Below are positions 1-40,207 of a stretch of DNA of 40,207 nucleotides, piece by piece. Source of the stretch: Bacteroidota bacterium (lineage in GTDB: Bacteria > Bacteroidota > Bacteroidia > Chitinophagales > Chitinophagaceae); NCBI GenBank assembly GCA_029558715.1, contig JAKQEA010000060.1, positions 1 to 40,207 of the forward strand. The letters are read 5' to 3'. Each line of letters begins with the position of its first letter. Position 1 is the stretch's first letter. Position numbers and translations under genes: made by a program. The notes under the pieces were generated by a model, which was given only the letters and a program-made list of their open reading frames with translations, was not told the DNA's origin and did no database searches.

Positions 1-405
1 ACCGGCTGTTCTTTTTACTTGCTCGACGATGGCATTTCTCATCAGGTCGCTGACAGGAGTTGCTGTTGTCAGCTTTATTGTTTTTATATTCTTATGCTCT
101 TTGTAAGCTGCAATAAAAGCGGTAATTATTTCGGGTAAAAAGCTTTCACGGTTTTTTATAATCAGCAACCGGTTAAAACCAGCCGTTAATTCACTTATTT
201 TTCCTGTGGTAACAGTTTCAACAATTTTTCTTTTTATATCCTTCTTAATAACAGGACTGCGTAACAGATTCACAAAATCACGGTTGCTTTTGCAAACCGC
301 CTGCAACCATTGCATGTCTGCAAATACATTTTCCAATTGACCCTTCTCTAACGAAAGATCGATCAGTGATTTGGCGTATCTGTAGGCTAAACGTGGATTC
401 GGCAT
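1..405 (-). CDS. atpH: ATP synthase F1 subunit delta (partial, C-terminus outside window)
   Basis: Subunit delta (OSCP type) links the F1 head to the peripheral b stalk of ATP synthase. Reading the minus strand from the ATG at 403-405 gives 135 uninterrupted codons that run off the window at base 1, so about 45 residues of the usual ~180 are missing. The N-terminus (MPNPRLAYRYAKSLIDLS) has the AxRYAxAL-like opening of the family, followed by a helical domain. The last visible residues (VEQVKRTAG) belong to the start of the C-terminal domain. It lies 63 bases downstream of atpF in the same direction, as expected for an atpBEFHAG operon. Confidence 0.9.
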   Translation of the reverse strand, partial: MPNPRLAYRYAKSLIDLSLEKGQLENVFADMQWLQAVCKSNRDFVNLLRSPVIKKDIKRKIVETVTTGKISELTAGFNRLLIIKNRESFLPEIITAFIAAYKEHKNIKTIKLTTATPVSDLMRNAIVEQVKRTAG

Positions 406-468
406 TCTATAGCTTTTAGCTTTGACCTTTTCTTTTACTGTATCCGTTATCGCTAACGGGCTAACAGC

Positions 469-963
469 TTAATTTAATTTTACTTCACCAACAAGCCCTT
501 TAATATGAGCTTCCTGGGCATCTTTATTTCCCAGCTCTTTTCTCAATACTTTTTCACTTACTTCAATCACCAGTTTACCAACCTGGTTTTTTACTTCTGT
601 CAATGCAGCCATTTTTTGTGCATTAATAGCAGCCTGCGCCTCTGTAACGATCTTGTTTGCTTCAGTTTTAGCCTGCTCCTTTGCTTCATTGATGATCTTA
701 TCCTTTGTCTCCCTGGCTTCTTTCAGCAGTTGAGCTCTTTCTTCACGGGCCTTAGCCAATAATGCTTCATTCTCACTTTTCATCAACGCCATTTCTTCTT
801 TCACCTTTTGAGCAGTCGCCAATGAATCAGTAATACTGTTTTCACGATCACGCAGACCTTTAATAATAGCAGGCCATGCCAGCTTTTTTAAAATAAAGAA
901 TACGATCAAAAAGGCCAGCAAGGTCCAGATGAGTAAACCAAATTCGGGAGTAAGAAGTTTCAT
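469..963 (-). CDS. atpF: ATP synthase Fo subunit b
   Basis: Subunit b forms the peripheral stalk that holds F1 against subunit a. The 164-residue protein has the expected layout: one N-terminal membrane helix (about residues 8-28), then a long charged, Ala/Lys/Glu-rich coiled coil to the C-terminus. Length is normal for a homodimeric b subunit. There is no second b or b' gene next to it, so a b2 dimer is likely. It lies 86 bases after atpE and before atpH, all on the minus strand. Confidence 0.95.
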   Translation of the reverse strand: MKLLTPEFGLLIWTLLAFLIVFFILKKLAWPAIIKGLRDRENSITDSLATAQKVKEEMALMKSENEALLAKAREERAQLLKEARETKDKIINEAKEQAKTEANKIVTEAQAAINAQKMAALTEVKNQVGKLVIEVSEKVLRKELGNKDAQEAHIKGLVGEVKLN

Positions 964-1049
964 TTTCTATTTCAGTTTCTTGTTTCAGGTTTAAATACTG
1001 CATCCTCCGCCCTGTGCATTGGATGCAGTAAATTTTTGTGGCAATGATA

Positions 1050-1316
<267 letters not shown>

Positions 1317-1330
1317 TTAAAAAATACTTT

Positions 1331-2509
1331 TTAGTGATGTGCCGCATGGGCCTCATCATGATGCTCGCCTTCTAATGCCTGGCCAATAAATACTGCTGTC
1401 AGCATCGTAAAGATGAAGGCCTGTAAGAAAGCCACCAGTACTTCGATCAGGTATATAAACACTGTAAAGCCAATTGACAGCGGAGAAGCTCCCCAGCCGG
1501 CAATCGGGTTTAATTGTCCGAAAATGAATATCAGTGAAATCAAACAAATAATAATAATATGCCCTGCCACCATGTTGGCGAAAAGACGAATGATCAATGC
1601 AAATGGCTTAATGAACACACTCAGAAATTCCACCGGCACCAGGATAAACTTAACGCCCAGCGGTACACCGGGAGGGTTGAATATATGTCCCCAATAATGC
1701 TTATTCGAACTGAAAAGTATCACTACAAAAGAAATCAAACCCAGCACTACCGTAAAGGCAATATTACCTGTTACGTTCGCAGAACCAGGAATTAAACCAA
1801 ATATGTTATTGATAAGAATAAAAAAGAAAACGGTTAGCAGGTAAGGTAAATATTTTTCATATTTATGGCCAAGATTGGGCTTGGCTACCTCATCTCTTAC
1901 AAAAGTGATAACAGGCTCCAGTAAGCTTTGTGAACCTTTCGGCGCTGAAGTAACACCCACTCCGCTTTTGTATTGCTTGGCAACCCTGAGCATTATCCAT
2001 ACAAAGATGATCAGTGCCAGCAGCATCTGCACCACATTACGGGTCATTGACAGATCGTACACTGTTACAGAAGCGTCAAATTTGCCATTAGCATCTACAG
2101 GCACAATATCTCCGGCAGCGTATTTCTTGGCATCTAATCCCATTTCCTGGATTGAGTGCTCGGTCAGCATGGCGTAACCATTATGATTATGATGTCCATG
2201 CTCAAATTTGGATGACATGAAGCTGGTAAGGCCTCTTTCCGGTGAGTATAATATTATAGGAAGCGGAATAGAAACAGGTTTGCCATTGATATCCATGAAA
2301 TGGAACTCATGGCCATTTAAAACGTGGCCAAAAATCACTTCAGCAGCATTAAATCCTTCTTTTTTCTCATTATGTCCTGCTCCGCTATGTTCAGTTTTTT
2401 GATGGGTCGTATCACCCTCGTCATGCTGAGCCAGCACCGGCAGGGAAAAAAATATAAAAAATACGCTGAAAACCGCTACAGTAAAGGATTTGAAACGCTG
2501 AGCTGACAT
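1331..2509 (-). CDS. atpB: ATP synthase Fo subunit a
   Basis: Subunit a holds the proton half-channels beside the c ring. The 392-residue protein is longer than the ~270 residues of E. coli. It starts with a signal-like hydrophobic segment (8-27), then a His/Glu-rich region (about 29-115) before the membrane domain, a layout common in Bacteroidota. The essential arginine is visible as Arg308 in the motif ALIIRLFANM, and the C-terminal helices (345-380) end in a His-rich tail. It is the first gene of the minus-strand atp cluster. A perfect -7 box lies 20 bases upstream. No atpI/atpZ gene precedes it: the next gene upstream is an ABC exporter. Confidence 0.96.
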   Translation of the reverse strand: MSAQRFKSFTVAVFSVFFIFFSLPVLAQHDEGDTTHQKTEHSGAGHNEKKEGFNAAEVIFGHVLNGHEFHFMDINGKPVSIPLPIILYSPERGLTSFMSSKFEHGHHNHNGYAMLTEHSIQEMGLDAKKYAAGDIVPVDANGKFDASVTVYDLSMTRNVVQMLLALIIFVWIMLRVAKQYKSGVGVTSAPKGSQSLLEPVITFVRDEVAKPNLGHKYEKYLPYLLTVFFFILINNIFGLIPGSANVTGNIAFTVVLGLISFVVILFSSNKHYWGHIFNPPGVPLGVKFILVPVEFLSVFIKPFALIIRLFANMVAGHIIIICLISLIFIFGQLNPIAGWGASPLSIGFTVFIYLIEVLVAFLQAFIFTMLTAVFIGQALEGEHHDEAHAAHH

Positions 2510-2529
2510 ACCTGTTCCGAAATTTGGCG

Positions 2530-2537
2530 CAAAGATA
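2530..2537 (-). promoter_or_regulatory. Candidate -7 box of the atp operon promoter
   Basis: On the minus strand this reads TATCTTTG, a perfect match to the Bacteroidota -7 consensus TAnnTTTG, 20 bases upstream of the atpB start codon. I see no convincing TTTG -33 box at the usual spacing, so the call rests on the -7 box and its position. Confidence 0.5.
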
Positions 2538-2673
2538 AGGGGGTGTGGCCAAAAATGAACCCCGATTCCAAGGAATTTAAAGAAATGAAGGAAAATGAAT
2601 TTTCATGAAATAACCTGGTAGCAAGTACCTGGAATATGCACTGATAATCAAATAAGTAAGCTGATAAATATGA

Positions 2674-4464
2674 TTAGGAATAGTTGCTCTCAAACTGCAT
2701 TTCATGCAGCCTGGCATAATAACCCCCTTTCTCAAGCAATTCTTCATGAGAACCTGCTTCTTTTACCTCTCCTTTGTCCAGGACTATTATCTTATTGGCC
2801 TTCCGGATGGTGGAAAGTCTATGGGCTATTACAATAGATGTCCTTCCTTTAATTAATGTGTCGATAGCATGCTGAATAAGCTGTTCACTTTCCGTATCTA
2901 CTGATGAAGTGGCTTCATCAAGAATAAGAACAGATGGATTGTACAGCATAGCACGGATAAATGACAACAACTGACGCTGCCCAAGTGATAAGGTGGCTCC
3001 TCTTTCCATCACATTGTAATCATACCCCCCTGGCAGTCGCATAATAAAATCATGTAATTCAATCAGCCTGGCGGCTTCAATCACTTTTTCTTTGGATATT
3101 TCCGGGTTTCTTAATGTTATATTGTCAATAACAGAACCTGAGAACAGGAACACATCCTGTAGTACCACTCCAATATTTTTCCGCAAAGTCTCTAATTCGA
3201 ATTGTTCAATATTCACATCATCCAGCTTAATGCTCCCGCTTTTTATATGATATAGCCGGTTCAGCAAACTGATAATCGTTGTTTTTCCACTCCCGGTGTG
3301 GCCCACTATTGCAATCGTTTCTCCCGGATTAACACTGAAAGAAACATTCTTCAGCACTGGAACACCGGGATTATATTCAAAAACAACGTTTTCAAAATCA
3401 ATCTTACCTTTTACAATAGCCGGGGCATAAGCATTGGCTGGATCGGGAGCTGTGAAATCTTCATTGTCTAACACCTTAAAAACTCTTTCACTGGCAATAA
3501 TGCCCATCTGCAGTACATTGAATTTATCGGCAATTACCCGTAACGGACGGAATAATAAATTGAGACAAAGTATAAAGGAAATAACAGTACCCTGCTGGCT
3601 TTGATGCAGGTTCAATGCCTCTTTGGATGTCCACCAGACCACTAACCCGATTGATAAAGCCAGCACTATCTCTACGAGTGGAAAAAAAACAGAGTAAGCA
3701 AAAATGGCTTTTATATTGGCATTCCGGTGTTCCTTATTTATTTTTTTGAATTTCTCAAATTCCCTTCCTTCCGCGGCAAAGGCCTGCACCACCGACATAC
3801 CGGTAAGATGCTCCTGCACAAATGCATTTAAGGCAGCCACTGCATTTCTAACTTTATGAAAAGAACGATTGATACTTTCCTTGAAGTAATAAGTACCAAT
3901 GATCATTATGGGAAATGGTATCAGTGCTATTAAGGTTAACTGCCAGTCTGTCCAGAACATAAAGACCAAAACACATAGAATAGAAAGCAGGTCAGCTATA
4001 ATCGGAACAAGACCATCAGAAAAAATATCATTGATGGATTCGATATCATTGATGGTTCTGGTAGTAAGAGTGCCAATGGGTGTTCTGTCAAACTGAGAGA
4101 GGTTAAGATTCATTATCTTTTTATAAGTAGCCACTCTCATATCTTTTACTACAGACTGCCCTAATTCAGCTGTTGTAAAGGAAAAGAAGAACCGCATAAT
4201 TGTTTCTACCAGGATAAGCCCGATCTGTATCAGCGTAATATTGATCAGCATCCGGGCCATTTCATTGGTAATATATTCATTGACCGTAAACTGTATCAAC
4301 ATTGGCCTTACCGGGGTGATAATAGCAAGGAGGATGGCAAGAACAACAGATAAATAAAATTTTTTCTTGTAAGGCGAGGCATAGCCAAATACCCTTCTCA
4401 GTAAAGCAAAATCAAAAAAAGCTTTCTTTGGTGTTGACAAAATAAAAGATTGAAGAAGGAGCAA
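2674..4464 (-). CDS. ABC exporter, fused membrane and ATPase domains (MsbA/multidrug type)
   Basis: A half-transporter that should dimerise in the inner membrane and export a lipid, peptide or drug; the substrate cannot be read. About six membrane helices occupy residues 35-330. The nucleotide-binding domain follows: Walker A GHTGSGKTT (388-396), Q-loop Gln436, signature LSLGQ (492-496), Walker B VLILDE (512-517) and H-loop His548. The start is uncertain: there is no in-frame ATG before residue 55. The TTG used here (4464) overlaps a perfect -7 box, so TTG at 4440 (MSTPKK after initiation) is at least as likely. The gene lies 33 bases downstream of the large secreted-protein gene. Confidence 0.9.
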   Translation of the reverse strand: MLLLQSFILSTPKKAFFDFALLRRVFGYASPYKKKFYLSVVLAILLAIITPVRPMLIQFTVNEYITNEMARMLINITLIQIGLILVETIMRFFFSFTTAELGQSVVKDMRVATYKKIMNLNLSQFDRTPIGTLTTRTINDIESINDIFSDGLVPIIADLLSILCVLVFMFWTDWQLTLIALIPFPIMIIGTYYFKESINRSFHKVRNAVAALNAFVQEHLTGMSVVQAFAAEGREFEKFKKINKEHRNANIKAIFAYSVFFPLVEIVLALSIGLVVWWTSKEALNLHQSQQGTVISFILCLNLLFRPLRVIADKFNVLQMGIIASERVFKVLDNEDFTAPDPANAYAPAIVKGKIDFENVVFEYNPGVPVLKNVSFSVNPGETIAIVGHTGSGKTTIISLLNRLYHIKSGSIKLDDVNIEQFELETLRKNIGVVLQDVFLFSGSVIDNITLRNPEISKEKVIEAARLIELHDFIMRLPGGYDYNVMERGATLSLGQRQLLSFIRAMLYNPSVLILDEATSSVDTESEQLIQHAIDTLIKGRTSIVIAHRLSTIRKANKIIVLDKGEVKEAGSHEELLEKGGYYARLHEMQFESNYS

Positions 4465-4469
4465 ATTTA
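4462..4469 (-). promoter_or_regulatory. Candidate -7 box for the ABC exporter
   Basis: Minus-strand TAAATTTG matches the Bacteroidota -7 consensus perfectly and lies in the 33-base gap between the two genes, running into the first possible TTG codon of the exporter. If it is used, transcription starts inside the predicted N-terminus and the true start codon is further downstream (for example TTG at 4440). Confidence 0.4.
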
Positions 4470-4497
4470 GACAGAAGCTAACAGAAGCAATTACCGT

Positions 4498-6756
4498 TTA
4501 TTGATTTTCCCCTGTATTTCCCATTGCTTTTGTATAGGCCTTGATAAACAAAGCACCAAGATTTTTATGCGGAGGTACATAATCCTCGAATATCTTATCG
4601 GTAACCATTTTGCCCAATTCCTTCCAGAAAGGGATCCATTCTATATTTGATCCGGTTCTAAGTTTTTCCATGATCAATTTCAGGAAAGGATTATTTACCG
4701 GGGCGTCTGCTATTTGCTTGGTTCCGATAATATGAGCATCAGGTGCTTTTTCCAATATATCGTGGATCATTCTGTATCCACCACAGGAACCCATAAAAAC
4801 AATTTTTGAAGCAGTTGACATCTGCTCGATGGTATAGGGAGCATTGTAGCTATGTCCCCTGTTAATCGTTACCGATGGTACTATGTTATTTTTTTCAAGA
4901 TACTGACACAACGCCTCCTGCGCTTTTGCATCTTCGCCGGTTTCTTCCGGTAAAGGACGATTCATATATAATGAAACAGGTCTGCCCTTTGCAGCGGTAA
5001 TGGTTACCCACTGCTTATTGCTTCCATCTATTTTCCAGTTGGGGTTATTGAACATGCTGATCAATCCGGGGAAAACGCCTATACCATCCTTATCGCCATA
5101 TATAAATAGCTGTACAGCCACCCTCCCGCTATCATTGGCCAATGCAGTAAATGGTACTTCATACACCGGGGGAATGCCCAGTTCTTTTGTCAAATCAATA
5201 TTCCTGGTGGTATCCGCCGACAGGAATAGCTTACCAAGAATATTATAAATAGCTATCCCCTTTTTATTACCAGCAACAAGGTTGCGCTGGTAATTAGCTT
5301 GTATATTAGTCAGCATCTCGCTGGCAACAGGTAATAATGTTTCAGCAATGCTTGCATAAGAGTCTGCCACATCCACTCCATCTTCCAGGCCATCTGACTT
5401 TTCAAGATTTTTCACAAAAGCCCTCATTAAGGTGTTGGCCGGGTCTTCATCACCGGGTTGATCACTTTTAGGGAATGAGGCAAGGAAGTTATCCAGTGTA
5501 TTAAAACCGGCAGTCATTTTGATAAACTTCCGGTACTTATCAAAATTCAGCAGCATTAGCAGGGAGTCGCCCCGGTTATTGATCTTCTTCATCATCAGGG
5601 GATAAACTCCTTTTACAAAACTGGATGTATAAATAGAACCGTCTGATGATACGGCGAGATAATATAACTCCTGTGCATTCAGGGGCTGAATACTCCTAAA
5701 ACGGATATCCGGATTTCGCTCATTATGCAGGCCGTTAATAATATTTACAAAATCTGCCTTTGCCTTATCCTCCAGGCGCCTGGTCAGCGATTTGAATTCA
5801 AAGGCAGTATCTTTATTGATAGCCCGTGCCACATAATCCATCTGTGTTCTGACCAGCAACTGGTAATACAATAATGAATCATCTTTTGCATCATCAATCT
5901 CCCGAAGAGTGATCTTTCCATTCACAATATTATCAAGGAATGGAAAGTATTGCTGACCACTTTTACTACGGGCCATGGTAGCGATAGTTTTGATAAACAC
6001 ATCATCAGTGATGTTCCGGATAATGGCGCCTAATTTATTACCGGCTGCTGCATAGTCATAGAACTGCCGTGCATATTTTCTTTTGTCCAATGTCCTTACC
6101 AGGCTGTCCGCAAAGGGTACATCAGGATTTTGTTGTAAAATGGGAAAGATCCGGTCGGGATGAAGTAAGCAGAGCTTTAGCACCTGCCTGTCTTTGGCGG
6201 GCTGGTAACCGCGGTTTTTTTCAAAAACACCAGCATTAATAATATTGGTACCCGCATCGTAAGGTAAAGCATTGACTATATTTTCTATTGATTCGCCTTT
6301 TCTTTCGGCCTGCATACAGGCTTCATAAGTAGTAATGATCATTGACAAATTCAAAGGATTGATCTTCCTGTCTCCCACCCCTTTCCAGTTTTGCCTGAAG
6401 TACCGAAGAAGTTTCTCCAGCTCTGAGAGGTAGAACACTTTCAGGCGGTGATCGAGAACCGGATCAGTTTCAATATTATATTGCAGCCAGTCCGTTTTTT
6501 TCACCAATGACCGGGTAAGCATCAGGTTGATCTCTTCCTTATCGCTGGGAGTGAAGAGTTTATCTTCTTTACCATCAGCTGATAAAATGGTCTTTTGTTC
6601 AGCGTCTATAGCGTCATGATTGATTTGCCTGCGAAATTCCGGTTTATAGTTGGATGGTATGGCCAATGTGTCAAAAGCATTCAGACTCTGCCCTCCGGCG
6701 GTCAGCATGCAGAGAACAAAAGAAGCACTAATAAGGTATCTGGTTACTGCTATCAT
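4498..6756 (-). CDS. Large secreted protein with possible caspase/CHAT-like (clan CD) C-terminal domain
   Basis: I do not recognise a named family for this 752-residue protein. It opens with a signal-peptide-like segment (residues 7-22) and is otherwise soluble, so a periplasmic or surface location is likely. Residues 30-530 are helix-rich without a motif I can name. Residues 545-700 resemble a clan CD peptidase core: a strand ending in IYGDKDG, then RGHSY with His635, then a hydrophobic strand leading to GSCGGY with Cys658. A His about 23 residues before a Cys, each at the end of a strand, is the arrangement of caspase/gingipain/CHAT dyads. The fold assignment is inference. The ABC exporter gene follows by 33 bases. 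A near-consensus -7 box (TAACTTTA, 6770-6777) lies 13 bases upstream. Confidence 0.7.
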   Translation of the reverse strand: MIAVTRYLISASFVLCMLTAGGQSLNAFDTLAIPSNYKPEFRRQINHDAIDAEQKTILSADGKEDKLFTPSDKEEINLMLTRSLVKKTDWLQYNIETDPVLDHRLKVFYLSELEKLLRYFRQNWKGVGDRKINPLNLSMIITTYEACMQAERKGESIENIVNALPYDAGTNIINAGVFEKNRGYQPAKDRQVLKLCLLHPDRIFPILQQNPDVPFADSLVRTLDKRKYARQFYDYAAAGNKLGAIIRNITDDVFIKTIATMARSKSGQQYFPFLDNIVNGKITLREIDDAKDDSLLYYQLLVRTQMDYVARAINKDTAFEFKSLTRRLEDKAKADFVNIINGLHNERNPDIRFRSIQPLNAQELYYLAVSSDGSIYTSSFVKGVYPLMMKKINNRGDSLLMLLNFDKYRKFIKMTAGFNTLDNFLASFPKSDQPGDEDPANTLMRAFVKNLEKSDGLEDGVDVADSYASIAETLLPVASEMLTNIQANYQRNLVAGNKKGIAIYNILGKLFLSADTTRNIDLTKELGIPPVYEVPFTALANDSGRVAVQLFIYGDKDGIGVFPGLISMFNNPNWKIDGSNKQWVTITAAKGRPVSLYMNRPLPEETGEDAKAQEALCQYLEKNNIVPSVTINRGHSYNAPYTIEQMSTASKIVFMGSCGGYRMIHDILEKAPDAHIIGTKQIADAPVNNPFLKLIMEKLRTGSNIEWIPFWKELGKMVTDKIFEDYVPPHKNLGALFIKAYTKAMGNTGENQ

Positions 6757-6899
6757 AAGGATCGAAGCGTAAAGTTACTAAGCCCAGTTCAAAATCGCTA
6801 TGCTGTTTTATTGCTGATACAGACGGTTTTATAAACCATAACGCTGTATGGATTCAGTTAAAATTGAACTTTAGACATTACCCATTCTTCCTTACCGAT

Positions 6900-6944
6900 A
6901 TTAAGTTATCATTAAGTCTGTGTAAACGGGCAAAGCTAAATTTC
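6900..6944 (+). promoter_or_regulatory. Candidate Pho-box promoter of phoB
   Basis: Three 7-bp units lie at an exact 11-bp period: ATTAAGT (6900-6906), ATTAAGT (6911-6917) and GTAAACG (6922-6928). Eight bases later comes TAAATTTC (6937-6944), one mismatch from the -7 consensus TAnnTTTG. The 7+4 periodicity matches the way PhoB-family regulators bind direct repeats. The 8-bp distance to the -7 box equals that seen before the TonB receptor and the phosphatase gene at 12831. Autoregulation of the two-component system is inferred. Confidence 0.5.
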
Positions 6945-6972
6945 CCCGCACCGCATTTTCCCTTTAGGTTTG
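6941..6972 (+). promoter_or_regulatory. Second candidate promoter of phoB (-33/-7 pair)
   Basis: TAGGTTTG at 6965-6972 is a perfect -7 box, with TTTC at 6941-6944 exactly 20 bp upstream in the -33 position. It lies 17 bases before the ATG at 6990. This decides the start: an in-frame upstream start at 6864 would place 42 residues of unlikely protein across both promoters. Confidence 0.5.
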
Positions 6973-6989
6973 CGCAAACTTTTTCCATC

Positions 6990-7667
6990 ATGGAAACCAA
7001 AGCCCGGAAAGTATTGATAGCAGACGATGAACCGGACATTCTTGAAATCCTGAAATATAATCTTTCAAATGAAGGTTACGAAGTCATTACTGCCAAAGAC
7101 GGTGATGAAGCACTGGAAAAAGCCCGGCGTACCCTTCCTGATCTGGTTGTGCTTGATGTAATGATGCCCAAAAAAACCGGGGTGGAGGTATGCCAGTTGT
7201 TAAGGGCGCAGCCAGCTTTCAAAGAAACACTGATTATTTTCCTGACTGCCGTGAACGATGAAGGCACACAAATAAAAGGGCTGGAAACAGGAGCTGATGA
7301 TTATGTAAGCAAACCGGTAAGCCCAAAAGTTTTTCTTAGCCGGGTAAATGCGCTGTTCCGCCGCCTGAATAAAACAGAAGCCCGGATACTGACCATTGAA
7401 AACATGACCATTGATCCGGAACGATTTATTGTGAAAGTGGGCGAAAATGAAATTGTATTGGCAAAAAAAGAATTTGAATTACTCTATTTACTCGCATTAA
7501 AGCCTGGCCGTGTATTTCTGCGCAATGAAATACTGAACCAGGTATGGGGCAATGATGTGATTGTTGGCGATCGTACCATCGATGTTCATATCCGCAAGAT
7601 CCGCCAGAAGTTAGGGGTCGACTGCATCACTACGGTAAAAGGAGTGGGTTATAAATTCGAGCTATAG
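6990..7667 (+). CDS. PhoB/OmpR-family response regulator
   Basis: Transcription factor of a two-component system, 225 residues from the ATG at 6990. The receiver domain (7-122) has the acidic pair Asp12/Asp13, phospho-acceptor Asp56 in VVLDVMMP, Thr86 and Lys108 (SKP). The winged-helix DNA-binding domain (about 130-225) ends with the typical VKGVGYKF hairpin. The kinase gene follows on the same strand 88 bases later. PhoB-like identity is suggested by the family and by the surrounding phosphate genes, not proven by sequence alone. 11-bp direct repeats in its own promoter suggest autoregulation. Confidence 0.9.
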   Translation: METKARKVLIADDEPDILEILKYNLSNEGYEVITAKDGDEALEKARRTLPDLVVLDVMMPKKTGVEVCQLLRAQPAFKETLIIFLTAVNDEGTQIKGLETGADDYVSKPVSPKVFLSRVNALFRRLNKTEARILTIENMTIDPERFIVKVGENEIVLAKKEFELLYLLALKPGRVFLRNEILNQVWGNDVIVGDRTIDVHIRKIRQKLGVDCITTVKGVGYKFEL

Positions 7668-7743
7668 ATTCACTGCCTTCAGCATTAAGCTTTTTTGTTT
7701 TAAGCCTTTACGTTTTGTCCTCTGCATTCAGCCTTATCCCTTG

Positions 7744-7751
7744 TACCTTCG
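7744..7751 (+). promoter_or_regulatory. Possible -7 box next to the kinase start codon
   Basis: TACCTTCG differs from the -7 consensus TAnnTTTG at one base and ends four bases before the ATG at 7756, which would give a leaderless or nearly leaderless transcript. The same TTCG variant appears at 35119-35126 upstream of the PhoU-like gene. Confidence 0.3.
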
Positions 7752-7755
7752 TATC

Positions 7756-8805
7756 ATGTTTTCCACTAAAAACATTTCCCCCCGTCAACTGGCTGCATTT
7801 ACAGCATTGATACTGGCTATGCCGGTAAGCCTGTTGATCTGGTACCTTACAAAAAAATGGTGGGTGGGTCTTATCTGCTTTGCCATCATTTTTGCGGGCA
7901 GTTATCTCCTGGTATCTTTTATGATGGAAAGGTTTATATACAGGAAGATAAAACTCATTTACAAATTCATTTACAAAACCAAAGCCACAAAAAGAGAAGA
8001 AACATATTATAAATATGTATTGCCCCAAAAAAGTATCGATGAAGTAAGGGAAGATGTGGAGGCCTGGGCAACTAAAAATGAAGAGGAACTGGAGCTGCTA
8101 CGCCGTAATGAACAATTCCGTAAAGAATTTTTGCAAAATCTTTCCCATGAATTTAAAACACCGGTATTTGCTATACAAGGGTATGTAGATACTCTGCTTT
8201 CTGGTGCCATGACCAATCCTGAAGTGAATAAAAAATTCCTGGAGAAAACAGCTAAAAATGTAGACCGCCTTACTCACCTGCTCAATGACCTTGACGAGAT
8301 TTCCAAACTGGAAAGAGGTGAACTGGTACTTTACAAACAGAACTTCGTTATTCAGGACCTGGTAAAAGATGTATTTGAAAGCCTTTCAGTAAAAGCAGAA
8401 GAACAGAACATTTATTGCAGTATCAAAAAAGGATGTGAATCGCCGCTTACAGTCTTTGCTGATAAAGAAAAGATACGGCAGGTACTTACTAACCTGGTCG
8501 AGAACTCTATCAAATACGGCAAACAAAATGGGAGCATTACTGCCAGTATGTATAAAACAGATGGCAAACATATATTAATAGAGATAAGTGATGATGGCAT
8601 TGGCATCAGCGAAAAACATTTGCCCAGGATTTTTGAACGCTTCTACCGCACAGAAGAAGGCCGGAGTATAGATGTTACCGGCAGCGGTCTTGGCCTGGCT
8701 ATTTGCAAACACATAATCGAAGCACACGGACAAACCATCCATGTACGCAGCCGGGAAGATGTGGGCACTACGGTTGGATTTACACTGGATGCTAAGAGAG
8801 ATTAA
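7756..8805 (+). CDS. PhoR-like sensor histidine kinase
   Basis: Membrane sensor kinase, 349 residues from the ATG at 7756. Two membrane helices (about 12-31 and 36-55) with almost no periplasmic loop mean that it probably senses through the membrane or a partner protein, as PhoR does. A linker leads to the dimerisation domain with phospho-acceptor His131 in LSHEFKTP. The ATPase domain follows with the N box (NLVENSIKYG), G1 (DDGIGI) and G2 (GSGLGLAI). It forms a pair with the preceding response regulator. A TTG 15 bases upstream is in frame but lies in the probable promoter. Confidence 0.9.
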   Translation: MFSTKNISPRQLAAFTALILAMPVSLLIWYLTKKWWVGLICFAIIFAGSYLLVSFMMERFIYRKIKLIYKFIYKTKATKREETYYKYVLPQKSIDEVREDVEAWATKNEEELELLRRNEQFRKEFLQNLSHEFKTPVFAIQGYVDTLLSGAMTNPEVNKKFLEKTAKNVDRLTHLLNDLDEISKLERGELVLYKQNFVIQDLVKDVFESLSVKAEEQNIYCSIKKGCESPLTVFADKEKIRQVLTNLVENSIKYGKQNGSITASMYKTDGKHILIEISDDGIGISEKHLPRIFERFYRTEEGRSIDVTGSGLGLAICKHIIEAHGQTIHVRSREDVGTTVGFTLDAKRD

Positions 8806-8820
8806 AATATTAATTTCTTA

Positions 8821-9000
8821 TCATAGTACTTTTAGCCCCGTGTTCGCTGCAATATCCTTCCAATGATAAAACTGAAAGGACTGGTCATCACTCATATCTA
8901 CAAACAACCCTCCATCAAAACCAGAAAGAGTCACAGAAATTACATCTGTTTCGTCACATTTAAGTGTGGAAAAGCAATCAACATTTAAAAGACTATATGA
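8821..9000 (-). pseudogene. Start-less gene remnant (C-terminal fragment)
   Basis: One minus-strand frame is open for 59 codons between a TAA (9001-9003) and the TGA at 8821-8823. It encodes a protein-like sequence with a balanced composition, for example GFDGGLFVDMSDD and FQFYHWKDIAANTG. There is no ATG in the first two thirds and no plausible promoter. It sits in the gap before the PiT gene. It looks like the tail of a decayed gene, but chance cannot be excluded, and I do not recognise the family. Confidence 0.35.
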
Positions 9001-9005
9001 TTATT

Positions 9006-9027
9006 TAATGATTTGATAACATCATTA
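9006..9027. repeat. 7-bp inverted repeat upstream of the PiT-PhoU fusion gene
   Basis: TAATGAT (9006-9012) and ATCATTA (9021-9027) form a perfect inverted repeat with an 8-base centre, ending 37 bases before the start codon at 9065. It could be an operator. It does not have the 11-bp direct-repeat form seen at the other phosphate promoters. Confidence 0.35.
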
Positions 9028-9064
9028 CCTGAGTCAGTTTTCTTTCTTTGATAACACATTTTAT

Positions 9065-11296
9065 ATGACTTTTTTAATTTTCTTAGTAGTAGTATTATTT
9101 ATACTGGCTATTACCGACTTAGTAGTTGGTGTAAGTAATGATGCAGTAAATTTTTTAAATTCAGCAATAGGCAGCCGGGTAGCTCGTTATAACACAATCA
9201 TCATCGTAGCAGCAGCTGGTATTATTATAGGTTCTGTATTTTCCAGTGGTATAATGGAAATTGCCCGTAAGGGTGTTTTTCACCCTGAATTTTTCACTCT
9301 CAGCGATCTAATGTGGGTTTTCCTGGCTGTAATGATAACAGATATTGTTCTGCTTGATGTTTTTAATACATTGGGATTACCTACCTCAACTACAGTATCC
9401 ATCATTTTTGAATTATTGGGAGCATCATTAATTACGGGAATACTTATCTCTGTAGAAAAAGATGAACCCGTTTCCACTATGATGAAATACATTAATGCTG
9501 AGAGTGTGACGACCATTATCAGCGGCATTTTTTTATCCATTATTATTGCATTTACAGCAGGCATACTGATTCAGTATCTCAGCAGACTGGTCTTCACATT
9601 CAATTATGAAGATAACCTGAAAAAATACGGAGCCCTATTTGCAGGTATTGGTATCACCTCCATCATATACTTTCTCTTGATTAAAGGATTGAAGGGCACC
9701 ACTCTGCTTAGTCCCGGTATAACAAGCTGGGCAATGAATAACACCATCCTGATCTTATCCGTTCTGTTTGCAGCTTGTTTCATTATTAGCTTTTTATTAC
9801 AAAGATTTGCTTCCATTAATCCTTTAAAAGTAGTGGTACTGATGGGAACCTTTTCACTGGCAATGGCTTTTGCCGGAAATGACCTGGTAAATTTCATCGG
9901 GGTACCTATAACAGGTTATCTCGCATTTGAAAACTGGAGACAAAGTGGGATACACGCAGATGAACACTACCAGGGATATCTTGCAAGCAATGATGTTATT
10001 GTTCCTAACTATATGCTGCTCATTGCAGGAATCATTATGGCGCTGACACTTTGGCTAAGTGCAAAAGCAAAAAAAGTAACAGAAACGGAGGTAAGCCTTG
10101 GCAGCCAACATGAGGGGGAAGAAAGATTTAAACCTAATAATATATCAAGAAGCATTGTAAAAACTTCCATGCGGTTTGGTTCTATTTTTTCCCTGATAGT
10201 TCCAAAAACAATAGCTGACAAATACAACCTGAGTTTCGAAAAAAGTAAGATGCGCCAGGCCACCATAATTCATGATAAGCCTGCCTTTGACCTGGTTCGG
10301 GCAGCGTCCAACCTCGTAATTGCAAGTATTCTGATTGCCTGGGCTACTTCAATGAAATTACCTTTATCTACTACCTACGTTTCATTTATGGTAGCAATGG
10401 GTACTTCGCTGGCAGACAGGGCCTGGGGTAAAGAAACAGCTGTTTACCGGGTAGCGGGTGTATTAAGTGTAATCGGGGGCTGGCTTATTACAGCTATAAT
10501 TGCTTTTGGTGTATCTGGATTTTTAGCACTTATTCTTTATAAAACAGAAGTACCCGGAGCATTGGTTTTATTATTTATTGCGTCAATATATATTATTACT
10601 TCGCACATCAATTTTGCTAAAAAAGAAAAAAACCAGAGAGAGGGAAATAATAAACTGCTTTTTCTGCAGGGTACCGATGCAGACATTCTCCTGCAAAATA
10701 AAAAAATGGTCACCGATACCTTAGATGAGATTAACCAGCACTTTAGTACAATCCTCGATGCACTAAATAAAAGCCAGAGTAATATACTGGAAAAAACAAA
10801 TAAGAAACTGAAAGAGCTGGAAGAATATGGATTTAAACTCAGGGCGCAAAGTATCCGGTATATCAAAAGTCTCAATACTTCAGAATCCAAGCCTGCTGAA
10901 ATATTGCTTTATAGTACTGACCTGCTTCAGGACATTACAAATTCATCACTAACCTTAAGTGAAGAATGCATGCACTATACGAAAAATCTCCATCGCCAGC
11001 CTGATAAGGAATTTGTACTTATCATTAACGAATTGAAGACCAAAATGTTTACTTTCATCTCTACAGTATGCAATGCTGTTTCACAAAACAAACTGACAGA
11101 AATAGAAAATATAAAAATTGTACGGGATGATGTTCGCAATTTTATTAACCAGCAGATAGCTCTTCAGGTACAGCACATTCAGCAAAATAAACCTGGTGTA
11201 AAGCAGGCTATCCTTCAAACAAGTATTTTATTACAAAGTCGTGATATACTTGCTGTAACATTACGTATTGTGAAAATGTATAAAAAATATATTTAA
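9065..11296 (+). CDS. PiT-family inorganic phosphate transporter with C-terminal PhoU-like domain
   Basis: Inner-membrane phosphate:cation symporter of 743 residues, far longer than the ~400 of a simple PiT. The two PiT signatures are visible: GVSNDAVNF with Asn25-Asp26, and FAGNDLVNF near residue 273, each heading a half of the inverted-repeat fold. Membrane segments continue to about residue 520. The last ~210 residues are soluble, helical and charged, like the PhoU/DUF47 proteins that are usually separate. The window contains the split version too (35178-37075). The position just after a PhoB/PhoR-like pair supports a phosphate role. It ends 8 bases from the convergent pyruvate-kinase-like gene. 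Confidence 0.9.
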   Translation: MTFLIFLVVVLFILAITDLVVGVSNDAVNFLNSAIGSRVARYNTIIIVAAAGIIIGSVFSSGIMEIARKGVFHPEFFTLSDLMWVFLAVMITDIVLLDVFNTLGLPTSTTVSIIFELLGASLITGILISVEKDEPVSTMMKYINAESVTTIISGIFLSIIIAFTAGILIQYLSRLVFTFNYEDNLKKYGALFAGIGITSIIYFLLIKGLKGTTLLSPGITSWAMNNTILILSVLFAACFIISFLLQRFASINPLKVVVLMGTFSLAMAFAGNDLVNFIGVPITGYLAFENWRQSGIHADEHYQGYLASNDVIVPNYMLLIAGIIMALTLWLSAKAKKVTETEVSLGSQHEGEERFKPNNISRSIVKTSMRFGSIFSLIVPKTIADKYNLSFEKSKMRQATIIHDKPAFDLVRAASNLVIASILIAWATSMKLPLSTTYVSFMVAMGTSLADRAWGKETAVYRVAGVLSVIGGWLITAIIAFGVSGFLALILYKTEVPGALVLLFIASIYIITSHINFAKKEKNQREGNNKLLFLQGTDADILLQNKKMVTDTLDEINQHFSTILDALNKSQSNILEKTNKKLKELEEYGFKLRAQSIRYIKSLNTSESKPAEILLYSTDLLQDITNSSLTLSEECMHYTKNLHRQPDKEFVLIINELKTKMFTFISTVCNAVSQNKLTEIENIKIVRDDVRNFINQQIALQVQHIQQNKPGVKQAILQTSILLQSRDILAVTLRIVKMYKKYI

Positions 11297-11304
11297 CCTG
11301 TTCA

Positions 11305-12744
11305 TTATTTCGTCATAAACCTGGTAGCAATAGCCAGCGGCCGGAAAGTGTATCTCTTTTTTACATGATGCCCCCCGCTTCGTATCAGTATATCCCGGAG
11401 TGTTTCCATAGTTCGGATAATATGGGTGCCTTTATTGATCATTACACAATCTGCCAGTGCCGCATGTGCTGCATCAGTAATTTCTGAACGAGTGGCCACG
11501 CCTGATTTATTTAGGTTTTCCAATACCTGTGTCGCCCAGATAACAGGCACATGGGCAGCCTCACAGATCCAGAGTATCTCTTCCTGTATTTCGCTCATTC
11601 GTTCAAAACCAATTTCTACCGCCAGGTCTCCTCTTGCTATCATTACCCCGATATTTTCTTCCCGCATGCCGCAGAACAGAAGATCAGGAAGGTTTTTTAC
11701 TGCTTCCGGTGTCTCTATTTTAATGATTAGTGATACCCTCTTGTTTTTTCCCATTGCTTCCTGCAGCTGCAGTATGTCTTTTGTATTTCGCACAAAAGAA
11801 TATCCTACCATATCTGCATGTTTATTAATGAACGAAAGACATTTTATATCATAATCAGTGAGCGCAGGCATTAGTAATGACGAATCCGGAAAGTTGATAC
11901 CCTTCTCATTCTTTATAAAAGGCTTCTTTGAAGATATTCTCTGTACTTGTAATTTTACCCGGCCGGGTTCATTCTTTTCTACTCTCGCCTCAATTAATCC
12001 GTCATCAAACAGAACAATTTCTCCGGTATTCAATTGTTCGGAAATATCCGGAACAGTACATCCAACTGTCAATTTATCATCAGCTATATTGGCTTCATCA
12101 GCCAGGTAAATATGCTGCCCTTCCTCCACCTTTATTTTACCTTTCTCTTTTATTACTGTTCTGATCTTTGGTCCTGCCAAATCCATATAAATTTTACAAC
12201 TCAGCCCGGTGATCTTTGAGGCCCTTTTAATATGCTGTATCATCCTGAACCAGGTACTTTCATCATCATGGGCGCAATTTATTCGGGCCACATTCATTCC
12301 TGATTGCAAAAGGTTTTTTACTTTTCCATAATCATCGGCCAGGCTTTTGTCAAATGTTATCATGATATACGGAACCGCATCGGCTTGTTTCCTTCCAAAC
12401 AGATCAGCAGCTTTTTTTGCCAATGATTGCTTCCCTGTTTCGTAACTGAAAACATTTTCCGGAATTTCTCTTGTTGGTCCGATTCGTTGCGAAATGGCAA
12501 GCAACTGCCCCCTGATATGACTCTCGGAACTAGCCATAGAAGAAAGTCCATAGGCATGCAAACTATCCTGTAATTCTCTGATATCGAGACTACGAAGAGC
12601 CAGGTAATGCAGCAGATTAGTGGCACATAATTGATTGGCGGGATGTGCTTTTTCCAGCAGGTAATGAAAATCATTCTCAGTCCGCACCATAAACTCATCA
12701 ATCTTTTCCAACTCCTCGCCTAGCTTCACCAGTTTCTCGTTCAT
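11305..12744 (-). CDS. Pyruvate-kinase-like protein lacking the C-terminal domain
   Basis: The protein has the (beta/alpha)8 barrel of pyruvate kinase (residues ~125-455) with an inserted B domain (~195-275). Recognisable motifs are NVARINCAHD (151-160), DLAGPKIR (188-195), catalytic IKIET with Lys342 and Glu344, ARGDLAVEI with Asp373, and the TRSEITDAAHA helix (418-428). Two features differ from normal Pyk. About 120 N-terminal residues of helical, unrecognised sequence precede the barrel, and the C-terminal allosteric domain is absent. The usual VMLSGETA segment reads VMINKGTH. It may make pyruvate and ATP from PEP or act on a related substrate. Confidence 0.8.
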   Translation of the reverse strand: MNEKLVKLGEELEKIDEFMVRTENDFHYLLEKAHPANQLCATNLLHYLALRSLDIRELQDSLHAYGLSSMASSESHIRGQLLAISQRIGPTREIPENVFSYETGKQSLAKKAADLFGRKQADAVPYIMITFDKSLADDYGKVKNLLQSGMNVARINCAHDDESTWFRMIQHIKRASKITGLSCKIYMDLAGPKIRTVIKEKGKIKVEEGQHIYLADEANIADDKLTVGCTVPDISEQLNTGEIVLFDDGLIEARVEKNEPGRVKLQVQRISSKKPFIKNEKGINFPDSSLLMPALTDYDIKCLSFINKHADMVGYSFVRNTKDILQLQEAMGKNKRVSLIIKIETPEAVKNLPDLLFCGMREENIGVMIARGDLAVEIGFERMSEIQEEILWICEAAHVPVIWATQVLENLNKSGVATRSEITDAAHAALADCVMINKGTHIIRTMETLRDILIRSGGHHVKKRYTFRPLAIATRFMTK

Positions 12745-12830
12745 TTATACCTTCTTTTACACCGAAATAAAAGGTACTGCCTGAAAAAGAACATGATTTA
12801 CGTTGAGCTAACAAAAATTTAATATAGGAA

Positions 12831-13925
12831 CTAATGCAGCGACACTGGTGATGTGGCAGTAATGCTAAAATCCTCACCGACAAGATGTGCAATCGTCTGC
12901 GCCATTTGCTGTAAATATTGTTGCTCATTACTTTTTATTTCTCCGGCTGGCTTTATACCCGGCCCGATTACAGCAAACCATGTTTGAGAAGATCCGCTGA
13001 TAAATTCACCATGGGCGGTCCAGTTGCTGGCCCTGCTTCCCCTTCCATGATCGGTAGTAATAATAAATGTGGTGTTATCTTTATATCCCGGTGTGGTTTG
13101 CACCCAATGCCATAATTCAGCGATCATCCTGTCCACCTGTGAAGCCTGCTGCAGATAGAGATCATATCTTCCTTCATGGGCAAACTCATCCGTTTCTCCT
13201 AATCCAAGATATAACACCCGTGGATTATGTTGTTGTAAATACTCTTTTGCTGTTAAGAAAGTAAGTTGATCATAACGGGTGGGCTTTTTATCATACACCA
13301 CTTCCTGCTGCATCCTATTAATAAGCTGTTGATAAGTTGTTCCTTCTTCCATATTCTCATAACCGCTGTTGACAGGCAGGTTGTTTCTCTTGGTGTTCAA
13401 TATGTAAGGAAACACATCCCAGGAGGAGAAAGCAGCTACTTTGCCTGCAAAAGAAGGGCGGCTGTCCAGGTATTCCAAAACATTTATATTAGGATTATTT
13501 CTTTTTTTATTGGACGAAATATAGATATCAGTATTCCCGGTAAATAACTCGTTATACCCGGGATAAGAAATAGAGTAAAGGTTAGCCACATCCACTTTAT
13601 TCTGATACCGGCGGTTCCCGAATACTTGTCCTTTTTGTGCTATAACATTCCAGAAAAAGGGCAGCAGTTTTTTTCGTCTTTCTTCCGGGTTTTCTGCCCA
13701 ATAAAGCATTTTGATTGTAGAAGTATCAGGAGTGTATTTTGATGAGTTGATAAGTGCGGGATCTGCCCCTGTAAATACTTCCTGCCAGCGAAAGCCATCA
13801 GTAGTAATGATAAAAAGATTGCCTGCAACAGGTAATGGTGCAGATAAGGCCTCTTTCTTTTCTTGTTCTTTATACACCGGTGGAAATAGCATCACCAGGA
13901 TGATGCAGGTCCAGATGTTTTTCAT
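12831..13925 (-). CDS. Secreted alkaline-phosphatase-superfamily hydrolase (copy 1)
   Basis: Probably hydrolyses a phosphate ester, pyrophosphate or phosphonate outside the inner membrane, using two metal ions. The 364-residue protein has a signal-like N-terminus (4-17). AlkP-fold ligands are Asp43 (DGFRWQ), a probable nucleophile Ser120 in SYPGYNE (the place of Thr in the TFPN motif of nucleotide pyrophosphatases), Asp246 and His250 (GETDEFAH), Asp292 and His293 (TDHGRG) and His305. It is clearly paralogous to 17791-18876. It lies 66 bases downstream of the FAD oxidoreductase gene but has its own promoter with four 11-bp repeats, so it may be induced separately. Confidence 0.85.
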   Translation of the reverse strand: MKNIWTCIILVMLFPPVYKEQEKKEALSAPLPVAGNLFIITTDGFRWQEVFTGADPALINSSKYTPDTSTIKMLYWAENPEERRKKLLPFFWNVIAQKGQVFGNRRYQNKVDVANLYSISYPGYNELFTGNTDIYISSNKKRNNPNINVLEYLDSRPSFAGKVAAFSSWDVFPYILNTKRNNLPVNSGYENMEEGTTYQQLINRMQQEVVYDKKPTRYDQLTFLTAKEYLQQHNPRVLYLGLGETDEFAHEGRYDLYLQQASQVDRMIAELWHWVQTTPGYKDNTTFIITTDHGRGSRASNWTAHGEFISGSSQTWFAVIGPGIKPAGEIKSNEQQYLQQMAQTIAHLVGEDFSITATSPVSLH

Positions 13926-13939
13926 ATGTAACGGTTTTG

Positions 13940-13995
13940 CAAAGCAAGCAAAACAGTGTAACCCATATATTACGTACAGGTTACCTTATTGTTAT
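13940..13995 (-). promoter_or_regulatory. Candidate Pho-box promoter of the AlkP-superfamily gene
   Basis: On the minus strand four 7-bp units repeat every 11 bp: ATAACAA (13989-13995), GTAACCT (13978-13984), GTAATAT (13967-13973) and GTTACAC (13956-13962). Exactly 8 bases later comes TTGCTTTG (13940-13947), one mismatch from the -7 consensus. The start codon is 14 bases further on. The most distal unit overlaps the stop codon of the FAD oxidoreductase gene. This is the same arrangement as before the TonB receptor gene. Confidence 0.6.
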
Positions 13996-15149
13996 AAAGA
14001 AGCCGCCGGTATAGTATTATGGATACCGGGCAATTCATTCACCAGCTTCTCACATAAACCAAAGGATAATGTCATACCGGCTCCACCCAATCCATTTATG
14101 ATAGTAACACCCTGTTCGGGCTGTAATACAATAGCGGCTTCTCCATTGGTAAGCTTGGGATAAATACCATTCCATGTTTCAATGATTGTATCATCTTTGA
14201 AACGGGCAAATCCTTGCAGGTAATCAAGGATCATATTATTGATAACCTGTTTGTCAAAAGGATCGGGAGTTAAACTGTACTCATGAGAATCACCAACTGT
14301 TAACTCACCGGCCTGGTTTTGTGAAGTCATTACATGTATTCCCCATTTCAGGTAGTCTGCATATTCGTATTCATATCTCACTTTCAGTTTAGCCAGAGAA
14401 GGAGCAACGGCAAAACTTTTATAATGTATCAACGATAAAGAACCACACAAGGCAGGACCAATGCGCCAGCTCTCAGGCTGGGCTGCCAGGCGCATCATTT
14501 GCAGTTTGCATTTAGTAAGCGGCAAAGTCCTGTATAGTTCAGGATAAAGAGTCTCAAAATCTGCTCCGCTGCAAACAAAGATCTGATCTGCTTTTAATTC
14601 CCTTTTCCCGGAATAAACAGTGGGATGAGCTATTCTCGTTACAGCTTTGTCCCATATAAAATCTACTCCATATTTTTCTTGCAGCCAGTTGGGTATTGCT
14701 GCAATAGCCTGGCGTGGATCCACGATCATTTCATCCGGACTCCATAAGGAGCCGATCAGGTTATCTGTTACTACGGCTTCCGATCGCTGCTTTGTTTCAG
14801 CAGGTGTTAACAGTTTACAACGGCGATCTCTTGAAATAGTGTCAATGAGCTCATTCATAACTTCCCACTCATCTGGAACATAAGCCATATGCAATGACCC
14901 CACTTCATCATACCAGATACCCGCATCCGCACATATTTCTTTCCAGATACTTCGTGATAACATCGCTGTTTCATATAGATTTCCTTCAGGTTGGCCCACC
15001 GGCCATACCATACCGAAATTCCGGATGGAAGCTCCGATAGCTTTACTACTTCTGTCAATAACAGTTACTTTATATCCACGAACGGCTAATGAACGGGCTG
15101 TCGCCAGGCCAACTATTCCTGCACCAACAACAATTGCTTTTTTATCCAT
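13992..15149 (-). CDS. DAO-type FAD-dependent oxidoreductase, phosphonate-locus type
   Basis: Cytoplasmic flavoenzyme of the D-amino-acid-oxidase superfamily, 385 residues. The N-terminus has the FAD-binding GAGIVG motif (9-14), and GASIRNFGMVW (39-49) follows. It resembles the family I know as TIGR03364, described as a neighbour of phosphonatase-like HAD enzymes, which is exactly its setting here. A reasonable role is oxidative deamination of 2-aminoethylphosphonate or its N-methyl form to phosphonoacetaldehyde, the substrate of the HAD enzyme encoded nearby. Substrate is inferred, not shown. Its start overlaps the end of the MFS gene by 8 bases, so the two are translationally coupled. Confidence 0.8.
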   Translation of the reverse strand: MDKKAIVVGAGIVGLATARSLAVRGYKVTVIDRSSKAIGASIRNFGMVWPVGQPEGNLYETAMLSRSIWKEICADAGIWYDEVGSLHMAYVPDEWEVMNELIDTISRDRRCKLLTPAETKQRSEAVVTDNLIGSLWSPDEMIVDPRQAIAAIPNWLQEKYGVDFIWDKAVTRIAHPTVYSGKRELKADQIFVCSGADFETLYPELYRTLPLTKCKLQMMRLAAQPESWRIGPALCGSLSLIHYKSFAVAPSLAKLKVRYEYEYADYLKWGIHVMTSQNQAGELTVGDSHEYSLTPDPFDKQVINNMILDYLQGFARFKDDTIIETWNGIYPKLTNGEAAIVLQPEQGVTIINGLGGAGMTLSFGLCEKLVNELPGIHNTIPAASL

Positions 15150-16437
15150 AATTTAAATAAGGATTTACTGGAGGAGAATACTGGTTATATTTTTTTTGAA
15201 AATAGGCTGCTGACAATGCCACCAGTATGATACCGGCCACGGATACGATCAATACCATTTTTATAAAAAATGTAGTCCAGGAAATATCGAGGCTGCTGAA
15301 GTTCTTTACCAGCAATATCCCATTACTACCCAGGTAACCAAATGAATCTGCTACATAAATAATAAAGCCGGCATTACTCACATATCTGAAACTGGCTATC
15401 AGTCTTTCAAACAACATGCAATTAAAAGGAACATAACCCATGTATAAACCAACTCCGGTTAGTGTCATCCACCAGAAAGGCGACAGGTTATCCTCCATAA
15501 ATAGCAGGCTGCTTATTATAGCAATGAAAAATCCTGCGATAATAACTATATGATTTATCAGCAATGCATGGATGTTCTTTTTAACCAGTACAAGCAAACC
15601 CATTAAGATCAGTACCACTAATGATGCCGGTAATTCACTTTGGGTAAATACAGCCGCATTCTTACTGTATCCTAATTCACTCCACATATTAGAAGCAAAA
15701 TTGCTGCGATAATCCCTGATAACAGTAAGCATCACATACGCTGCAATAAGCAGTACCAGGCCTGGAAAAAATGTTTTAATAAAGTCTTTCCGGCGTTTCT
15801 TCGACATTGGTTCCCGTTGTGTACGGAGGATTATGTCTTTTTTATCAGGCGCAGGTGTTTTGTCAAGCAACCAGGTAAACAATACGAGGGGTGGAAAAAA
15901 CAACAACCCGGTGATCCAGGGCATCCACCATTCACTCACCTGCCACTGCAGCATCACAAATTTGCCCACACTCTGTGTAAACCCCGACGCAAATATGAAA
16001 CTGGCAGATAATACTGCTCCCAAAAACTCAGTGGTTCGTCTGCCTTCAAGATAACTGAAAACCAACCCATAAATAACTCCCAGTGGAAATCCATTAATGA
16101 GAAGAAAAATAATATTATATGGTGCAGGAAAAAGCGCAAAGAATAATAAAGCAATCCAGCCGATCGCAATCAGTTTTAAAATTGCCGGTGCTCTTTTTTC
16201 ATTGTTCATTGCACCAATAAAACTGATACCAAAAAACTTACTGGCAGTGTATCCTATAGTTTGTGCTATCACCAGCCAGATTTTGTAATCAACGCCCCAT
16301 AGCTCTTGTTCCTTAAAATCAGCTGCCGTAAAAGGTTTACGAAAAGCATACATACAGGTGTAGACACAAAAGGCCGAAAGGGCCGCCAGCAAGGTGGTTT
16401 TCCACTCCTTTTTCCGAAAAAGATGTAGTGGCGGCAT
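15142..16437 (-). CDS. MFS transporter (DUF5690-like) of the phosphonate locus
   Basis: Inner-membrane transporter of 431 residues with about 12 hydrophobic segments. The N-terminal helix contains CMYAFRKPFTAA, reminiscent of the organophosphate:phosphate antiporters (GlpT/UhpT group), which keep an Arg at this place for anion binding. I recall the family as DUF5690. Wedged between the HAD gene (zero spacing) and the FAD oxidoreductase gene (8-base overlap), it most likely imports the phosphonate or organophosphate released in the periplasm. The exact substrate is inference. Confidence 0.8.
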   Translation of the reverse strand: MPPLHLFRKKEWKTTLLAALSAFCVYTCMYAFRKPFTAADFKEQELWGVDYKIWLVIAQTIGYTASKFFGISFIGAMNNEKRAPAILKLIAIGWIALLFFALFPAPYNIIFLLINGFPLGVIYGLVFSYLEGRRTTEFLGAVLSASFIFASGFTQSVGKFVMLQWQVSEWWMPWITGLLFFPPLVLFTWLLDKTPAPDKKDIILRTQREPMSKKRRKDFIKTFFPGLVLLIAAYVMLTVIRDYRSNFASNMWSELGYSKNAAVFTQSELPASLVVLILMGLLVLVKKNIHALLINHIVIIAGFFIAIISSLLFMEDNLSPFWWMTLTGVGLYMGYVPFNCMLFERLIASFRYVSNAGFIIYVADSFGYLGSNGILLVKNFSSLDISWTTFFIKMVLIVSVAGIILVALSAAYFQKKYNQYSPPVNPYLNYG

Positions 16438-17112
16438 TTACTGAAGAATGGCGGGCAATTCACTGAGATGATGTAATATATGGGTCGGATTCAGTTCTTC
16501 GAGATCAGCCTGTGCAAAGGCTCCTGTAGTAACGCCTATTACATATTTACAACCAGCATTTTTCCCTTCCTCAATGTCAACAGCTGTATCTCCTATTTTA
16601 ATCACTTCTCCCGCATCACTTACCCCGGCTCTTTTCATCAGTTCACTGATCATATAAACATAAGGCCTTCCTTTCTCTACTTCATTGCTTCCTATATAAT
16701 CATCCACTAAGCCTTTGTCTTTCCATGCAAACCGGTTCACAATCGCATCCGCAATCTCCCTGGAAAATCCTGTATTAAGTGCTATACGTATCCCTTTTTC
16801 TTTCAGTGCTAAAAATGCTTCCTCTGCTCCGGGCATTGGCATCACCTCAGGGTCATACTCATAAAAATCGATCATCTCACTTTCAAAATCAGCATGTATT
16901 TCTTCAATCAGTTCCGCATCCGGATCTATTTCCAGTTTCTCCAGCATCATTTGAATAGCCAGTGGCTTATGATACCCCATTAAAGGAATTGTTTCTTCCT
17001 CAGTAATCTCCATACCATGAGCAGCAAAGGCATTTTTAAAAGCATTTGCTACAAAATTTTTATCTGTTACAGTTGTTCCTGCTATATCGAAAACGGCAAG
17101 TCTGATTGACAT
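16438..17112 (-). CDS. Phosphonatase-like HAD hydrolase
   Basis: Cytoplasmic HAD enzyme, 224 residues, close to phosphonoacetaldehyde hydrolase (PhnX), which splits the C-P bond to give acetaldehyde and phosphate. The nucleophile motif is DIAGTT (9-14), the DxAGT form typical of phosphonatases instead of DxDxT. GRPYVYM (an Arg where most HADs have Lys) and the acidic motif GDTAVDIEEG follow. In the cap, MGYHK places Lys49 five residues into the motif, where PhnX (MGLLK) has its Schiff-base lysine. It matches the phosphonatase-like group I know as TIGR03351. It directly abuts the MFS gene. Phosphonoacetaldehyde as substrate is likely but not proven. Confidence 0.85.
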   Translation of the reverse strand: MSIRLAVFDIAGTTVTDKNFVANAFKNAFAAHGMEITEEETIPLMGYHKPLAIQMMLEKLEIDPDAELIEEIHADFESEMIDFYEYDPEVMPMPGAEEAFLALKEKGIRIALNTGFSREIADAIVNRFAWKDKGLVDDYIGSNEVEKGRPYVYMISELMKRAGVSDAGEVIKIGDTAVDIEEGKNAGCKYVIGVTTGAFAQADLEELNPTHILHHLSELPAILQ

Positions 17113-17179
17113 ATAATTATATTTAAGGAAAGGTAGAGTGAAGGAACAGCAACACTGTTAAGCCAGCATGAACAAAATT

Positions 17180-17764
17180 TTAAATCTGTGCTTCAAGATG
17201 ATGTACCATCATTACCCGGTATTTTTCAAGGGAAGGCAATGGTTGTGCTGTTAATTTAGCTGCATCATCCCAGCGGCGTACCTGAATATGTAAGGCCAAT
17301 AATGGATTTACTTCAAATGCTTCCGCTTCTGCAGCTGTCATAACCCCTCCCTGGAATTCCAGTGTTTTTTTACTGGCTGGCGAAAGTTGATCATAGTATT
17401 CCGGGTATCGGTAAGTAAGGTATCGTTTGGCCTGCACATGGTTTTCTACCAGGCTGGCAATAGTTTCAGAAAAACCTTTACTACGTAAAAAGTCAGCTCC
17501 CATTTTCTCATGATCCACAACACCATAACCGTCCATTTGTTTTGTGTCCGTTATATGCTCACACAAATGGCCTATATCATGAAAAAAAGCTCCCAGGATC
17601 ACTTCTTCATCATATCCTTCCTTTTCAGCAAGCTCTGCCGACTGGCACATATGTTCTAGTTGCGATACCGGCTCACCAATATAATTCTCACTTCCATATT
17701 GCCGGTAAAGTTCAATAACAAATTCAGCTGTTATTTCAGGGTTTCTCTTTGTTGTTTGCTTCAT
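17180..17764 (-). CDS. PhnZ-like HD-domain oxygenase (phosphonate-associated HDIG protein)
   Basis: Cytoplasmic HD-domain protein, 194 residues. Metal ligands of a mixed-valent diiron HD oxygenase are visible: His38, His62-Asp63, the additional His85 and His109, and Asp166 or Asp167. The motif YIGEPVSQLEH contains Tyr28 and Glu31, spaced as the Tyr24/Glu27 pair that closes on substrate in PhnZ. PhnZ and TmpB cleave the C-P bond of 1-hydroxyphosphonates with O2. The family is annotated as associated with phosphonate degradation operons (TIGR03276, from memory). No PhnY/TmpA-type Fe/2-oxoglutarate hydroxylase is present in the window to make the hydroxylated substrate. It lies 67 bases before the HAD gene. 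Confidence 0.85.
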   Translation of the reverse strand: MKQTTKRNPEITAEFVIELYRQYGSENYIGEPVSQLEHMCQSAELAEKEGYDEEVILGAFFHDIGHLCEHITDTKQMDGYGVVDHEKMGADFLRSKGFSETIASLVENHVQAKRYLTYRYPEYYDQLSPASKKTLEFQGGVMTAAEAEAFEVNPLLALHIQVRRWDDAAKLTAQPLPSLEKYRVMMVHHLEAQI

Positions 17765-17790
17765 TGTCGCATACGATATTTCTATATTTT

Positions 17791-18876
17791 TTACTTAGAG
17801 CCTAATACAAGCGCCTGCATAACTGGGTGTGTAGGTTTAAATTCTTTTCCGAGTATTAAAGCGATGGTAGCAGCTATCTGGCCCTGGAATGCCTGCATCT
17901 TTTCTTTACTTTCCCCTGTTGCTTTTACAGATGGACCAATGGCTGCCATCCACATTTCACTAGCTTCTGATATTTTACTCCCATGTTGTTTCCAATTTCC
18001 TTCAATTGCCAATCCTCTGCCATGATCCGTAGTAATGATAAGTGTGGTCTTATCCTTATAGCCAGGTGTAGATTGAATATATTCCCATATCATTCTTATC
18101 CAGGCATCTGCTTTTTGAGCCGCATCCAGGTAATAATCATATTTACCTGCATGGGCAAATTCATCTGTGTCACCCAGTCCAAAAAAAATGAGTTTGGGTT
18201 TATTGGCTTTCATGTATTCAAAAGCAATATTAAAAGTAGCCGCATCCAGTCTTTCACCTCCGTGAAAAAGATCAGGCATCTCATGCTGAAGTTTATTAAG
18301 CATTTTCTGTTTTTCCGTTAATTGGCCATTCAAATCTCTGAATCCGTCATTTACAAATAAACCTGAACGGGCTTCATTAAAAATGGAAGAAAATACATCC
18401 CATGAGCCGAACACGGCTATTCTGCCTTTGAATTCGGCCATTTTATTCAGATATTCAAATACATTTTCATTTGGATTAGGGATTTTCTTGTTCGAATTAA
18501 CTGCTGTGTCCGGGTATCCGGTAAAAATTTCATTATAACCCGGGTAAGAAAACCAGTAAGGATTGGCATTATTGAAATAATTACCATAATTCCTGTTACC
18601 GAGCAATACTCCCTTTTTGGAAATCTCAGTCCAGAAAAAAGGCATCAGCAACATTCTTCTTTCTGCCACATCAGGCAGCCAGAATTTTTTTTGTATGTAT
18701 TTATAACTATAGTCAGCTGTTGTATCAAAGCTTAGCAAACTGTCTGCTCCCTGAAAAACTTCCTGCCATCTCAAACCATCCATTGTTACCACAACAATAT
18801 TCTCTGATTTTTTACCCTGCGTAAATGCAGAAAGTACTGAACAACTCACTAATAATAACGATAAAACTCTTTTCAT
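17791..18876 (-). CDS. Secreted alkaline-phosphatase-superfamily hydrolase (copy 2)
   Basis: A 361-residue paralogue of the enzyme at 12831-13925, with a clear signal peptide (2-19, cleavage near AFTQ). The same AlkP-fold residues are kept: Asp33 (DGLRWQ), Ser110 in SYPGYNE as the probable nucleophile, Asp238 and His242 (DTDEFAH), Asp284 and His285 (TDHGRG) and His298. Periplasmic phosphomonoesterase, phosphodiesterase or phosphonoacetate-hydrolase activity is possible. It lies 11 bases after the MBL gene and 26 bases before the HD gene, so it sits inside the operon, unlike copy 1. Confidence 0.85.
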   Translation of the reverse strand: MKRVLSLLLVSCSVLSAFTQGKKSENIVVVTMDGLRWQEVFQGADSLLSFDTTADYSYKYIQKKFWLPDVAERRMLLMPFFWTEISKKGVLLGNRNYGNYFNNANPYWFSYPGYNEIFTGYPDTAVNSNKKIPNPNENVFEYLNKMAEFKGRIAVFGSWDVFSSIFNEARSGLFVNDGFRDLNGQLTEKQKMLNKLQHEMPDLFHGGERLDAATFNIAFEYMKANKPKLIFFGLGDTDEFAHAGKYDYYLDAAQKADAWIRMIWEYIQSTPGYKDKTTLIITTDHGRGLAIEGNWKQHGSKISEASEMWMAAIGPSVKATGESKEKMQAFQGQIAATIALILGKEFKPTHPVMQALVLGSK

Positions 18877-18887
18877 AATTTTTTTTA

Positions 18888-20192
18888 TTATTTGTTTGCA
18901 ACAGAAATATATGGTCCAAAAGTTTTTTTGATCATGATACCGGGTCGTGAATCATCCAGAACTATTATATAATAAGATGCACCGCCGGGTAATACCCTGA
19001 CAAGGATATGTCCCTGCTGGCTTTTGTACGAACGATCGATCAGCGGACCAATAACTAGTTTATTGGCTTCAAGCATATTCGTAGCAAAGAGATCTCTTTG
19101 CCCGCTGACAATATGCTGATTCATAATTCTTAAAAGTACTTCGTGCCCGGGATGGTCGGCTGACCATGTCTGGCCGATCCATACCGCGGGTCTTAAAGTT
19201 TTTATCATAAACTCATTCACGGCATCACGGTTGCCATGATGATCCATAGTAGCTACATCCACTTTTCCAACTGCCCTCGCAATTGGTGTCCCGACATCCC
19301 TGAGGGGATTATCTCCTGTAAATATATTTCCAGGATTATCACCTCCGGTGTAATAAGTAAAGGACCCGTAGTTGATTGTAAGCGCAAGGCTCAGGCTATT
19401 TTCATCAGGCCATGTTTTACGATCATCCATATCTGGTTCAGGAAAATGAGATATAACAGATGAATCTTTCCCGGTCCATATCCATTGGTTGGCTTTAACA
19501 TTTCTAACAAAAAATCCGGGAAAAGAAACAGTATCGTTCAATAGTATAATTTGTCTCTTACTTCCGGCTGCCAGTGATACGACCCGCATTCCTTTTTGTC
19601 GCTTCTCATTAATAAAAGCAAAATAGTTTCTCATTGTATTTCCAAACTCAATCTCTCCCCCTCCATAGTTATTTGCAAATTTTTTTATATCATACGGATA
19701 ATTATACAAAGGAAATCCACGGTCAATCAATTTTCCTATGGCTAAAACATCTCCGATGCCAGTTATACCTGTTCGCAGAAAATTACCGGAAGTGGAAACC
19801 GGTGCATCGGGATACCAGGCACCAAAATGATCATCATGAAAATGAGTGATCAGTGCATAGTCAATACTATTCTTGTTGTTTTCCGGCGAAACCTGTTTTA
19901 TGTAGCTTACAATCCATTCGTAGGGCTTCCTTGAAGAATCCGGAGTAATAGTAGCATTTCTTTTTGTAAAAGTCCTGTCGTCAAGAGGAGATAGTTCTCC
20001 GGCATCTATCAGCAATGTGGTACCATCCGGAAAGATGCAATAGGCAGTATTACCTCTTCCGGTATTAATATGATGTATATCAAGAAAGCCTTTCTCCCAG
20101 GGTTTCAATATCTTCTCTGTATCTGTTGATTGAGAAAAAAATTGTATTGAATACAAAAGGAGGGTATATAATAAAAAGCTGCCTTTGCTCAT
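18888..20192 (-). CDS. Secreted metallo-beta-lactamase-fold hydrolase
   Basis: Zinc-dependent hydrolase of 434 residues with a signal peptide (about 5-22). The fold is shown by TTLLIDAGE (58-66) and by THFHDDH, giving ligands His117, His119, Asp121 and His122. A later Asp (TGGDNPG) and His (MDHHGNRDAVN) complete the site. The opening strand layout resembles the ComEC-type MBL group. The reaction cannot be read. As the third gene after susC and susD, a role in cutting a phosphodiester or similar bond of the imported compound is plausible (inference). Confidence 0.8.
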   Translation of the reverse strand: MSKGSFLLYTLLLYSIQFFSQSTDTEKILKPWEKGFLDIHHINTGRGNTAYCIFPDGTTLLIDAGELSPLDDRTFTKRNATITPDSSRKPYEWIVSYIKQVSPENNKNSIDYALITHFHDDHFGAWYPDAPVSTSGNFLRTGITGIGDVLAIGKLIDRGFPLYNYPYDIKKFANNYGGGEIEFGNTMRNYFAFINEKRQKGMRVVSLAAGSKRQIILLNDTVSFPGFFVRNVKANQWIWTGKDSSVISHFPEPDMDDRKTWPDENSLSLALTINYGSFTYYTGGDNPGNIFTGDNPLRDVGTPIARAVGKVDVATMDHHGNRDAVNEFMIKTLRPAVWIGQTWSADHPGHEVLLRIMNQHIVSGQRDLFATNMLEANKLVIGPLIDRSYKSQQGHILVRVLPGGASYYIIVLDDSRPGIMIKKTFGPYISVANK

Positions 20193-20218
20193 TAGTGGTA
20201 AGTTTTTTTAAAAAGGGC

Positions 20219-20226
20219 GAAACCTA
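20219..20226 (-). promoter_or_regulatory. Possible -7 box upstream of the MBL gene
   Basis: Minus-strand TAGGTTTC is one mismatch from TAnnTTTG, 26 bases before the MBL start codon. The surrounding 117-base gap after susD also holds a weak stem (GGCG pairing with CGCC, 16-base loop) followed by a run of T, which could act as an attenuator. Both signals are weak. Confidence 0.25.
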
Positions 20227-20309
20227 GAAAAGTCCCGCCTTTGTTTACGCTTACTGATGCTCTGCTTGCATGAGAAAACTGCTGCTATTTGCTATTTTAT
20301 ACTGCCGTC

Positions 20310-21833
20310 TTATTGGGCAATCCAAGGCCTTGTATTCAGGTCGTCTACACCCTGCCGCTGTACTGCCGCTTCCCTGTTAGCCCCGTTTAATGATTGCTCT
20401 GACAAAGGATAAATATATCTAACAGGTACTTTGTTATTGTTTAGATTAGCTGGTCCCGGAACAATTACAGGCATTCCTGTTCTTCTCCAGTCAAACCAGG
20501 CTTCAAGCCCGTTAAAGTATAAAGCGATCCATTTTTGCAAAGCGATCTTAGCCAATCTTTCTTCGTTAGTGCCGGCATATTCAACATCTGCCTGGGTAAG
20601 ATAACCTGCAGGCATTGATATATTGAGGTTATATGCAGCCGGCACTACTGATTGCCAGTAGGCAAAGTTTGCATTAATACCATTGGTGTAATATACAGCT
20701 GCATCACCACTGCTGATCATTCCTTTCTGGCGGGCTTCTGCCAAAATGAATTGTAACTCAGCATAGGTCATCAGCAATGCCCTTGGCGCATCAGCCGCAG
20801 GAGGTGCCTGGCCAGCATCATTACAAACAAGACAGGCAAACGTATAACCTACTCTTGATACACCCTGCACACCACCATTAAATGCCAGTGCATCCACATC
20901 GCTAAGACCATTGGGCACCCCTTGTATTACGGGTGTACCTGCGGCAACAGATGCCTGGGTAGGTCTTCCGAAAACTTTTAACCTTGGATCACCTAACGCA
21001 GACAAACGATCAGTCAGTGTTTTACTAACCCTGAACTCATCAAAAGAACCTACCCTGCTTCCATATAATGGCCATTGGTTTGGAGCTGCTGATAAATACT
21101 TTAACTCTGCATTATCTCCATTACCGGTGAAAACAGGATTGCTGACAGGATCAGCTATAATGGCCTGCATCTCGGTATTCACATTTTTCTTTTTGGACAG
21201 GCGCATCAGGTAACGGAGACGAAGTGAATTAGCCAGCTTCCTCCATTTTACAAGTGAAGCAGCTCCGCCACCATAGATAATATCGCCGCTGAAAGTTCCA
21301 TTTGCAGTAGCCAGTACTTCATTAGCTTTTTTCAGATCAGCAAGTATCCCGGTATAAATATCTTCCTGCTTATCATACACAGGCTGATAGATTCCATCGG
21401 TCTTGGCTTTTCCCGCTTCAGAATAAGGCACATCACCATACGCATCTGTAACGAGGGAGAACATCCATGATTTGAGAATCAGCGCTACACCATAATAAGG
21501 ATTCGCCTGGTTACCATCAACAGCGGTAAAAATATTTTGCAGGTTGCGGTAATTACCATACACATTGCTCCACAGGCCATTTTGTTCATTCCAGCCATAC
21601 CTGTCTTCATTTACAAACTGTATTTTGGCATGATGCTGAACAACGATATTACCAATACCCCATGCTTCACTTACTTGCCTGTCCAGCGTACTTTTCAATA
21701 TACCACTTAAAAGCAAATCAGGTGTTACACTGGTAGGATTATTCAGGTTTGTATTAGTATCTGCAAAATCCTTTGTACATCCGGCAATAAGCACAAAAGC
21801 AAATACCGGTACTATTATTTTTGACAGTTTCAT
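20310..21833 (-). CDS. SusD/RagB-family outer-membrane lipoprotein
   Basis: Surface lipoprotein of 507 residues that forms the lid on the SusC channel and binds the substrate. A lipobox ends at Cys19 (LIAGC). The helical body has TPR-like segments and typical SusD stretches such as SWMFSLVTDAYGDVPYSEA and EARQKGMISSGD. It looks closest to the SusD-like_2 group. It follows susC by 24 bases. Because the downstream genes encode phosphonate and phosphatase enzymes rather than glycoside hydrolases, the ligand is probably an organophosphorus compound (inference). Confidence 0.9.
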   Translation of the reverse strand: MKLSKIIVPVFAFVLIAGCTKDFADTNTNLNNPTSVTPDLLLSGILKSTLDRQVSEAWGIGNIVVQHHAKIQFVNEDRYGWNEQNGLWSNVYGNYRNLQNIFTAVDGNQANPYYGVALILKSWMFSLVTDAYGDVPYSEAGKAKTDGIYQPVYDKQEDIYTGILADLKKANEVLATANGTFSGDIIYGGGAASLVKWRKLANSLRLRYLMRLSKKKNVNTEMQAIIADPVSNPVFTGNGDNAELKYLSAAPNQWPLYGSRVGSFDEFRVSKTLTDRLSALGDPRLKVFGRPTQASVAAGTPVIQGVPNGLSDVDALAFNGGVQGVSRVGYTFACLVCNDAGQAPPAADAPRALLMTYAELQFILAEARQKGMISSGDAAVYYTNGINANFAYWQSVVPAAYNLNISMPAGYLTQADVEYAGTNEERLAKIALQKWIALYFNGLEAWFDWRRTGMPVIVPGPANLNNNKVPVRYIYPLSEQSLNGANREAAVQRQGVDDLNTRPWIAQ

Positions 21834-21857
21834 TGATTGTGTTTTTTAAATGAAAGA

Positions 21858-24800
21858 TTAGAGTTTGAAACTGAGATTTACACCATAACTGCGGGTAGAA
21901 GGTAAACTCATGTATTCAATACCGGGCAGCGCTGTACCACCGGTGTAAGACATTGTTTCAGGATCTATATGAGGCACCTTATCCCAAAGGAACAGGTTAC
22001 GACCCACCAGGCTGATAGTAACTCCTCTTACCGGCAGCTTACCAAACAGTTTATCAGGTATGGTATATCCAATCTGCAGTTCCCGGAGTTTGATGAATGA
22101 AGCATCATACATGACTCCTTCAGCAATACTCCGGCCACCAGTCCATGCTGTATGCCATTCACGAGCGGTTACTTTTTTATTATTAGGACTGAAACTTCCA
22201 TCAGTATTTTGAACAACACCCTGCCCTATCACTCCATTTCCTTCCAGTGAAAGATCATATCCGTTGGCACGGCCTTCCAGTGTTTCAGTGATAATGCCAC
22301 CTTCACGACCCACTGTTTGAGTTTCAGAATATAATTCACCACCCTGGCGGATATCAAAAAGAAAACTCAGTCGGATTCCTTTATAATTTACACTGTTGCC
22401 AATTCCCATCAACCAGTCAGGATTATAATTTCCAAGTTTTATGCGTTCAGTAGTTCTGATTGGGCGGCCGTTTGAGCCAAATACCATCTGTCCGTTATAC
22501 TTACCGGAAGCATCATAGTACTTACCGGATGGATCATTACTCTGTACTCTTGCAAAACCAATTCCATATAAATCTCCCATTCTTTCACCTACTCTTGCTT
22601 CCACACTTACCCGGCGGCTGGCCATTACATAATTCATTAACCCATCACTCAGTTCAAGCACTTCACTTCTGTTGGCAGAGAAATTTACAAATGCATCCCA
22701 GACAAAACTTCTTTTCTTAACCGGTGAACCAGTGAGCATAACCTCAATACCATTATTTTTTATTAAACCGGCATTGATCTTACGGGTATCGTACCCGCTG
22801 GTACCAGACAATGGGATGTTTAGTATCTGGTTTTTAGTACGGCTCTGGTAATATGTTATATCAATACCAAGACGACTATTGAATAACCTTACATCAGCCC
22901 CAAACTCATAGGCAGAACTGATTTCAGGTTTCAGGTTTAGATTAGCAAGACTGTTTGTTTCCCCATAGATTTGATAAGCTCCAAATGGTTCACTCCGGTT
23001 ATAGGTTTGGGTAAAGGCAAACGGATCGGTATCATTACCCACTTGTGCAAGGCTGGCTCTAAGTTTAAAGAAGCTGATTGCTTTTGGCATTTTTATAATA
23101 TCACTCATAATAGCACTGAGCGCAACAGAAGAATAGAAATAAGAATTTTCCTCACTTCCAAAAGCCTTCAGGTTTTCAGGAAGTGTAAGGGCACTACTCC
23201 AGTCATTTCTGCCTGTAAAATCCAGGAATAATTTATTCTTATAAGATACTCCTGCTGTACCATACAAGCTGTTAATTCTTTTCGCCACATTGCTTTGTTC
23301 CACTACTAATGCGATACGGGAATTGTTCAGGCTGTAAATACCAGGTATATTCAGTTGGCCTGCTACATCTTCTTTAAAACGGGAAGTTTGACGCATCTGG
23401 TTGCCACCAAACGTTGCGCTGACAGCAAAGTCATCATTAATATTCTTATTTCCTGAAAAAAGAAAATCAGTATTTCGTTCTTCATTCACAATAGCTGTCT
23501 CTCTGTATTGACCAAAGGGAAAACGCTGTGTACTGAATCCACGGCGATACTCACGGCGTTCATTACTCCAGTCAGTAGCAGTTCGAACCTGTAAATTCAG
23601 CCACTTGGTGAATTCATACCGGAGAATAATATTGCCAATGATGCGGTCATAATATTGGCCGTTGGTATTTTCTAATACGGTTAGGTACGGATTATCATGA
23701 TAATTATAATTCCAGCTGTATTGTTTTTGATTCTCAAGCCCCGGCTGCCATAATCTTTTCATATCACTTACCTTAACGGAGGCTGGTAACCAACAGTTGA
23801 AAAGATACATGATACTTTCTGTTCCGTAGCTTATTGAAGGACGATTGTCACTTTCACTCTTTATATATGATACAAATGCCTTTGCTGATAACCGGCTGGT
23901 CAGGTTATATCCGCCGGAAACAGAAATGGTATTTCTCGTAAGATCAGTATTGGGTACAATACCTTTCTGATCTATATTAGTGTAACTGAGACGAAAATCC
24001 CCATCCTTGTTACCTCCTACCAGTGCTACATTGTTGGTGAATGTATTGCCGGTCTGCAAAAAATTCTTCAGATTGTCTTTATCGGCCACCCACGGAGTAG
24101 AAGTAATTATACTGCCCGCTGGAGCATTCATATCGCCACCTGTAAAAGGTATTACCTGCCCGTTCAATGTTCTCGGTGAATTATATTGCGGATAACTCTG
24201 ACCGTTAAATGCAGGTCCCCAGCCTTCATCTGTTCCGTCAGCTAATCCGCTTCCTGCGCCATTTACAAAAGCAAAAGCTCCACCGCTACCATTGCCCTGG
24301 CCATAAACAGTTTGATACTCGGGTAATTTTAAGGCGGTTTCAAAAGTGAGATTACTGTTCACTTCCACACCGATACCTTTTTGTTTTTTTCCACTCTTTG
24401 TTTTTATCAGGATCACACCGTTAGCAGCTCTTGATCCGTATAATGCGGAGGCTGCCGGTCCTTTCAGCACACTCATGCTTTCAATATCATCAGGATTGAT
24501 AAAGCTGGCGCCATTACCAAAATCTACTTCCAGGTTTCCACGGCCGGATGCACCAGTAATAGAATTACTTACCGGTACACCATCGATTACATATAAAGGT
24601 TGATTCTTATTCAGATCAACTGATCTTTCGCCCCGTATGGAAACCCGGGCAGAACCCCCCACCCCGGAAGGGCTGCCAACTACTGTAACACCGGCTACTT
24701 TTCCGGCCAACTGGTTCACCACATTTGTTTCCCTTGCAATGGTTAGATCATCACCTTTAATTTCCTGGATGGCATATCCTAATCTTTTTTTCTCTTTCCT

Positions 24801-25145
24801 GATACCAAGGGCAGTAACCACCACTTCACTCAGATCACGGGACTCAGGTTGCAGCGTTATGGAGGAAGCTCCGGAAGCTTTAACCTCCGCACTGGTAAAT
24901 CCGATATTGCTTATCAATAATATATCATCCTCATTTGCTTCAATGTTAAAAAATCCTTCCGGATCTGTTGTGGTGATTTTACCACTACTCTTTACAATGA
25001 TAGTAGCACCGGCAAGGGGTTGCATATTTTCACCGGATAATATTTTTCCTTTTACGGCCCGCTGCGCCATTGCAAACAATGACACCGTAAAAAGGAGAAT
25101 CAAAAAAAGGGTTTTTTTAATTGCGGAATTAACGAATGCTGCCAT
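21858..25145 (-). CDS. SusC/RagA-family TonB-dependent outer-membrane transporter
   Basis: Energised outer-membrane importer of 1095 residues. A signal peptide (to about Ala27, AMA-Q) is followed by a carboxypeptidase-regulatory-like domain (30-100), a TonB-box-like segment DLSEVVVTAL (104-113), the plug and a 22-strand-type barrel ending in an aromatic-poor but typical YGVNLSFKL. It is the first gene of the nine-gene minus-strand run, and a SusD partner follows directly. No ECF sigma/anti-sigma pair lies beside it. Instead the upstream region has two 11-bp-spaced half-sites and a -7 box, which suggests control by the PhoB-like regulator. Confidence 0.95.
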   Translation of the reverse strand: MAAFVNSAIKKTLFLILLFTVSLFAMAQRAVKGKILSGENMQPLAGATIIVKSSGKITTTDPEGFFNIEANEDDILLISNIGFTSAEVKASGASSITLQPESRDLSEVVVTALGIRKEKKRLGYAIQEIKGDDLTIARETNVVNQLAGKVAGVTVVGSPSGVGGSARVSIRGERSVDLNKNQPLYVIDGVPVSNSITGASGRGNLEVDFGNGASFINPDDIESMSVLKGPAASALYGSRAANGVILIKTKSGKKQKGIGVEVNSNLTFETALKLPEYQTVYGQGNGSGGAFAFVNGAGSGLADGTDEGWGPAFNGQSYPQYNSPRTLNGQVIPFTGGDMNAPAGSIITSTPWVADKDNLKNFLQTGNTFTNNVALVGGNKDGDFRLSYTNIDQKGIVPNTDLTRNTISVSGGYNLTSRLSAKAFVSYIKSESDNRPSISYGTESIMYLFNCWLPASVKVSDMKRLWQPGLENQKQYSWNYNYHDNPYLTVLENTNGQYYDRIIGNIILRYEFTKWLNLQVRTATDWSNERREYRRGFSTQRFPFGQYRETAIVNEERNTDFLFSGNKNINDDFAVSATFGGNQMRQTSRFKEDVAGQLNIPGIYSLNNSRIALVVEQSNVAKRINSLYGTAGVSYKNKLFLDFTGRNDWSSALTLPENLKAFGSEENSYFYSSVALSAIMSDIIKMPKAISFFKLRASLAQVGNDTDPFAFTQTYNRSEPFGAYQIYGETNSLANLNLKPEISSAYEFGADVRLFNSRLGIDITYYQSRTKNQILNIPLSGTSGYDTRKINAGLIKNNGIEVMLTGSPVKKRSFVWDAFVNFSANRSEVLELSDGLMNYVMASRRVSVEARVGERMGDLYGIGFARVQSNDPSGKYYDASGKYNGQMVFGSNGRPIRTTERIKLGNYNPDWLMGIGNSVNYKGIRLSFLFDIRQGGELYSETQTVGREGGIITETLEGRANGYDLSLEGNGVIGQGVVQNTDGSFSPNNKKVTAREWHTAWTGGRSIAEGVMYDASFIKLRELQIGYTIPDKLFGKLPVRGVTISLVGRNLFLWDKVPHIDPETMSYTGGTALPGIEYMSLPSTRSYGVNLSFKL

Positions 25146-25183
25146 AAGAAGTTATTTTGTTACGATTTCAAAAGATGAGACAG

Positions 25184-25217
25184 CAAATGTCTGATGCCAA
25201 TGTGACGGCAACTTTAA
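25184..25217 (-). promoter_or_regulatory. Possible Pho-box promoter of susC
   Basis: Minus-strand half-sites TTAAAGT (25211-25217) and GTCACAT (25200-25206) are 11 bp apart. Exactly 8 bases later comes GACATTTG (25184-25191), one mismatch from TAnnTTTG, 38 bases before the start codon. The half-sites are poorer than at the TonB receptor, but the geometry is identical. Confidence 0.4.
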
Positions 25218-25303
25218 GCAGGTATGAATGAACTATTATTGAAAAATAAATAAATCAATATCATTAATGTCCATAACATTTCAGTAATATTATAAGCGTA
25301 GGC

Positions 25304-25335
25304 AATCCTGTTTACAGGCATATATTAACAGGATT
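25304..25335. repeat. 9-bp perfect inverted repeat in the divergent region
   Basis: AATCCTGTT (25304-25312) and AACAGGATT (25327-25335) pair perfectly around a 14-base centre. A smaller palindrome, CCTGTTTACAGG (25307-25318), overlaps the left arm. No T run follows on either strand, so an operator or cruciform is more likely than a terminator. Confidence 0.45.
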
Positions 25336-25469
25336 CATACAATCCTTCTGCAGTATCAGCATTCTTTCTGACGGGTAATAATTTCATCACATACTGATTA
25401 CAATTTCTTAAATCATTCTTCGCATTCAGGTAATAACTCTTTACGTATTTTATAAAACCTCTGTACACA

Positions 25470-26312
25470 TTGAAAAAAAGAAATCTTGACGTTGCCGTCA
25501 TTTCAGATCTGCATCTTGGCACCTATGGCTGCCATGCAAAAGAAATTATCAATTACCTGCAAAGTATTTCGCCCCGTCTTCTAGTTCTGAATGGCGATAT
25601 AATTGATGGATGGCAGTTCAGCAAACGGTACTTCCCCCCATCACACCTACAGGTAATAAAAGAGATCATGAATCTTCTTGATAATGGCACAAGAGTAGTA
25701 TACATCACGGGCAATCATGATGAGATGCTTCGCCGCTACAGCGGCATTCAGCTAAGCAATTTTCAGTTGGCAGACAAACTGGTAGTGGAGATCAACGGAA
25801 AAATGACATGGATATTCCACGGTGATGTATTTGACAACACCACCAAAGGCAGCGCCAAGATCATTGCCAAGCTGGGAGGGTTTGGTTATGACTGGCTGAT
25901 ACTCTGCAACCGGTTTATCAACTGGTGGCTGAAAAAATTGGGCCGGCCAAAAATGAGTTTCAGCAAGAAAATAAAAAACAGTGTAAAGAAAGCCGTGAGC
26001 TGGATCGCAGATTTTGAACAAACAGCAGCAGAACTGGCCATTGAAAAAGGATATGATTATGTTATCTGCGGTCATATACACCAGCCGCAAAAGAAATTAA
26101 TAGAAACAAAAAATGGGGCTGTAACCTATTTAAATAGCGGCGACTGGATCGAAAACCTCACTTCGCTTGAGTTCGCAAATAATGAATGGACTATCTATCA
26201 CTATGATGAAAAAGAATTTGCAGGGGCCAATGTGATACCAATGAATAAAAAGATTCCGGCCCTGAGTGTGGTTACAGATGAGATCGGTCTCTTTATTAAT
26301 TCGCTTCAGTAA
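25470..26312 (+). CDS. LpxH-like UDP-2,3-diacylglucosamine diphosphatase family metallophosphoesterase
   Basis: Calcineurin-like two-metal phosphoesterase, 280 residues. Motifs in order are DLHLG (13-17), GDIIDGW (42-48), TGNHDE, HGDVFD and GHIHQP. Family members include LpxH, which makes lipid X in lipid A synthesis, but this group is often broader, and the adjoining glycosyltransferase suggests a role in a membrane glycolipid. The start is a TTG at 25470, giving MKKRNLDVAVISDLHLG. No ATG exists upstream in frame, and the family usually begins just here. It is followed 11 bases later by the glycosyltransferase gene. Confidence 0.85.
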   Translation: MKKRNLDVAVISDLHLGTYGCHAKEIINYLQSISPRLLVLNGDIIDGWQFSKRYFPPSHLQVIKEIMNLLDNGTRVVYITGNHDEMLRRYSGIQLSNFQLADKLVVEINGKMTWIFHGDVFDNTTKGSAKIIAKLGGFGYDWLILCNRFINWWLKKLGRPKMSFSKKIKNSVKKAVSWIADFEQTAAELAIEKGYDYVICGHIHQPQKKLIETKNGAVTYLNSGDWIENLTSLEFANNEWTIYHYDEKEFAGANVIPMNKKIPALSVVTDEIGLFINSLQ

Positions 26313-26323
26313 TAAAATACAAA

Positions 26324-27349
26324 ATGAAAATACTCTATGCAGTCCAGGCTACCGGTAATGGGCATATCAGCCGGGCAATGACCTTACTCCCGTACTTGCA
26401 GGAATATGGAATGGTTGACATTTTTCTAAGCGGAGATAACAGTAATCTTCAACTGGATGCCCCGGTAAAATACCGCAGCAAAGGCATCAGCCTTTATTAT
26501 AATTGTAAAGGCGGGCTTGATTACTGGCAGATGATTAAGAAAATCCAACCATTAAGAGTAAAACAAGAGATCCGGGATCTGCCGGTAGAAAAATATGATC
26601 TCATTCTGAATGACTTTGATTACATCACATCAGCAGCCTGTGCCCGAAAAAAGATACCCTCTGTTCATTTTGGCCACCAGGCAAGCTTCCAGTCGCCGCA
26701 TACTCCCCGGCCCGGTAAAAGGAGTATTACCGGTGAGTACCTGCTTAAACAATACATAAAAGCAACATATCATACAGGGCTGCATTTTGAAAGTTATGAT
26801 GACTTTATATTTGGCCCGGTTATAAAAAATGAAATACTGTCTGCAGAACCATCAAGTGGTAATCATATTACTGTTTACCTTCCTTCTTACTGCGAACCAC
26901 AGCTGAAATCAATTTTTCAGACTTTCCCTGGTATTCAGTTTGAAATTTTCTCAAAAGAAACAAAGGCATTAAGAAAAGAAAAAAATATAAGCTTTATTCC
27001 AGTTGACAAATCACTCTTTAATAAAAGCCTTATTTCCTGCACCGGTATTATCTGCGGTGCCGGCTTTGAAACTCCTGCCGAAGCATTACAGCTTGGCAAA
27101 AAGATAATGGCCATCCCCATTGTGGGACAATATGAGCAGGAATGTAATAGTGCCGCCCTTGCAAAACTGGGTGTTACCTGCCTGCCAACAATTGATAAAA
27201 ATTTCGCTTCCCATTTGAATAACTGGATGGAAAGTTCATTTGTTATTAAAAAAGACTATTCTAATAGTATCGGCCAATCCCTTGACTATGTCTTTTCCCT
27301 TCCCCTTTCACACCAGGAAGAAGAAATACTGGTGAAAGAAATTTATTAA
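26324..27349 (+). CDS. Glycosyltransferase, GT-B fold (MurG/Glyco_tran_28-like)
   Basis: A 341-residue protein that probably transfers a sugar from a nucleotide donor to a lipid or other acceptor at the inner membrane. The N-terminus MKILYAVQATGNGHISRA has the GxGH loop of the MurG-like group. The C-terminal half has GIICGAGFETPAEALQ, the donor-binding GGxGT/S-xxEAL-like segment, and PIVGQYEQ, where related enzymes bind the nucleotide sugar. It lies 11 bases after the LpxH-like gene and probably forms a two-gene operon with it. Confidence 0.8.
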   Translation: MKILYAVQATGNGHISRAMTLLPYLQEYGMVDIFLSGDNSNLQLDAPVKYRSKGISLYYNCKGGLDYWQMIKKIQPLRVKQEIRDLPVEKYDLILNDFDYITSAACARKKIPSVHFGHQASFQSPHTPRPGKRSITGEYLLKQYIKATYHTGLHFESYDDFIFGPVIKNEILSAEPSSGNHITVYLPSYCEPQLKSIFQTFPGIQFEIFSKETKALRKEKNISFIPVDKSLFNKSLISCTGIICGAGFETPAEALQLGKKIMAIPIVGQYEQECNSAALAKLGVTCLPTIDKNFASHLNNWMESSFVIKKDYSNSIGQSLDYVFSLPLSHQEEEILVKEIY

Positions 27350-27366
27350 CCTTAAGTCTGCAGAAT

Positions 27367-27400
27367 AAAAAACCACCCTGTACAAAACGTACCAGGGTGG
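27367..27400 (-). terminator. Intrinsic terminator facing left
   Basis: Minus strand: CCACCCTG pairs with CAGGGTGG, extended by three more pairs past a bulged C, with a loop of about five bases and then six T. There is no T run on the plus side, so it does not serve the glycosyltransferase gene well. Confidence 0.75.
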
Positions 27401-27465
27401 CAACTGCATGAGAATTTTCCACCGGCGATCCTTACTAACGCCATTTGTAACCGGACTAAGAACTG
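27367..27465 (-). ncRNA. Candidate small RNA on the minus strand
   Basis: A strong intrinsic terminator faces left at 27367-27400, yet no minus-strand gene lies directly upstream of it. The DNA between it and a -7-like box (TAAATTTT, minus strand, 27470-27477) would give a transcript of about 100 bases. It contains a GGCG/CGCC stem with an 11-base loop and nearby paired CCGG words. I do not recognise it as SRP RNA, 6S or tmRNA. Existence is inferred from terminator orientation. Confidence 0.35.
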
Positions 27466-27617
27466 CTGTAAAATTTATCCTTCATTATTACCGGGTTATT
27501 ATGGCAGCATTAATTAATAATTATTAATAAAAAGATCAATTAAGGGTAATTATTGAGAAATGAAAAATTTAATATTACCTTATTGTTAAGTTTTTGTAGC
27601 TTTATACAGAAGCCTGT

Positions 27618-28820
27618 ATGAAAACAAAGCTTTATATATTATCAATCTTGTTGTCTGCCTGCCTGGCATCATCATCCCATGCCCGGCAGACGGAATCTTC
27701 TATCAGTTTCGATTTTTATGGGGAACCGGTAACCCTCCCCTTCAATCAGTCCCTATTTGTCGACTTTACTGCTCCCTTATCCGAAAGATCATTACAGGAA
27801 TATTACCAGGCTATCAGGTCTAAAGATTACAGTCCAGTAATTACCGCATTGAAGGAGTATAAAGAACTGTTCCGGCTGGATGACTGGCTCTATTACCAGC
27901 TGATCCGGAAAACGGCCCAGCATATTAGTCCCAAAGCTGATAATTATCACCGCTATACATTATATAAATGGTTTCTGCTCACCAGTTCAGGATATGATGC
28001 GATACTGAGTATAAAAGCCGACAGGATATTATTTTATGTACAAACAGATGAGAACATCTATAATATACCAGGCCGCCTGCGTAATGGCAAACAGTATATA
28101 TGCCTGAACTATCATGACTACGGTTTTATCAATTTTGAAAAAGAAGTTTTTACGGAAGTGATAATGCCAGTACCTGGGGCCGTTAAAGGGTTTTCCTACA
28201 AAGTGACACACCTGCCCGATTTTAAAAAAGAAGATTACCAGGAAAAAGAGATCAGCTTTAACTATAACGAACTGGATTATCATTTCAAACTAAGGCTGAA
28301 CCCGCAGATAAAAACAATTTTTGCCAACTACCCGGTGGTGGACTATGAATCTTACTTTAATATTCCACTGAGTAAGGAAACCTATAGCTCGCTGATCCCC
28401 GAGCTGAAAAAACATGTCAAAAGAATGAATCAAAAAAGCGGTATCGATTTCCTGATGCGTTTCACCCGTTATGCTTTTTTGTTTGAACCTGACAGCCGGC
28501 AGTTTGGTAATGAAAAAAGACTGAGCCCGGAACAAACACTGCTGTATGAGCAAAGTGATTGTGATGACCGGGCGGCCTTGTTCTTTTGCCTGGTGAAGGA
28601 AATCTATAACCTGCCGATGATCGTTCTGGCATTTCCCGAGCATGTAACAATTGCCGTAAAATTTGACAAACCAGTCGGCACCTCCGTTATTTATAATGGA
28701 CAAAAATATTCTGTTTGTGAACCTACACCTCAAAAACAGGATTTGAGATTGGGCCAATTATCCCCCAACCTAAACAAGGCAACCTATGAAGTAGCTTACG
28801 CCTATACCCCCCGCAATTAA
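27618..28820 (+). CDS. Lipoprotein with transglutaminase-like Cys-His motif
   Basis: I do not recognise a named family for this 400-residue protein. The N-terminus (residues 3-15) ends in a lipobox-like LSAC at Cys15. Residues 30-280 carry no motif I can name. Near the C-terminus, SDCDDRAALFF (313-323) with Cys315, PEHVTIAVKF (340-349) with His342 and VCEPT with Glu368 are arranged like the Cys-His-Asp triad of the transglutaminase-like superfamily, with Glu in the third place. A papain-like protease or cross-linking role in the envelope is possible. It converges with the small lipoprotein gene, 6 bases apart. Confidence 0.7.
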   Translation: MKTKLYILSILLSACLASSSHARQTESSISFDFYGEPVTLPFNQSLFVDFTAPLSERSLQEYYQAIRSKDYSPVITALKEYKELFRLDDWLYYQLIRKTAQHISPKADNYHRYTLYKWFLLTSSGYDAILSIKADRILFYVQTDENIYNIPGRLRNGKQYICLNYHDYGFINFEKEVFTEVIMPVPGAVKGFSYKVTHLPDFKKEDYQEKEISFNYNELDYHFKLRLNPQIKTIFANYPVVDYESYFNIPLSKETYSSLIPELKKHVKRMNQKSGIDFLMRFTRYAFLFEPDSRQFGNEKRLSPEQTLLYEQSDCDDRAALFFCLVKEIYNLPMIVLAFPEHVTIAVKFDKPVGTSVIYNGQKYSVCEPTPQKQDLRLGQLSPNLNKATYEVAYAYTPRN

Positions 28821-28826
28821 TGCCGT

Positions 28827-29264
28827 TTACTGGCTTACTGCTACCGGTTCTTTTGCATCTTTCTGAAGCTTATCTAGCAACTCTTTCGATTCACTACTCA
28901 TCCTGGTAAAATACTTCACTCCTGTTTTAATAAACGAAAGTGTTTGACAGTCATCGATACGGGAAAAATAAGTTACATACACTGCACCCTTTTCCCCATA
29001 GAAATATATCTTTCCCTGCGAGGTACAGGTATCCTTGCTCTTTATTACTTTGCCATTTACATCAGCAGCGATTACAGATAGTGATTCTTTGTTTTTCAAT
29101 TTTACCATATTAAAAAAACGTGGATTACCCGGTGTATGGTAATACATAATAACGGCACTGTCGCAACTGGCCATTTCAGGTAACATGTTCTTTTTTGCAT
29201 TATCCTTACATGCCACCGTAAGCAGTAAAATAACTATCGTGGCAAAAAGAAATAATCTGTTCAT
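28827..29264 (-). CDS. Small hypothetical lipoprotein
   Basis: A 145-residue protein of unknown function with a clear lipobox ending at Cys19 (LTVAC). The mature part has three further cysteines (in ASCDSA, DTCTSQ and DDCQTL) and a beta-rich composition, ending in a Lys/Glu-rich helix. It lies downstream of the beta-helix lipoprotein gene but beyond a strong terminator, and a -7-like GAAATTTG (minus strand, 29285-29292) precedes it, so it is probably transcribed on its own. Confidence 0.75.
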   Translation of the reverse strand: MNRLFLFATIVILLLTVACKDNAKKNMLPEMASCDSAVIMYYHTPGNPRFFNMVKLKNKESLSVIAADVNGKVIKSKDTCTSQGKIYFYGEKGAVYVTYFSRIDDCQTLSFIKTGVKYFTRMSSESKELLDKLQKDAKEPVAVSQ

Positions 29265-29295
29265 AAATAACTTGTTTTACATCTCAAATTTCAGT

Positions 29296-29324
29296 AAAAA
29301 AAACGTCCTGATAATTCAGGACGT
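29296..29324 (-). terminator. Intrinsic terminator of the TonB receptor/beta-helix operon
   Basis: Minus-strand hairpin with a perfect 9-bp stem (ACGTCCTGA with TCAGGACGT, 4-base loop) followed by eight T. It lies 25 bases after the stop codon of the beta-helix lipoprotein gene. Confidence 0.85.
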
Positions 29325-29348
29325 CTTCAGTTATTCTGTATATAAATA

Positions 29349-30701
29349 TTAATAGGCTTTATTCTGTGGATCCCAGTTTGTCCAGGTAGCTGTCCAATCT
29401 GTAGTTCCCATAGCACCACGATAAGTAGTAGCAGTAAAGAAAGCATTCATACCCGTGAAACTGGTACCGCTTAATGCAGGTGAACCGGTCGCAGGTAAAA
29501 AGTTAGGTGTTGTGGAATAAAAAGGACTTGTTAACTGAGCTGCTGCTGATGTAGCCAGGGTAATACAACCTTCACTTTCTGCCTTTGCCTGAATCTGTGC
29601 TGCGGTGGCAATAGCGGTATTACCGGAGCGGTAAACATTAGCACTGGCATGAACCAGGTTATTCTTGAATTCCGAAATATTATTCACATAGTAATCATTC
29701 AGTGTGCCATCAGATTCCATAGAGAAGCCTGCATCAGGATGTCCGATCAGGATAGAGTTGCGAAGAACAAACTGTGTTCTTCTTCTCCAACGGTTTGAAT
29801 AATTATGATTGGCTGCAGTGCCGGCCGCATCATTTGGTCCTACAAAAGTAAAATTGCTTAATTGTGGTTTTGTAACAGGTGTTGCGTTAGTTCCGCTACC
29901 ATCATTGTCACACTCAATACCATTTCCGGCATCACCGGCATCCACAAAATCAGGCTTCCGCATAGAGATACCAAATTGTATCTTTCCGCTATAACCAAAG
30001 TCAAAATCAAAATCATCATCAGCTGTAGCAAATGCAACCAGGTTTTTGGCATTTACGGTACCACCAAAGAATTCAAATGCATCATCATTTCCAAAAGACA
30101 CCTGTACATTCTCGATAATAGTACCTGAACCAACACCACCACAGGTCAGTCCATTTATTTCAGATCCTGGCTCGGCAGCTATGCCTGCAAATTCAATGCG
30201 TACAAAACGCAGAATACCACTTTCATCCAGCGGATCTGTACCACCATACTGGCGGCCTACACCACCTTCAATAGTGGGTGCCGGGTCAAGCGGACGATTG
30301 GTTGGCGCTTTACCTAATAAGATGATACCGCCCCAGTCACCGGGTGCTCTTGATCCAACAGCCTTTCCGCTGGTGAATACAATCGGGTTATCTTTTGTTC
30401 CGGAAGCGATCAGTTTGGCACCTCTTTCAATGATCAAAGCACCTTTTTCAGTGATATCACTCTGAATAACACAACCAGCTTCAAAAGTAATAGTGGCGCC
30501 TTCCGTTACGTATACATATCCTTTCAATACCCACTTCCCTTTTGCATAAAACTTGCTGGAGGAAATAACCCCGCTGATAACATTACTGGTAGGGTCAGGC
30601 GCAGGAGTAATAACCTCTCCTTCATCAAAATTCACCTTCACACAAGAGGGTGTACTGATAAGCGCCATAAAAGCCAGTGCACCGAAAAGAATCTTCTTCA
30701 T
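29349..30701 (-). CDS. Beta-helix outer-membrane lipoprotein, partner of the TonB receptor
   Basis: Putative surface lipoprotein of 450 residues. The signal segment ends at Cys20 (TPSC, a loose lipobox). The body is built of repeated short strands with Gly/Asn turns, for example VYVTEGATITFEAGCVI, GDWGGIILLGKAP and FGNDDAFEFFGGTVNAKN, the pattern of a right-handed parallel beta-helix. It lies 44 bases after the TonB receptor gene and ends at a strong terminator, so it probably plays the SusD-like part of capturing ligand for that receptor. The Pho-box-like array before the operon suggests the ligand contains phosphorus (inference). Confidence 0.8.
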   Translation of the reverse strand: MKKILFGALAFMALISTPSCVKVNFDEGEVITPAPDPTSNVISGVISSSKFYAKGKWVLKGYVYVTEGATITFEAGCVIQSDITEKGALIIERGAKLIASGTKDNPIVFTSGKAVGSRAPGDWGGIILLGKAPTNRPLDPAPTIEGGVGRQYGGTDPLDESGILRFVRIEFAGIAAEPGSEINGLTCGGVGSGTIIENVQVSFGNDDAFEFFGGTVNAKNLVAFATADDDFDFDFGYSGKIQFGISMRKPDFVDAGDAGNGIECDNDGSGTNATPVTKPQLSNFTFVGPNDAAGTAANHNYSNRWRRRTQFVLRNSILIGHPDAGFSMESDGTLNDYYVNNISEFKNNLVHASANVYRSGNTAIATAAQIQAKAESEGCITLATSAAAQLTSPFYSTTPNFLPATGSPALSGTSFTGMNAFFTATTYRGAMGTTDWTATWTNWDPQNKAY

Positions 30702-30745
30702 ATAATTTTTGTTTTGTGTTTTTGTTTTAGTTATTTATAGTAGGT

Positions 30746-33562
30746 TTATTTTTTTCCAACATTGAAATCATAGGTGAAACCAATGGAGATGGTTGAACCC
30801 GGTGTATAGGAGTAGAACAATCTGTCGTTACCACCGCTGTATGCTTTTTTGCTGTCCACATTTTCATAGAAATAATAAGCGGGGTTCAGGATATCTGCCC
30901 AGGTCAATTTCAACTCACCCCTGTCTTTGAATATTTTTTTGGCTATCTGGAGATCTACCTGGTCACGGGGCCTTTCATATACGTCCGGGAAACCTAAGTC
31001 ATCTATTCCAACCAGCGCCAGCCGCTGACCGATCCTGTTGTACAGTAACGAACCATTCCATCCACCCTTCTTACTGTTATACTGTAACCCAACATTAGCC
31101 AGGTAAGGAGACTGTCCCTGTAAAGGACGATTAGAGGTAGTAGCACTGCCGGTTCCTGAGGTAGAAGCCAGTGTGACCTTTGAATAGATATAGGTAAGGT
31201 TGATAAAAGCGCTGAAGTTCTCCAATGATTTATCCAGGAAATCAAGGTTTTTTCTCACTTCAAATTCGGCGCCGATTGAATAAGCCTTATCGGCATTGGT
31301 ATACTCATAGTTACGTCTGTCCAGTACACTCGAAGGATTCAAACGTAATTCAATCGGGTCATCAAAATTTTTGTAAAAAGCGCCAATGGTGATTGCTTCA
31401 CCACCTTTGGGGTAAAACTCATATCGAACATCTCCGTTGAGAATGGAAGACCTTTTCAGATCCGGGTTTCCGTTTACTGCATAGTTCACTTCGTAATCAA
31501 AGAAAGAGAAAGGTGCGATCTCTCTGAATTCCGGCCTTGCAACTGTGCGGCTACCTGCTACCCGTATACTGTGTTTATTATTGGGAGAAAGTGTAAAGTT
31601 GAAAGAAGGAAGCACATCCCATTTTTCTGTATTTACTACTATTCTTTTAGCAGTAACATCTCTTGTGGTAAGAAACTGCTGGAAGTTTTCCACTCTTACA
31701 CCCCATACCAGGCGTACCTGCTCTCCAAACTTATTATCAAACATGCCATACATACCATTCAGTACAGACACACCAAAATATTTATCCTGGTTATTGGTGA
31801 AATCGAGGATCTTGAATCCATCCAATGCTATATTGTCTTGGGCAAATATCTGGTTGTAAGGAAGCAGGTTCTTGGTTGCGTCAAACTGCGACACATTCGC
31901 CGGCTCATAGCGGAAGATGCGGCTGCGGAAATCACGGATACGGATTAATGTTGACCCGCCGGCCTTGAATGTTTGCTTTTGCTTATTGAAAACAAATGGA
32001 ATAGTCAGGCTTCCGGTAGCACCATAGCTATAATCTTTCAGGTCGCTGAAAAAGCGACGGGTATCGTCATCGTTAAATTCAAAAGGATCATTGGTTCCTT
32101 TTCCACGGAAATAAGCCGATGTGCGCAAATCTGGCTGCGACTTCCAGTTATAAGCAAAATTGCCATTCCACATCAGTTTGATACCGCTAGTGGTCAGTTG
32201 GTGGTTACCTTCAATCTGGCCGCTGTATAATGAACGCTGGTTCAATACAGAAGAACGGAAATTAATATCCTGGAGACGGTCATTACTAACACCACCACGG
32301 GTATAATAATTATCTTCAAACAGCTGGTTAAATAGATTCTTGAAAGAAATCTTATGCCTTCCTTTTACATAAGAGATATTGGCAAGAGCACCAACATTTA
32401 CACTATACCTGTTCTGTTCATCAAATAACTGCACCAGTACATCCCCATCATCTTCATGTAATCTTCTTTCCACATCATATTTCAGCATGCTGTTACGGTA
32501 CTGTACAGATAAAATATTACCCAACGAACCGCCATTTTTAAACTTCTTACTGCTTCCCCATGTCAGGCTATACGTTTGAGTGGGTAGCGCTGTAGTGTTT
32601 TTCTCACTATATACATCATTATTAAACAGCTTGCTGTATTCAATCTGCTGCTGAATACCGGTAGTAGTACCTCCCAGAGCCCTGTAAGCCTGTGCTGAAG
32701 TGGGAAAACCTTTGGGCAATCCCCTTGTTCTGTCATCAAAACCTAGCCAGTCATTTGCATTCCTTTCATTGCTGATAAAATCCTGGAACACGGATTGAGT
32801 ATTGAAGCCCCAGCTTACGCCTACACTAAGCAGATCCCTGGTGGGCACGTCTTTAGTATTTATTTGTATCAACCCGCCTGCGAATTCACCCGGCAGTTCT
32901 GGAGTAGCTGTTTTATTAATGATAATATTATCTATAAGTGTGGAAGGGATCACATCAAAAGAGAAGGCTTTTTTATCAGGCTCTGTACTTGGCAACTGCG
33001 CATTGTTGATCAAAGCAGAGTTATACCGGTCACTTAAGCCACGGACTATTACAAATTTGTTATCCTGTATACTGGCACCGCTTACTCTTTTTAATACTTC
33101 CCCTGTATTCTTATCAGGTGTACGGCGGATAAAGTCTGCAGCAAGGCCACTGGAAAGAGCTGTATTACTTCTTTGAAAAGTCAGAAGAGCAGTCGTATTC
33201 TCCTGCCTTCTGGATGATGTTCTGATAGTCACTCCTTCCAGACTTGATTTATCCTGTAATACAATCTCCAGGTAATTATCCTGGTTGGCCGTTACATCCA
33301 CATCAGTAATCTCTTTGGTCTGGTATCCAACGTTCGAAACTGTTATGGTGTATTTCTTTCCTGCTTCAAGAGTTACATAAAATTTACCTTCTACGTCAGC
33401 CTGTACTTGTTTTCCGGCACCGCTGATAACAATGGTAGCTCCCTGCAGCGGTTCATTTTTTGCGTTAACAACTTTACCCGTAAGTTTTATCGATTGGGCA
33501 TGCAGAGAAACAAAAGCAGTAAGCAACAATACACTTAACAATAATCGCAGCCTGAAATACAT
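30746..33562 (-). CDS. TonB-dependent outer-membrane receptor (non-SusC type)
   Basis: Receptor of 938 residues: signal peptide (to about Ala22, LHAQ), carboxypeptidase-regulatory-like domain (25-102), plug with FVIVRGLSDRYNSALIN and FAGGLIQINTKDVP, then an outer-membrane barrel ending in YDFNVGKK. It lacks the SusC signature and has no SusD. A beta-helix lipoprotein gene follows instead. The promoter carries six in-phase 11-bp repeats, so strong control by the PhoB-like regulator is likely. Ligand unknown; a phosphorus compound or bound phosphate is the best guess from context. Confidence 0.9.
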   Translation of the reverse strand: MYFRLRLLLSVLLLTAFVSLHAQSIKLTGKVVNAKNEPLQGATIVISGAGKQVQADVEGKFYVTLEAGKKYTITVSNVGYQTKEITDVDVTANQDNYLEIVLQDKSSLEGVTIRTSSRRQENTTALLTFQRSNTALSSGLAADFIRRTPDKNTGEVLKRVSGASIQDNKFVIVRGLSDRYNSALINNAQLPSTEPDKKAFSFDVIPSTLIDNIIINKTATPELPGEFAGGLIQINTKDVPTRDLLSVGVSWGFNTQSVFQDFISNERNANDWLGFDDRTRGLPKGFPTSAQAYRALGGTTTGIQQQIEYSKLFNNDVYSEKNTTALPTQTYSLTWGSSKKFKNGGSLGNILSVQYRNSMLKYDVERRLHEDDGDVLVQLFDEQNRYSVNVGALANISYVKGRHKISFKNLFNQLFEDNYYTRGGVSNDRLQDINFRSSVLNQRSLYSGQIEGNHQLTTSGIKLMWNGNFAYNWKSQPDLRTSAYFRGKGTNDPFEFNDDDTRRFFSDLKDYSYGATGSLTIPFVFNKQKQTFKAGGSTLIRIRDFRSRIFRYEPANVSQFDATKNLLPYNQIFAQDNIALDGFKILDFTNNQDKYFGVSVLNGMYGMFDNKFGEQVRLVWGVRVENFQQFLTTRDVTAKRIVVNTEKWDVLPSFNFTLSPNNKHSIRVAGSRTVARPEFREIAPFSFFDYEVNYAVNGNPDLKRSSILNGDVRYEFYPKGGEAITIGAFYKNFDDPIELRLNPSSVLDRRNYEYTNADKAYSIGAEFEVRKNLDFLDKSLENFSAFINLTYIYSKVTLASTSGTGSATTSNRPLQGQSPYLANVGLQYNSKKGGWNGSLLYNRIGQRLALVGIDDLGFPDVYERPRDQVDLQIAKKIFKDRGELKLTWADILNPAYYFYENVDSKKAYSGGNDRLFYSYTPGSTISIGFTYDFNVGKK

Positions 33563-33578
33563 ACTTGGTGATTTGCGG

Positions 33579-33656
33579 CAAAGGTGTGCCCGCTACATTA
33601 CTGGTATGTTACCTCCATATTAACCAATTATGATGGCAATGTTACCGGAATGTTAA
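33579..33656 (-). promoter_or_regulatory. Candidate Pho-box array and promoter of the TonB receptor operon
   Basis: Six minus-strand 7-bp units follow each other at an exact 11-bp period: TTAACAT (33650-33656), GTAACAT (33639-33645), ATCATAA (33628-33634), TTAATAT (33617-33623), GTAACAT (33606-33612) and GTAATGT (33595-33601). Eight bases later comes CACCTTTG (33579-33586), one mismatch from TAnnTTTG, 16 bases before the start codon. Tandem 7-bp sites with 4-bp spacers are the binding mode of PhoB-type regulators. Confidence 0.65.
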
Positions 33657-33664
33657 GTGCAGTT

Positions 33665-34996
33665 TTAAAAGCGGAATTGCAGACGGCAGGTAAGAATATT
33701 ATCCTTCAGATCAGTAGTATAACCAGCCATTTGGGTGGTTTCATTCTTCACAATATCATAATACAGGATGAGTTTAGTCTGGGGGTTCAGGTAATAGGAA
33801 TAACCGATACCTAAAGTTGAAAATTTAATATCTGCAATGGTAAGGTTTGTAGCTGGTTTACCAATTTCCAACCTGGATACTTTTATATTAGGATCATACC
33901 AATCGTACTTTATCATCAACTGGTGATTATCATTGACAATATTTTGCAAAAAGAGCAAAAATATCCCATCAAAATGCCGAATATAAGTAGGAACAGGATT
34001 ACCATTAGATGTGGGCAGGGTGCCGGGATTACTGGTGGAAGCCGAAGTACCAGGTTGCGTTCCAAACCAATACTCGGCCCTCCATTCACTTTCTCCCCAT
34101 TTATGCCGAATCTTGCATTGAAAATCAGCGCCATAGTAATGCCGGGGTGAAGATTTGCCAAGATTTGACGCAGTTGAGTCTATAACAAAAATATGATCGC
34201 CGTTGGTAGCACTTCCGCTTTCGTATACATATTTCGTTCCGTTTTTCCATCCACCCCGCAGGTAAGACAACCCTCCTGACAACTCGATCTTTTTATTGGT
34301 AAAGGGCCGTACAAACATCCTTGAAATAAGGTCTTTATGACTATCAAAATCTGTCGTACCGGATAATCCCTGCCCATTGAAGAAGCCAAGATCAAATTTG
34401 AAACGGGATCGCTGTCGCTTCGATTCCTGTGGTTCATGTGACACCATTACGCCGATATCTCTTTCCGAGGGCATTAATATCTGTGACATTCTGCCTCTTT
34501 CCGGTGTTTCCCTGAATGCCGACGAAAGATTGACTTCATATCCAAACGGACGGGCAAACAACCCGGCTGTTAAAGAAAAAAGATTTCGCTTTGTTTCAAA
34601 TAGCTTTAAAAACATATCCCTTACAATCACTCCTCTTTCTGTAGCATCTATCTGAAAGGAGAAAAGCGCCAGGGGGTATTTTAATTTTGAAGGCATCACA
34701 TAGTCTATCTTTACCCTTGCCCGGCGAAGCATAAACCGGCTGCTGGAGAATGCTGAAAAATTACCTCCTGTATAAGAGGGGGCACCATCTGATTGGGCCT
34801 TTTGAAACTGCGGCTGGATATACCCGGTAATACGCAGATTTTCGAATCGCTTTATGACCGGCCTGACAGTATCCTTGATAAAAAAAGAAGAATCAATATC
34901 AGAAAGGTATCGCTGAGAATAACCACTAAGAAAAAAAAAGAAGGCGAAAAGAGAGGATAACTTGTACTTTAACAGCAGTTGTTTTGCCAAAAACAT
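33665..34996 (-). CDS. Phosphate-selective porin O/P (OprP) family outer-membrane protein
   Basis: Outer-membrane barrel of 443 residues that should let phosphate or polyphosphate diffuse inward. A signal segment (12-27) is followed by alternating strands typical of the porin O/P family: ITGYIQPQFQ at the first strand, FMLRRARVKIDY, the conserved SALEVSSA-like stretch FGYEVNLSSAFRETPERG, and a terminal CRLQFRF ending in the aromatic residue needed for barrel insertion. It lies upstream of the TonB receptor operon in the same direction, and the PhoU-like/PiT genes diverge from it. Two 11-bp-spaced half-sites precede it. Confidence 0.85.
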   Translation of the reverse strand: MFLAKQLLLKYKLSSLFAFFFFLSGYSQRYLSDIDSSFFIKDTVRPVIKRFENLRITGYIQPQFQKAQSDGAPSYTGGNFSAFSSSRFMLRRARVKIDYVMPSKLKYPLALFSFQIDATERGVIVRDMFLKLFETKRNLFSLTAGLFARPFGYEVNLSSAFRETPERGRMSQILMPSERDIGVMVSHEPQESKRQRSRFKFDLGFFNGQGLSGTTDFDSHKDLISRMFVRPFTNKKIELSGGLSYLRGGWKNGTKYVYESGSATNGDHIFVIDSTASNLGKSSPRHYYGADFQCKIRHKWGESEWRAEYWFGTQPGTSASTSNPGTLPTSNGNPVPTYIRHFDGIFLLFLQNIVNDNHQLMIKYDWYDPNIKVSRLEIGKPATNLTIADIKFSTLGIGYSYYLNPQTKLILYYDIVKNETTQMAGYTTDLKDNILTCRLQFRF

Positions 34997-35030
34997 GATA
35001 TATGCTTAAAATTGCTGCAATATAAAGTCT

Positions 35031-35048
35031 TTGTTATTGAATTGTTAC
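35031..35048 (-). promoter_or_regulatory. Possible Pho box upstream of the porin gene
   Basis: Minus-strand GTAACAA (35042-35048) and ATAACAA (35031-35037) are 11 bp apart, 35 bases before the start codon. Unlike the other sites there is no good TAnnTTTG 8 bases downstream; the nearest is a poor TATATTGC 6 bases away. Confidence 0.4.
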
Positions 35049-35177
35049 CCTAATTTTATTTATATATTAATTTATTATTAATTCTTCCGGCCCCCGCTAC
35101 CCCCTCTGAACTACCCGGTATTTTCGCAAACCATCGTCATCCGGCATATAACCGGAACCGAAACTAAAATAAACACT

Positions 35178-35828
35178 ATGGCCGGACTCAATTCTTTCCT
35201 GAAGATCTTCATGCCGAAGAACAAGGTATTTTATGAATTATTCGAAAAAGTAGCTGATAATGTTTCCAAAATGGGCTCCCTGCTTAAAGACGTGGTGGCA
35301 GAGCCAGACTTTGATAAAAGAGCTTCTATTATTAATCAGATTGAGGATCTTGAACATGCCAATGATGAACTGACCCACAACCTGTTCACAGAACTCGGTC
35401 GTAATTTCATTACTCCTTTTGACAGGGAAGATATTCACTACCTGGCCACTTCGCTGGATGATATTGCTGACTATATCTATGCTTCTGCCAAAAAGATCAA
35501 TTTCTACCGGGTAAACCCCAATGATATGGGAATGCAGAAATTTTCTGAATTAATTGAACAAAGCTGCCAGCAGGTAAAAATTGCGGTAACGGAATTGCGG
35601 GATATGAAAAATATGCGCAATATCACCGAGGCTTTGGTGAAAATAAACAGCATTGAAAACCAGGCGGACGACATCTTTGATATGAGTATCGAAAGACTGT
35701 TCGCTACGGAGCCAGATGCCAAAGAAGTAATCAAGAAAAGGGAAATATACCAGGTAATGGAGATCGTTACTGATAAATGTGAAGACGCCAGTAATGTGAT
35801 AGAGTCAATAATCATCAAATACGCATAA
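35178..35828 (+). CDS. PhoU-like DUF47 phosphate transport regulator
   Basis: Cytoplasmic helical-bundle protein of 216 residues. The two halves each carry a PhoU-type acidic metal-binding motif: DDIADYIYASAKK in the first, and DKCEDASNVIESII near the C-terminus. Such DUF47 proteins sit in operons with PiT transporters and modulate them. The PiT gene follows after 35 bases. A possible -7 box TATTTTCG (35119-35126) lies 51 bases upstream. No 11-bp repeats were found on this side. Confidence 0.9.
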   Translation: MAGLNSFLKIFMPKNKVFYELFEKVADNVSKMGSLLKDVVAEPDFDKRASIINQIEDLEHANDELTHNLFTELGRNFITPFDREDIHYLATSLDDIADYIYASAKKINFYRVNPNDMGMQKFSELIEQSCQQVKIAVTELRDMKNMRNITEALVKINSIENQADDIFDMSIERLFATEPDAKEVIKKREIYQVMEIVTDKCEDASNVIESIIIKYA

Positions 35829-35863
35829 GCACCAGCCATTACTCCATCATCTGACTAATATTT

Positions 35864-37075
35864 ATGACACCTTTTCTCATAACCATCATAGCACTAGCAC
35901 TGATATTTGATTATATCAATGGCTTTCACGATGCGGCTAATTCAATAGCCACTGTAGTGTCCACCAAAGTGCTTACCCCCTTCCAGGCTGTTTTGTGGGC
36001 TGCTTTATTTAACTCCATTGCCTTTTTCATTTTTAAAGATCATGGTGTCGCAGATACGGTTGCTAAAACAGTTAAACCAGATCATATTGCAGAAGGAAAC
36101 ATGATGGTCGTTATCTTTTCCGGCCTTATAGCAGCCATAGCCTGGAACCTGCTTACCTGGTGGTTGGGTATTCCTTCGTCATCTTCACACACACTGATCG
36201 GCGGTTTTGCCGGTGCAGCTATTGCAGCAGGAGGGTTTGAGGCAGTTAATTCATCTATCATTATCAGAACAGCCAGTTTTATTTTCCTGGCTCCCCTCAT
36301 TGGTATGGTGATGGCCTTCATTATGTCTTTATGGTTCTTAAGCTCCTTTAAAAAAGGCTGGACATCAAAAATATTTTCTGTTTGTGTGATAATTTTCGTT
36401 ATTATTTTTCTCGCTGTTAGTCTTGAGTTTAACAAAGAGGTGCTGGCGAAAAAAACACATTATGAAAATTATATCAGCCAGGTCATTTTTTATTCGAAGA
36501 ATTTCAAATGGATACTGTTATCCTTCATTTTGCTCGTAATGGCTTCTTTTTCTCTTTATTTAAGCAATCTGAATGCGCATAAAGCAAATCAGTGGTTCAA
36601 AAGATTGCAATTGATCTCATCAGCCGCATTCAGTATTGGTCATGGTGGTAATGATGCACAAAAAGTAATGGGGATAATCACAGCGGCATTAATAGCTGGC
36701 GGGACGATTACTGATTTCAAACAAATGCCTGACTGGGTACCTATTGCATGTTATGCTGCTATCGGGCTTGGCACCATGAGCGGTGGCTGGAAGATTGTAA
36801 AAACAATGGGTACCAAGATAACCAAAGTCACTCCCTTTGAGGGAGTAGCGGCAGAAACTGCCGGCGCACTGACTCTTTTCATTACTGAAGCTTTGAAGAT
36901 TCCTGTAAGTACCACCCACACCATCACAGGCGCTATAATGGGAGTAGGTGCTACCAAGAGATTATCTGCCGTCAGATGGGGTGTAACGATCAACCTCATC
37001 TGGGCATGGATACTTACTATTCCTATCAGTGCTTTGCTGGCAGCAGGAGTATATCAGATTGCCAGGCTATTTTAA
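35864..37075 (+). CDS. PiT-family inorganic phosphate transporter
   Basis: Inner-membrane phosphate symporter of 403 residues with about 10-11 membrane helices. Both PiT signatures are present: GFHDAANSIATVVSTKVL (about 21-38) and GHGGNDAQKVMGI (about 259-271), plus IPVSTTHTITGAIMG in the second half. It is the single-domain form, with its PhoU-like partner encoded separately upstream, in contrast to the fused protein at 9065-11296. A terminator follows 25 bases after the stop codon. Confidence 0.93.
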   Translation: MTPFLITIIALALIFDYINGFHDAANSIATVVSTKVLTPFQAVLWAALFNSIAFFIFKDHGVADTVAKTVKPDHIAEGNMMVVIFSGLIAAIAWNLLTWWLGIPSSSSHTLIGGFAGAAIAAGGFEAVNSSIIIRTASFIFLAPLIGMVMAFIMSLWFLSSFKKGWTSKIFSVCVIIFVIIFLAVSLEFNKEVLAKKTHYENYISQVIFYSKNFKWILLSFILLVMASFSLYLSNLNAHKANQWFKRLQLISSAAFSIGHGGNDAQKVMGIITAALIAGGTITDFKQMPDWVPIACYAAIGLGTMSGGWKIVKTMGTKITKVTPFEGVAAETAGALTLFITEALKIPVSTTHTITGAIMGVGATKRLSAVRWGVTINLIWAWILTIPISALLAAGVYQIARLF

Positions 37076-37100
37076 TTTAATACCTGATTTTTCTAAAATA

Positions 37101-37126
37101 AATCCTGACTTTTGTCGGGATTTTTT
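37101..37126 (+). terminator. Intrinsic terminator after the PiT gene, abutting the galE start codon
   Basis: A 9-bp stem (AATCCTGAC with GTCGGGATT, one G-T pair, TTTT loop) is followed by four more T that end directly before the ATG at 37127. GACTTTTG (37107-37114), inside the hairpin, is one mismatch from a -7 box and could be the galE promoter. Confidence 0.75.
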
Positions 37127-38182
37127 ATGGCTAAAATACTTGTAACAGGCGGCTGCGGTTATATCGGATCACATACACTTGTTGACCTGATAGAAAACGG
37201 ATATGATGTTATTTCCGTCGATAACAATTCCCGTTCAAACCCCAATATCCTGAAAGGGATAGAGCAGATAACAGGCAAAAAAGTAAAAAACTACAAAGTT
37301 GACCTTTGCAACTTTGATGATACGTTTGCCATTTTCCAGGAAAATGATGATATCACGGGTATTATTCACTTTGCCGCTTACAAGGCAGTTGGTGAATCCG
37401 TGGAAAACCCTCTGCTGTATTTTGAGAATAATCTTACCTCACTCATCAACCTGCTGAAATGTGTACAGGAGTTTCACATACCTCATTTTGTATTTTCTTC
37501 TTCCTGTACCGTATATGGTAATCCAGATCAGATACCGGTAACTGAAAGTACTCCGCCAAAACCGGCAGAATCGCCCTACGGTTATACCAAACAGATGAGT
37601 GAGCAGATCATTAATGAATTTGCCAAAAGCTCAGGTACGCATCATATTCTGCTTCGTTATTTTAATCCTGCCGGCGCCCACCCTTCTGCTATTATTGGTG
37701 AAATGCCGGTTGGCAAACCACAAAATCTTGTCCCGGCAATAACACAAACTGCTGTTGGAAGGATAGAGAAAATGTATGTTTATGGTAATGACTATTCTAC
37801 AAGAGATGGTTCCTGTGTAAGGGATTTTATCCATGTTTGTGATCTTGCCAATGCTCATACTTTATCGCTGAAGTACCTGGAAGAAGGAAGGAATAAAGGT
37901 TTATGTGAAGTCTTCAACCTGGGTACCGGGAATGGTGTAACAGTACTGGAAGCAATACATGCATTCGAAAAAGTGAGTGGCCTCAGTTTGAATTATGAAA
38001 TTGGAGCAAGAAGACCGGGTGATGTTATTGCAATTTATGCCAATAATGATTTGGCAAGGAAAGTGCTTGGTTGGGAGCCTAAGTTCTCGCTGGAAGATAT
38101 GATGTCAACTGCCTGGAAATGGGAACAACGGCTTAAAGCAGATGAAACAGTATTCTCGAGCCAGGCAGGTGAATTGAATTGA
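37127..38182 (+). CDS. galE: UDP-glucose 4-epimerase
   Basis: NAD-dependent short-chain dehydrogenase that interconverts UDP-glucose and UDP-galactose, 351 residues. The N-terminal Rossmann motif is GGCGYIG (8-14). The catalytic residues lie in FSSSCTVYG (122-131) and Tyr151-xxx-Lys155 (YGYTK). RYFNPAGAHPS and RDFIHVCDLA are typical GalE segments. The start is the ATG at 37127: the in-frame TTG at 37112 lies inside the terminator loop and would add five residues not found in the family. Confidence 0.93.
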   Translation: MAKILVTGGCGYIGSHTLVDLIENGYDVISVDNNSRSNPNILKGIEQITGKKVKNYKVDLCNFDDTFAIFQENDDITGIIHFAAYKAVGESVENPLLYFENNLTSLINLLKCVQEFHIPHFVFSSSCTVYGNPDQIPVTESTPPKPAESPYGYTKQMSEQIINEFAKSSGTHHILLRYFNPAGAHPSAIIGEMPVGKPQNLVPAITQTAVGRIEKMYVYGNDYSTRDGSCVRDFIHVCDLANAHTLSLKYLEEGRNKGLCEVFNLGTGNGVTVLEAIHAFEKVSGLSLNYEIGARRPGDVIAIYANNDLARKVLGWEPKFSLEDMMSTAWKWEQRLKADETVFSSQAGELN

Positions 38183-38211
38183 TTTGACATACATCATTCA
38201 CCCCTAACCCT

Positions 38212-38219
38212 TACTTTTG
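38212..38219 (+). promoter_or_regulatory. Candidate -7 box for the transketolase gene
   Basis: TACTTTTG is a perfect match to TAnnTTTG, 19 bases before the ATG at 38239. The only TTTG upstream (38183-38186) is 25 bp away, somewhat too far for a normal -33 box. Confidence 0.5.
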
Positions 38220-38238
38220 CGACACTTAAATTTTAATA

Positions 38239-39204
38239 ATGTCATTAAAGGATATTCAATCAACAGGCACTAAGGATACCCGTAGTGGTTTTGGCGACGG
38301 AATTGTGGCGGCAGCAAGAAAAAATCCAAATATTGTTGCATTAACAGCAGATCTGGCAGGATCGCTTAAGCTGAACCAGTTTATGAAAGAATTCCCGGAA
38401 CGTTTTATCCAATGCGGAATTGCAGAAGCTAATATGATAGGTATCGCTGCGGGTCTGACGATTGGTGGCAAGATCCCTTATACTACCACTTTTGCCAATT
38501 TTTCTACCGGCCGTGTATACGACCAGATTCGCCAGTCAGTAGCTTACAGTGGTAAAAATGTAAAAATATGTGCTTCGCATGCTGGTCTTACATTGGGTGA
38601 AGACGGTGCCACACACCAGATACTCGAAGATATTGGGTTGATGAAAATGCTACCTGGTATGACAGTAATTGTTCCCTGCGATTATGCACAAACAAAGGCT
38701 GCCACCGAAGCTATTGCAGAATATGAAGGCCCGGTTTATCTCCGTTTTGGCCGGCCAGCATGGCCAATTTTTACCTCAGAAAGACCTTTTGAAATTGGCA
38801 AAGCTCAATATTTCTCCGAAGGAACAGATGTTACCATTTTTGCCTGTGGCCACCTGGTATGGAATGCTATTCAGGCGGGCGCAATATTAGAAGAGAAGGG
38901 GGTAAGTGTTGAGGTTATCAATATTCATACAATAAAACCGCTGGATGAAGAAGCGGTAATAAAATCCATTCGTAAAACAAAATGTGTTGTAACCGCGGAA
39001 GAACATAATATCATCGGCGGTCTTGGTGATGCGATAGCACAAGTAGCAGCAAAAAACTTCCCGGTCCCAATTGAATATGTTGGTACAAAAGATACATTTG
39101 GAGAAAGCGGTACACCGGTTCAATTATTGAAAAAATACGGTCTTGATGTTCCGGATATTGTGGCTGCTGCCGAGAAAGTGATGAGCAGGAAAAACAATGG
39201 TTAA
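38239..39204 (+). CDS. Transketolase C-terminal subunit (split transketolase)
   Basis: A 321-residue protein with the pyrimidine-binding domain (about 15-180) and the transketolase C-terminal domain (190-315). GIAEANMIGIAAGL carries the catalytic Glu that activates thiamine diphosphate, and HAGLTLGEDGATHQ is the next conserved stretch. The N-terminal half that binds the diphosphate is not in this gene or beside it, so it must be encoded elsewhere for a working heteromeric transketolase of the pentose phosphate pathway. It has its own -7 box and a terminator. Confidence 0.9.
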   Translation: MSLKDIQSTGTKDTRSGFGDGIVAAARKNPNIVALTADLAGSLKLNQFMKEFPERFIQCGIAEANMIGIAAGLTIGGKIPYTTTFANFSTGRVYDQIRQSVAYSGKNVKICASHAGLTLGEDGATHQILEDIGLMKMLPGMTVIVPCDYAQTKAATEAIAEYEGPVYLRFGRPAWPIFTSERPFEIGKAQYFSEGTDVTIFACGHLVWNAIQAGAILEEKGVSVEVINIHTIKPLDEEAVIKSIRKTKCVVTAEEHNIIGGLGDAIAQVAAKNFPVPIEYVGTKDTFGESGTPVQLLKKYGLDVPDIVAAAEKVMSRKNNG

Positions 39205-39226
39205 CAGATTGTTTTAAAGTATTCGG

Positions 39227-39258
39227 GCAGGTTCTTTTAAAATTGAACCTGCTTTTTT
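39227..39258 (+). terminator. Intrinsic terminator after the transketolase gene
   Basis: An 8-bp perfect stem (GCAGGTTC with GAACCTGC) around a 10-base AT-only loop, followed by six T, 22 bases after the stop codon. Confidence 0.85.
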
Positions 39259-39330
39259 ATTTTTATTAGCCGAAGTGATTTAAACAAACCAATTTTCCAA
39301 TATTCTAAGCCACCCAAAGCCCGATAACTA

Positions 39331-39885
39331 ATGTCATTAACCACTGCTTCAGATAGCGAATTACTGGTCCAGTTTCGCAACCCTGTTACGAAAGAAAGAG
39401 CTTATACCTCCCTTATCAAAAAATACCAGGAAAAGCTGTACTGGCATATTAGACGGATGGTAGTAGAGCATGAAGATGCGAATGATGTGCTGCAAAACGT
39501 TCTGATCCGGGTTTGGAATGGGCTGGAAAATTTCAGGGAAGATAGCCAGCTATACACCTGGCTGTACCGGATAGCCACCAATGAATGCCTGACTTACCTG
39601 GAACAACAGAAGAAAAAAGCATCCGTAAGCCTGAGCGATGTTGAAACAGGGCTCAGTAACCGGATAAAGGCCGATAAGCATTTCGATGCCAATAAATTGG
39701 AATGGAAATTGCAATTGGCTATTCAACAACTTCCTGAAAAACAAAGAGTTGTATTCGCATTAAGGTATTATGAGGAAATGCCATATGAGGAAATGAGCCG
39801 GGTACTGGAAACAAGTGAAGGGGCACTTAAAGCCAGCTATCATCATGCAGTTAAAAAAATTGAGGATTACATGCTGAATCATTAA
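39331..39885 (+). CDS. ECF-type sigma-70 family RNA polymerase sigma factor
   Basis: Alternative sigma factor of 184 residues. Region 2 (about 22-90) includes DANDVLQNVLIRVWNGLENF, which binds core polymerase and the -10 element. Region 4 (about 130-182) is the helix-turn-helix with LPEKQRVVFALRYYEEMPYEE and ALKASYHHAVKKI. The following gene starts 37 bases later and may encode its membrane or anti-sigma partner. The regulon cannot be read from here. Confidence 0.92.
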   Translation: MSLTTASDSELLVQFRNPVTKERAYTSLIKKYQEKLYWHIRRMVVEHEDANDVLQNVLIRVWNGLENFREDSQLYTWLYRIATNECLTYLEQQKKKASVSLSDVETGLSNRIKADKHFDANKLEWKLQLAIQQLPEKQRVVFALRYYEEMPYEEMSRVLETSEGALKASYHHAVKKIEDYMLNH

Positions 39886-39922
39886 ACTTTGAAGACCGGA
39901 AAACGTCTGAATTAACGTAAAA

Positions 39923-40207
39923 ATGACACAGAGAGACAACATATTACAAGAGCTGAAAGAACTGCAAAGCAGGCTGGCAGACAGTATCCCTGAAAATATC
40001 TATACTCTTCCGGAAGGATATTTTGACGGACTGGCTGACCAGGTAATGCGCCGGATAAAAGCCCTGGAGACCACTAATGCGGTTGATGAATTGACTTTTT
40101 TATCTCCGGTGCTAAGCCAGTTGTCTAAAAAAATGCCTTATACAATTCCTGCCGGTTATTTTGAAGAAATGGAAACATCATTGATCTCTTCTGTTTCTAC
40201 CAGTAGT
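39923..40207 (+). CDS. Hypothetical protein with PxGYF repeats (partial, C-terminus outside window)
   Basis: An open frame from the ATG at 39923 runs 95 codons to the window end without a stop. Two similar segments, YTLPEGYFDGLADQVM and YTIPAGYFEEMETSLI, are spaced about 46 residues apart, each a Pro-x-Gly-Tyr-Phe motif leading into an amphipathic helix. I know such proteins next to ECF sigma factors in Chitinophagaceae but not their function. A role as sigma-factor partner is a guess from position. No membrane segment appears in the visible part. Confidence 0.7.
   Translation, partial: MTQRDNILQELKELQSRLADSIPENIYTLPEGYFDGLADQVMRRIKALETTNAVDELTFLSPVLSQLSKKMPYTIPAGYFEEMETSLISSVSTSS

Follow-up and report, generated by a model that had tools for sequence, protein, structure and literature searches.

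A SusCD Pair among Probable Phosphonate Enzymes

A SusCD pair is usually taken to import glycans, and the locus described here raises the question of what such a pair takes up when its neighbors resemble enzymes of phosphonate metabolism. In the window (the whole 40,207-nucleotide stretch that was analyzed, contig JAKQEA010000060.1 of a Chitinophagaceae bacterium), nine ORFs span positions 12831–25145 on one strand, as a preliminary description had proposed; all lie on the minus strand, with intergenic gaps of 0–117 bases and one 8-base overlap, and they encode SusC, SusD, an MBL-fold protein, two AlkP-superfamily proteins, a PhnZ-like HD protein, a phosphonatase-like HAD protein, a DUF5690 protein, and a TIGR03364 FAD protein. 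The SusCD, AlkP-superfamily, HD, HAD, and FAD assignments of that description agree with Pfam/NCBIfam profile matches, and its statement that glycosidases are absent stands, a Pfam scan of 29 window proteins having found no glycoside hydrolase or polysaccharide lyase. The SusCD-like pair is co-localized with phosphohydrolases and has no glycan-degrading enzyme beside it, which is the composition of a phosphate utilization system (PUS, or PusCD) and not that of a polysaccharide utilization locus. From the gene families, the retained catalytic residues, the recurrence of the set, and its phosphate-related neighbors, we conclude that this is likely a dedicated utilization locus for aminophosphonates, probably esterified; our best guess at the substrate is lipid- or glycan-bound AEP.

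The SusCD Pair and Recurrence of the Gene Set

SusC (21858–25145, minus strand) is a SusC/RagA-type TonB-dependent outer-membrane transporter (TIGR04056, 635.3 bits against a cut-off of 368.25; TIGR04057 is also above cut-off), and SusD (20310–21833, minus strand) is a SusD-like surface lipoprotein (PF12771, 336.4 bits). Among 26 aligned locus SusDs, Cys19 is kept in at least 90%, and identity to the window's SusD is 27–84% across the 25 others; a single dedicated clade of locus SusDs was rejected on this range and on best profile matches that lie partly away from phosphonate genes.

Across 248 genomes of the order, HD, DUF5690, FAD, and HAD genes occur together in every pairing (Fisher p from 4e-18 to 2e-41, with seven short or weak HD matches and one weak DUF5690 match left out), and DUF5690, FAD, and HAD all lie within 15 kb of HD at 25 of 52 HD loci, figures to be taken as indicative because the genomes are related and the contigs often short. 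Within the window's family, SusD is present at 21 of 22 HD loci and the full HD-HAD-DUF5690-FAD set at 18 of 22; the corresponding values for HD loci of the order outside that family are 5/30 and 7/30. Labelled loci found via the HD protein number 80 (no HD ORF was called in three, L131, L159, and L179), and 60 of them have SusD. A phosphohydrolase gene is present in 59 of these 60 and the full set in 49, the phosphohydrolases being of the AlkP (43 loci), PF04185 (18), GDPD (16), and full phospholipase C (14) types, with others fewer. The gene set recurs in other Bacteroidota, a check that the preliminary description had proposed.

These counts bear on the possibility that the locus is a general PUS of the PusCD type for scavenging phosphodiesters (phospholipid headgroups), with the phosphonate enzymes added in the cytoplasm to deal with minor products. 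PusCD systems with phosphodiesterases have been published (PMC8115612), and related loci hold phospholipase C, GDPD, and calcineurin-type enzymes. Two modules, SusCD-AlkP (L215) and SusCD-PLC (L218, arranged SusCD-PLC-PLC-TonB receptor), have no phosphonate enzyme within 20 kb, and the outer half may therefore handle phosphodiesters generally. As an account of the whole locus, we nevertheless consider phosphodiester scavenging unlikely. In the window's family, most loci encode the C-P enzymes on the same strand as SusCD and in the same order. With a SusD profile that was itself built from phosphonate-associated loci, and six candidates scored per genome, 24 of the best 28 matches lie near phosphonate genes and 4 of 28 away from them; none of the next 8 matches, and 3 of the 14 after those, lie near such genes. 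Finally, among 72 DUF5690 loci, SusD occurs in 31 of the 49 with a phosphonate enzyme and in 0 of the 23 without, although two of the latter (L093 and L104) have a SusC-like ORF.

Putative Periplasmic Hydrolases and DUF5690

The reading as a dedicated aminophosphonate locus assigns ester cleavage to three proteins, of which MBL and AlkP1 have a hydrophobic N terminus, judged by eye, that would be consistent with secretion. The MBL protein (18888–20192, minus strand) had been described as an MBL-fold hydrolase; it has no Pfam match above cut-off (PF00753, E = 0.004), whereas its metal motif, HFHDDH, is invariant in 7 of 7 sequences and its model, of low confidence (pLDDT 59.6), fits MBL structures. 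The gene is rare, occurring in 6 of 248 genomes of the order. Searched against the PDB, the family profile gave a weak best match to Pce (1wra, E = 0.0012), and Foldseek placed ComEC (9ic4) first and Pce (2bib) second, a ranking that serves as a lead only because of the low model confidence. Likeness to Pce (CbpE), a teichoic acid phosphorylcholine esterase, would be in line with an enzyme that removes a P-choline-like group, but the E value is modest, ComEC ranks higher by fold, and Pce belongs to another host and has another domain set. We describe the protein as ComEC/Pce-like and as a putative accessory phosphodiesterase.

AlkP1 (17791–18876, minus strand) and AlkP2 (12831–13925, minus strand), which are 44% identical, have weak Metalloenzyme, Sulfatase, and Phosphodiest matches in Pfam (PF01676, 29.4 and 34.6 bits, respectively). 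Neither matched a PDB chain at 0.1 when searched singly, and the AlkP profile gave weak matches only, the best being ENPP5 at 0.006. The AlkP1 model (pLDDT 94.4) has LtaP/LtaS, NPP, ENPP6, and phosphonate monoester hydrolase as Foldseek neighbors, together with sulfatases, YejM, and MCR-1; the mixture of phosphodiesterases with sulfatases and transferases counts against a firm assignment. Residues D33, S110, D238, H242, D284, H285, and H298 are kept in 70 of 70 relatives after a length filter (which retained 70 of 73 AlkP, 128 of 129 HD, and 103 of 105 HAD sequences, in sets that contain duplicates, some genomes being present both unlabelled and labelled). AlkP1 is a putative phosphodiesterase-like enzyme, and AlkP2 is a second member of the superfamily.

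DUF5690 (15142–16437, minus strand) is a polytopic membrane protein in which a simple hydropathy count gives nine hydrophobic segments. The preliminary description called it an MFS carrier, which was not confirmed: PF18943 (560.7 bits) is its sole Pfam match, and its profile matched no PDB chain. No mention of DUF5690 was found in the open-access papers searched. Hydropathy and co-localization make it a candidate inner-membrane aminophosphonate importer. At 30 of 93 DUF5690 places there is no HD, FAD, or HAD gene within 15 kb, and phoB/phoR-like genes adjoin 7 of the 23 fetched DUF5690 loci without a phosphonate enzyme, which suggests that the family may carry another phosphorus compound.

Predicted Intracellular Phosphonate Enzymes

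The FAD protein (13992–15149, minus strand) scores 437.9 bits against TIGR03364, above the cut-off of 285.1, and is assigned to the PbfD type of FAD-dependent aminophosphonate oxidoreductases. TIGR03364 takes in Acinetobacter baumannii PbfD1, for which conversion of N-methyl-AEP (M1AEP) and AEP to phosphonoacetaldehyde has been demonstrated, an activity also reported for PbfD2 (PMC10590968).

The HAD protein (16438–17112, minus strand) aligns with PhnX structures, with K49 on the Schiff-base lysine K53 of PhnX; D9 and K49 are kept in 103 of 103 relatives and A11 in 99 of 103. It has both the DxAGT nucleophile motif and the cap Schiff-base lysine, both features of a PhnX-like HAD. PhnX proper is ruled out (TIGR01422, 122.8 bits against an equivalog cut-off of 220), and the position aligned with the cap His56, which presumably has a role in PhnX, is Ala in 95 of 103 relatives. 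The protein would be expected to cleave the C-P bond of phosphonoacetaldehyde or a close analogue.

The HD protein (17180–17764, minus strand) matches the diiron oxygenases PhnZ (4mlm, 2.8e-44) and TmpB (6npa, 6.6e-33) in the PDB. Residues H38, H62, D63, H85, H109, D166, Y28, E31, and K113, aligned with PhnZ residues that bind the diiron center or the substrate, are kept in 128 of 128 relatives. HD enzymes of the PhnZ/TmpB group act on 1-hydroxy substrates, and the PhnY*-PhnZ and TmpA-TmpB pathways pair a hydroxylase with the HD oxygenase. The locus shares the HD family and aligned ligand positions with these pathways; in contrast, its HD protein falls below the TmpB and PhnZ1 equivalog cut-offs (NF049941 and NF052439, 148.3 and 122.5 bits against 300), and no PhnY*-type hydroxylase partner is found among the nine genes, so that the HD substrate must come already hydroxylated, or differ.

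Of the profiles named in the preliminary description, TIGR03364 is thus cleared by the FAD protein, while HD and HAD find their best NCBIfam matches in TIGR03276 and TIGR03351, each marginally below cut-off (213.8 against 214.6 bits and 211.9 against 218.9 bits); among the order's 248 genomes, 23 and 13, respectively, pass these two cut-offs.

An HD gene is present in 51 of the 248 genomes, and 48 of the 51 also have HAD; in the remaining three, PhnW-PhnY-PhnA turned up within the stretches retrieved around the loci. At two of these, L063 (G088) and L065 (G195), PhnA, PhnY, and PhnW replace HAD and PbfD, with SusCD, AlkP, HD, and DUF5690 kept. The L063 proteins exceed curated cut-offs (PhnA 496/408, PhnY 665/636, and PhnW 485/401 bits), and their L065 counterparts are 75–83% identical to them.

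A different assignment of these enzymes takes 1-hydroxy-AEP and its analogues as the substrates of the pathway, with the FAD protein making hydroxy-phosphonoacetaldehyde and the HAD cleaving that in place of phosphonoacetaldehyde. The substrates used by the HD group, and the departure of the HAD from PhnX in score and at the His56 position, would agree with this. However, the replacement enzymes PhnY and PhnA handle plain phosphonoacetaldehyde (PMC12366243), and AEP and M1AEP are substrates of PbfD enzymes (PMC10590968). We regard a 1-hydroxy-AEP pathway as unlikely.

Phosphate Neighborhood and Genome Context

PhoBR-like and Pit/PhoU genes flank the locus. The candidate regulators, a PhoB-like response regulator (best match TIGR02154, 227 bits, below the cut-off of 296.2) and a PhoR/PnpS-like kinase (best match NF046044, 244.8 bits, below the cut-off of 400), lie at 6864–8805 on the plus strand, and PhoBR-like neighbors recur at L129, L130, L146, and other loci. 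A search with simple patterns for a Pho box upstream of susC yielded neither a repeat nor a match to a Bacteroidota-type promoter in the window. Of 77 labelled loci, 40 have an XRE-cupin gene nearby; as a regulator here it was rejected, there being no match in the bacterium's own genome at 1e-5 (a search run without a positive control). One glycosyltransferase is encoded at 26324–27349, beyond the nine genes.

The own genome gave no match for PhnJ of C-P lyase (the Escherichia coli control was positive), none for PepM of phosphonate biosynthesis (no control genome was above cut-off either), and no PhnW over cut-off, leaving the nine-gene locus as its visible C-P cleaving route. Together with the PhnWYA swap in two sister loci, the phoBR-like and Pit neighbors add to the evidence for a SusCD-linked organophosphonate locus, the overall reading of the preliminary description, which is supported. 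A glycan utilization locus with unusual sulfatase-like enzymes and phosphonate genes present by chance, for which the SusCD pair, the Sulfatase matches of the AlkP proteins, and the sulfatases among the AlkP1 fold neighbors could be cited, is extremely improbable and was rejected given the lack of glycoside hydrolases and polysaccharide lyases in the 29 scanned proteins of the window, the recurrence of the gene set, its strong phosphonate association, and this phosphate neighborhood.

Discussion

In the mechanism that we propose for aminophosphonate utilization, SusCD would capture and import an aminophosphonate, most likely an ester such as a phosphonolipid headgroup or glycan-linked AEP. Three putative periplasmic phosphodiesterase-like enzymes (AlkP1, AlkP2, and the Pce-like MBL protein) would cut the ester to free AEP-type phosphonates, which DUF5690 would move across the inner membrane into the cytoplasm. 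There, AEP or N-methyl-AEP may be oxidized by the PbfD-type flavoenzyme to phosphonoacetaldehyde, from which the PhnX-like HAD may release acetaldehyde and phosphate, and the HD oxygenase would directly cleave a 1-hydroxylated aminophosphonate. The neighboring PhoBR-like regulators probably turn the locus on at phosphate shortage. Several observations speak against this mechanism: the slightly sub-threshold HD and HAD scores, the missing PhnY*-type hydroxylase, the scarcity of SusD and of the full set at HD loci outside the window's family, the SusCD-hydrolase modules and DUF5690 loci that lack phosphonate enzymes, the mixed fold neighbors of AlkP1, and the rarity of MBL.

SusCD complexes beside phosphonate-degrading enzymes have already been published for Flavobacterium as PusCD (PMC8115612), and the locus is therefore a variant of a published kind and not a new kind. 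Common to both is a SusCD-like complex with phosphohydrolases replacing CAZymes; as far as the published account goes, the present locus differs in its defined HD-HAD-DUF5690-PbfD set, which occurs across several families, and Pi-dependent expression is established for Flavobacterium PusCD (PMC8115612) and predicted for the present locus. With the PbfD2/PhnX AEP-oxidase pathway of Mariniblastus fucicola (PMC10590968) it shares a PbfD-type oxidase feeding a phosphonatase without PhnW, but it has a PhnX-like HAD, an extra HD oxygenase, SusCD, and putative periplasmic esterases. According to the same source, its enzymes belong mostly to proteobacteria and to some members of the PVC group (PMC10590968).

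More tentatively, and with somewhat less than even confidence, we propose a phylum-wide, modular phosphonate utilization locus in Bacteroidota for lipid- or glycan-bound aminophosphonates, with SusCD import, interchangeable periplasmic esterases (AlkP, Pce-like MBL, phospholipase C, GDPD, and calcineurin type), DUF5690 as a new aminophosphonate importer family, two phosphonoacetaldehyde branches (PbfD with the PhnX-like HAD, or PhnWYA), and PhoBR control in some lineages and XRE-cupin control in others. A recurrent SusCD pair tied to C-P cleavage would alter the annotation of unassigned "PULs", and the locus offers a testable role for DUF5690, for an AlkP protein family, and for HD, HAD, and FAD families in Bacteroidota. 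It is directly testable in strain-labelled carriers, which include Mucilaginibacter, Algoriphagus, and Sediminibacterium, and it suggests that phosphonate bound to polymers or lipids is a nutrient.

Organization of the Locus and Active Sites of Its Enzymes

The region 12831–25145 is packed with nine ORFs, all on the (−) strand, in the order SusC, SusD, MBL-fold protein (MBL), AlkP1, HD oxygenase, HAD, DUF5690, FAD oxidoreductase, and AlkP2, with intergenic gaps of 0–117 bases and a single 8-base overlap. ORF positions and family scores confirm the nine same-strand genes of the preliminary description, with matches for SusC (TIGR04056, 635 bits), SusD (PF12771, 336 bits), and DUF5690 (560.7 bits), and the proposed membership of FAD in TIGR03364 is borne out (437.9 bits versus a cut-off of 285.1). 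For the proposed placement of HD in TIGR03276 and of HAD in TIGR03351, the scores fall marginally below cut-off (213.8 versus 214.6 and 211.9 versus 218.9 bits). AlkP1 and AlkP2 give weak matches to Metalloenzyme, Sulfatase, and Phosphodiest, and the one match of MBL, to PF00753, is below threshold.

HD aligns over most of its length with PhnZ (4mlm, 2.8e-44) and TmpB (6npa, 6.6e-33), and the positions aligned with what we take to be the PhnZ ligand residues are kept in 128/128 HD locus relatives. HAD aligns with PhnX structures (2iof, 4.4e-20) such that Lys49 falls on Lys53, presumably (in role and numbering) the Schiff-base lysine of PhnX; the deposited 2ioh sequence has arginine at this position. 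Lys49 is kept in all 103 relatives. Identification of HAD as PhnX proper was rejected (122.8 bits versus an equivalog cut-off of 220). The AlkP metal and serine positions are kept in 70/70 relatives. AlkP1 is predicted with high confidence (pLDDT 94.4), and its first 50 Foldseek neighbors include LtaP/LtaS, nucleotide pyrophosphatases, ENPP6, and phosphonate monoester hydrolase, together with sulfatases, YejM, and MCR-1; because these neighbors are mixed, and all at 11%–16% identity, the reaction cannot be read from the fold. A PDB profile search with the MBL family ranks the phosphorylcholine esterase Pce highest (E = 0.0012); on the predicted MBL structure, which is poor, ComEC ranks first and Pce second.

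By its predicted genes, the surroundings of the locus are a phosphate neighborhood, comprising a PhoB-like regulator and PhoR/PnpS-like kinase (6864–8805, both under equivalog cut-offs), a PHO4 transporter (9065–11296, domain match), and PhoU_div and PHO4 domain matches at 35178–37075. A pyruvate kinase-like gene (11305–12744, (−)) lies beyond AlkP2, in the same orientation and separated from it by 86 bases; Pfam finds the barrel domain only, and NF011314 scores 540 bits versus a cut-off of 642. In L128, the closest labeled relative among the best 80 of 480 loci, AlkP2 is likewise followed by an ORF, of 479 residues. Divergent from the locus, a calcineurin-type phosphoesterase and a glycosyltransferase (25470–27349, (+)) recall the lipid-remodeling genes (PlcP and a glycosyltransferase) tabulated for F. 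johnsoniae under Pi depletion (PMC8115612); this pair lies near the locus in 8/77 labeled loci from the best 80 of 480. A 752-residue protein (4498–6756, (−)) gave no match in Pfam and NCBIfam scans, and its relatives lie close to phoB-like genes in 7/77 of the same best-80 set.

Conservation across Genomes

HD is present in 51/248 genomes of the order Chitinophagales (52 counting G060, excluded as a weak partial match only). Co-occurrence at the genome level is strong, with DUF5690 in 51/51 HD genomes, HAD in 48/51, and HAD in 57/61 FAD genomes among the 248. In the locus maps (the window plus 51 retrieved loci), SusD is found in 21/22 HD loci of the Chitinophagaceae and 5/30 of other families, and the full HD-HAD-DUF5690-FAD set in 18/22 and 7/30, respectively; the commonest order in the Chitinophagaceae is SusC-SusD-(AlkP or others)-HD-HAD-DUF5690-FAD. 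Two labeled loci from the best 80 of 480 (L129 and L130), their genes assigned by BLAST best match, share the gene order of the window from the glycosyltransferase (26324) through an ABC transporter (2674), except that they have neither AlkP2 nor the pyruvate kinase-like gene nor the PHO4 transporter gene (9065–11296).

A scan of labeled genomes with a 17-sequence HD alignment gave 480 confirmed loci, of which the best 80 were used; 79 of these are Bacteroidota by name, many of them MAGs, and carriers include Chitinophagaceae, Mucilaginibacter, Algoriphagus, and Hymenobacter. The remaining HD relative (L182) lies on a contig labeled as a Gammaproteobacteria MAG with no other labeled locus gene, reflecting either transfer or mislabeling. 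Within eight ORFs of HD in 77 loci from this best-80 set, BLAST best matches to clusters (rather than HMM scores) assign DUF5690 in 68, FAD in 67, SusC in 64, HAD in 62, SusD in 59, AlkP in 42, an XRE-cupin regulator in 40, PhoR in 10, PhoB in 8, and MBL in 6. The XRE-cupin regulator (HTH_3 and Cupin_2, weakly PuuR-like) also occurs at L031:986–1567; a search of the window's own genome at 1e-5, run without a positive control, gave no match.

Replacement of HAD and FAD by PhnWYA

A role for HAD and FAD at the level of 2-aminoethylphosphonate (AEP) and phosphonoacetaldehyde is supported most strongly by their replacement by PhnWYA. In one genome (G088, locus L063), PhnA (TIGR02335, 496 bits, cut-off 408), PhnY (TIGR03250, 665 bits, cut-off 636), and PhnW (TIGR02326, 485 bits, cut-off 401) sit together with a second FAD oxidoreductase between HD and DUF5690; neither HAD (threshold 1e-40) nor a TIGR03364 gene (threshold 1e-60) is found in this genome. 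The same four genes, at 65%–83% identity, recur in L065 (G195). A third genome, G119, has SusCD, HD, FAD, and DUF5690 without HAD, and a PhnA-PhnY-DUF5690-PhnW cluster lies apart (L057 and L100), its proteins 72%–78% identical to their L063 counterparts. A candidate phosphonoacetaldehyde-consuming route is thus present in 51/51 HD genomes, through HAD in 48 and through PhnY and PhnA, found in the retrieved locus stretches, in 3.

In the window's own genome (235 contigs, listed completeness 100), a search found no PhnJ, with the E. coli control positive; PepM gave no match there, nor did any control genome exceed its cut-off, and the best PhnW match reached 37.7 bits versus a cut-off of 360.8.

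Putative Periplasmic Hydrolases and SusCD

Phosphohydrolase types vary among SusD loci, spanning the AlkP family, MBL, PF04185 phosphoesterase, GDPD, purple-acid or calcineurin type, PF01663 type, and full phospholipase C (PF04185 and PF05506, in L164). Among the best 80 of 480 labeled loci, 59/60 SusD loci have at least one phosphohydrolase gene anywhere in the stretch, and 49/60 the full HD-HAD-FAD-DUF5690 set. A phosphohydrolase acting on a phosphonate would free the aminophosphonate, since such an enzyme could cut only the O-P ester. Phospholipase C and GDPD would point to lipid substrates, and Pce to glycan substrates. MBL is found in 6/248 genomes; in two of the five besides the window's (G113 and G212), it lies beside DUF5690 and HAD. 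A zinc-dependent alcohol dehydrogenase (PF00107), which perhaps handles the acetaldehyde formed, adjoins HAD in L153 and L158 and has BLAST relatives in 6/60 SusD loci among the best 80 of 480.

SusCD and hydrolases need not be dedicated to phosphonates: a SusCD-AlkP locus (L215) and a SusCD-PLC-PLC-TonB receptor locus (L218) have no phosphonate enzyme in 20 kb. However, among 72 hand-chosen DUF5690 loci, SusD occurs in 31/49 with phosphonate genes versus 0/23 without, two of the latter having a SusC-like ORF, and 24/28 best matches to a SusD profile, built from phosphonate-linked loci with six candidates scored per genome, lie within 15 kb of HD, DUF5690, FAD, or HAD. In 7 of the 23 loci without phosphonate enzyme (L086, L092, L095, L096, L097, L098, and L114), DUF5690 accompanies phoB/phoR-like genes and may carry a different organophosphorus compound.

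Relation to Known Pathways

The idea and parts of the locus are partly known already: PbfC and PbfD have been characterized, among them A. baumannii PbfD1, which oxidizes AEP and N-methyl-AEP to phosphonoacetaldehyde (PMC10590968), and PhnWX and PhnWYA pathways described, with phnY-phnA also placed in Bacteroidetes (PMC12366243). SusCD complexes adjoining enzymes of phosphonate degradation have been published for Flavobacterium as PusCD (PMC8115612). Among the open-access papers searched, we found no publication linking SusD with phosphonoacetaldehyde or naming DUF5690. The observation of a nine-gene SusCD/phosphonate locus was right, and its interpretation as an aminophosphonate pathway is well supported at the pathway level; added here are the modular build and recurrence of the locus, the exchange of HAD and FAD for PhnWYA, the link to DUF5690, and a Pce-like MBL.
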